Of a stretch of DNA of 38,963 nucleotides, positions 1-38,963 are shown in pieces (the stretch's first letter is position 1; every line of letters begins with the position of its first letter). The DNA is from Bryobacter sp. CoA8 C33. Lineage in GTDB: Bacteria; Acidobacteriota; Terriglobia; Bryobacterales; Bryobacteraceae. The DNA lies in assembly GCA_019931185.1 (NCBI GenBank), contig JAINDK010000014.1, forward strand, positions 1-38,963, in the 5' to 3' direction. Below the pieces are notes generated by a model. It was given only the letters and a program-made list of their open reading frames with translations, was not told the DNA's origin and made no database searches. Both the position numbers and the translations under genes were made by a program.

Positions 1-156
1 AAAAAATCCCCTCTTGCCGATTTCAACCCTTTCACGGGGGTCAGCAAACCATTGCCAGCCCGCTGCCGATCGATTCTGGGCCGTTTGTGGGCCAAGAATT
101 TTCAACTCGTGAGGCCGCTTTTCGAAACAGCGAGTTTTTCAGCAAGTTCCTAGGAG
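1..156 (+). mobile_element. probable end of an unidentified insertion sequence
   Basis: No gene is visible here. The stretch around 130-156 (gtttttcagcaag followed by ttcctag) resembles terminal sequences of DDE-type insertion sequences, many of which end in a GTTTTTCAGCA-like inverted repeat. The istA remnant to its right stops making sense exactly at this point, which suggests that an element lying mostly left of the window inserted into or replaced the rest of the IS21 copy. The element family is not identified and the call is inference. Confidence 0.3.
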
Positions 157-506
157 TAATGCGAGTTGATATTGGCGTCTCGATTCTCCTCCCACAGCAA
201 CTGCAAGGAGACCCTCTTGTTGGCACGCAGTTTCTCCTGGATCCTCACAAAATCGGGCAGGTCCTTGGCCGTTGGCTTCACGGCCTTGACCGTTCCACCA
301 ATTAGCTTGCCCTCCTGTTGCGCGTCCCCGCGGCCAGCTGCGAGCGGCCAACTAAGTCCGCTCGCCTCCCGCCGGCGCAGGTATTCGTGCACCGTCGCTT
401 GCCCGATCTCGAGCGCCCGCGTGATCTCTCGCTGACCCAAGCCTAAATCACCGTGCATCCGCACCGCCTCTCTAATTCTTCTCAGGGAGACTTTCTTTCA
501 GGGCAC
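150..506 (-). pseudogene. IS21-family transposase IstA, N-terminal remnant
   Basis: The reading frame encodes the helix-turn-helix N-terminus of an IS21-type transposase: a basic start (KKVSLRRIREAVR), then LGLGQREITRALEIGQATV and EYLRR, then a DLPDF..IQ..L linker and LQLLWEE. All of this is typical of IstA residues 1-100. The likely start is GTG at 504-506, followed by CCC and then TGA at 498-500. Homologues usually begin M-P-R-K, so the TGA looks like a CGA-to-TGA nonsense mutation at codon 3. The frame also ends after about 100 codons, where IstA should continue for some 400 more with its DDE catalytic domain, and no istB is present. It is therefore inactive twice over. Confidence 0.75.
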
Positions 507-544
507 GGCCCTTATCGAATCTCCTGACGGTCTCCTGCGCCAGC

Positions 545-661
545 TTCACTCAGAGAAAAAATTTCATCGGATTCCGATCACCCTTTTCATTCAGTCCGTC
601 CACTGATCGGTTTGGCGTGTAATCTCTGATCGGTTTCAACTGAAATTGCTTATCGGAATCA
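545..661. repeat. IS21-type terminal region with repeated CTGATCGGTTT motifs
   Basis: The DNA upstream of the istA remnant holds an exact 11-bp direct repeat, ctgatcggttt, at 603-613 and 626-636 (23 bp apart), plus related CCGATCA and TATCGGAAT words at about 566-572 and 650-659. IS21-family ends characteristically carry several copies of a short transposase-binding repeat. The outer tip probably lies near 661, where the IS701-type transposase is interrupted. The exact boundary is inferred. Confidence 0.5.
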
Positions 662-1726
662 GTGAAAAACGCTCGATGATCGTTGCTTGGCCGTCGTGAC
701 CAATGCCGTTAAGCTGGTATCCGCCGCAAGGCTGCCTAAGCAGTACTTGGTTGGTTGCGCTTCCTCCTCCGGCCATTCCATCAGCAGCCATTGCTCCGGC
801 AATGGTCCGCTTCGCCAGTAACCCCGATTCGCATGCCGAACTCGTACCGCGGCAAAAGCGGGAACGCAGCCTTTGCTGAGTGCCGTTGCGCCAAGTGATC
901 GTCTGGCAGTCCTGGGGACCGAGTCTGGCAGCAATCTCTTTGGCGGGAACCGGCTGGTGGTTAGCCGAACGCTAACGCTGTTTGGGTGGCCGGCCAAGGG
1001 ACTTGGGCGGCTTGGATAGAAGTGGTTCCTTGCCCGGAGGCCACACCGACAGGGTCGGCTGAATACCCACTAGGTATTGCAATCCCATGTCCAGCAAGGC
1101 TTGGCGGAACTTGGTGTCGTTGCCGTAAGCAGCGTCTGCGGCCGCCGGCGCGCGCGGGACTCCATCGCCGACGGCTTGCCGGATCTGTTCGACGGCGGTG
1201 AGCGGCTCGGTGCGGAACACGATCTCTTCCGGCACACCGGCCTTGCGGCGCCGGTCGCGCCATCCTCGCTCCAGGATTCCGGCAAGTAGAGTTCGTAGGC
1301 GATGGGCAGGCCGGCGGATGCCGTGCTGAGGGAGAGGCTGACGGCGACTTGGCAGTTGTCTTGTTTGCCGGCTTGGTCGCAGTACTGCCGGGCGGCGCCG
1401 ACGGAGTGTTTGCCTTTCTTGGAGAAACCGGTATCGTCGCGGACCCAAGCGGAGATGGGCTTGCGTGCGGTCATTTGGGGCAGAACGCAATCGCGGACGG
1501 ATTGGAGGAGGCGTTGGTCATTCCAGGGCGCTACGACGACGTGATGGGTTCGTCGTTTTTGCGTTCCGCCGGACACGAAGAGGCCGGGGCAGTAGCTGGT
1601 TAAGGGCTGCTGCTGGTCCCCGTGTCCCCCCGCCGGCGCCTGACCCTGAAGGTAGGGGGCAAGACGCTGTTCGCGTGGGCTGGGCGCGGGGGGGGAGGTT
1701 GCAGGGCCGCGCGAAAAGTGCCTCAC
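660..1726 (-). pseudogene. IS701-family transposase, frameshifted and truncated
   Basis: Pieces of a DDE transposase of the IS701 type are spread over three frames. One frame reads ISAWVRDDTGFSKKGKHSVG and then KQDNCQVAVSLSL, which holds the first catalytic Asp region. A second frame carries RRKAGVPEE, DAAYGNDTKFRQAL and VGIQPTLSVWPPGKEP, which is the second Asp region. A third carries FAAVRVRHANRGYWR, WLLMEWPE and the LVTTAKQR end. The C-terminal part with the conserved WRIER..Q..K..LGL region is missing, because the IS21 terminal sequence begins at about 661. At least two frameshifts are needed to connect the pieces, so the gene is dead. It lies 60-75 bp downstream of the DUF420 gene, so it may have displaced the downstream part of the cytochrome oxidase operon. 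Confidence 0.8.
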
Positions 1727-1800
1727 ACGTTATGCCGCGGTAGTGCCCACGAAGCGGTTGATTGGGGTATTCGATACAGAAGACTCTTGTCGAGGAAGGG

Positions 1801-2214
1801 TCAGAGTACGTAAAGCATCAGGTAGACAATGACGCCAGTGACGGAAACGTAGAGCCAGATGGGGAATGTGATTTTGGCGATGCGGCGGTGCTGGTCGAAG
1901 CGCTTCTGGAAGGCGCGCCACAGCGTCAAGACGGCGAGTACGGGGACGGTGGCGGCCAGCACGACGTGTGAGATTAGAATCGAGAAGTAGATCGTCCGCA
2001 GCAAGCCTTGGCCCTGGTAGGGAACGCTGCCAACCTCGTAGTGGTAGACCAGATAGCAGACTAGGAAAATGATCGAGGTCGCGAACGCGGCCAGCATCAC
2101 CTTTTTATGCTGTTCGCGCCGCCCCTTTCGAATCAGGGATACCCCGTAAAGCAGCAAAATCGTGCACAGGGCGTTCAGGCTGGCGTTGATGGTGGGTAGG
2201 TCACGGACGGTCAT
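1801..2214 (-). CDS. DUF420 membrane protein, cytochrome oxidase assembly/accessory
   Basis: This is a 137-residue integral membrane protein with four or so hydrophobic helices. It has the typical DUF420 features: an N-terminal NA.LN....LL.G...I..G....H...M motif, followed by YHYEVGS, a helix with S.ILISHVVLA, and a C-terminal WLYVSVTGV..Y segment. DUF420 proteins (related to CtaM of Gram-positive bacteria) are encoded with haem-copper oxidase genes and are needed for assembly or maturation of the oxidase; the exact reaction is unknown. The conserved histidines at YHYE and ISHV are visible. Its start overlaps the 3' end of the SCO gene by 14 nt, so the two are translated together. It is the last gene before the IS remnants, so any further operon genes may have been lost. 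Confidence 0.85.
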   Translation of the reverse strand: MTVRDLPTINASLNALCTILLLYGVSLIRKGRREQHKKVMLAAFATSIIFLVCYLVYHYEVGSVPYQGQGLLRTIYFSILISHVVLAATVPVLAVLTLWRAFQKRFDQHRRIAKITFPIWLYVSVTGVIVYLMLYVL

Positions 2215-2749
2215 GAAGTGAGCGAATATCCTCGATCAGTTGATTGATGCTTTCGGCGGCGAAGGAGTCGTAAAAGCCGCGGATTTTCATTTCTTGGTCG
2301 ACCAGGACGAATCGCGTCGAGTGGGCCTGCAAATCGCCCATTGAGCCAAGATAGAAGCTCTCGCTCATCAGATTGGAGATGCGATCCTTTCGGCCGGTGA
2401 GAAAAAACCAGCGCTGCGGATCGGCCTGGAAGCGGCGGGCATACTGCGCCAGCGCCTCCGGAGTGTCGCGGTCCGGGTCAACGGTGATCGACACCAGCCG
2501 TACCTCGGGTAGCGGTTGAGTTTCCGTCTGTACGCGCTTGAGCTGATTGGACATACGCGGGCAAGGTCCGGGGCAGTTGGTGAAGAAGAAATCAGCCACC
2601 CAGATGCGGCCCGCCAGCGCCTCGCTCGAAAAGCGCTGCCCCGTCTGGTCGGTGAATTCAAACGGGGGGATCGTACCGAGCTCTGGCAAGTTAGACTTGC
2701 GCGCGCAGGCGGCGAAGGCCAGCACGGGCAGGATGCTACGGCGCCGCAT
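2201..2749 (-). CDS. SCO1/SenC-family copper chaperone (lipoprotein)
   Basis: This is a 182-residue thioredoxin-fold protein. The copper-binding Cys-x3-Cys motif is present (C59 and C63 in TNCPGPC), followed by VSITVDPDRDTPE and the conserved metal-ligand histidine H143 in LQAHSTRF. SCO proteins deliver copper to the CuA site of cytochrome c oxidase outside the membrane. The N-terminus, a run of arginines followed by ILPVLAFAAC, looks like a lipoprotein signal with Cys15 as the lipidated residue. I chose the ATG at 2749 because it gives this signal peptide; a longer frame up to 2836 adds 29 residues of low-complexity sequence inside the permease gene. The start overlaps the permease by 14 nt. 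Confidence 0.9.
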   Translation of the reverse strand: MRRRSILPVLAFAACARKSNLPELGTIPPFEFTDQTGQRFSSEALAGRIWVADFFFTNCPGPCPRMSNQLKRVQTETQPLPEVRLVSITVDPDRDTPEALAQYARRFQADPQRWFFLTGRKDRISNLMSESFYLGSMGDLQAHSTRFVLVDQEMKIRGFYDSFAAESINQLIEDIRSLHDRP

Positions 2750-3461
2750 ACTGGCTCCGGTTGACGCGGAACAGCGCGAAGCTGAACAATAAGGCTGCCC
2801 CCGAGCACAGCACGAGTAGGGAAACCGGAGGCTCAAAGGAGGCCGGTGCGCCCAGTGAAGAATTTAGCAGCGAGATGCCATAGCTCATCGGGTTGACCTG
2901 CATTGCCAGACGCATCAGCGGGTGCGCCTCCTCTAGGCGAAAAAGGCTCCCGGAAAGCATCCACATCGGCATCAGAATCATATTCACCACCCCGTGAAAG
3001 GCTTGCGTCGAAGACATGTGCCAGGCAGCAAGGAAGCCGATCAGGGTGAAGAAGACGGCGATAAGCGCCAGAACGCCTAGGGTCGCGAGCAGACCGAAGA
3101 AGCCTGGCGAGAGCTCGGCCAGCGGCAGAAAAAGCAGAAAGAGCAGGCTCTGCAGCCAGGCGAGAAAGGCTGCTCCCAGCACCTTGCCAAGAACGATGGC
3201 GGCGCGCGGGGCCGGCGTCACCAGCACACCGGCGAGAAACCCTTCCTTGCGGTCGTCAATCAGCGTCATGTTGGAGAAGACCGCGGAGAACATGAGCGCC
3301 AGCGTCAGCGAGCCGGAAAAGAAGCGGGAGAAGTCGTTAAAGCCGGCGCTGACCGTGAGCCAGAACAGCAGCGGGGCCGCGGCGAAACCAATCAGGCGAG
3401 CGCGTTCGCGCCAGAATTTGATGAATTCGCGCCGGGCTAGGGCGGCGGTGGAGAGCATCAT
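2736..3461 (-). CDS. ABC-2 type transporter permease
   Basis: This is a 241-residue membrane protein with six predicted helices, of the ABC2_membrane fold. A short cytoplasmic N-terminus (ALARREFIKFWRERARLIG) is followed by helices at about 22-40, 55-75, 100-120, 130-155, 165-180 and 215-235. A loop with DDRKEGFLAGVLVTP between helices 2 and 3 is the usual coupling element of NodJ/DrrB-like permeases. It pairs with the ATPase encoded just upstream (4-nt overlap). The substrate is unknown. Its place between ctaB and the SCO gene suggests a role in oxidase biogenesis, such as export of a cofactor or assembly factor, but this is inference from position only. Confidence 0.85.
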   Translation of the reverse strand: MMLSTAALARREFIKFWRERARLIGFAAAPLLFWLTVSAGFNDFSRFFSGSLTLALMFSAVFSNMTLIDDRKEGFLAGVLVTPAPRAAIVLGKVLGAAFLAWLQSLLFLLFLPLAELSPGFFGLLATLGVLALIAVFFTLIGFLAAWHMSSTQAFHGVVNMILMPMWMLSGSLFRLEEAHPLMRLAMQVNPMSYGISLLNSSLGAPASFEPPVSLLVLCSGAALLFSFALFRVNRSQYAAP

Positions 3462-4381
3462 TGGGCCACCGCCAGAGCTGCCGGGGCCGTGAGCTTGCGG
3501 AAGACGTCGGCCAAGCCCGGTTGGTGGAAGGCCAGCGAGATCACCTCACCGGGCAAGGCATCGACCAGACGGGGTACCAGCCGGTGCGCCTCGGCTGCCT
3601 CGATCCAGATCGCGCCGTCGCTCAAACGCATCGGCTGCGGGAAGATCTCCTGGAGCCGGGCCAGCGCCATCTCGGGCTGGCGTGCGCGAATCTCGATCAG
3701 CTCGCCACCGATCGTTGCCGTGAGTTCGGCTGGGGAGCCTTCGGCGACCCGCTGGCCCTCGTGCAACAAGAGCAGCGAATCGCAGCGCTCGGCTTCCTCG
3801 AAAAGGTGGGTGGACAGCAGGATCGCGGTTTGGCGCGAGGCGCGGAGATCCTCGATCGCTGCCCAGAAATCGTCGCGGGCAACCGGGTCGAGGCCCGTCG
3901 TCGGCTCATCGAGAATCAGCAGTTGCGGTTCGTGCAGAAGCGCGCGGGCGATTTCGGCCCGGCGCTGGAGACCGCCGGAGAGGTCGCGGGCCAGACTATG
4001 ACGGCGGTCGGTGAGATGCAGTTGGGCCAGGGTGTGGCGGACGCGTTCGTGCAGCGCGCGGCCGCCAAGGCCCTGGAAAGCGCCGGTAGCGAACAGGTTT
4101 TCCTCAACCGTCAGCAGCTTATCGAGCGTTTGGGTCTGAATCACCACCCCGATGCGAGCGCGCACCGCCTGGGGGTGGCGGGCTGTGTCAAAGCCGCAGA
4201 CCTCGACGCGACCCGACTGTGGCTTGGTCAGCGTGGCCACCAGGCGCAGCAGCGTCGATTTACCAGAGCCGTTAGGGCCAAGCAGGCCGAGGATTTCACG
4301 CCGGTTCAGGTGCAGGCTGAGCGAGGACAGGGCGCGGAGGGCGCCGTAGTGGTGGGTGACGTTTTCGACGGCAAGCAGCAT
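3458..4381 (-). CDS. ABC transporter ATP-binding protein
   Basis: This is a 307-residue DrrA/CcmA-type ATPase. The Walker A (GPNGSGKST), Q-loop (VIQTQTL), signature (LSGGLQRR), Walker B (LLILDEPTTGLD) and switch histidine (LSTHLFEEAE) are all intact and in order within the first 215 residues. The last 90 residues form the C-terminal extension common in exporters of this class. It overlaps the permease start by 4 nt and lies 5 nt after ctaB, so it belongs to the same operon. ATP hydrolysis in the cytoplasm would drive export through the partner permease. The cargo cannot be read from sequence. Confidence 0.92.
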   Translation of the reverse strand: MLLAVENVTHHYGALRALSSLSLHLNRREILGLLGPNGSGKSTLLRLVATLTKPQSGRVEVCGFDTARHPQAVRARIGVVIQTQTLDKLLTVEENLFATGAFQGLGGRALHERVRHTLAQLHLTDRRHSLARDLSGGLQRRAEIARALLHEPQLLILDEPTTGLDPVARDDFWAAIEDLRASRQTAILLSTHLFEEAERCDSLLLLHEGQRVAEGSPAELTATIGGELIEIRARQPEMALARLQEIFPQPMRLSDGAIWIEAAEAHRLVPRLVDALPGEVISLAFHQPGLADVFRKLTAPAALAVAQ

Positions 4382-4386
4382 GGGGT

Positions 4387-5256
4387 TTAGCGCGGAGCGA
4401 AGATCAGCATGGCGTAGAGCACGGGCAGGTAGACGACACTGGCGAGCAAGACGCCGCGGGCGTTCTCGCGCGTCCGGCTGCGGTATAGGCGAATGGCACA
4501 GTACAGCAGCAGTGCTCCGAACAGAACAGCCGTAGCTGTATAGAGAGCGCCTGTCATGGCCAGCATCGTAGGCAACAGGCTGGTGGGGATCATCAGCAGG
4601 GACGTATAAAGAATGCGGTTGGCCGTCGAGTTGCCGTCGGGTTCGACCACGGGCAGCATACGGATACCGGCTTGCGCGTATTCATCGCGGTACATCCAGG
4701 CGATGGCATAGAAGTGTGGGAACTGCCACACAAAAAGGATCGCGTATAGGGCCCAGGCCTCGGCGGTGAGGCTGCCATGGGCGCCGGCGAAACCGATCAG
4801 CGGGGGCATGGCGCCGGGGATGGCGCCGACGGTGGTCGACAGCGGCAGGCGGCGCTTCAAAGGCGTGTAGCAGAACAGGTAAGTGACCAGGGTGAACAAG
4901 GCGAGGTTCGCGGTAAGAAAGTTGCAGCCGAGCCAGAGCTGCAAGTAGCCGAGGCTGGATAGCAGCACGCCGAACAGCAGCGCATTGGTGGGGGGAATCT
5001 TACCGGTTGGCAGCGGCCGCGAGGCGGTTCGGGCCATGAAGCGGTCTGAGTCGCGTTCCCACCATTGATTGAGGGCGGCGGTGCCGGAGGCGATGAGTGC
5101 CGTACCCACGATCAGGTGGAACAGGACGGTGTAGAACTGGCCGGGGCGGATGTGGGGGATGCCGAAGAAAAAGCCGACGGCGGTGGAAATGAGGATCAGC
5201 CAAGTGATTCGCGGCTTGGTGAGGGCGATGTAGTCGCTGATGAGGGTAGAAGTCAT
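4387..5256 (-). CDS. ctaB: protohaem IX farnesyltransferase (haem O synthase)
   Basis: This 289-residue UbiA-superfamily prenyltransferase converts haem B to haem O by adding a farnesyl group, for use in the cytochrome oxidase. The first Asp-rich motif is NQWWERDSDRFMART (N63, D69, D71), and the second is YRDEYAQAGIRMLPV near residue 190. Also typical are the start ISDYIALTKPRI, the CYTPLKRR loop, and seven to nine membrane helices. ATG at 5256 is chosen because it begins the family-type N-terminus and overlaps the stop of the upstream CtaA-like gene by 4 nt. The frame stays open for about 120 codons further upstream, but that part is Arg/Pro-rich shadow sequence. Membrane-bound. Confidence 0.93.
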   Translation of the reverse strand: MTSTLISDYIALTKPRITWLILISTAVGFFFGIPHIRPGQFYTVLFHLIVGTALIASGTAALNQWWERDSDRFMARTASRPLPTGKIPPTNALLFGVLLSSLGYLQLWLGCNFLTANLALFTLVTYLFCYTPLKRRLPLSTTVGAIPGAMPPLIGFAGAHGSLTAEAWALYAILFVWQFPHFYAIAWMYRDEYAQAGIRMLPVVEPDGNSTANRILYTSLLMIPTSLLPTMLAMTGALYTATAVLFGALLLYCAIRLYRSRTRENARGVLLASVVYLPVLYAMLIFAPR

Positions 5257-5882
5257 TTCGAGGGGGGGATGGCACAACGGGGGATGCAGTAGGCCATCAC
5301 CCAGGCGTTCGCGAGAAGAAACAGGGCGGAGTAAATATGAAGCACTGTGAACAGGCGGGTCTCGGGCAGGCCGGCATTCGGGCCGGAGAAGCGGAAGAGG
5401 TAGGCGGCGATACCGAGCAGGACCTGGATCAGGACGAGCCAGAGCAGCGAGATGGCGGCCGAGCGCGCCAGATGCGGCGCCTGGGCGGCGCCCATGACGG
5501 CGGTGGCGTAGTAGAGCAGGAAAGCGCCGACGAGCATGGCGCCCAGCACGTGGCTCATGGCGCCCATTAGTTTGTAGCGCAGGGCGGCGCCGAGGGCGAT
5601 CTGCAGGACGACCAGCCACGGCGTAAGCGTGCTGAGCGCTTTGAGGGAGGGCGTGCCGTGGTCGATGAAGGGCTCGAGCCGGCCGGCAAGGCCTGTCGAG
5701 CGGAAGATCCAGAGCGCGGCGAAGCCGAAGGCGATCTGGAAGGCCGTATCGAGCAGACAGGCGGCGAAGTTGATATCGGGGGGGAATTCGGCGCGGGAGA
5801 CGAAGAAAGTCAGGATGCCAAGCAGGAACGAGGAAGTAATGCCGGCATAGAGGAACTGCTTGTTCGGCGCGAAGGAAATCAT
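5253..5882 (-). CDS. COX15/CtaA-like haem A synthase-family membrane protein
   Basis: This is a 209-residue protein with about six membrane helices. Histidines lie in helix contexts typical of haem A synthase-like proteins (GAMSHVLGAML and VLHIYSALFLL). Family members bind haem and oxidise haem O to haem A, and normally have eight helices in about 300 residues, so this is a short form. Its place directly in front of ctaB, with a 4-nt start/stop overlap, supports a role in haem modification for the oxidase. It may be catalytic or only a haem-binding relative; sequence alone does not settle this. It is the first gene of the minus-strand operon, and only 37 bp separate it from the divergent kinase gene. 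Confidence 0.7.
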   Translation of the reverse strand: MISFAPNKQFLYAGITSSFLLGILTFFVSRAEFPPDINFAACLLDTAFQIAFGFAALWIFRSTGLAGRLEPFIDHGTPSLKALSTLTPWLVVLQIALGAALRYKLMGAMSHVLGAMLVGAFLLYYATAVMGAAQAPHLARSAAISLLWLVLIQVLLGIAAYLFRFSGPNAGLPETRLFTVLHIYSALFLLANAWVMAYCIPRCAIPPSK

Positions 5883-5919
5883 TCTGCTTGTTACACTTTC
5901 ATTCTAGCCGAGCGGCTCG
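5883..5919. promoter_or_regulatory. short divergent intergenic region with a possible -10 box
   Basis: Only 37 bp separate the divergent operon start (5882) and the kinase start (5920). On the minus strand, TAGAAT (5906 to 5901) matches the sigma70 -10 consensus at five of six positions and lies about 18 bp before the ctaA-like start. I see no convincing -35 box at the right distance. The region must hold regulatory signals for at least one side, but only the -10 is visible. Confidence 0.3.
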
Positions 5920-8622
5920 GTGAAAACGAATATGCAGGGAAAGAAGGCGCTTCAGACCGGCGATTTACTTGGCCATTACCGGCTGGAAGAGGCCTTGGGC
6001 GGCGGGGGGATGGGGGTGGTGTGGCGGGCGACGGACACGCGGTTGGGCCGTGGGGTGGCGTTGAAGTTTCTGCCGGACGATTTCCACGAGGGCGGGGAAG
6101 CTCTTGAGCGCTTCCGGCGCGAGGCACGGACGGCAAGTGGGCTGAAGCATCCGAACATCTGCGTGGTCTACGACGTGGGGGAGGACCATGGGCGGCCGTT
6201 TTTGGTGATGGAGTTGCTCGAGGGCAAGACGTTGCGGCAACTGCTGGCGGAGCGGCCGTTGCGGGTGGGGGAGATTCTCGATTTGGGCCTGCAGGTGGCC
6301 GATGCGCTCGATGCGGCGCACCAGCAGGGGGTGATTCACCGGGACATCAAGCCGGCAAATCTGTTTGTGCTGGAGAAGAGCGGGGTGGGGTTGCAGGCGA
6401 AGCTGCTGGATTTTGGGTTGGCGAAGAAGGAGGCGTTGCACTGGGATTCGGGGACCTGGACGGCGTTCCGGACGGACAGCGGGATGGCGATCGGGACGGC
6501 GGCGTATATGAGTCCGGAGCAGGCGTTGGGGGAGGCGATCGATGCGCGGAGCGACCTATTCAGCTTCGGGATGGTGTTGTATGAGATGGCGACGCGGACC
6601 TTGCCTTTTCGCGGGGCGACGAGTGCGGCGTTGTTTGACGCGATCCTGAACAAGGCGCCGGCGGGGTTATTGGAGGTGAATCCGGAGGCGCCGGCGGAGT
6701 TGGAGCGGATCATCCTGAAGCTGCTTGAGAAGGATGCGGGGATGCGGTATCAGAGTGCGGCGGAACTGCGGGCGGATCTGACGCGGCTGAAGCGGGATCT
6801 GAGCGGGGCGACGAGCGGGCGAAGGACGGCGAGCGGGGGGCGGCAAGGGAGTTTACCGATGTGGAGCCGGGCGCCGGCGCAGGCGGCCTTTGTGGGCTTT
6901 GTGTTTGTGCTGGTGGTATTCGCGGGATGGCTGGCGGTGGGGAGCCGGCCGGGCGGGGCGGCGCTGGGATTTGAAACGGCGAGCTACCGGGCGGTGACGC
7001 AGACGGAGGGGGCGGAGTTGTTTCCGCGGATCAGCGCGGATGGACGGAGCCTGGTGTATGCGGGCAACGAGCGGGGCAACTGGGACTTGTATCTGATGGA
7101 TGTGGAGACGGGCAAGCGGGAGTTGCTGACGGAGGACAGCGAGGCGGACGACAGTGAGCCGGCGCTGAGTCCGGACGGGCGGATGGTGGCGTTCTGGAGC
7201 GGGCGGGAGGGGGGCGGGCTCTATGTGATGGAGTTGGAGAGCCGGAAGGTGCGCAAGTTGGGGAGCATGGGGCACAACCCGGCGTGGAGCCCGGAAGGCA
7301 CGGAGATCGTGTGTGCCAGTGAGGGGATTGTGCGGCCGGAGGACCGTTACACGGCGGCGAGCCAGCTTTGGGCGGTGCGGGTGGACAATGGGGCGCGGCG
7401 GCTGGTGTACCGGGGGGATGCGGTGCAGCCGGCGTGGAGTCCGAACGGGGAGCGGATTGCGTTTTGGGCGTCGCGGAGTGGGCAGCGGGACTTGTTCACG
7501 GTGCGGGCGCGGCCGCGTGGGGGGGTGATGCCGGAGCCGGTGGCGGTGGTCAACGACGGGGCGGTGGACTGGAACCCGGTATACAGTCCGGACGGGAAGT
7601 ATCTGTTTTTTCTGAGCGACCGGGAGGGGCGGATGGGCTTATGGCGGGTGGCGATCGATGCTGACAGCGGGGAGGCGCGGAGTGTGCCGGAGGCGGTGCG
7701 GCTGCCGGTGGAGGAGGCGGCGCATGTCAGCTTTAGCCGGGATGGGCGGCGGGTGGCGTTTGTCGATTATGAGTTGGTGGCGCGGCTATACCGGGTGAAG
7801 TTTGATCCGGTGCGGGAGGTACTGGAGAGCGTACCGGAGGCATTGACGGGGGGCAAGCCGCCCTTTATTCGGCCGGACTTGAGCCGTGACGGATTGTGGC
7901 TGGCGTTTAACAGTGTGTCGAACCGGGATGATTTGTATCTATTGGGGACGGATGGCTCGGAGTTGAGGCAACTGACGGATGACGGGTTTAAGGACCGGGG
8001 GCCGCGGTGGAGTCCGGACGGGAAGAAGCTGGCGTTTTTCTCGAACCGGAGCGGGGCGTGGGAGATCTGGGTGAGGGAGCGGGACAGCGGGGCGATGGTG
8101 CAGGTGACGCGGGTGGCGACGGGGACGACGGCGTGGCCGGTGTGGAGTCCGGACGGGAAGAAGCTGGCGTATACGATATTCGGGTTCAACAGTTTTCTGA
8201 TGGATGTGGAGCGGAAGTGGAACGAGCAGAGCCCCCAGGCACTGCCGCCGATGGGGGGAGGGGAGGAGATCTTTTCGGCCTGGCACTGGAGCCCGGACGG
8301 GGAGAAGATTGCGGGGTTTACGCAGAAGCAGGATGGGCGGCTGGCGGGGATTGCGAGCTACGACCTGAGGGAGGGGAAGTTCACGAAGTGGAGCGAGGTG
8401 GGGCAGGATCCGCGGTGGTTTCGGGACTCGAAGCGGATGTTGTTTGTGCACGAGGGGAAGATCTGGTTGTTGCACACGGAGACGGGGGTGAGGCAGATTG
8501 TGGTGCAATCGCGGGAGTGGGAAGTGGAGAGGCGGGGGATCGCGGCGAGCGCGGATGACCGGTGGATTTACTTTAGCGGGTCGCGGACGGCAGCCGAGGT
8601 ATGGCTGGGTGTGGTGGAGTAA
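5920..8622 (+). CDS. membrane serine/threonine protein kinase with C-terminal PD40 beta-propeller
   Basis: This is a 900-residue one-pass membrane kinase. The kinase domain spans about residues 18-290: a glycine-rich loop GGGGMGVVWRA, the Lys in VALKFLP, the catalytic loop HRDIKPANL (H140, D142), the DFGLAKK metal site (D164), and an activation segment ending in GTAAYMSPEQ. A hydrophobic helix (AFVGFVFVLVVFAGW, about 325-340) follows a basic linker. The remaining 550 residues are repeated beta-propeller blades with the TolB/PD40 signature (SPDGRMVAF, SPDGKYLFF, SPDGKKLAF and others), probably outside the cytoplasm. Fusions of this kind are abundant in Acidobacteriota and probably couple external binding to phosphorylation; the target is unknown. 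The start could also be ATG at 5932; neither has a clear ribosome site. Confidence 0.93.
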   Translation: MKTNMQGKKALQTGDLLGHYRLEEALGGGGMGVVWRATDTRLGRGVALKFLPDDFHEGGEALERFRREARTASGLKHPNICVVYDVGEDHGRPFLVMELLEGKTLRQLLAERPLRVGEILDLGLQVADALDAAHQQGVIHRDIKPANLFVLEKSGVGLQAKLLDFGLAKKEALHWDSGTWTAFRTDSGMAIGTAAYMSPEQALGEAIDARSDLFSFGMVLYEMATRTLPFRGATSAALFDAILNKAPAGLLEVNPEAPAELERIILKLLEKDAGMRYQSAAELRADLTRLKRDLSGATSGRRTASGGRQGSLPMWSRAPAQAAFVGFVFVLVVFAGWLAVGSRPGGAALGFETASYRAVTQTEGAELFPRISADGRSLVYAGNERGNWDLYLMDVETGKRELLTEDSEADDSEPALSPDGRMVAFWSGREGGGLYVMELESRKVRKLGSMGHNPAWSPEGTEIVCASEGIVRPEDRYTAASQLWAVRVDNGARRLVYRGDAVQPAWSPNGERIAFWASRSGQRDLFTVRARPRGGVMPEPVAVVNDGAVDWNPVYSPDGKYLFFLSDREGRMGLWRVAIDADSGEARSVPEAVRLPVEEAAHVSFSRDGRRVAFVDYELVARLYRVKFDPVREVLESVPEALTGGKPPFIRPDLSRDGLWLAFNSVSNRDDLYLLGTDGSELRQLTDDGFKDRGPRWSPDGKKLAFFSNRSGAWEIWVRERDSGAMVQVTRVATGTTAWPVWSPDGKKLAYTIFGFNSFLMDVERKWNEQSPQALPPMGGGEEIFSAWHWSPDGEKIAGFTQKQDGRLAGIASYDLREGKFTKWSEVGQDPRWFRDSKRMLFVHEGKIWLLHTETGVRQIVVQSREWEVERRGIAASADDRWIYFSGSRTAAEVWLGVVE

Positions 8623-8627
8623 GAGGA

Positions 8628-9761
8628 ATGGTGATCTATGCGTTCTTGCTGTTGCTGTCCTGGGACCTGAAGTGGTTGTTTGAGACGCCGCGGGTGACGG
8701 CGGCGGAGACGGCGGAGCCGGGGGTGAGGGCGCTGTATTACGAGTCTGTACCGTGGAAGGGGAAGCCGACGCGGGTGTTTGCCTACTATGGAGCACCGGC
8801 GGGGAAGAAGCTGCCGGCGATGGTGCTGATCCATGGGGGAGGGGGGACGGCGTTTGCGGAGTGGGTGAGGATGTGGAATGCGCGGGGGTATGCGGCGATT
8901 GCGATGGACACGGGGGGGATGACGCCGGAGCGGGGGCCGGCGGACAAGCCATGGAACCCGGCGCGGGCGCACCATGAGGATGGGGGGCCGGCGGGGTGGG
9001 GCGGGTTTGGGGCGGTGGATGAAGCGAAGGAGGAGCAATGGACGTACCATGCGGTGGCGGCGGTGGTGCGGGGGCACTCGCTGTTGCGGAGTATGCCGGA
9101 GGTGGACGCGAAGCGGATTGGGGTGACGGGGATTTCGTGGGGCGGGTATTTGACGAACATTGTGGCGGGGATAGACGGGCGGTTCCGGTTTGCGGCGCCG
9201 GTGTATGGGTGTGGGTATCTGGGGGAGGATTCGGCGTGGTTGAAGAACTTCGCGGAGATGGGCGCGGAGCGGGCGGCGAAGTGGCTGGGGTGGTGGGACC
9301 CGTCGGTGTATCTGCCGGGGGCGAAGATGCCGATGTTATGGGTGACGGGGACGAACGACTTTGCGTATCCGATGGGGTCTTTACAGAAGTCCTACCGGTT
9401 GGCGGGGGGGCCGCGGACGTTGGCGGTGCGGGTGAGGATGAAGCACGGGCATCCGGACGGGGCGAAGCCGGAGGAGATATTTGCTTATGCGGGGGCGATG
9501 CTGCGAAAGGAGCAGCCGCTGGCGCGGATTGAAGCGGCAGGGCGGGACTGGGTGAAGTTCCGGGGCGGGATTGTGAAGGCGGAGTTGAACTACACGAAGG
9601 CGGGCGGAAAGTGGCAGGAGCGGCTATGGGAGACGGCGCCGGCGGAGATACGCGGGAAGACGGCCCGGGCGGCGGTGCCGGAGGGGGCGACGGCGTGGTA
9701 TTTCAATCTGTTTGATGAGCGGGGCTTGGTGGTTAGCTCGGAGCATTTTGAAAGGGAGTGA
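8628..9761 (+). CDS. alpha/beta hydrolase, acetyl xylan esterase / prolyl oligopeptidase-like
   Basis: This is a 377-residue secreted or membrane-attached serine hydrolase. The first 15 residues (VIYAFLLLLSW) are hydrophobic like a signal peptide. The nucleophile elbow is GISWGG with S170, preceded by the oxyanion-hole region LIHGGGGT. A likely acid is D244 in GTNDFAYP, and a likely histidine is H273 or H275 in MKHGHPDG. The roughly 80 C-terminal residues form a separate beta-rich tail. Substrate class is undetermined: carbohydrate ester, peptide or lipid are all possible. The start is uncertain: ATG 8628 and GTG 8631 follow AGAGGA very closely, while ATG 8601 lies inside the kinase gene after a GAGG. 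It probably shares a transcript with the kinase (5-bp gap) and meets the next gene tail to tail with a 29-bp overlap. Confidence 0.8.
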   Translation: MVIYAFLLLLSWDLKWLFETPRVTAAETAEPGVRALYYESVPWKGKPTRVFAYYGAPAGKKLPAMVLIHGGGGTAFAEWVRMWNARGYAAIAMDTGGMTPERGPADKPWNPARAHHEDGGPAGWGGFGAVDEAKEEQWTYHAVAAVVRGHSLLRSMPEVDAKRIGVTGISWGGYLTNIVAGIDGRFRFAAPVYGCGYLGEDSAWLKNFAEMGAERAAKWLGWWDPSVYLPGAKMPMLWVTGTNDFAYPMGSLQKSYRLAGGPRTLAVRVRMKHGHPDGAKPEEIFAYAGAMLRKEQPLARIEAAGRDWVKFRGGIVKAELNYTKAGGKWQERLWETAPAEIRGKTARAAVPEGATAWYFNLFDERGLVVSSEHFERE

Positions 9762-10773
9762 TGGACTCAGGGGGAAGGTTGTAGCCGCGGACGGCGAGGA
9801 CGGTGAGGTCTGAGGGGCGGAGGGCGTAGGGGAGGCTGGCGGGGGAGGGGGAGAGCCAGGCGGTGGGGTGGAGGCAGAGGATGGGGAGTTGGCCGAGTTG
9901 TTTGAGGTGGGCGAGGGCGGTGGCGAGCAGGGGCGGTGGTGTTTGGGGGGTGGCGCGGATTTGGGTGACGCGGCCGGGGGTGGGGTGGAGGGCGAGGGCG
10001 CCGGCGGGGGTTTCGAGGCGGGTGGGGGAGGCGGAGGTGATGGGGAGGGCGGGGGTATCGGGGGGGAGGAAGGGGATTTTGGTGAGTTCGCGTTCGGCGA
10101 AGAAGAGGTGGACGAGGGTGCGGGCGCGGGGGCTTTGGAGGGTGGCGGAGAAGCGGGCGCGTTCGGCGGCGAGGAGATCGGGGGGGCAGCCGGTGGGGCG
10201 GCCGTGGGTGATGGTGAGGGCGTGTTCGATGAGGTTGGATTCGCAGACGGCATCGATGAGGCCGAGGGAGAGGGCCTGGGAGGCGGGGATGGGGATACCG
10301 GAGGAGATGAGCTGTTCGGCGGCGGCGGGGCCGATGAGGCGGGGGAGGCGGACGGTGCCGCCGGCGCCGGGGATAAGGCCGAGGTGGACTTCGGGGAGGC
10401 CGAGGGTGGCGGAGGAGAGGGCGAGGCGGTAGTGGCCGGCCATGGCGAGTTCGAGGCCGATGCCGAGGGCAGGGCCGTTGATGGCCATGATGACGAGGCG
10501 GCCGGAGGATTCGATGGAATTGAGGAGGCCGTTGAGGTAGTCCATGTGAGGGGGGAGTTCGCCGCGGGTGATGCGTTCGATTTCGCGGATGTCGGCGCCG
10601 GCGACGAAGATGCGGCCGGCGGCGGTGAAGATGAGGCGTTGGGCATCGGGGGTGGTGAGGAGGGCTTCGCGGGTGGCCTCGGCGAGGGCGCGGGTGAAGG
10701 CATTGACGGGGGGATTGTCGAGGGTTAGGATGGCGGCGTTACCATTACGCTGAATGCTGACGAGACGACTCAT
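9733..10773 (-). CDS. enoyl-CoA hydratase/isomerase-family protein with a shortened dehydrogenase-like tail
   Basis: Residues 1-200 form a complete crotonase domain: AGADIREIER for CoA binding, GPALGIGLELAMAG with the first catalytic Glu, and GLPEVHLGLIPGAGGTVRLPR with the second. The enzyme would hydrate enoyl-CoA in fatty-acid oxidation. After this comes FFAERELTKIPFLPPDTPA, which matches the linker of FadB/FadJ-type fusion proteins. The following 130 residues resemble only fragments of a 3-hydroxyacyl-CoA dehydrogenase (LALHPTPGRVTQI and LAHLKQLGQLPIL) and lack the GxGxxG NAD-binding loop. It therefore looks like a trifunctional-type protein whose second domain has decayed or been trimmed. 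The start is 10773 or 10779, both ATG, and either overlaps the divergent redoxin gene. Confidence 0.85.
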   Translation of the reverse strand: MSRLVSIQRNGNAAILTLDNPPVNAFTRALAEATREALLTTPDAQRLIFTAAGRIFVAGADIREIERITRGELPPHMDYLNGLLNSIESSGRLVIMAINGPALGIGLELAMAGHYRLALSSATLGLPEVHLGLIPGAGGTVRLPRLIGPAAAEQLISSGIPIPASQALSLGLIDAVCESNLIEHALTITHGRPTGCPPDLLAAERARFSATLQSPRARTLVHLFFAERELTKIPFLPPDTPALPITSASPTRLETPAGALALHPTPGRVTQIRATPQTPPPLLATALAHLKQLGQLPILCLHPTAWLSPSPASLPYALRPSDLTVLAVRGYNLPPESITPFQNAPS

Positions 10774-11245
10774 GTTCATGACGCTAGCACTGGTTGGGCG
10801 GGGCCGGGAGGGATTGCGGGTGGAGTTGTACTGGGCGACGGAGTGTCCGATCGCGGGGCGGTATGTGCCGGAGGTGAAGCGGATGATGGAGCGGCATGGG
10901 GACGTGGTGTTTGAGTTCTGGTTCCCGGAGGAGGGATTGACGGAGGCGCGGCTGGAGCGGTGGAAGGGAGAGTATGGGGTGAAGGGGGCGGCGGCGCGGC
11001 GGGACGAGGGGGCGGGGCGGGCGCGGCGGGCGGGAGCGCGGATGACACCGGAGGCGGTGGTGTGGATGGGGGAGAGGGTGGTGTACCGGGGGCGGATCGA
11101 CGACCGGTATGTGGGGTGGGGGAAGACGAAGGGGGCGCCGGAGCGGCGGGACGTGGAGGAGGTAATCGCGGCGTGGCGGGCGGGGCGGGAGATGAAGATG
11201 AGGGAGGCGCGGGGGTATGGGTGTGTGATCGAGGGGATGAAGTGA
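10754..11245 (+). CDS. small redoxin-like (AhpC/TSA-type) protein
   Basis: This is a 163-residue protein with hallmarks of a redoxin group seen in Acidobacteriota and Planctomycetes: ELYWATECPIAGRYVPEVKRM (an E-C-P-I-A motif with a single Cys in place of CxxC), TPEAVVWMGERVVYRGRIDDRYV, RRDVEEVIAAW, and a C-terminal GYGCVIE. Such proteins are often exported and found near cytochrome or redox genes. The start ATG at 10754 gives MLTRR plus a short hydrophobic stretch, which could be a signal peptide. ATGs at 10772 and 10778 are alternatives that reduce the overlap with the divergent crotonase gene. A role in thiol redox chemistry is likely from the family; no substrate can be named. Confidence 0.7.
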   Translation: MLTRRLMFMTLALVGRGREGLRVELYWATECPIAGRYVPEVKRMMERHGDVVFEFWFPEEGLTEARLERWKGEYGVKGAAARRDEGAGRARRAGARMTPEAVVWMGERVVYRGRIDDRYVGWGKTKGAPERRDVEEVIAAWRAGREMKMREARGYGCVIEGMK

Positions 11246-11426
11246 GGGAAGCGGAAGGGGGGGGCGAAGCCAGGGCGGGCTGGCTTCGCGCGGAGACACG
11301 TGGGGTGTAAGGGGCGGGAGCGGGCATGCGGATGTCAAGGAACGGGGGCGGGCGGGTGTTGCCGGCGCGCCGGGGTAAGGAGGTTGCCGGATGGCTTCGA
11401 ATTCGAGCCGTTCGGATTTTGGGGGG
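11246..11426. terminator. convergent intergenic region with a perfect 10-bp hairpin
   Basis: Two genes converge here. The region contains gcgaagccag (11264-11273) and its exact inverse complement ctggcttcgc (11280-11289) with a six-base loop. No T tract follows on either strand, so this is not a classical intrinsic terminator, but its position between convergent genes fits a transcript-end structure. Nothing else is recognisable up to 11426. Confidence 0.4.
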
Positions 11427-12161
11427 CTAATGGGTGTTGGGTTGCTGGTTGCCGTTGGTGTTGTTATTGGCGGCGGCGTCCTGATCGCGGCGGGCGAGGT
11501 ATTGGTGGTAGATGAAATAGAGCCGGTCTGGGAGGGGGGCGGTGGTGAGGTCGAAGGAATCGGGGTCGAAGGGTTTGGCTTCGATTTGCGGGGAGGGGGG
11601 AGCGGGTTCGGGGTCGTCGAAGAGTTCCTGGGGGAGAGGGGGGGCGTCGGGGATGGGTTCGAATTGGAGTTGGGGATCGTTGGCGATGAGGGCGTGGCGG
11701 GAGGCGATCTCCTGGCGGAGGAGTTTGGTGGTGCGTTCGATGCGGAGGGGGAGGCGGTGGAGTTCCTGGATGATGGTATTGAGGAAGGGGGCGGGGGAGG
11801 CGAGGATTTGGGAGATGCAGGATTCCATGGCGTGGGAGTAGAGGCGTTCCATTTGGAGGAAGCGGAGTTGGTGGTGGATGAGTTGGTGGAGGAGGGAGAC
11901 CTCGGAGGGGGTGACGGCGTCGAATTGGTGGAGGAAATTCTGGACGACCTCGAAGGCGATCTGGTTATCGTGGACGAAGGTATTGAAATTGGAGAGGGAG
12001 AAGATGCCGTGTTTGAGGGCATTGGAGGCGGCGATGATTTTGCCTTGGGGGGAGCGGGGGCCGGTGGATTTGAGGGCGTTGGCGCGATTGGCGGCGAGGG
12101 CGGCCGGGGACATGGTTTTGGTGCGTTTTTTGGGGGTGGAGTTTTGGTTGAGTGTTTCCAT
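11427..12161 (-). CDS. uncharacterised Acidobacteria-type protein (ANRANA..STGPR family)
   Basis: This is a 244-residue soluble protein. The N-terminus reads ANRANALKSTGPRSPQGK and then SNALKHGIFS, a signature of a large paralogous family common in Acidobacteriota and some Planctomycetes whose function is unknown; the motif resembles short DNA- or nucleic-acid-associated basic segments. Residues 60-160 are helical, with LLHQLIHHQLRFLQMERLYSHAMES, probably a coiled coil. The last 80 residues are rich in Pro, Asp and Asn and likely disordered. The start MET at 12161 is the only one giving the conserved N-terminus. It stands alone on the minus strand at the left border of the BREX island. I infer no function. 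Confidence 0.7.
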   Translation of the reverse strand: METLNQNSTPKKRTKTMSPAALAANRANALKSTGPRSPQGKIIAASNALKHGIFSLSNFNTFVHDNQIAFEVVQNFLHQFDAVTPSEVSLLHQLIHHQLRFLQMERLYSHAMESCISQILASPAPFLNTIIQELHRLPLRIERTTKLLRQEIASRHALIANDPQLQFEPIPDAPPLPQELFDDPEPAPPSPQIEAKPFDPDSFDLTTAPLPDRLYFIYHQYLARRDQDAAANNNTNGNQQPNTH

Positions 12162-12284
12162 GGTGGGATTGGAGCATGGGCGGGGGTGGGGGGAGAGGGG
12201 GGCAGGGAGCTAAGTGATTGAGGGAAGGGGAGATATTTTTTGAAAATTTCAGTAAATGCAATTGGCTAACTATTCACAATATAG

Positions 12285-12306
12285 GCCGGCAAAGTTGCCG
12301 GCGAAC
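12285..12306. repeat. 22-bp inverted-repeat site, upstream copy (candidate operator)
   Basis: The site has gccggcaa at 12285-12292 facing ttgccggc at 12295-12302, a perfect 8-bp inverted repeat with a 2-bp centre, followed by gaac. It ends 11 bp before the -35 box of the BREX promoter. A near copy lies downstream of the same promoter at 12377-12398. Confidence 0.6.
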
Positions 12307-12317
12307 TTTTGTGTTTC

Positions 12318-12346
12318 TTGACATTTCCATGTGATTGACCTAGAAT
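12318..12346 (+). promoter_or_regulatory. sigma70-like promoter of the BREX operon
   Basis: A perfect -35 box TTGACA (12318-12323) and a -10 box TAGAAT (12341-12346, five of six consensus bases) are separated by exactly 17 bp. Transcription should start near 12353, leaving a leader of about 180 nt before brxA. The region 12162-12530 is otherwise without genes and is AT-rich compared with the flanks. The inverted repeat CATGTG (12329-12334) / CACATG (12351-12356) also spans the -10 box. Confidence 0.7.
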
Positions 12347-12376
12347 AAGGCACATGATCCATGGGGTGTATCCCGT

Positions 12377-12398
12377 GCCGGCGAGTTTGCCGGCGAAG
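12377..12398. repeat. 22-bp inverted-repeat site, downstream copy (candidate operator)
   Basis: This site reads gccggcgagtttgccggcga followed by ag, and matches the upstream copy at about 18 of 22 positions. It lies 30 bp after the -10 box, inside the predicted leader. Two similar palindromic sites on both sides of one promoter are the usual layout for a repressor that loops or blocks the promoter. The regulator is not identified. Confidence 0.55.
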
Positions 12399-12530
12399 TG
12401 TTTGTCGTTATCGAAGACGACGGTTTTACTGAAAAGTCCAAATTTCAGCATGCATGAGCGGGGAAACTTGTTGGTTCAGGATCGGATTGCGGTTTTTGTC
12501 AAGAATTTAGGATAAGCAAGCCACAGCCAA

Positions 12531-13361
12531 ATGCAGGATACCAAGCTCAATTTCTTTCCCCAAACGCAGAACCGGGCAGAGGCCATCGCCGCCGGGTTTC
12601 GCTTTGGTCATATCGGCACCCACACCAGCCGGACCATCATGCTCGACGAGTTGGCGACCGTGTTCGCTGCAGTGCCGGCGGATGCCAAGGCGGCGGTTTA
12701 CGTCGACGCGATCGTGGAGGAGAACTGCCTGGCGAAGCAGACTGTGTCCACGCGCCGACTGTCGATGCAGCGCCTTCGGGAGCTATACGCATTGGACCCG
12801 GCGGTGCCGATCTTTCGGATTCTGCGTCGGCTCTGGAATATCGACGAGACGGGCCGGCCCTTGCTGGCCTTCCTTGCCAGCCTCGCACGTGACCCACTCC
12901 TGCTGGCCACCGCAGATGCTGTCATAGGGCTTTCGGAAGGTGCGGAGTTCCAGCGCAATGCCATGCGTGACGCGTTGGCGGCCGCGGTTCACGATCGGCT
13001 CAACGAATCCACTTTGAATAAGGTTGTGCGCAATGCCGCCAGTTCCTGGTCCCAGGCCGGGCACATGGAAGGTCGGACCTTCAAGTTTCGTCGGATCGTG
13101 CGGCCCACGCCGGCCTGCGTAGCCTTCGCTCTTTATCTGGCCCATGCCGCCGGCTTCGCTGTCGAAGAGAGCCTGACGACGGGCTGGCTGAAGGTGCTTG
13201 ACTGCGGACCGTCCGCCGCCCTGGAGCTGGCATTGGGCGCAAAGCGACTGGGTTTGATCGACCTGCGTATGGCCGGGGACGTCATCGACCTGAAGCTGGA
13301 CCGGTTGGATCCCTATTTCGGCGCCGCCACAAAATCTTTGTACACACCGGAGGCGAGGTAA
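12531..13361 (+). CDS. brxA: BREX protein BrxA-like (first gene of the BREX operon)
   Basis: This is a 276-residue soluble, largely helical protein in the position of BrxA, immediately before BrxB. Features consistent with the BrxA (DUF1819) family are VDAIVEENCLAKQTVSTRRLSM, then LRELYALDPAVPIFRILRRLW and LLAFLASLARDPLLLATADAVI. BrxA proteins are small DNA-binding proteins of the BREX core, of unknown enzymatic role, and are usually about 200 residues; this one is longer, with a C-terminal extension after residue 200. The identification rests on gene order and these partial motifs. ATG at 12531 follows a weak AGGATAAG 14 bp away. brxB starts 3 bp after its stop. Codon use is C-rich at third positions, unlike the host genes on either side. 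Confidence 0.65.
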   Translation: MQDTKLNFFPQTQNRAEAIAAGFRFGHIGTHTSRTIMLDELATVFAAVPADAKAAVYVDAIVEENCLAKQTVSTRRLSMQRLRELYALDPAVPIFRILRRLWNIDETGRPLLAFLASLARDPLLLATADAVIGLSEGAEFQRNAMRDALAAAVHDRLNESTLNKVVRNAASSWSQAGHMEGRTFKFRRIVRPTPACVAFALYLAHAAGFAVEESLTTGWLKVLDCGPSAALELALGAKRLGLIDLRMAGDVIDLKLDRLDPYFGAATKSLYTPEAR

Positions 13362-13364
13362 TCC

Positions 13365-13925
13365 ATGGGACGAATTGAACAACTCGCCGAGAAGTACCGC
13401 CAGCACATCGGGCTCCCGTGGCAGCAGACCGTGGCCGGAGCCCAGCGGGTCATCATGGTGGTTTACGACAAGGAACTCGAGCGCTCGTTACAGGCCCGAA
13501 AAGAGCTCTTCGCGATGGCTACGCGGGAGACGGGACACGAGTGGTTTGAGGTTGGAGTCGCCGACTGTTTCGCCGGCTGGATGGCCGCCGAGGAGTATCG
13601 CGACGCCTACTTCGAGTCTCCCGATGATCTTCAACTGAAGCTCGAATCGGAGTTTGCCGAACATGTCGCCACCCGGATTCGCGCCACCTTGAGTAAGCCG
13701 GAAGTGACCAAGAACTCCGTCGTCGCTGTCTTCGGCGTCGGCGCGCTTTTCGGATTCACCCGCGTTTCGCGCGTGCTCAAACTGCTGGAACCCTCCATCC
13801 AGGGCCGGCTCGCCGTTTTCTTTCCCGGCGCCTACGACCAAAACAACTATCGGCTGCTCGACGCGCGCGACGGCTGGAACTATCTCGCGGTGCCAATCAC
13901 GCTTCATTCCGCAGGAGGTTATTGA
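13365..13925 (+). CDS. brxB: BREX protein BrxB
   Basis: This 186-residue protein shows the DUF1788 signature clearly: VVAVFGVGALFGFTRVSRVL, then IQGRLAVFFPGAYDQNNYRLLD and ARDGWNYLAVPI at the C-terminus. The family is a core part of type 1, 5 and 6 BREX and is thought to help assemble the complex around BrxC; its biochemical role is not known. Its length is close to the family norm of about 190-200. It is translationally coupled to brxC: the stop TGA at 13923-13925 shares a base with the brxC ATG (TGATG). Confidence 0.92.
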   Translation: MGRIEQLAEKYRQHIGLPWQQTVAGAQRVIMVVYDKELERSLQARKELFAMATRETGHEWFEVGVADCFAGWMAAEEYRDAYFESPDDLQLKLESEFAEHVATRIRATLSKPEVTKNSVVAVFGVGALFGFTRVSRVLKLLEPSIQGRLAVFFPGAYDQNNYRLLDARDGWNYLAVPITLHSAGGY

Positions 13926-16900
13926 TGTCGATGCTAATTAAGGACACTCTTTTACGCGATCCATCCAAGGAAGGGCTGGTGAACAACGGCCAGGCGCGCA
14001 TCACAAACGAGAGCGCGGACGACAACGTCGCTGCCGCACGAGTGTTGGCGGAACTTCGCGGTGAACTGTCCACGTTCGTTTGCGAAGGGCAGTATGCCGA
14101 GGGCATCATCACCATCCTTTCGTCGTTTCTGGGCAGCCGCAGCCAGACCCACCAGAAGGCTGCCTGGGTTAGCGGCTTCTTCGGCAGCGGCAAGTCGCAC
14201 CTTCTGAAAATGCTTTGCCACCTCTGGTCAGACACAAAGTTCCCAGACGGCGCCACCGCTCGAAGCCTGGTTGCGGAACTGCCGGAAGAGGTGCGCGACC
14301 TGCTGCGCGAACTGGACGTGGCGGGCAAACGCTCCGGCGGGCTGTTGGCCGCCGCCGGGACGCTTCCCGCAGGTACCACCGAAAATGTCCGTCTGAGCGT
14401 TTTCAGCATCCTGCTGCGTGCCTGTGGCCTGCCGACGCAGTATCCACAGGCGCAGTTTCACCTGTGGCTGGAAGAGCGCGGAATCTTAGATCGGGTGAAG
14501 GGTGCAGTGGAAGCGGCCGGAAAGAAGTGGGCCCAGGAATTGAACAACCTCTACGTCAGCCCGCTGATTACCAAGGCGCTCCTCGCCTGTGACGCGAATT
14601 TTGCCACCAGCGAGGGTGCGGCAAGAGAGATCATAAAAGCCCAATTTCCTCTTCGGGTGTCCGATTTGACCACGGAGGAATTCCTTTCGATGTTCAAACG
14701 TGTCCTGCTGCGGGCCGGCAAGGATGGCCAGATGCCCTGTACGATTCTCATCCTTGATGAGGTTCAGCAGTACATTGGCGACTCTGAAACGCGATCCGTG
14801 CTTATTACCGAGATCGCTGAGGCCGTTTCCAAGCAGCTTGATAGCCAGGTGATGTTGGTGGCGGCCGGTCAATCGGCCCTTACCGGCATCAAGCTGCTGA
14901 ACAAGTTACTGGATCGCTTTACAATTCGGATTCAACTCTCGGATGCGGACGTCGAGACGGTCACCCGCAAAGTGCTGCTCCGTAAGCAGCCGACCTCCCT
15001 TACACCCATCGCGGAACTGCTCGACACCCACGCCGGCGAGGTCTCCCGACAGTTGCAGGGCACGAAGATTGGCGAACGCCTCGAAGACAAGGCGATCATC
15101 GTGGAGGACTATCCGCTCCTCCCCGTCCGACGCCGTTTTTGGGAGCATTGCTTCCGCCAGGTCGACACAGCGGGCACCCAAAGCCAGCTACGCTCCCAGT
15201 TGCGAATCATCCATGATTGCGTAGCGAAGCTGACCAGCGAATCGTTGGGTCGCCTGATCCCCGGCGACGACCTTTATGAAGCACTAGCTCCGGAGATGGT
15301 CACCACCGGCGCCCTACCGCGCGAGATCAACGAGCGCATCATCGCCTTGGGCCAGGACGGCGCATCGAAGCGTGGGGGGGAGGGCCGCCTCCAACAGCGC
15401 ATCTGTGGCCTGGTCTTCCTCATTGGCCAGTTGCCGACCGACGGCGCAGCCGACATCGGCGTTCGCGCCACCAAAGAGCACCTGGCGGACCTGCTGGTGG
15501 ATGACCTCGCCGCCGACAACGGCAAGCTGCGTGCCGAGGTCGCGCGCTTGCTCGACAAGCTCGCCGACGAAGGCGTTCTCATGCGCGTCGGCAGCGAGTT
15601 TCGCATCCAGACGGAGGAGGGGCGCAATTGGGATTCTGAGTTCCGCCAACGGGAAGCCAAGCTGAAGAACAACGTCGCGTTCTTCGACGAGCGGCGCGAT
15701 CAACTGCTGGCGGACAAGGTTCAAAAGACGATCGAGAAGGTGAAGGTTCTCCATGGCGCCGCCAAGGTTCCGCGCGAACTCAAGGTTTACCGCTCGCAGG
15801 ACGTTCCGCAGTCTGATGGCGAATCCATCCAAATTTGGCTGCGCGATGGCTTCTCAACTTCCGAAAAGGAGATCCTGAACGCAGCCCGCGCGATCGGCGT
15901 GAACAGCGCCACGCTGTTCGTATTCATTCCCCGGAAGTCGCGCGACGAGTTGTTGAACCTCATTGCAACAGAGCACGCAGCCGAGCAGACGCTAAACGCA
16001 AAGGGCGCGCCGGCCACTCCGGAAGGGCAGGTCGCGCGGCAAAGCATGGAGAGCCGGCACCGTCTGGCGAAGCAGCAACTCGAGGCTTTGGTGTCCGAGA
16101 TCGTCGCTGGCACCAAAGTGTTCCAGGGCGGGGGCAACGAGTTGCTCCAGCTCTCGCTGGACGAAAAGCTGCGCGCCGGCGCGGACGCTTCGTTAGCGCG
16201 CCTCTTTCCCCGATTCAAGGAAGCAGACTTCTCGGGCTCAGCTTGGGAATCGGCGATGAAACGCGCCCGCGATGGAGCGGACCAGCCGTTCTCACCTCTC
16301 AAGTACGAAGGACCTATCGAGCAACATCCCGTCTGCCGACAGGTGCTTTCCGCCATTGGTTCCGGCAAAACGGGTACGCAGCTTCGGAAGGAACTGGAAT
16401 CCAGCCCCTTTGGTTGGCCTCGCGACGCAGTCGATGCCGCGCTGATCGCATTGCACCGCAGCCAGCATGTCACCGCCACCTTGAACGGCGTTGCGGTGGC
16501 CGTCGGTCAGCTCGACCAGAACAAGGTGCCGAAGACCGAGTTCCGGGTGGAGAAGATCACGCTGTCGATCCAGGATCGCAATGCCCTGCGTGCGCTCTAC
16601 CAGGAGGTGGACGTCAAGGCTAAGGGAGACGAACTGGACGCCAAGGCTCCCGAATTCTTCACGGCTCTGCTGAAGCTCTCCTCCGAGGCGGGCGGTGAGG
16701 CGCCCGCACCGGCACGGCCGACCGTAACGGACATCGAAGACATTCGGAAGCTGGTCGGTAATGATCGTTTATCCGCCCTCCGGGCCAAGGAAGCGGACAT
16801 CAAGGCTCGAATTGCCGAGTGGAAAAAGAATCGGGATGGAATCTCGAAGCGAGAGCCGGCATGGCAGGTTCTGGAGCGGCTGGCCAGCCACGCGGGCATA

Positions 16901-17425
16901 CTGCCGGAAGCGCAGCAATCTCTCACCCAGCGGGATGCCATCCGAAGCGGCCGCATGTTGTTGGCTGACCCCGATCCTGTCGCACCGCTCCGCAGCACTT
17001 TGGCCGACTTGCTCCGTCAGGCGCTGATTGCTGCTCAGCAGGCGCAGGAAGCCGCGTACCAGACAGCGTTGGACGGCCTGTCAGCCAATGACACTTGGCA
17101 GAAGCTCTCCCCGGCTGACCAGACGAGAATCTTGGGCGAGGTCGGTCTGCGAGCGCCGGCAAAGCCAGACACCAGCAACGACAACGCACTGCTCTCGGAC
17201 CTGGATGCAATCAGTCTTTCTGCCCGCCGCGCGGAGGCGGAAGCGATCCCGCAGCGAGCCACCAAAGCTGTTCAATCGGCCGCAAAGCTCCTGAAGCCGA
17301 AGACCCAGTTCGTGAAGCTCCAACCCAGTCTGCTGGAGACCGAAGCCGATGTAGACGCCTGGCTGGCAGAGCAGCGCTCCGCAATCCTCAATATGCTTGC
17401 CGCCGGACCAGTGCAGATTCAATAG
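13925..17425 (+). CDS. brxC: BREX ATPase BrxC
   Basis: This 1166-residue P-loop ATPase is the large BREX AAA-type protein. Its Walker A motif is GFFGSGKS (G84-S91) and its Walker B is ILILDEVQQY (D278, E279). Other family features are VSGFFGSGKSHLLKMLCHLW and LVAAGQSALTG after the Walker B region. The middle (about 560-700) holds a charged segment, and the C-terminal third is helical and probably coiled coil. BrxC is essential for BREX defence and methylation and is thought to be a hub for PglX and PglZ. The ATG at 13925 follows AGGAGG (13913-13918) by 6 bp and overlaps the brxB stop; a TTG at 13922 is less likely. pglX follows after 9 bp. Confidence 0.93.
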   Translation: MSMLIKDTLLRDPSKEGLVNNGQARITNESADDNVAAARVLAELRGELSTFVCEGQYAEGIITILSSFLGSRSQTHQKAAWVSGFFGSGKSHLLKMLCHLWSDTKFPDGATARSLVAELPEEVRDLLRELDVAGKRSGGLLAAAGTLPAGTTENVRLSVFSILLRACGLPTQYPQAQFHLWLEERGILDRVKGAVEAAGKKWAQELNNLYVSPLITKALLACDANFATSEGAAREIIKAQFPLRVSDLTTEEFLSMFKRVLLRAGKDGQMPCTILILDEVQQYIGDSETRSVLITEIAEAVSKQLDSQVMLVAAGQSALTGIKLLNKLLDRFTIRIQLSDADVETVTRKVLLRKQPTSLTPIAELLDTHAGEVSRQLQGTKIGERLEDKAIIVEDYPLLPVRRRFWEHCFRQVDTAGTQSQLRSQLRIIHDCVAKLTSESLGRLIPGDDLYEALAPEMVTTGALPREINERIIALGQDGASKRGGEGRLQQRICGLVFLIGQLPTDGAADIGVRATKEHLADLLVDDLAADNGKLRAEVARLLDKLADEGVLMRVGSEFRIQTEEGRNWDSEFRQREAKLKNNVAFFDERRDQLLADKVQKTIEKVKVLHGAAKVPRELKVYRSQDVPQSDGESIQIWLRDGFSTSEKEILNAARAIGVNSATLFVFIPRKSRDELLNLIATEHAAEQTLNAKGAPATPEGQVARQSMESRHRLAKQQLEALVSEIVAGTKVFQGGGNELLQLSLDEKLRAGADASLARLFPRFKEADFSGSAWESAMKRARDGADQPFSPLKYEGPIEQHPVCRQVLSAIGSGKTGTQLRKELESSPFGWPRDAVDAALIALHRSQHVTATLNGVAVAVGQLDQNKVPKTEFRVEKITLSIQDRNALRALYQEVDVKAKGDELDAKAPEFFTALLKLSSEAGGEAPAPARPTVTDIEDIRKLVGNDRLSALRAKEADIKARIAEWKKNRDGISKREPAWQVLERLASHAGILPEAQQSLTQRDAIRSGRMLLADPDPVAPLRSTLADLLRQALIAAQQAQEAAYQTALDGLSANDTWQKLSPADQTRILGEVGLRAPAKPDTSNDNALLSDLDAISLSARRAEAEAIPQRATKAVQSAAKLLKPKTQFVKLQPSLLETEADVDAWLAEQRSAILNMLAAGPVQIQ

Positions 17426-17434
17426 GAGAACGCT

Positions 17435-20400
17435 ATGTCCAGCTTGAACCGAGATCATCGCCGACTCCTGGAGAACACCGTAGCCCAAGCGAGGACCATC
17501 GCGGTAGATGGCGCCCGAAAGGTACTTACGGATCAATATGCCGTTCATCATCATGAACCGTGGCCGCACATGACGGCAGAGCAGCGGGAACTGCGCAACC
17601 AGTTCCGCGCTCATGGCCGTCAACTCGGCGACCGGCGGGACGAGCGCCGAGACACGCAAGAGATCGATCACCTGGTGCAGGCCTGCGCCTATGAGCATTG
17701 GCACCGGATGCTCTTCGCCCGCTTCCTGGCCGAGAACGACTTGCTTTTGGACGCCGATCACGGCATGGCCATGTCGCTCGACGAGGTTCGGGAACTCGCC
17801 CGGGAGCAGAATCGCGACTGGCTGGAAATCGCTGCCGAGCTCGCTCAGAAGATGCTACTCGCCGTTTTCCGGCCAGACGATCCCGTACTGCGAGTTTCGC
17901 TGCCCCCGGAAACACGGCAGGAACTGGAGGCGAAACTCGAGGCTTTGCCGACAGCCGTATTCCGAGCCGACGACAGCCTCGGCTGGGTCTACCAATTCTG
18001 GCAGCGGGATGAAAAGGATCGAGTGAACAAGTCCGAGGTCAAGATCGGAGCGGACGAGCTTCCCGCAGTGACGCAGCTTTTCACTGAGGACTATATGGTC
18101 CTGTTTCTGCTAGAAAACACCCTCGGTGCCTGGTGGGCGGCCAAGCGTGCAGCTGACGGCAATGACCCTTCTTTACCGGGGTACCAGTGGACTTACTTGC
18201 GTCTAAGCAACAACGGCTTGCCCGTGGCAGGATCTTTCGGATTGTGGCCGCGGGCGGCACGCGACATTCGAGTACTTGATCCATGCATGGGCAGTGGACA
18301 CTTCCTAACCTTCGCACTGCGCATTCTTGCTCGGATGCGATCCGAGGAGGAGGGCCTAGATCTTCCCGAGGCAGTTGCGGCGGTTCTGCGGGACAATCTG
18401 TTTGGGCTTGAACTCGACGCACGCTGCTCACAGATCGCGGCCTTCAATCTTGCCCTCGCCTCTTGGCGAGTCGCCGGAAGCCACTTTACGTTACCTGACC
18501 TTAATCTGGCTTGTTCGGGTTTGGGCATCAATGCATCGAAAGAACAATGGATGGCGCTCGCCGGCGAAAACGGCCTTTTACGAGACACGATGGCGGAGCT
18601 ATACACTCTTTTCCGCAAAGCGCCATCACTTGGAAGCCTAATTGATCCTACGCGGGTAGGCAGACCGCTATTGTTTGCGAAGTTTGAACAGGTCTGGCCT
18701 TTGCTACAAGAGGCACTGTCAAGCGAACCGATAGACGATGACTCGCGTGAACTTGCCGTAGCTGCCAAAGGTCTGTTAGCGGCCTCGAGAATGCTTGCCA
18801 GCAAATTCACGCTAGTGGCAACAAACGTCTCTTACTTGGGCCGGGGAAGACAGGATGACGACCTCAAAGCATACTGCGAGGAGTTCTACTCTGATTCCCA
18901 GGCCGACCTGGCGAACTGCTTCGTTGACCGTTGTATTGAATTGTGTACGACTGGCGGAACGTCTGCATTGGTCACCAAGCAAGAGCTGCTATTCCAAGGA
19001 AGTTACATAGATCAGAGAGCGCGGTTAGTTCGCTCCTTCATATGGAATGCAGTAGCCGTATTGGGGCCGCGAGCCTTTGAGACACTTTCGGGTGAACGTG
19101 TAATAGTCTGCCTTCTGATCATGACTTCTCAAAGACCAGCTGCCGGACACGTACTGTCTGGATGGGATGTATCGGCATTGAAATCCGCACTCGCGAAGGG
19201 GGCTGCCCTCACGACATACTGGCACGAGTCGACTGACCAGCTAACGCAGCTAGAAAATCCCGACTCTCGAATACTCCTGTCTTCGGCCAAGAAGTCTGCT
19301 CTTCTCGGAGAGGTCGCTCAATCCTATCAGGGGATCAAAACGGGAGACGACCCTAGGATGAGGAGGTTTTTCTGGGAGATTGAAGAGATTGGCCCGAGGT
19401 GGCGCGCTCTCCAGAGTACGGTCGAGGAGTCTTGTCTGTATGGGGGGAGAGAGAGCGTAATCGATTGGCTTGCTGAAGGAACGGATTGCGCGAGACTACA
19501 GGGTCTCGCTGCACTGGGCCGCACGGGCATTGCGGTCAGCCAGTCGCGAGGACTACCTTGCACAATCTATACAGGCGATTTATTTGACAGCAATGTTGCT
19601 CCCGTGTTGCCGACGCGTGAGGGCAACTTCGATGCCGTCTGGACCTACTGCACGTCTGAGCAGTTTGCCAGCGACATGGTACGAATCGATCCAAAGTTTG
19701 CCGTTGCGAACTCAAGCATTGTCAAGGTTCCGTTTGATCTGGGGCATTGGGTGAGTGTGGCGGCCGATCAATTTCCAGAAGGTCTCCCGCTTCCGCATAG
19801 TGATGATCCTTCGCAATGGTTCTTCGCTGGACACCCGAAAGGTGCGGACCACGCTCTGCAAGTCGCAGTTTCTCGGATGCTGGGCTACCGATGGCCAAGG
19901 CAGAATGGTGCGAGCTTCTTTAACTGCCCGCCTATAGACAGCGATGATCTGGCTGATTATGAGGATCAAGACGGCATAGTGTCTTTGCATGCTATTGCGG
20001 GGGAGGCTTCCGCAGCCGACAGATTGCGCACACTACTTGCCAGTGCATACAAAGATGAGTGGTCCGCAGCCAGGCTTCAAGAACTATTGGGCAAATGGGA
20101 TTCGCTTGGCGAATGGCTTCGGGATGGATTTTTCGAGGAGCATTGCCTTATAATTCAGCACCGCCCGTATATCTGGCACGTGTGGGACGGACGCATAGAT
20201 GGCTTTCACGCCTTCGTGAACTATCACAAGCTTGCGGGGGCCAACGGCGAGGGCCGGCAGACGCTTGAGAAACTGATCTGCACCTATCTTGGCGATTGGG
20301 TCTCGCGACAACAGGCCGACCTAGAGAAGGATGTCGAGGGCGCCGACGGTCGGCTCAGCGCGGCTCTGCACCTAAAGGCAGAACTCGAAAAGGTCCCTAA

Positions 20401-20767
20401 AGGCGAGAAGCCGTACGACGTCTTCGTCCGTTGGAAGGCACTTGCTGAGCAACCCATCGGCTGGGAACCGGATAACAACGATGGTGTACGGCTGAATATC
20501 CGTCCTTGGTTGACTGCCAAACCGTATCAGGCAGGGCGTCGCGACGGCTGCATCCTGCGTATCACTCCCCGTATGAACTACGGGAAAGATCGCGGTAAGG
20601 AACCACACCGACCCAAGGAGGATTTCCCTTGGTTCTGGTCGTGGGACGGGCAATCGGATGACTTCCTCGGCGGCAAAGACTTCGACGGCAGTCGTTGGAA
20701 TGACCTGCACTACTCGCTTGAGACCAAGCAGAAGGCAAGGGAACGCAAGCAAAGGGCGGGAGTATGA
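17435..20767 (+). CDS. pglX: BREX adenine-specific DNA methyltransferase PglX
   Basis: This 1110-residue protein is the N6-adenine methyltransferase that marks host DNA at BREX sites. The SAM-binding motif I is LDPCMGSGHF (D282-F290). The region GLELDARCSQIAAFNLALA is the next motif. Motif IV, normally N-P-P-Y, reads NVSY here (N464-Y467), within TNVSYLGRGRQDDDLKAYC, which otherwise matches the family. FETLSGERVIVCLLIM and ALVTKQELLF follow. The C-terminal 450 residues are the target-recognition part. Base composition changes along the gene: the start is about 62% GC, whereas the segment near 18961-19020 is 47%, as if the recognition part came from another source. ATG at 17435 follows AGGAG by 6 bp. 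Confidence 0.93.
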   Translation: MSSLNRDHRRLLENTVAQARTIAVDGARKVLTDQYAVHHHEPWPHMTAEQRELRNQFRAHGRQLGDRRDERRDTQEIDHLVQACAYEHWHRMLFARFLAENDLLLDADHGMAMSLDEVRELAREQNRDWLEIAAELAQKMLLAVFRPDDPVLRVSLPPETRQELEAKLEALPTAVFRADDSLGWVYQFWQRDEKDRVNKSEVKIGADELPAVTQLFTEDYMVLFLLENTLGAWWAAKRAADGNDPSLPGYQWTYLRLSNNGLPVAGSFGLWPRAARDIRVLDPCMGSGHFLTFALRILARMRSEEEGLDLPEAVAAVLRDNLFGLELDARCSQIAAFNLALASWRVAGSHFTLPDLNLACSGLGINASKEQWMALAGENGLLRDTMAELYTLFRKAPSLGSLIDPTRVGRPLLFAKFEQVWPLLQEALSSEPIDDDSRELAVAAKGLLAASRMLASKFTLVATNVSYLGRGRQDDDLKAYCEEFYSDSQADLANCFVDRCIELCTTGGTSALVTKQELLFQGSYIDQRARLVRSFIWNAVAVLGPRAFETLSGERVIVCLLIMTSQRPAAGHVLSGWDVSALKSALAKGAALTTYWHESTDQLTQLENPDSRILLSSAKKSALLGEVAQSYQGIKTGDDPRMRRFFWEIEEIGPRWRALQSTVEESCLYGGRESVIDWLAEGTDCARLQGLAALGRTGIAVSQSRGLPCTIYTGDLFDSNVAPVLPTREGNFDAVWTYCTSEQFASDMVRIDPKFAVANSSIVKVPFDLGHWVSVAADQFPEGLPLPHSDDPSQWFFAGHPKGADHALQVAVSRMLGYRWPRQNGASFFNCPPIDSDDLADYEDQDGIVSLHAIAGEASAADRLRTLLASAYKDEWSAARLQELLGKWDSLGEWLRDGFFEEHCLIIQHRPYIWHVWDGRIDGFHAFVNYHKLAGANGEGRQTLEKLICTYLGDWVSRQQADLEKDVEGADGRLSAALHLKAELEKVPKGEKPYDVFVRWKALAEQPIGWEPDNNDGVRLNIRPWLTAKPYQAGRRDGCILRITPRMNYGKDRGKEPHRPKEDFPWFWSWDGQSDDFLGGKDFDGSRWNDLHYSLETKQKARERKQRAGV

Positions 20768-21957
20768 GCCAAGAACCGAATCCAGAAGCAACCGTGTCGG
20801 AACGGCAAATCGAGGCGGCGATTCACGACATCCTCTTTTCTAACCGTCACCCATCCGCATGGGAACTCGTTGAGCACCTTGAGGCAGCCTTCGGTTGGCA
20901 ATCCCGCTGGATGATCAAGGACGCAGCCAAAGCGCTCACGAAAGACGGTTCACTCCCGCGCTCGTGTCGGCAGTACTTGGACTCTCTACTCGAAGACGAT
21001 GAACTTGATCAGGCCTTGGCTGGAGCTGAATCACCTAGGAAGGAAGTTCAGTCCGGCATTGACTCCTTGGTGCGGCAAAGCGTCGCCTATCGCACCTCGG
21101 GAGCCTTTCAGGAGATGATCGGGTTCATGGGGCGATTCAAGGACTACGCTCCTTACAACAACATGCTGGTCCGGATTCAGAATCCCAGTTGCTCGTTCTT
21201 TGCAACGGAGAGTGACTGGTTTCGGAGGTTCGAACGGCGGCTCAAAGAGGACGCGCGGCCAATGCTCATCCTCGCGCCGATGCATCCAGTTTTACTGGTT
21301 TACGAGTTGGACCAGACAGAAGGCCCTGACCTTCCCGAAGAACTGAGTAAGTTCGCGACGTTTGCGGGCGACTGGAAGAACGAGTATTTGGAGAAGACGA
21401 TCGAGAATGCCTCCAAGCGAGACCGGATCCGCATCGACGTCAAACGTCTCTCCTCAACAAACGCCGGCTTCGCGACGATTGCCCGGGGCGACAGTGAGTT
21501 CAAGATGCGAATTGCCGTGCACGAGGAACTGGACGCGGCCAGCCGTTACGGCGTGGTGTGCCACGAATTGGCGCACATATACCTTGGGCATCTTGGATGC
21601 GATGAAGATTACTGGTGGCCCAGTCGGACCAATCTGAGCCACCAGACCGTTGAGATTGAAGCTGAAGCGGTGGCGTTTGTGGTGACGGCCCGGCTGGGAT
21701 TACAAGGGGCTAGCGCCCAGTATGTGTCCCGGTATCTTCCGAATGGATCGATACCGCCGTCAGTTTCGCTGGACCTAATTGCCAAGGTCGCTGGGCGGCT
21801 TGAACAGATGGCCCGGCAGGATATGGCGGCACGAATGGAGCGAGGGGAACGTAGGGGAGTGAGGATGAACGGAGCAGGAGCAGGTGGAGCTTTGCCGTCC
21901 AGCGCGGCTGAGGTTTTCGAACAGAATTGGAAAGGGGAAAGCAATGAAAAGTCTTAG
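20764..21957 (+). CDS. ArdC-like / ImmA-IrrE-type zinc metalloprotease
   Basis: This 397-residue protein is inserted in the BREX operon between pglX and pglZ. Residues 1-85 (helical, no known domain) precede a segment with QEMIGFMGRFKDYAPYNNMLVRIQNPS, then ATESDWFRRFERRL and RPMLILAPM, which resembles the N-terminal single-strand DNA-binding domain of ArdC antirestriction proteins. A zinc protease motif follows, HELAH (H267, E268, H271), with a downstream acidic helix EIEAEAVAFVV that could give the third ligand, as in the ImmA/IrrE (DUF955) family. ArdC proteins protect incoming DNA; ImmA cleaves repressors. Which role applies here is unknown. Its start overlaps the pglX stop as ATGA, so it is translated with the operon. 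Confidence 0.8.
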   Translation: MSQEPNPEATVSERQIEAAIHDILFSNRHPSAWELVEHLEAAFGWQSRWMIKDAAKALTKDGSLPRSCRQYLDSLLEDDELDQALAGAESPRKEVQSGIDSLVRQSVAYRTSGAFQEMIGFMGRFKDYAPYNNMLVRIQNPSCSFFATESDWFRRFERRLKEDARPMLILAPMHPVLLVYELDQTEGPDLPEELSKFATFAGDWKNEYLEKTIENASKRDRIRIDVKRLSSTNAGFATIARGDSEFKMRIAVHEELDAASRYGVVCHELAHIYLGHLGCDEDYWWPSRTNLSHQTVEIEAEAVAFVVTARLGLQGASAQYVSRYLPNGSIPPSVSLDLIAKVAGRLEQMARQDMAARMERGERRGVRMNGAGAGGALPSSAAEVFEQNWKGESNEKS

Positions 21958-23146
21958 CGATGAAGAGTTGGAACGATTGAGGGGGGATCTGGAATCGGAC
22001 AGCGTCGAGCGGAAGGAATCGTTGAAGGGGGATGCGCCGACCAAGGTGCGGGAGGCCATTTGCGCATTCGCGAATGACCTTGCGGGTAGAGGAGGCCCTG
22101 GGGTTGTGTTCATTGGATTGCGGGATAACGGTTCGCCCGTACCTGATTTTGCGGTGACTGATGATTTGTTGTTGCAACTGGCGAATATGAAGACGGATGG
22201 GAATATCAGTCCGGTGCCCAGTGTCCTGGTAGAAAAGCGCCGGGTAGGGGGTGCGGAATGCGCAGTACTCAGTGTTTGGCCGTGTGACACGCCACCGGTG
22301 CGGTATCAGGGGCGAATACATATCCGTTGGGGCCCGCGGAGAGGGCTGGCCAGTGCCCAAGACGAGCGGATATTGAATGAGCGCCGGCGTGCTGGAGATC
22401 GGCCCTACGATGTCCGGGGCGTGCGGGGAGCGACGCTTGAAGATCTGGATCTATTGCGATTTGAACAGGAATACTTGCCGGCTCTGGTGGCGCGTGATGT
22501 GCTGGAGGCGAATGAACGAAGTCGGGAACAGCGGCTGACGGCGACCAAAATGCTAGTCAGTGAGGATCCAGCAGTGCCGACGGTATTGGGTTTGATGGTA
22601 ATTGGTAAGTCACCGTCGGACTGGATTCCCGGAGCTTACACACAATTTCTGCGTCTGGCGGGAGTGGAACTAACGGCCGCCGTGGCGGACGAAGCAGTCA
22701 TGCACGGCACCGTGGGGGATCAGATCCGGAGGCTCGAAGAAAAGCTTGAGGCTCACAATTTGCGTGCTGTGCGATTCAGCGATGTGGAGCGGGAGAGGCG
22801 CGAAGCGGAGTACCCGATGGAAGCGCTGCGGCAGCTTGTACGGAATGCTTATATGCACCGAAGCTATGAAGATACCCATACGCCAGTGCGGGTTTACTGG
22901 TTTGACGACCGGATCGAGATTCATAATCCTGGTGGACCCTTTGGTTCGGTGACGCAGGAAAGCTTTGGCCGGCCGGGGGTGACGGACTATCGGAATCCGA
23001 ACCTGGCCGAGGCGATGCGGGCACTCGGCTACGTGCAGCGATTTGGAGCTGGTATTTCGATTGCGCGCAAGGCGCTTGGGGAGAGACTTCGATTTGAAGT
23101 GGAACCAGGGTTCGTGGCCGCAATTGTGCAGGGAGCAAGCAGATGA
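21944..23146 (+). CDS. AlbA_2 (Schlafen-type) protein with GHKL-like ATPase C-terminus
   Basis: This 400-residue protein has an N-terminal AlbA_2 domain (about residues 10-150): ESDSVERKES, AICAFANDLAGRGG, GVVFIGLRDNG and IHIRWGPRRGLASAQDE. A helical middle follows, with an EYLPALVARDVLE motif. From about residue 290 comes a GHKL/HATPase_c_4-type module: EALRQLVRNAYMHRSY (the N-box), RIEIHNPGGPFG, and NPNLAEAMRALGYVQRFGAGI. Proteins with this layout are usually annotated as ATP-binding or putative transcriptional regulators, and related ones occur in phage-defence loci. Substrate and partner are unknown; the next gene (ParA) is a likely partner. ATG at 21944 follows AAAGGGGAAA and overlaps the previous gene by 14 nt; a longer start at 21884 lacks a ribosome site. 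Confidence 0.85.
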   Translation: MKSLSDEELERLRGDLESDSVERKESLKGDAPTKVREAICAFANDLAGRGGPGVVFIGLRDNGSPVPDFAVTDDLLLQLANMKTDGNISPVPSVLVEKRRVGGAECAVLSVWPCDTPPVRYQGRIHIRWGPRRGLASAQDERILNERRRAGDRPYDVRGVRGATLEDLDLLRFEQEYLPALVARDVLEANERSREQRLTATKMLVSEDPAVPTVLGLMVIGKSPSDWIPGAYTQFLRLAGVELTAAVADEAVMHGTVGDQIRRLEEKLEAHNLRAVRFSDVERERREAEYPMEALRQLVRNAYMHRSYEDTHTPVRVYWFDDRIEIHNPGGPFGSVTQESFGRPGVTDYRNPNLAEAMRALGYVQRFGAGISIARKALGERLRFEVEPGFVAAIVQGASR

Positions 23147-24120
23147 TCAGCATTGCGTTTTTCAACAACAAGGGGGGCGTTGGCAAGACGTCGCTGGTGT
23201 ACCACTGTGCCTGGATGTTCGCGGAGTTGGGCCAGCGAGTTTTGGCGGTTGATCTTGATCCGCAATCCAACCTGTCGATTATGGCGCTCGATGAAGAACG
23301 GCTGGAAGCGTTGTGGCCGGACGGTGGTCACCCCGAGACCATGTCTGGAGCAGTTGGCCCACTTTTTGAAGGGACGGGCGACATCCAGCCAGCTCATATT
23401 GAGCTGCTGACGCCGAGTCTGGGGCTATTGGTGGGAGATCTGGCGTTGTCGAGGATTGAAGATGATCTCTCCACGGAATGGCCCCGTTGTCTCGAAGGAA
23501 ACCCGCGGGCGTTTCGGGTGACCACCGCGTTCTGGCGGGTGGTGCAGAGGGCGGCTGAAGACCATGGAGCAGACCTGGTGCTGATTGATGTTGGACCCAA
23601 CCTGGGGGCGATCAATCGAGCCGCATTGGTGGCTTCGAGCCATGTGGTTGTGCCGGTTGCTCCGGACCTGTTTTCGTTGCAGGGGCTAAGGAACTTGGGA
23701 CCTGTGCTGCGCCGGTGGAGGGAGACCTGGAGTAGGGCATTGCCTTCAGCGGTGAGGGCGCTTGGACCCATGCCCCAAGGGGAAATGAAACCAGTGGGAT
23801 ATGTTCTGATGCAGCACGCGGAGCGGCTGGGGAGACCGACGAAGGCGTATGCGAAGTGGCAGGGGAAACTATCGGCGGGATACTACCAGAGCGTACTGGA
23901 TCAGGTAACGGGAGATGTCGTTGCTGATCCGAATCAGATTCAAATGATCAAGCACTATCGAAGCCTCATGCCGATGGCGATGGAGAGGCGGAAACCGATG
24001 TTCCAGCTTACGAGCGCGGATGGGGCGATTGGTGCGCACCAAGCGAATGTACAGCAATGCCGCGTCGATTTTGAGCGGCTGTGCCGTGAGATTGCCAAGA
24101 GGGTTGGGTACGGGATTTGA
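23143..24120 (+). CDS. ParA/Soj-type ATPase
   Basis: This 325-residue MinD/ParA-family ATPase has the deviant Walker A NNKGGVGKTS (K10 signature, K15), then LDPQSNLS (D39), and LIDVGPNLGAINRAAL, the region that contacts the second subunit. SHVVVPVAPDLFSLQGL is a further family motif. It is longer than chromosomal ParA (about 260), with C-terminal extra sequence including AKWQGKLSAGYYQSVLD. ParA-type ATPases form ATP-dependent dimers that bind DNA or a partner. No parB or centromere-like repeat is present, so plasmid partition is unlikely. The gene overlaps the AlbA_2 gene by ATGA and pglZ by TTGA, so it is integral to the operon. G exceeds C on this strand more than in the BREX core (22 G to 12 C at 23641-23700). 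Confidence 0.88.
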   Translation: MISIAFFNNKGGVGKTSLVYHCAWMFAELGQRVLAVDLDPQSNLSIMALDEERLEALWPDGGHPETMSGAVGPLFEGTGDIQPAHIELLTPSLGLLVGDLALSRIEDDLSTEWPRCLEGNPRAFRVTTAFWRVVQRAAEDHGADLVLIDVGPNLGAINRAALVASSHVVVPVAPDLFSLQGLRNLGPVLRRWRETWSRALPSAVRALGPMPQGEMKPVGYVLMQHAERLGRPTKAYAKWQGKLSAGYYQSVLDQVTGDVVADPNQIQMIKHYRSLMPMAMERRKPMFQLTSADGAIGAHQANVQQCRVDFERLCREIAKRVGYGI

Positions 24121-26459
24121 ACTTGAAGAACGAATCACAGACCTTAGTGGGTGAGATTTGCGCGTCATTGGCGGCAGTCGCACGAACGGCGGATGGTTTT
24201 GCCGCGCCCATTGCGGTGCTCTGGACGGATGTGGAAGCACAGTGGCTGCCACTGATGCCCGTGTTACGCGCCATTCTGCCAAATCTGTTTCAGATGGGCC
24301 GTTATGAAGCGAGCGTACGCACGGGGCCGGCAATCTGGCTGAAATGCATTGTGGATCGGACACTGCCGGAGGCGCCACCTGCTGGCGAGGTACCAGTGCT
24401 CTATCTGCCACGCGTGAGCCGTCAGGAACTCCGCGCGGCCGGCGACTGCCCGCCGGCACTGCAGCCTCTAGTCGAACTCCAGTTCCGCGGGCGGGTCTGG
24501 CACCAATCGAATGGGCACGATTGGACGGTGCGGGCCTTCCTTGTTTCCGATGAGGGGCTTGGACTGGACGTAGCGGCTGATCGGCGGACCGAAGATGCAT
24601 TCCTCCGCGTATTGCCCATTCTTGCCGAAACCGACGCGCGCACATTGAAGGGCCGCCGCTTGGACGCTGACGACTTCGACAAGCTCTCCGTGCAGGATCC
24701 TGTCCGGGACCTCTTGTTGTGGCTCAACAATGCAGAGGCGTTCGAGGCAACGGCAAAAGGCAGCCGTTGGGAGTCTTTCCGGGGCCTCTGTCAGTCGGAG
24801 TTCCGCTTCGATCCGGATCGAGTGCCGGCGGCTGAGGTCGCAGGTCTGCTGATTCGTGCGGAGTTGGGTCTGGACCGAGTATGGAACCGCTTCGCCGAGT
24901 CTCCGCAGCTCTATCCCGGCGTCGCCAAGTTGCTGAGAGAGCCGGCGGGGGCGGGCCAGGGGCTCCTGGTACTCGATCCTTCCCGCGATCCCCGCATCAA
25001 CGAGCGTGACGAGGCGGAGCTTCGCCAGGACCTTCAAACGGCAGCCGGTCTCCCCCACGCACAGGCGTGCACGAAAGTTCTGGAGTTGGAAGGAAGGCAC
25101 GCCGTTCGCCGCGACTGGGCGTGGTCCCGGACCGAAATGAGCCCCTGGGCACTGGCCCTTCGCCCTTTGGCGCGCCTGGCGCAAGCGGCGCGGAAGCCGG
25201 TGGGAGGAGCGACTCTGTCGGCCGCCGCCGCCGAGTATGCGACAAGTGGATGGGAATGCGATGCCGCCGCCATGGAGGCGTTGGGACGATTCCGGAACGG
25301 ACCGGATGCCGCGCTTGTGGTGAAAGTGGTTCGCGCGCTCTACGAGCCGTGGCTGGACGGCTCCGCTCGGCATTTTCAGGCTTTGGTGGCAAAGGAGCCG
25401 AACGAGGCGCGAAAGGGCGTTTTCCAGCCCGCCGCTGAGAAGGACACTTGCCTTTTGTTCGTGGATGGCTTGCGGTTTGACTTGGCCGGCAAACTGGCCG
25501 CCCGACTCGAAGCGCGCGGGTTTCGCGTGTCGATGACGCATCGGCTGGCTCCGCTGCCAACGGTGACGCCGACGGCGAAGCTTGCAGCCACTCCACTCAC
25601 GGACGGAATCAAGGGTGGAAGCGGCGATGACTTCACGCCGCTGATCCAGGCGAAGTCCGGTTGGAAGCCTGTTGTTGCGCCGCTCTTGCGCGAGCGGTTG
25701 GAGGGGACCGGCGTCGAGCTTCTGGACGCGAATGAAACGCGGATTCCATCGGGCGGCGAAGGTGGCGGGTGGACCGAGTGTGGCAACGTCGACAGCCTGG
25801 GCCACAGTCTCCAAGGAGATCTGGTCCACCAATTGGATGTGGAAGTGGATCGTATCGCCGACCGGGCTTTCAGCCTGGTTGATTCCGGCTGGCGCCGAGT
25901 GCGTGTCGTCACGGATCATGGTTGGCTGCTGCTGCCGGGCGGCCTACCGAAAGTCGAGCTCGCGCCCTATCTTGCGGAAACCAAGTGGGCCCGCTGCGCT
26001 TTGGTGAAGGGCCAGCCGGACCTGAATGTTCCCGTCAGTTCCTGGCACTGGAATGCCGAAGTCAAGATCGCATCGCCACCGGGAATCGGAGCCTTCCGTG
26101 CCGGCGAGACCTACGCGCACGGCGGTATCAGTCCGCAGGAATGTGTCGTCCCGGAATTGATCGTGGAGCGTGGGGCAAGCGCGATCCATGCATCGATCCA
26201 GTCGGTCGAATGGCGCGGCATGCGGTGCCGTGTGCGGGTGGATTCGAATGAGCCGAAAGTGCGCGTGGATTTGCGCAAGAACTGGAAACAGGAATCGACC
26301 AGCATCGCCGCCGCGACGAAAGAGGTTGGACCGGCCGGCGAAGTGAGCCTGGCGGTGCCGGATGACGAGCACGAGGGCGTGGCGGCCTTTGTGGTGCTGC
26401 TTGACCCCGAGGGCAAAGTGATCGCGAGCCAAACCACGTGCGTAGGAGAACGGGCATGA
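24117..26459 (+). CDS. pglZ: BREX phosphatase-like protein PglZ
   Basis: This is a 780-residue protein of the alkaline phosphatase superfamily, PglZ type. The metal-site region is LLFVDGLRFDLAGKL (D450), followed by MTHRLAPLPTVTPTAKL and later VTDHGWLLLPGGLPK (the second metal-site region), and a typical C-terminal beta domain with GGISPQECVVPELIV. In BREX it is essential and is thought to be a nuclease or phosphatase acting with PglX. There is no ATG near the N-terminus; translation most likely starts at TTG 24117 (overlapping the ParA stop as TTTGA) or TTG 24123. The two starts differ by two residues. The stop overlaps the brxL start as ATGA. It is of the size of type B PglZ. Confidence 0.9.
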   Translation: MNLKNESQTLVGEICASLAAVARTADGFAAPIAVLWTDVEAQWLPLMPVLRAILPNLFQMGRYEASVRTGPAIWLKCIVDRTLPEAPPAGEVPVLYLPRVSRQELRAAGDCPPALQPLVELQFRGRVWHQSNGHDWTVRAFLVSDEGLGLDVAADRRTEDAFLRVLPILAETDARTLKGRRLDADDFDKLSVQDPVRDLLLWLNNAEAFEATAKGSRWESFRGLCQSEFRFDPDRVPAAEVAGLLIRAELGLDRVWNRFAESPQLYPGVAKLLREPAGAGQGLLVLDPSRDPRINERDEAELRQDLQTAAGLPHAQACTKVLELEGRHAVRRDWAWSRTEMSPWALALRPLARLAQAARKPVGGATLSAAAAEYATSGWECDAAAMEALGRFRNGPDAALVVKVVRALYEPWLDGSARHFQALVAKEPNEARKGVFQPAAEKDTCLLFVDGLRFDLAGKLAARLEARGFRVSMTHRLAPLPTVTPTAKLAATPLTDGIKGGSGDDFTPLIQAKSGWKPVVAPLLRERLEGTGVELLDANETRIPSGGEGGGWTECGNVDSLGHSLQGDLVHQLDVEVDRIADRAFSLVDSGWRRVRVVTDHGWLLLPGGLPKVELAPYLAETKWARCALVKGQPDLNVPVSSWHWNAEVKIASPPGIGAFRAGETYAHGGISPQECVVPELIVERGASAIHASIQSVEWRGMRCRVRVDSNEPKVRVDLRKNWKQESTSIAAATKEVGPAGEVSLAVPDDEHEGVAAFVVLLDPEGKVIASQTTCVGERA

Positions 26460-28525
26460 ATGTGGACCCTTCTAGGATGACAATGGACAACTTGGACAAA
26501 CTGGCCGCAACGGCCTTCGATGGTTACCTGGTTCGGAAGGATCTCGTTCGGAAATACTCGCGCCAATACCCGGTGCCGACCTACGTGGTGGAGTTTCTTC
26601 TTGGGCGGTACTGCGCCAGCGTGGATGAACAGGAGATCCAGGAAGGACTGGCGATCGTGGAGAAACAGCTTCGCGATCGCACCGTACGAACCGGCGAAGA
26701 GGAACTGTTCAAGGCGCGTGCGAGGGAACAGGGCTCCGTCAAACTGATCGACCTTGTTAAGGCTCGCCTGGACACGCGGAACGACTGCTACGTGGCGGAA
26801 CTGCCCAGCATTTCCCAAAGAGACGTCCGGATCGCGGATGAACTTGTGCGCGAGAACGAGCGAATGCTCACTGACGGCTTCTATGCCGAGGTCACGCTCT
26901 CTTATGACGCGATTGTGGCGCAGGAAAACAGCGGACGGCCTTTTGCCATCGACTCTTTACGCCCCATCCAGATGTCCAAGTCAGACGCGGTCGAGGTTCT
27001 GGCTCGGGGACGGACGAAGTTCACAACGCAGGAGTGGATCGATCTTCTGCTACGTTCCATCGGTCTGGAGGCGGGGAATCTGGATGAACGGGCGAAACGG
27101 GTCGCGCTGCTGCGGATGGTCCCGTTCGTGGAGCGGAACTACAACTTCGTGGAGCTTGGACCTCGGGGGACCGGGAAAAGCCATCTCTTCCAGCAGATCT
27201 CCCCGTACTCGCACCTGATCTCTGGTGGCAAAGCGACCGTCGCGAAGATGTTCGTCAACAATGCTTCCGGCCAGCGCGGTCTCGTCTGCCAATATGACGT
27301 GGTCTGCTTTGACGAGGTGTCCGGAATCTCCTTCGACCAGAAGGACGGCGTGAACATCATGAAGGGCTACATGGCCTCTGGCCAGTTCAGCCGAGGCAAA
27401 GAGAATATTCGCGCCGACGGCAGTCTGGTGATGGTGGGCAACTTCGATGTGGACGTCGAACAGCAGCAGAGGATCGGACACCTGTTGAGCCCGATGCCTC
27501 TGGAGATGCGCAACGACACCGCGTTCATGGATCGGCTCCATTCCTTCGCGCCAGGATGGGATTTTCCCAAGCTCAAGGCGAGCGATCACCTGACCGATCA
27601 CTTTGGATTGGTGAGCGACTTCCTGAGCGAGTGCTGGAACAAGCTCAGGTCTGGTAGCCGGGTCAACGTCATGCAGGGGCGTGTCTACCTCGGCGGCGCA
27701 CTGAGCGGACGTGACATCGAAGCGGTCAACAAGACCGTGAGCGGGCTGATCAAGCTTCTGTTCCCCGCGCCGGAAATGGGCGTCTCCGACGAAGACCTGG
27801 AGTGGATCGTGCGCATGGCGCTTGAGGGCCGACGGCGTGTAAAGGAGCAGCAAAAGCGGGTTTTCAAAAGCGAGTTTCGGAACACGCACTTCTCCTATAC
27901 GATGGGCGCCGAGGGCGTGGAACAGTTTGTCTCCACGCCCGAATTACACAGCGACGAAGCGATTGAGAGCGACCCGTTGCCGCCAGGACAAGTTTGGGCG
28001 GTGAGCATGGGCTCGCCCGAGGCCGGCGCCGGCCTGTACCGGCTGGAGGTCACGTCCGGGCCAGGCGGTGGGGTAAAGATCCTGAACCAGCCGCCACCGG
28101 CATCGTTCAAGGAAAGTGTCCGGATCGGCGAGCAGAACCTCTACTCGCGGGCGAAGGAGCTGGTGGGCGATCGCGACCCGCGTGAGCATGAGTTCTCCAT
28201 CCAGATGCGTGCGATGGACGCCGACAAGGCGGGCGCCGGGCTTGGGTTGCCGGTATTGGTTGCGCTCTGCGGGTCGCTCCTGGGCAAGAACACCCGCGGC
28301 GGAACGATTGTGGTGGGCGCCCTGAACCTTGGCGGCTCGATTGACATCATCCCGAACGCGATCCAGATCGCCGAACTCGCGATCGACAAGCAGGCCCAGA
28401 CCCTGCTGATGCCCGTGGCCGCGCGCCGGCAACTGAACGATCTGCCAGACGACCTCTGGACCCGCATCAGCATTGAGTTCTACAAAGATGCCGCGGACGC
28501 GGTGTTCAAGGCTCTGGTGGAGTAG
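26456..28525 (+). CDS. brxL: BREX Lon-like AAA protein BrxL
   Basis: This is a 689-residue protein with an N-terminal helical domain (LDKLAATAFDGYLVRKDLVR), an AAA ATPase domain with Walker A GPRGTGKSHLF (K241), a Walker B-like YDVVCFDEVSGI, and NFDVDVEQQQRIGHLLSP, which is typical of BrxL. The C-terminal 190 residues resemble a Lon protease domain (MDADKAGAGLGLPVLVALCGSLLG and GALNLGGSIDIIPNAIQIAELAI), but the nucleophile position usually filled by Ser in Lon lies in AGAGLG, with no Ser, so proteolysis is doubtful. BrxL forms ring assemblies on DNA and is needed for phage restriction. ATG at 26456 follows AGGAG (26444-26448) and overlaps pglZ. The next gene starts 2 bp after its stop. Confidence 0.92.
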   Translation: MNVDPSRMTMDNLDKLAATAFDGYLVRKDLVRKYSRQYPVPTYVVEFLLGRYCASVDEQEIQEGLAIVEKQLRDRTVRTGEEELFKARAREQGSVKLIDLVKARLDTRNDCYVAELPSISQRDVRIADELVRENERMLTDGFYAEVTLSYDAIVAQENSGRPFAIDSLRPIQMSKSDAVEVLARGRTKFTTQEWIDLLLRSIGLEAGNLDERAKRVALLRMVPFVERNYNFVELGPRGTGKSHLFQQISPYSHLISGGKATVAKMFVNNASGQRGLVCQYDVVCFDEVSGISFDQKDGVNIMKGYMASGQFSRGKENIRADGSLVMVGNFDVDVEQQQRIGHLLSPMPLEMRNDTAFMDRLHSFAPGWDFPKLKASDHLTDHFGLVSDFLSECWNKLRSGSRVNVMQGRVYLGGALSGRDIEAVNKTVSGLIKLLFPAPEMGVSDEDLEWIVRMALEGRRRVKEQQKRVFKSEFRNTHFSYTMGAEGVEQFVSTPELHSDEAIESDPLPPGQVWAVSMGSPEAGAGLYRLEVTSGPGGGVKILNQPPPASFKESVRIGEQNLYSRAKELVGDRDPREHEFSIQMRAMDADKAGAGLGLPVLVALCGSLLGKNTRGGTIVVGALNLGGSIDIIPNAIQIAELAIDKQAQTLLMPVAARRQLNDLPDDLWTRISIEFYKDAADAVFKALVE

Positions 28526-28527
28526 CT

Positions 28528-28911
28528 ATGCTGAACGGAACAAATGGACCGAGGCAGTTATCCCCTGAGCTCGTCTCGCTCGTCCACCATATTGAACTCA
28601 ACAAGGCCGGCTGGTGGGACTTGGCGATGCAGCGCCTTCTGCTGACTGCCCTTTGGCTGAAGCAGGATAGGATTGCGCTGAGCGCGAGCGATCTCGCCGC
28701 AACCGTAACAAACGAACTCAACATTCCGCTTGCTGAGGCGATGCTCAACAAGCATCTACAGGCTCTTACAGAGGGAGGGCAAGTTTTAGTCCTTCCCGAT
28801 GGGCGCTACAAGTTAAGCGAACAAACTGTAAGAGAAAGCCGAAGCTCGATTGGAAGAAGAGCGATTGCGGAACAGCAAGCTGCAACAGTCACACGCGAGC
28901 CTGAAGGTTGA
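28528..28911 (+). CDS. winged-helix protein, N-terminal half of a split gene
   Basis: This is a 127-residue frame beginning 2 bp after brxL, so translation is coupled. Residues 1-100 look like a winged-helix domain: SPELVSLVHHIELNKAGWWDLAMQRLLLTALWL, SASDLAATVTNELNIPLAEAMLNKHLQALTEGG and VLVLPDGRYKLSEQTV. The first 103 codons read well. After 28836 the frame runs into low-quality sequence (SSIGRRAIAEQQAATV) and stops. Adding one base, or skipping the A at 28837, connects it to the next entry and gives one 272-residue protein. It could be a regulator of the operon or a DNA-sensing part of a membrane protein. I recognise no named family. Confidence 0.7.
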   Translation: MLNGTNGPRQLSPELVSLVHHIELNKAGWWDLAMQRLLLTALWLKQDRIALSASDLAATVTNELNIPLAEAMLNKHLQALTEGGQVLVLPDGRYKLSEQTVRESRSSIGRRAIAEQQAATVTREPEG

Positions 28912-29347
28912 GTTGACTACGGCCACAACAGAGGTTGAAGTGCTCAGAGACGCACTCAAAGAGCAAGAGCTTGCAGCAGCAGCGAGCAACGCCGAGAAGG
29001 AGAGGATTCAGCAAAAGCTCTGTGAAGTAGAAGAGAAGGCACGTCGCGCGGACCAACATCGATTCGCCTTGCAGTGGCTCGGAATCTTTGTCGTGGCCGT
29101 TGCCTTGGTCATTTTCGGACTTACATTCAAGGGGTTTAGCACGAAGTGGATCGTCGTCGCTTGCGTTGGCACTGTTATCGCCTGGATGTGGGTAGCAGGA
29201 AACGCTGGCCGAAAATCTGCTGCTGTTCGCGAATGGTCGCCTTACCAGAAGTTCCAGAGGATGCGACGCTGGATCAACGGAATTCTTGTCGTCCCTCCAC
29301 TTGGAGATGCGATTTGGGATGGCATCAAGTACCTCTTGAATCCCTGA
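28850..29347 (+). CDS. coiled-coil protein with two membrane helices, C-terminal half of a split gene
   Basis: This frame has a TTG start at 28850, but the same coiled-coil pattern extends upstream to an in-frame stop at 28829-28831, so the start is not natural. Residues 1-70 are a heptad-rich coiled coil (LRNSKLQQSHASLK, TEVEVLRDALKEQELAAAASNAEKERIQQKLCEVEEKARR). Two hydrophobic helices follow, LGIFVVAVALVIFGLTF and WIVVACVGTVIAWMWVA, then a basic cytoplasmic tail with YQKFQRMRRWINGILVVPPLGDAIWDGIKYLL. This points to a membrane protein with a long cytosolic coil attached to the winged helix of the preceding frame. Whether the split is real, recoded or a base-call error cannot be decided here. 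Confidence 0.65.
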   Translation: MEEERLRNSKLQQSHASLKVELTTATTEVEVLRDALKEQELAAAASNAEKERIQQKLCEVEEKARRADQHRFALQWLGIFVVAVALVIFGLTFKGFSTKWIVVACVGTVIAWMWVAGNAGRKSAAVREWSPYQKFQRMRRWINGILVVPPLGDAIWDGIKYLLNP

Positions 29348-29602
29348 TAAACCCCATCAGCGTGACCTTATGAATGTACGAGCACCGTCGAGAGAGGGGA
29401 GCCGACTCCTTGAAACAAGAGTTTTTCAAGTGCTGTTGGAGTAAACAGCTCTGCTGTGGGCCCCCCGCTTGTACGCCTAGGTCTGAGGGTGTGGGAAGCG
29501 GAGTGAGTCGTTTGCCGGGACCGGGTGTTGGCGCGTGGCTGGCTGAGTTTGGAGGTGTGTACCGGGAGGCTGGGGAAGCGCTGGGGCTGATAGGCTGAAG
29601 GG
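29348..29602. other. right border of the BREX island; non-coding with small hairpins
   Basis: No gene is visible. Two hairpins are present: cttgaaa (29409-29415) with tttcaag (29424-29430), and gctgtt (29432-29437) with aacagc (29444-29449). A five-T run lies at 29422-29426. Together these could end the BREX transcript. From about 29480 the base composition returns to the host type (G-rich), so the island edge probably lies between 29430 and 29480. No obvious direct repeat with the left edge was found by eye. Confidence 0.45.
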
Positions 29603-30535
29603 GTGAACGAATACGCGATTGGAGTGGATCTGGGCGGCACGAATCTGAGGGCCGCGGCGGTGGATGGGGAGGGGAAGCTGCTGGGGCAGGTGGCGGCGAG
29701 TACGAGTCCGGAGAAGGGGCGGGAGCATGTGATTGGGGAGATTGTGGCGTCGATTGAGGAGTTGCGGGGGCGGCAGTGGGGTGGGCGGTTTGTGGGAGTG
29801 GGGATCGGGGTGCCGGGATTCATCCTGATGGAGAAGGGAGTGATCCTGAATTCGAACAATCTGCCGTTTCTCGAAAACATACCGCTGCGGGATGAGATCG
29901 AGGCGCGGCTGGGGGCGCCGGTAATTTTGGAAAATGACGCGAATGCGGCGGCGCTGGGGGAGAGCTGGATCGGGGCGGGGGCGGAAGTGGAGGATCTGGT
30001 GTTGTTGACGCTGGGGACGGGCATTGGCGGGGGGATTGTTTACCAGGGGCGGGTGATGCATGGTTTTTTGGGGATGGCGGGGGAGCTGGGGCATCTGACG
30101 GTGGTGCCGAACGGGAACCCGTGTGGGTGCGGGAATGTGGGGTGTCTCGAGAAGCATGCTTCGGCGACGGCGATTACGTGCACGGCGGAGCTGATGAAGG
30201 TGACGGCGCATCCGAACCCGACGGCGGAGGAGATTTACCAACTGGCGGCGGGGGGGGACTGGAAGGCGCAACAGATCTTCCGCTCGATGGGGGAGGCGCT
30301 GGGCATTGGGCTGGCGATGTTGATCAATACGTTTAACTTTCCGCTGTATTTATTGAGTGGGGGGCCGTTGCCGGCCTGGGATTACTTTGCGCCGGCGATG
30401 TTTGAGCAGGTGAAGCGGCGGAGCTTTACGTTCCGGAACACGAATACGCGGATTGAGAAGGCAAAGCTGGGGAATCAGGCGGGGTTATTTGGGGCGGCGT
30501 ATTTGCCGTTTCAGGCGCAGCGGCAGCGGGGGTAG
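29603..30535 (+). CDS. ROK-family sugar kinase (glucokinase-like)
   Basis: This is a 310-residue ASKHA-fold kinase. The phosphate-binding motif is GVDLGGTNLRAAAV (D9-N14), and the catalytic Asp is D112 in ENDANAAALGE. LTLGTGIGGGIV is the second phosphate motif. The ROK signature GELGHLTV followed by CGCGNVGCLE (C174, C176, C181) supplies the zinc site typical of the family. Length and features fit glucokinase acting on free glucose in the cytoplasm, but other hexoses or N-acetylhexosamines are possible. GTG at 29603 is chosen as the start because it gives the normal N-terminus; no upstream ATG exists. It precedes a xylulokinase, suggesting sugar catabolism. Confidence 0.9.
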   Translation: MNEYAIGVDLGGTNLRAAAVDGEGKLLGQVAASTSPEKGREHVIGEIVASIEELRGRQWGGRFVGVGIGVPGFILMEKGVILNSNNLPFLENIPLRDEIEARLGAPVILENDANAAALGESWIGAGAEVEDLVLLTLGTGIGGGIVYQGRVMHGFLGMAGELGHLTVVPNGNPCGCGNVGCLEKHASATAITCTAELMKVTAHPNPTAEEIYQLAAGGDWKAQQIFRSMGEALGIGLAMLINTFNFPLYLLSGGPLPAWDYFAPAMFEQVKRRSFTFRNTNTRIEKAKLGNQAGLFGAAYLPFQAQRQRG

Positions 30536-30582
30536 GTGCGGGCGCGGGTGTGTAGCTTAGCGATATGATGCAGGGGACGAGT

Positions 30583-32067
30583 ATGTACTGGCTAGGAATC
30601 GATGTGGGAACGGGCGGAACGCGGGCTCTGCTGCTCGATGAGAACGGGAAGATCGCGGCGGGGCATACAGAGGCGCATGCGGAGATACGCATGGAGAAAC
30701 CGTTGTGGGCCGAGCAGGAGCCGGAGGACTGGTGGCGGGCGGCGCAGGGGGCGATTCGTGGGGTATTGCGGAAGGTGGGGGCGGATGGATCGGTGGTGAA
30801 GGGGATTGGGTTTTCGGGGCAGATGCATGGGTTGGTGATGCTCGACCGGGAGGGGGCGGTGATCCGGCCGAGCCTGATCTGGTGTGATCAGCGGAGCCAG
30901 GCGCAGGTGGATGAGATACACGGGAAGCTGGGGCGGGAGAAGGTGGTGGAGTGGACGGCGAACCCGGCGATCACGGGGTTTACGTTGCCGAAGCTGATGT
31001 GGGTGAAGGAGCATGACGGGGCGTCGTATAAGAGGCTGAAGACGGTATTGCTGCCGAAGGATTATGTGCGGTACCGGCTATCGGGGGAGCTGGCGCAGGA
31101 TGTGACGGATGCGTCGGGGACGGGGTTGTTTGATGTGAGGAAGCGGCGGTGGTCGCGGGAGATGATGAAGGGACTGGGGCTGGAGGCGGGGTGGTTTCCG
31201 CGGGCGTATGAGAGCGCGGAGATCTGTGCGCGGGTGAGCCGGGAGGGGGCGGAGGCGACGGGACTGAGGGAGGGGACGCCGATGGTGGCGGGGGCGGGGG
31301 ATCAGGCGGCGAGCGCGGTGGGCAACGGGATTGTGGAGGCGGGGGTGGCGAGCTGTACGTTGGGGACCTCGGGGGTGGTGTTCGCGCATATGGAGGAGCC
31401 GGCGTATGATGCGGCGGGGCGGGTGCATACGTTCTGCCATGCGGTGAAGGGGAAGTGGCATGTGATGGGGGTGACGCAAGGGGCGGGGCTGAGTTTGCAA
31501 TGGTTCCGGAATACGCTGGCGCCGGGGATGGAATATGAGGCGTTGCTCGAGGAGGCGGGCGGGGCCGAGGAGGGCAGTGACGGGTTGTTCTGGCTGCCGT
31601 ATCTGATGGGGGAGAGGACGCCGCATCTGGATGCGCTGGCGCGTGGGGGGTGGATCGGGCTGACGGCGCGGCATGGGCGTAAGGAGCTGATCCGGAGTGT
31701 GGTGGAGGGGGTGACGTATTCGCAGCGGGATTGTCTTGATGTGATATTGGCGTTGGGGGTGGAGGTGAAGAAAGTGAGGGCGAGCGGGGGTGGGGCGCGG
31801 AGTGTGTTGTGGCGGCAGATCCTGGCGGATGTATTGGGGCGGCGGGTGACGACGCTCGAGTCGCAGGAGGGGTCGGCGTATGGGGCGGGTTTGCTGGCGA
31901 TGGCGGGGACGGGGGGATATGGGAGTGTGGGGGAGGCGTGCCGGGCGACGGCGGTGGAGGTGACGGAGGTGGCGCCGCGGGGGCGGGAGAGCCGGTATTA
32001 CGCGGGGCGGCATAAGGTGTACCGGACCTTATATCCGGCATTGAAGCGGAGTTTCCGGCTATTCTGA
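30583..32067 (+). CDS. xylB: xylulokinase (FGGY carbohydrate kinase)
   Basis: This 494-residue FGGY-family kinase starts YWLGIDVGTGGTRALLLDENG. It holds IGFSGQMHGLVMLD, WCDQRSQAQVDEI and NPAITGFTLPKLMWVKEH, a set typical of xylulokinase, which phosphorylates D-xylulose to xylulose 5-phosphate. LGTSGVVFA and VTQGAGLSLQWFR are the second-domain ATP motifs, and GGGARSVLWRQILADVLGR is also characteristic. ATG at 30583 follows AGGGGAC by about 6 bp and is preferred to ATGs at 30565 and 30568, which have no ribosome site. It lies 47 bp after the ROK kinase and 7 bp before priA. Confidence 0.9.
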   Translation: MYWLGIDVGTGGTRALLLDENGKIAAGHTEAHAEIRMEKPLWAEQEPEDWWRAAQGAIRGVLRKVGADGSVVKGIGFSGQMHGLVMLDREGAVIRPSLIWCDQRSQAQVDEIHGKLGREKVVEWTANPAITGFTLPKLMWVKEHDGASYKRLKTVLLPKDYVRYRLSGELAQDVTDASGTGLFDVRKRRWSREMMKGLGLEAGWFPRAYESAEICARVSREGAEATGLREGTPMVAGAGDQAASAVGNGIVEAGVASCTLGTSGVVFAHMEEPAYDAAGRVHTFCHAVKGKWHVMGVTQGAGLSLQWFRNTLAPGMEYEALLEEAGGAEEGSDGLFWLPYLMGERTPHLDALARGGWIGLTARHGRKELIRSVVEGVTYSQRDCLDVILALGVEVKKVRASGGGARSVLWRQILADVLGRRVTTLESQEGSAYGAGLLAMAGTGGYGSVGEACRATAVEVTEVAPRGRESRYYAGRHKVYRTLYPALKRSFRLF

Positions 32068-32074
32068 CGGAGGG

Positions 32075-34489
32075 ATGGCGCTTTATTGTGATGTGTGTTT
32101 ACCGGTGCCGCTGGACCAGCCGTTCACGTATGGGTTGACGGGGGAGTGGCGGGAGGAGGCGCGGGTGGGGGCGCGGGTGCTGGTGCCGTTTCAGCAGCGG
32201 AAGTTGAGCGGGACGATTCTGCGGCTGCATGATGAAAAGCCGGAGTACAAGGTGAGGCAGGTGGAGAAGCTGCTCGACCGGGAGCCGGTGTTTGACGAGA
32301 AGCTGGTGGGGCTGGGGCTGTGGGTGGCGAAGTATTACTGCGCGCCGGTGGGGGAAGTATTCCGGATCATGGCGCCGCTGGGGGGGCAAGTGAAGCGGAG
32401 CCGGGTATGGGGTTTGACGGAGGCGGGGCGGAGCGTGGCGCGGCAGAGCTTATTGGGGATCGTGGAGGCGAGTGATCCGGCGCTGGTGGTGATGAAGGCG
32501 CTCGATGAAAGGGGGATGACGGTGGAGGGGTTGAAGAGGCGGGTGGGGGAGGCGGGGGAGATTTTGAAGGAGTTTCAGAAGAAGGGGTGGGTGCGGGTGG
32601 AGGAAGAGGCGCAGGAGAAGGATCCGTTGCGGGCGCCGGCGTCGAAGTTGAATGTGGAGGAGGTGGGGGGGGAGACGGAGGAGAAGCTGGGGAAGTGGGA
32701 GAGGGAGTTGCTGGCGTATCTGCATTTGCATCCGGGGGCGCATCCGCTCGATGAGGTCGATCGACTGGTGAAGAATGCGAGTGTGAGTGCGCGGGGGCTG
32801 GCGCGGCGGGGTCTGGTGAAGCTGACGCCGCGGATGAGCGCGATCCGGGCGGTGGGGGCGGGGCGGGCGCACCGGCTGAATGCGGCGCAGGAGGCGGCGT
32901 ATGAGGAGATCGCCAAGAGCATAGCGGGGGGAGAGTATGGGGCATTTTTATTGCAAGGGGTGACGGGAAGCGGGAAGACGGAGGTGTATTTGAGAGCGAT
33001 CGAGGCGGCGCTCGAGGCGGGGCGGAGTGCGTTGTTGCTGGTGCCGGAGATTGCGTTGACGCCGCAGGTGGCGGGGCAGTTCGCGGTGCGGTTTGGGGAG
33101 CGGGTGGCGATTCTGCATAGTGCGTTTGGGGAGAGTGAGCGGGCGGAGTATTGGCGGCGGATCCGGCGAGGGGAGGCGCGGGTGGTGGTGGGGACGCGGA
33201 GCGCGGTGTTTGCGCCGCTGCCGGATTTGGGGTTGATTCTGGTGGATGAGGAGCATGATGGGAGTTATAAGCAGGAGGAGACGCCGCGGTATAACGGGCG
33301 GGATGTGGCGGTGGTGAGGGCGAGGCAGATCGGGGCGACGGTGGTATTGGGGAGTGCGACGCCGGCGATGGAGACGCGCTATAACGCGGAGCGGGGCAAG
33401 TACCGGAAGCTGATGTTGCCGGAGCGGATCGAGCAGAGGCCGATGCCGGTGGTGGAGGTGGTGGATCTGCGGCAGGAGTATTTGGAGACGAAGAAGAATG
33501 CGTTGTTTTCGCGGCGGCTGGTGGAGGCGGTACGGGAGAAGTTGAAGGCGGGCGAGCAGGCGATGTTGCTGATGAACCGGCGGGGATTTTCGAGTTTCGT
33601 GGCGTGCCGGGGATGTGGGTACCGGGTGGAGTGTGTGAACTGTTCGGTGACGTTGACGTATCACCGGCGGGATGGGCGGCTGCTGTGTCATTACTGCGGG
33701 TATGCCGAGCGGGTGCCGGAGCGGTGTGTGAAGTGCGACAGCGAGCACATACAGTTTATTGGGAGCGGGAGCGAGAAGATCGAGGAGGAGTTGCGGGAGG
33801 CGTTTCCGGAGGCGCGGGTGGCGCGGATGGACCGGGACACGATCCGATCGAAGGGGGATTATGAGGAGATTCTGAACGGGTTCCGGGAGGGGAGCTACGA
33901 CATTCTGGTGGGGACGCAGATGATCGCCAAGGGGCATGATATTCCGAATGTGACGCTGGTGGGGATTGTGAACGCGGATATTGGGTTGGGGATGCCGGAT
34001 TTTCGGGCGGCGGAGCGGACGTTTCAATTGTTGACGCAGGCGGCGGGGCGGGCGGGGCGAGGGGGGCTGGCGGGGAGTGTGATCCTGCAGACGATCAATC
34101 CGGAGCATTATGCGGTGCGCTATAGCGCGGCGCAGGACTATGAGTTGTTTCATGCGAAGGAATTGCAGTTTCGCAAGGTGATGAAGTATCCGCCGTTCGC
34201 GGCGCTGGCGAATGTGGTGTTTCGGAGCGAGAGGCAGGAAGAGGCGCTGGCGATGAGCGGGGAGATCGGGGAGATGTTGAAGGAGGAGAAGGAGGGGGTG
34301 AGGGTGTTGGGGCCGGCGGAGGCGCCGGTGCCGCGGGTGAAGAAGGAGTTCCGGTATCAGATGCTGATCAAGGCAGGGCAGAGGGCGAGGCTGGCGGAGG
34401 TGATCGGGAAGGTGAGGAAGCGGGCGGGGGAGCGGGGCTGGCCGGCGACGGCGGTGGTGGTGGATGTGGATCCGTTGAATTTGTTATGA
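32075..34489 (+). CDS. priA: primosomal protein N', replication restart helicase PriA
   Basis: This is an 804-residue superfamily 2 helicase. The N-terminal 3'-end-binding domain (residues 1-100, DVCLPVPLDQPFTYGL) precedes a winged-helix region. Walker A is GVTGSGKTEVY (K301), and the DEEH box is at 391-394. The cysteine cluster (about 510-560: CRGCGYRVECVNCS, then CHYCGYAE and CVKCDSEHI) binds two zinc ions. TQMIAKGHDIPNVTLVG and TQAAGRAGRG are the later helicase motifs. PriA reloads the replisome at stalled forks. Its length is in the normal bacterial range (about 730-820). The stop overlaps the next start as ATGA. Confidence 0.95.
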   Translation: MALYCDVCLPVPLDQPFTYGLTGEWREEARVGARVLVPFQQRKLSGTILRLHDEKPEYKVRQVEKLLDREPVFDEKLVGLGLWVAKYYCAPVGEVFRIMAPLGGQVKRSRVWGLTEAGRSVARQSLLGIVEASDPALVVMKALDERGMTVEGLKRRVGEAGEILKEFQKKGWVRVEEEAQEKDPLRAPASKLNVEEVGGETEEKLGKWERELLAYLHLHPGAHPLDEVDRLVKNASVSARGLARRGLVKLTPRMSAIRAVGAGRAHRLNAAQEAAYEEIAKSIAGGEYGAFLLQGVTGSGKTEVYLRAIEAALEAGRSALLLVPEIALTPQVAGQFAVRFGERVAILHSAFGESERAEYWRRIRRGEARVVVGTRSAVFAPLPDLGLILVDEEHDGSYKQEETPRYNGRDVAVVRARQIGATVVLGSATPAMETRYNAERGKYRKLMLPERIEQRPMPVVEVVDLRQEYLETKKNALFSRRLVEAVREKLKAGEQAMLLMNRRGFSSFVACRGCGYRVECVNCSVTLTYHRRDGRLLCHYCGYAERVPERCVKCDSEHIQFIGSGSEKIEEELREAFPEARVARMDRDTIRSKGDYEEILNGFREGSYDILVGTQMIAKGHDIPNVTLVGIVNADIGLGMPDFRAAERTFQLLTQAAGRAGRGGLAGSVILQTINPEHYAVRYSAAQDYELFHAKELQFRKVMKYPPFAALANVVFRSERQEEALAMSGEIGEMLKEEKEGVRVLGPAEAPVPRVKKEFRYQMLIKAGQRARLAEVIGKVRKRAGERGWPATAVVVDVDPLNLL

Positions 34490-35277
34490 GGGAGAAGCGG
34501 AGGCAGTTGCGGGAGAATCTGGAGGCGACGTTGCGGACGTTCGCGGCGGTGCGGGGGAGCGGGGAGGTGTGGGAGGAGGAGGGGTTGATGTGTGTGTATT
34601 CGGGGCTGCCGGGGGCGGTGTTCAATACGGTGATGCTGACGGAGGAGGTGAGGGAGGAGCGGGAACTGGCGGTGAAGCTGGAGTATGTGGAGGCGATGTA
34701 CCGGGCGAGGCGGGCGCGGTGGAGCTTATGGTTGCTCGAGTATTTGCTGGCGCCGGGGGTGGGGGAGAAGGTGGGGCGGGCGATGGAGCGCTATGGGGGG
34801 AGGAAGGTGTCGGTGGGGTGGGGGATGCATGCGGCGGGGATTGTGAAGCCGCGGCGGAAGCTGCCGGAACTGGAGGTGGTGCGGGTGGAGCGGCCGGCGC
34901 AGCGGTATGATTTTTGCCAGGTGATGGGGATGGCGTTCCGGACGCCGCTGGGGACGTTTTTGGATGTGTATCACAGTGAGAGTTACTGGCGGGAGGGATT
35001 GCGCGGGTATGTGGCGTATGCGGGGGGGATGGCGGTGGGGACGGCGTGTGTGATGGGAGCGGCGGGGGTGGTGGGGGTGTATGGGGTGGCGGTATTGCCG
35101 GAGATGCAGCGGATTGGGATCGGGGAGCGGGTGGTGCGGTATGCGATCGGGGAGGGGCAGAGGGAGACGGGGAATGAGGAATGTGTGCTGGAGGCGAGCG
35201 AGATGGCCGCGGGATTGTACCGGAGATTGGGCTTTGAGGCGGTGACGGGGGTGAGTGTTTACAACGCGGGCGGCTAG
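34486..35277 (+). CDS. GNAT-family N-acetyltransferase
   Basis: This is a 263-residue protein. The C-terminal half holds a GNAT fold: VGVYGVAVLPEMQRIGIGERVVRYAI is motif A, with the acetyl-CoA-binding Q-R-x-G-x-G, and ASEMAAGLYRRLGFEAV is motif B. The N-terminal 110 residues (VRGSGEVWEEEGLMCVYSGLPGAVFNTVM) form a second GNAT-like or unrelated domain. The substrate is unknown. It overlaps priA by 4 nt and lies 57 bp before the TPR gene, so it is probably cotranscribed. Confidence 0.85.
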   Translation: MREKRRQLRENLEATLRTFAAVRGSGEVWEEEGLMCVYSGLPGAVFNTVMLTEEVREERELAVKLEYVEAMYRARRARWSLWLLEYLLAPGVGEKVGRAMERYGGRKVSVGWGMHAAGIVKPRRKLPELEVVRVERPAQRYDFCQVMGMAFRTPLGTFLDVYHSESYWREGLRGYVAYAGGMAVGTACVMGAAGVVGVYGVAVLPEMQRIGIGERVVRYAIGEGQRETGNEECVLEASEMAAGLYRRLGFEAVTGVSVYNAGG

Positions 35278-35334
35278 GGGCGCTACAATAAGCGGGTGGG
35301 TTCGTTGCGGACGAACCTGCGCTATAGGAATTTC

Positions 35335-35871
35335 ATGCAAAAGAGCAATCCCAAGACGGCGGCCAAGAACGCCAGCCGTACGCCGGCACCCAGTGTGGAG
35401 AAGCCGAACCAGCAGAAGGCGTTCGATACGGCGATGCAGGCATTTCATCAGAGGGACTTCGCGAAGGCGAAGCAGTTATTCGAAGCGGCGGCGGAAGGGC
35501 CGGCGCGCGAGATTGGATATGCCGCGCGGCAGCACGCGTCGATGTGCGAGCAGCGGTTGAAGAAGACAGCGGTGAAGCTGGAGACGGCGGAGGATCACTA
35601 CAACTATGGAGTGAGCCTGATGAACCAGCGGGACCTGGAGGGAGCGCAGGCGAGTCTCGAGAAGGCATTGAAGCAGGAAGGGGGAGACCATGTGCATTAC
35701 GCGCTGGCGTTGGTGCTGGGGCTGAAGCAGGATGTGGAGGGGGCGTTGGAGCATTTGAAGAAAGCGATCGAGTTGGCGCCGCGGAACCGGGCGGCGGCGC
35801 ACAACGATCCGGACTTCGCGGAACTGATGCAGCACCCGGCGATCCGGGAGTTGCTGGCTGGCGCGCGCTGA
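35335..35871 (+). CDS. tetratricopeptide-repeat protein
   Basis: This is a 178-residue soluble protein with TPR-type helix pairs: QKAFDTAMQAFHQRDFAKAKQLFEAA, then ETAEDHYNYGVSLMNQRDLEGAQASLEKAL and HVHYALALVLGLKQDVEGALEHLKKAIELAP. TPR proteins serve as interaction scaffolds; the partner is unknown. ATG at 35335 follows AGGA by 6 bp and is preferred to GTG at 35296. A TACAAT -10 box at 35284-35289 lies upstream with a poorly spaced TTTACA (20 bp), so a promoter is possible but weak. The stop and the yvcK ribosome site overlap. Confidence 0.85.
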   Translation: MQKSNPKTAAKNASRTPAPSVEKPNQQKAFDTAMQAFHQRDFAKAKQLFEAAAEGPAREIGYAARQHASMCEQRLKKTAVKLETAEDHYNYGVSLMNQRDLEGAQASLEKALKQEGGDHVHYALALVLGLKQDVEGALEHLKKAIELAPRNRAAAHNDPDFAELMQHPAIRELLAGAR

Positions 35872-35877
35872 GGAGTT

Positions 35878-36900
35878 ATGATCGCGCCGCCGCCGGGGTA
35901 CCGTGATGGGACGGGGCCGCTGCGCATTGTCGTGGTGGGGGGCGGGACGGGGCTATCGACGCTATTGAACGGGCTGAAGCAATATGCGCGGCGGGGAGAG
36001 GTGGATTTGTGCGCGATTGTGACGGTGACGGATGATGGGGGGAGTTCGGGGCGGCTGAGGCGGGAGTTTGACATACTGCCGCCGGGGGATATCCGGAACT
36101 GCATGGTGGCGTTGAGCGAGGATGAAACGTTGCTATCGCAACTATTTCAATATCGTTTTGAGACGGGGCGGGGCTTGGTGGGGCATAGCTTTGGGAATCT
36201 GTTTCTGACGGCATTGACGCATGTGACGGGGGATTTTCCGCGGGCGGTGCGGGTGTCGAGCGAGGTGTTGGCGATCTATGGGAGGATTTATCCGTCGACG
36301 ACGGCGAATGTGGGGTTGCGGGCGGTGATGGGGGACGGGAGTGTGGTGGAGGGGGAGACGCGGATCAGCCGGAGCCGGAAGCGGATCGAGAGGCTGGAGT
36401 TGACGCCGGGGAAGGTGAAGCCGCTGAAGGAGGCGCTGGAGGCGATCGCGGCGGCGGATCTGATCAGTCTGGGGCCGGGGAGCTTGTATACGAGCGTGAT
36501 TCCGAATCTGCTGGTGGATGGAGTGGCGCGGGCGATCCGGCGGAGCCGGGCGGGGAAGGTGTATTTCGCGAATCTGATGTGGCAGCCGTGGGAGACGATG
36601 GGGTATTCGGCGGCGGACCATGTGGGGGCGATCGAGCGGCATGGGGGCTGGGGGACGATGGAGAAGGTGGTGTTGAACGAGACGGAGCTGAAGGGGGTGC
36701 AGAGGCGGCTGTATGCGGCGAGCAAGGTGTATCCGGTGGAGATGGATACGCCGCGGATCGAGGAGATGGGCTATGAGGTGGTGAAGCGGCCGTTGCTGGC
36801 CAAGGGGGAGAAGGTGAGGCATGATCCGGCGGCGGTGGCGCGGGTGGCGGTGGAGTTGGCGGCGGAGGCGCGGGTGAGGAACAATGCAAGGCAGGAGTGA
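35878..36900 (+). CDS. gluconeogenesis factor YvcK/CofD-like protein
   Basis: This is a 340-residue protein of the CofD/YvcK (UPF0052) family, with the Rossmann-type N-terminus RIVVVGGGTGLSTLLNGL and TVTDDGGSSGRLRREF, followed by GDIRNCMVAL, GHSFGNLFLTAL and ADLISLGPGSLYTSVIPNLLV. YvcK binds UDP-sugars and is needed for growth on gluconeogenic carbon sources and for cell-wall homeostasis in Bacillus. The next gene, glmU, makes UDP-N-acetylglucosamine, which fits this role. It starts at ATG 35878, 2 bp after AGGAG. Confidence 0.92.
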   Translation: MIAPPPGYRDGTGPLRIVVVGGGTGLSTLLNGLKQYARRGEVDLCAIVTVTDDGGSSGRLRREFDILPPGDIRNCMVALSEDETLLSQLFQYRFETGRGLVGHSFGNLFLTALTHVTGDFPRAVRVSSEVLAIYGRIYPSTTANVGLRAVMGDGSVVEGETRISRSRKRIERLELTPGKVKPLKEALEAIAAADLISLGPGSLYTSVIPNLLVDGVARAIRRSRAGKVYFANLMWQPWETMGYSAADHVGAIERHGGWGTMEKVVLNETELKGVQRRLYAASKVYPVEMDTPRIEEMGYEVVKRPLLAKGEKVRHDPAAVARVAVELAAEARVRNNARQE

Positions 36901-36910
36901 GGGCAGAGAG

Positions 36911-38302
36911 ATGGAAACAAAATTGAGCGCGATTGTTTTGGCGGCGGGGCTGGGGACGCGGATGAAGAGCCGGAAGGCGAAGGTGTTGCATGAGGCCGGG
37001 GGGCAGGCGCTGGTGGAGCATGTGCTGGACGCGGCGGGGGCATGGATTGCGGCGGAGCGGACGATTGTGGTGGTGGGGCATCAGGCGGAGGAGGTGAAGG
37101 CGCTGTTGGGGCGGCGGGGGTGCCGGTTCGCGGTGCAGAGGGAGCAGAAGGGGACGGGGCACGCGGTGGCGATATGTGAGGGGGAGGCGGAGCGGGCGGG
37201 GCGGACGGGGCGGACGGTGATTCTGTATGGGGACTGTCCGTTGTTGACGGCGGAGACGATCGGGAAGCTGGTGCGGGCGCAGGAGCGGGGGGGCGTGGCG
37301 GCGACGTTGATTACAACGGTGTTGGAGGAGCCGGCGGGGTATGGGCGTATCTTGCGGGGGGAAGATGGGCGGGTGACGGCGATTGTGGAGGAGAAGGCGG
37401 CGACGGCGGAGCAGAAGAAGATCGGGGAGATCAATTCGGGGATTTATTGCATCGAGTCGGAGGTGTTGTGGAAGTATGTAGGGCGGCTGAAGCCGAACCC
37501 GGCATCGGGGGAAGTGTATTTGACGGATCTGGTGGAGGTGATGGAGGGGGATGGGCTGCGGGTGGAGGCGCTGGTGGTGGAGGATGCGACGGAGATCCTG
37601 GGGATTAACCAGAGGGTGGAGTTGGCGGCGGCGGACGGGATCCTACGAGGGAGGAAGGCGCGGGAGCTGATGCTGGGCGGGGTGACGATCCGGCAGCCGG
37701 AGACGGTGTCGATCGACAGCAAAGTGGAGGTGGGGCAGGATACGGTGATCGGGGCGTTTGCGCAGATCGGGGGGAGGACGAGGATCGGGGCGGAGTGTGT
37801 GGTGGGGGCGGGGAGCGTGATTCGGGATAGCGTGCTGGGGGATGGGGTGAAGGTGGGGGAGTATTGTTTTGTGGGGACGAGCGTGGTGGAGGAGGGGGCG
37901 GAGATTGGGCCGTTCAGCCGGTTGCGGATGGAGAATCATGTTGGGGAGGGGGCGCAGATCGGGAACTTCGTGGAGTTGAAGAAGACGCGGTTTGGGGCGG
38001 GGTCGAAGGCGATGCATCTAGCGTATTTGGGGGATAGCGATATTGGGGCGGGGGTGAATATCGGGGCGGGGACGATTACTTGTAACTACGATGGGGTGGC
38101 GAAGCACCGGACGGAGATCGGGGAGGGGGTGTTTGTGGGGAGTAACTCGACGCTGGTGGCGCCGGTGCGGATTGAGGGGGCGAGTTATGTAGCGGCGGGG
38201 AGTGTAATTACCGAGACGGTACCGCGGGAAGCGCTGGCGCTGGGGCGGAGCCGTCAGACGGTGAAGCCGGGGTGGGTGAAGAGGAGGAGGGGAGGGGAGT
38301 GA
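36911..38302 (+). CDS. glmU: bifunctional N-acetylglucosamine-1-phosphate uridyltransferase / glucosamine-1-phosphate acetyltransferase
   Basis: This 463-residue enzyme makes UDP-N-acetylglucosamine for peptidoglycan. The N-terminal pyrophosphorylase domain (residues 1-230) has LAAGLGTRMKSRKAKVLH, GTGHAV, YGDCPLL and NSGIYC. The C-terminal left-handed beta-helix (250-450) has repeated hexapeptides (VEVGQDTVIGAFAQIGG, GSVIRDSVLGDGVKVGE), then HLAYLGDSDIGAGVNIGAGTITCNYDG and a final VAAGSVITETVP, where acetyl transfer occurs. ATG at 36911 gives the normal start; an upstream start at 36884 would lie inside the previous gene. Confidence 0.95.
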   Translation: METKLSAIVLAAGLGTRMKSRKAKVLHEAGGQALVEHVLDAAGAWIAAERTIVVVGHQAEEVKALLGRRGCRFAVQREQKGTGHAVAICEGEAERAGRTGRTVILYGDCPLLTAETIGKLVRAQERGGVAATLITTVLEEPAGYGRILRGEDGRVTAIVEEKAATAEQKKIGEINSGIYCIESEVLWKYVGRLKPNPASGEVYLTDLVEVMEGDGLRVEALVVEDATEILGINQRVELAAADGILRGRKARELMLGGVTIRQPETVSIDSKVEVGQDTVIGAFAQIGGRTRIGAECVVGAGSVIRDSVLGDGVKVGEYCFVGTSVVEEGAEIGPFSRLRMENHVGEGAQIGNFVELKKTRFGAGSKAMHLAYLGDSDIGAGVNIGAGTITCNYDGVAKHRTEIGEGVFVGSNSTLVAPVRIEGASYVAAGSVITETVPREALALGRSRQTVKPGWVKRRRGGE

Positions 38303-38780
38303 GATTACCCTCCTTCCGGTTGAGCCACTCTCAACAATCTCTTCCGCCAGCAGTGCCATCCATCCTTCGTCCCCGCATCATATCCCACCGCCCCTCCTTC
38401 CCCCTGGAAACGCAATCATCCGGCGATCCCTCCTCCCGTCAACGCCGCCCGAGTGTCACTCCGCCAACACCCCGGCGCTCGCTCACCTAATCCAGGATTT
38501 GAACCTGCACCGGCGCCCCGATCAACACCGCTCAAAACCTCTCGCCCGTTCGCGGTAGCTGCCAAATCGGGCCCTTGCAGCCCAAACGCTCGGAGATCGC
38601 GCGCCTCTTCGAGAGCCCACTTCCGCCAATCCAGATCGAGATGGCGCCCGTAGCCAGCCGGAGCGAAATCATACACGCGCTCGATCGGTTGGCCGCTGCC
38701 GCGCGAAATCGCGTGACGCTTCAGCCACGCCACCTCAGTCAATGGCCACTTCCGATTCAAGTAGACCTAAGCCCGGCTTA
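38303..38780. other. intergenic region of C-rich, non-host composition with a possible minus-strand reading frame
   Basis: No recognisable gene. The stretch 38310-38480 is C-rich, the reverse of the host's plus-strand G bias, so it may be an inverted or foreign segment. A minus-strand frame from 38760 to 38416 (114 codons) reads NRKWPLTEVAWLKRHAISRG and DLDWRKWALEEARDLRAFG with coding-like codon use, but it matches no family I recognise and ends in low-complexity sequence. It could be a decayed gene tail next to the insertion sequence. Confidence 0.35.
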
Positions 38781-38963
38781 CTATAACGCATAGCCGCGAT
38801 GGCGGAAGCAGTTGGCAATGATCTGCTTGGAAACGGTGTCAAGCGCACTGGGGATAGCCAGATCGAGATCTTCGAGGGATCGGGCCTTGCATTTCGGCAA
38901 GTGTTGTTTGACAACGGACCAACACGCCTCAATGGGATTGAAGTCTGGCGAGTAGGGCGGCAA
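38781..38963 (-). CDS. IS630-family transposase, C-terminal part (continues beyond the window)
   Basis: The last 60 residues of a transposase are visible: PPYSPDFNPIEACWSVVKQHL, the DDE_3 motif of the IS630 group with its third catalytic Glu in NPIE, followed by a helical tail. The frame is open at the window edge, so the gene continues to the right. Whether the full copy is active cannot be judged. Confidence 0.8.
   Translation of the reverse strand: MPPYSPDFNPIEACWSVVKQHLPKCKARSLEDLDLAIPSALDTVSKQIIANCFRHRGYAL

Follow-up and report, generated by a model that had tools for sequence, protein, structure and literature searches.

The window, by which we mean the whole stretch of 38,963 nucleotides analysed here, carries a complete type 1 BREX operon of nine genes (12531–28525), all on the forward strand, in the order brxA-brxB-brxC-pglX-[metalloprotease, AlbA_2/Schlafen-GHKL, ParA]-pglZ-brxL. 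Searches with PADLOC, NCBIfam and Pfam confirmed the core order brxA-brxB-brxC-pglX-pglZ-brxL and the presence of three extra genes between pglX and pglZ, as proposed in a sequence-only reading of this DNA. The operon opens with brxA (12531–13361; PADLOC BrxA, 4e-90), brxB (13365–13925; PADLOC BrxB, 2.5e-76; Pfam BrxB) and the gene for the BrxC ATPase (13922–17425; PADLOC BrxC, E 0; NCBIfam BREX_BrxC, 759 bits), followed by the methyltransferase gene pglX (17435–20767; PADLOC PglX, E 0). Downstream of the three extra genes, the product of pglZ (24117–26459) matches PADLOC PglZ (2.7e-264) and NCBIfam PglZ_1_B, named ‘BREX-1 system phosphatase PglZ type B’ (825 bits, cut-off 400), and that of brxL (26456–28525) matches PADLOC BrxL (7e-296) and NCBIfam BrxL (629.8 bits, cut-off 628.25).

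Assignment to type 1 follows from the six core genes in order and from the type-specific PglZ and BrxL models, both above their cut-offs. PglX scores below the NCBIfam type 1 cut-off (BREX_1_MTaseX, 278 versus 500 bits) and lacks the NPPY form of motif IV; motif I is intact, and motif IV reads NVSY in the window and NVPY or NVPF in all 18 distinct relatives. Because the PADLOC PglX model recognizes the protein despite these shortfalls, we read it from its sequence as a divergent branch rather than as a sign of another type, and retain type 1 on the basis of the gene set, PglZ and BrxL.

Gene junctions

As the sequence-only reading had stated, adjacent genes overlap at every one of the five junctions between pglX and brxL. 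The overlap is 4 nt (ATGA) between pglX and the protease gene, 14 nt between the protease and AlbA genes (ATG at 21944), ATGA between the AlbA and parA genes, TTGA between parA and pglZ, and ATGA between pglZ and brxL; the brxL reading frame opens at a GTG at 26438, and the ATG at 26456 is the start that matches this last overlap. Elsewhere in the operon, brxB and brxC overlap by 4 nt, and brxA/brxB and brxC/pglX are separated by 3 and 9 nt. That reading had taken the overlaps as a sign of non-random insertion and co-selection. However, longest reading frames also overlap between flanking genes on the same contig (32075–34489/34486; 36900/36884) and around unrelated cargo in three other BREX loci (L065, L239 and L241). 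Since genes of unrelated cargo in this slot also overlap, the argument is uninformative for the trio: overlap is ordinary packing here and by itself no proof of one machine. Between 20400 and 24600 no sigma-70 promoter-like sites were found, compared with a mean of 1.6 in shuffled sequences, which is weakly consistent with co-transcription.

The pglX–pglZ junction is a variable cargo slot

The interval between pglX and pglZ was measured in 19 BREX loci, 16 of which had not been chosen for their cargo (that is, all except the window and two loci found via the protease). The count leaves aside G207, where brxC is cut by the contig edge, seven weak brxC matches and three (H25, H28 and H29) of the seven plasmid brxC matches. 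Among the 16 comparison loci, 12 hold 1.1–12.9 kb in this interval, one holds 0.7 kb and three hold nothing. Cargo identified elsewhere includes Fic, AIPR, DUF932 with GmrSD, an AAA_21 ATPase with AlbA, and AlbA; the trio itself was found in none of the 18 other BREX loci examined. Hence the pglX–pglZ junction is a variable cargo slot in this BREX branch. An ATPase–DUF4435 gene pair is described at the same junction in the StySA locus of Salmonella LT2 (PMC9009780). An empty insertion site was not demonstrable in two genomes of the same family, in which three flanking genes match on different contigs or far apart.

The metalloprotease gene

The first gene of the trio (20764–21957) encodes a zincin metalloprotease with the motif HELAH...GH...E, a SprT/IrrE-like catalytic domain and a helical N-terminal domain. 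This assignment draws on alignments, on weak Pfam matches to SprT-like and M78 families that lie under the curated cut-offs, on an AlphaFold model with a pLDDT of 89 and on weak viral IrrE/SprT fold matches. Searches returned no significant PDB match; no ArdC match was seen in Pfam, PADLOC, PDB, NCBIfam or viral fold searches, and a pattern search of viral contigs gave no match.

The protease gene lies directly after pglX, without the AlbA–ParA pair, in two other BREX loci: alone in L090, and with another AlbA in L087. Across 80 other protease loci, of which 19 hold less than 12 kb, the ParA subfamily described below is alongside in none, and AlbA is beside the protease only in L087, where it belongs to another lineage. 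The genes next to it vary: even the commonest Pfam families account for only 4 of 65 neighbours upstream and 5 of 57 downstream, and the protease is also found beside other restriction-type systems. It would probably cleave a regulator or inhibitor and so tune BREX, a suggestion that we make tentatively.

The AlbA_2-GHKL protein and its ParA partner

The second gene (21944–23146) encodes an AlbA_2/Schlafen domain with a C-terminal GHKL ATPase-like domain (Pfam SLFN_AlbA_2, 2e-9, and HATPase_c_4, 4e-15, both scored on the longer reading frame from 21884). Residues E17 and E22 of the AlbA_2 domain are conserved without exception in the 16 proteins aligned, some of which are AlbA proteins that lack a ParA partner. 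At the position of the third acidic residue (D61 of the window protein), L221 and L223 have N; the spacing of the E, E, D triad was taken from SLFN13. The domain match and the two glutamates suggest that the protein is a candidate RNase effector. Matches at E <= 1e-40 occur in 9 of the 297 genomes searched, only 6 of which carry the subfamily ParA (it is absent in G184, G275 and G254), and no match was found in plasmids at E 1e-20. The window protein clusters with ParA-paired AlbA (support 100/100), in a lineage separate from the eight other BREX-slot AlbA proteins compared.

The third gene (23143–24120) encodes a ParA-type ATPase (AAA_31, 8e-27), a candidate sensor or regulator. ATPases of the ParA type are known for positioning DNA and cargo. 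The window protein does not fall with canonical Soj/ParA: across 396 genomes of the phylum its subfamily is set off by a score gap (E <= 1.8e-69, next match 4.6e-31), and in the tree it splits from three ordinary ParA proteins with support of 100/100, with an AlbA-linked clade (100/99) and a SIR2-linked clade (96/93). Because of this separation we did not adopt a plasmid ParABS reading.

Members of this subfamily are genomically linked to effectors. At 14 of 14 loci in the phylum a potentially toxic enzyme adjoins the ParA gene: Schlafen-GHKL/AlbA in 11 (the window included, and two degraded), RelA_SpoT in two and SIR2 in one. As a control, such an effector lies beside ordinary ParA in none of 17 loci. 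The AlbA–ParA pair is present at ten other loci of the phylum, none of which shows BREX core genes of this type within the 8–20 kb read, so the pair does not require BREX. Nor is the protease present at any of the phylum's other 13 loci with a ParA of this subfamily. At L079 the pair is flanked by genes for a DUF1156 methyltransferase and a DUF499 ATPase, which are described as parts of BREX-related systems (PMC12839542).

The linkage extends to plasmids: among 10 records examined out of 17 with a subfamily ParA, SIR2 adjoins it in six and RelA in one, and no effector was seen in three. In the reciprocal search with SIR2 alone, which gave 12 plasmid records, the top 8 are ParA-adjacent; the RelA search gave 5 plasmid records, with full cover only in the query's own. 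SIR2 had no match in phages, and the Salmonella ParA-SIR2 DNA had none in E. coli genomes. Subfamily ParA also occurs with no effector seen in L033, L169 and L170, in phages ST160 and Pf1 and in a Helicobacter prophage, and may therefore have another role. A literature search of titles and abstract openings, with preprints and most subscription journals outside its range, turned up no paper recognized as describing a ParA partnered by Schlafen, SIR2 or RelA.

Discussion

The explanation that we favour, with modest confidence, is that the slot holds two independent units. One is the single zincin protease gene, which follows pglX in other BREX loci and also lies beside other restriction-type systems. 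The other, AlbA_2-GHKL with ParA, appears to be one form of a family whose members combine a ParA of this subfamily with Schlafen-GHKL, SIR2 or RelA/SpoT: an effector-swapping and probably abortive-infection module that would work like PARIS. The anatomy of the operon, the variability of the slot, the modular recurrence of its contents and the linkage of ParA to effectors are directly observed; the enzyme activities, that of an RNase among them, the trigger and the protection against phage are inferred. ParA would keep the effector off or sense infection, with foreign DNA or an anti-restriction protein made by the phage as a possible cue; once released, the effector would cleave tRNA or other RNA, so that growth stops when BREX fails. 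The AlbA–ParA pair would then have the role of PARIS, an ATPase plus tRNase, in BREX loci. More tentatively, the ParA-type ATPase may sense infection or stand guard across a family of immune modules with interchangeable toxic partners, a Schlafen RNase, a SIR2 NADase, or a RelA/SpoT alarmone or tRNA pyrophosphokinase; the module of the window, nested in BREX with a protease, would then trap BREX-blocking phages.

A trio co-selected as one machine, or belonging inherently to this BREX subtype, is improbable. Its overlapping junctions, the lack of a promoter-like site within it and a protease gene that directly follows pglX here as well as in L087 and L090 would suit such a machine, but similar overlaps surround unrelated cargo, no second trio was found in the 18 other BREX loci, and the protease and the AlbA–ParA pair recur apart. 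We therefore rejected a fixed trio. The sequence-only reading had proposed co-selection and a search for the trio elsewhere; that search went against it, since the parts recur separately. Its alternative of a nested defence system is supported for two of the three genes, AlbA and ParA, since these are found together outside BREX as well. Menshen was also rejected as the identity of the trio, because its described components are a DUF262 gene and a predicted OLD nuclease (PMC10952713).

It is also conceivable, if unlikely, that AlbA–ParA, ParA–SIR2 and ParA–RelA are addiction or element-maintenance modules in which ParA is an antitoxin or partition protein and no phage trigger exists. Schlafen, SIR2 and RelA/SpoT effector types are typical toxins, and the ParA fold fits this account, as does the occurrence of ParA on plasmids and (with no effector seen) in temperate phages. 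Yet a Vibrio ponticus plasmid has an annotated ParA–ParB pair of its own besides ParA–SIR2, so partition there does not call for the latter; moreover, the window pair is nested in BREX and the L079 pair in a BREX-related system, and the subfamily lies far from Soj/ParA in the tree. In a further reading, AlbA_2-GHKL would regulate transcription of the operon, with ParA as co-regulator, and the protease would clear the regulator. AlbA_2 domains are capable of nucleic-acid binding, and cleavage of repressors is known for M78-type proteases, as in ImmA/ImmR and IrrE/DdrO. The invariance of E17 and E22, though found in a set not restricted to ParA-paired proteins, argues against this, and the exchange of this partner for SIR2 or RelA/SpoT proteins suits an effector better than a regulator; we regard it as quite doubtful.

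On the favoured two-unit reading, a ParA subfamily travelling with unrelated, potentially toxic enzymes would represent a new sensor class in bacterial immunity, and one ATPase with three effectors provides a testable set. The BREX pglX–pglZ junction also emerges as a site at which one backup module may be traded for another, and such exchange could contribute to differences in phage range among BREX loci.

Among known systems, a Schlafen domain with a C-terminal kinase-like ATPase domain is reported in BREX loci of at least 1017 taxa (PMC12839542). These Schlafen RNases, linked to BREX and BREX-related systems, resemble the window protein in combining a Schlafen domain with a C-terminal ATPase domain in a BREX setting; the part of that paper drawn on here mentions no ParA partner, SIR2/RelA swapping or nested protease. 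The window protease has the HEXXH...E core of the ArdC, ImmA, IrrE and SprT zincins and weakly matches SprT-like/M78 families and viral IrrE/SprT folds; it appears to form a separate family with its own helical N-terminal domain. The RelA_SpoT and SIR2_2 domains of toxSAS and SIR2 abortive-infection effectors are the swapped partners of the subfamily ParA; to our knowledge, the antitoxins and sensors of those systems are not ParA-type ATPases. PARIS consists of AriA, an OLD-ABC ATPase, and AriB, a TOPRIM/DUF4435 tRNase, and we take the LT2 StySA pair to be PARIS. Like the AlbA–ParA pair it is a two-gene module of an ATPase and a potentially toxic nuclease and, on this identification, occupies the pglX–pglZ slot in Salmonella LT2; in BREX loci it has been proposed as a backup effector (PMC12839542). 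The window has ParA and AlbA_2-GHKL in place of AriA and AriB, its ATPase being ParA-type rather than OLD-ABC and its effector Schlafen-GHKL rather than TOPRIM. The AlbA–ParA pair is not PARIS, although it may function in a similar manner.

The BREX operon and its pglX–pglZ junction

All nine genes of the BREX operon (12531–28525, + strand) were confirmed at their positions, and the gene junctions, with their overlaps, match the sequence-only reading when read from the sequence. The six core genes were all named by PADLOC models; with NCBIfam, PglZ was assigned to type B of BREX-1, and BrxC and BrxL passed. The base composition of the operon differs from that of its flanks. GC skew was 0.40–0.53 in 2-kb windows of the flank between 7 and 13 kb and 0.36–0.50 from 29 kb onward, as against −0.01 to 0.23 in windows from 12 to 29 kb, which suggests that the operon is a horizontally acquired island. 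Skew is low at 1–6 kb too (0.05–0.22), where the genes lie on the opposite strand. The strong skew at 6000–12000 and 29000–38000, regions of + strand genes, vanishes within the island, even though its genes are also on the + strand. No match to brxC was found in the two same-family genomes searched. The nearest named relative is an Acidobacteriia MAG (L087; brxC 75% and brxL 88% identical), so that the host, too, is probably an acidobacterium. A characterised PglX carries NPPY as motif IV (PMC11341690). In the window this motif is NVSY (18824–18835, residues 464–467), and it is NVPY or NVPF in all 18 distinct relatives of the same branch (19 rows, two being one gene). We take the NPPY-bearing protein to be that of Salmonella.

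The overlaps had been read as a sign that the trio between pglX and pglZ (a zincin metalloprotease, the AlbA_2/Schlafen–GHKL protein AlbA and a ParA-type ATPase) was co-selected as one machine or forms a nested defence system; the one-machine reading was not borne out. We measured the pglX–pglZ distance in 19 BREX loci, namely the window, 12 others of its phylum, four on plasmids and two found through the protease. Leaving aside the window and the last two, 1.1–12.9 kb separates the genes in 12 of 16 loci and about 0.7 kb in one, while in three they are back to back. Pfam typing of 10 cargo proteins, with the L067 cargo left out, gave Fic (L056), an AAA_21/SMC-like ATPase (L058, L239, L242), AlbA and/or GHKL domains (L241, L242), AIPR (L064), DUF932 and GmrSD (L065) and, for the L059 protein, no match; the record annotation of L066 lists HNH, DarT, an IS3 transposase and an HsdR-N protein. 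The 12.9-kb cargo of L242 (2428–15367) includes several AlbA/GHKL genes. Neither the trio nor a ParA of the window's subfamily occurs in any of the 18 other BREX loci. The protease is present in two, both picked because of it, and a divergent AlbA in seven (six by tblastn at 23–30% identity, L241 by Pfam). In Salmonella LT2, the same junction holds an ATPase–DUF4435 pair, removal of which left methylation unaffected (PMC9009780). The junction is therefore a slot for exchangeable cargo, as published work already shows for one pair; the overlaps reflect ordinary gene packing and do not prove co-selection.

A ParA subfamily adjoined by exchangeable putative effectors

The window's ParA (23143–24120), with an intact Walker A motif (KGGVGKT), belongs to a subfamily distinct from ordinary Soj/ParA. 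A search with its profile hit 13 of 396 phylum genomes, 14 times in all, at E ≤ 1.8e-69. The next match stood at 4.6e-31, and from there matches reach only the first ~200 positions, except for the other end of a G246 gene split by the contig edge. A gene for an effector, or putative toxic partner, adjoins ParA in all 14 loci, and the effector is swapped: AlbA_2–GHKL lies upstream in 11 (two degraded by stop codons, in G273 and G168), RelA_SpoT downstream in two and SIR2_2 downstream in one. Typing was by Pfam for the SIR2 of L086 and the RelA of L084, and by tblastn for L085 and the paired AlbA genes other than the window's. Around 17 ordinary ParA loci, read for ~1.5 kb each side (one shorter), no AlbA, SIR2 or RelA match was found at E 1e-3; a single short chance match was to another query. 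A 186-aa protein precedes ParA in both phylum ParA–RelA loci (L084, 10208–10768, and L085, 10130–10690, both − strand); the two proteins are 66% identical, that of L084 without a Pfam match, and they are possibly a third component.

Among 72,556 plasmid records, 17 carry the subfamily ParA at E ≤ 1e-20; in the 10 inspected, SIR2 was seen in six, RelA in one and no effector in three. With the SIR2 protein alone as query, 12 plasmid records were recovered, of which the eight best (E ≤ 2e-45) are those with an adjacent ParA and the four weaker (4e-14 to 5e-12) are absent from the plasmid ParA list. The subfamily also occurs in the temperate phages ST160 and Pf1 and a Helicobacter prophage (L188, L189, L190), with no effector seen; KGGVSKT replaces KGGVGKT in ST160, the Helicobacter prophage and two Pantoea plasmids.

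When 25 proteins of the subfamily were placed in one tree with three ordinary ParA (two rows being long), the two sets split with 100/100 support. AlbA-linked (100/99) and SIR2-linked (96/93) ParA form clades, and the three RelA-linked proteins do not form one group. The window AlbA (21944–23146) clusters with ParA-paired AlbA (100/100), apart from the AlbA of other BREX slots. Since it belongs to the ParA-paired lineage, AlbA and ParA were most likely acquired as a pair. Counting against strict pairing, three (G184, G275, G254) of the nine genomes with AlbA at E ≤ 1e-40, among 297 searched, are without the subfamily ParA. The 13 other ParA loci showed no core gene of the window's BREX type within the 8–20 kb read. 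In L079 the AlbA–ParA pair has a methyltransferase of the DUF1156 family on one side and an ATPase of the DUF499 family on the other, both of which PMC12839542 assigns to BREX-related systems.

Within the AlbA_2 domain, E17 and E22 are kept in 16 of 16 aligned proteins, a third acidic position being less strict. The spacing of these residues presumably resembles that of the Schlafen nuclease acidic residues (SLFN13). PADLOC also matched residues 164–392 of the longer AlbA ORF (21884–23146) at 48 bits to a SIR2/PNTD model filed under prokaryotic Argonaute systems.

The protease as a possible separate accessory

Alignments of the protease family (window member, 20764–21957) show an invariant HELAH-type HExxH, a GH and an ExEAE stretch. 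Its AlphaFold model is confident (pLDDT 89). Against the PDB nothing fell below E 0.1, the SPRTN protease domain (6mdx, 0.82) having the top probability among the matches listed; against viral models, one uncharacterised siphovirus protein matched at E 1.8e-4 and several SprT/IrrE proteins weakly. The best 80 of 314 confirmed relatives in the genome collection were kept, 13 of them at 47–61% identity. Among these 80, the protease adjoins core genes of the window's BREX type in two loci (L087, L090), and other neighbours include N6 methyltransferases, GmrSD, DUF499 and helicases; any one neighbour family accounts for at most four of 65 upstream and five of 57 downstream neighbours (same strand, 150–1500 aa, within 1.5 kb; loci without such a neighbour and L158 downstream omitted). 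In L166 the protease follows brxL of a more distant BREX. On a Haematobacter plasmid (L031, 9971–10819) a relative is flanked by genes for an N-6 DNA methylase and for a large DEAD/DEAH helicase; a Cupriavidus plasmid has one with a transposase on one side and metabolic genes on the other. These neighbourhoods hint that the protease recurs, though not exclusively, as an accessory in defence systems built around methyltransferases, where it might cut a regulator.

Comparison with known systems

Schlafen genes within BREX have already been reported (PMC12839542). In the literature searched we found neither the ParA partner nor its effector swapping described, which does not prove absence. In PARIS, a module of the AriA ATPase and the AriB tRNase, the ATPase detects an anti-restriction protein and in turn switches on the tRNase (PMC12839542). 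Beyond the observed linkage, subfamily and effector swapping, we infer the remainder of the mechanism from this analogy: ParA would sense BREX failure and then free AlbA. By the same comparison, the AlbA–ParA pair of the window may be a backup module, an ATPase with a toxic effector, nested in BREX.
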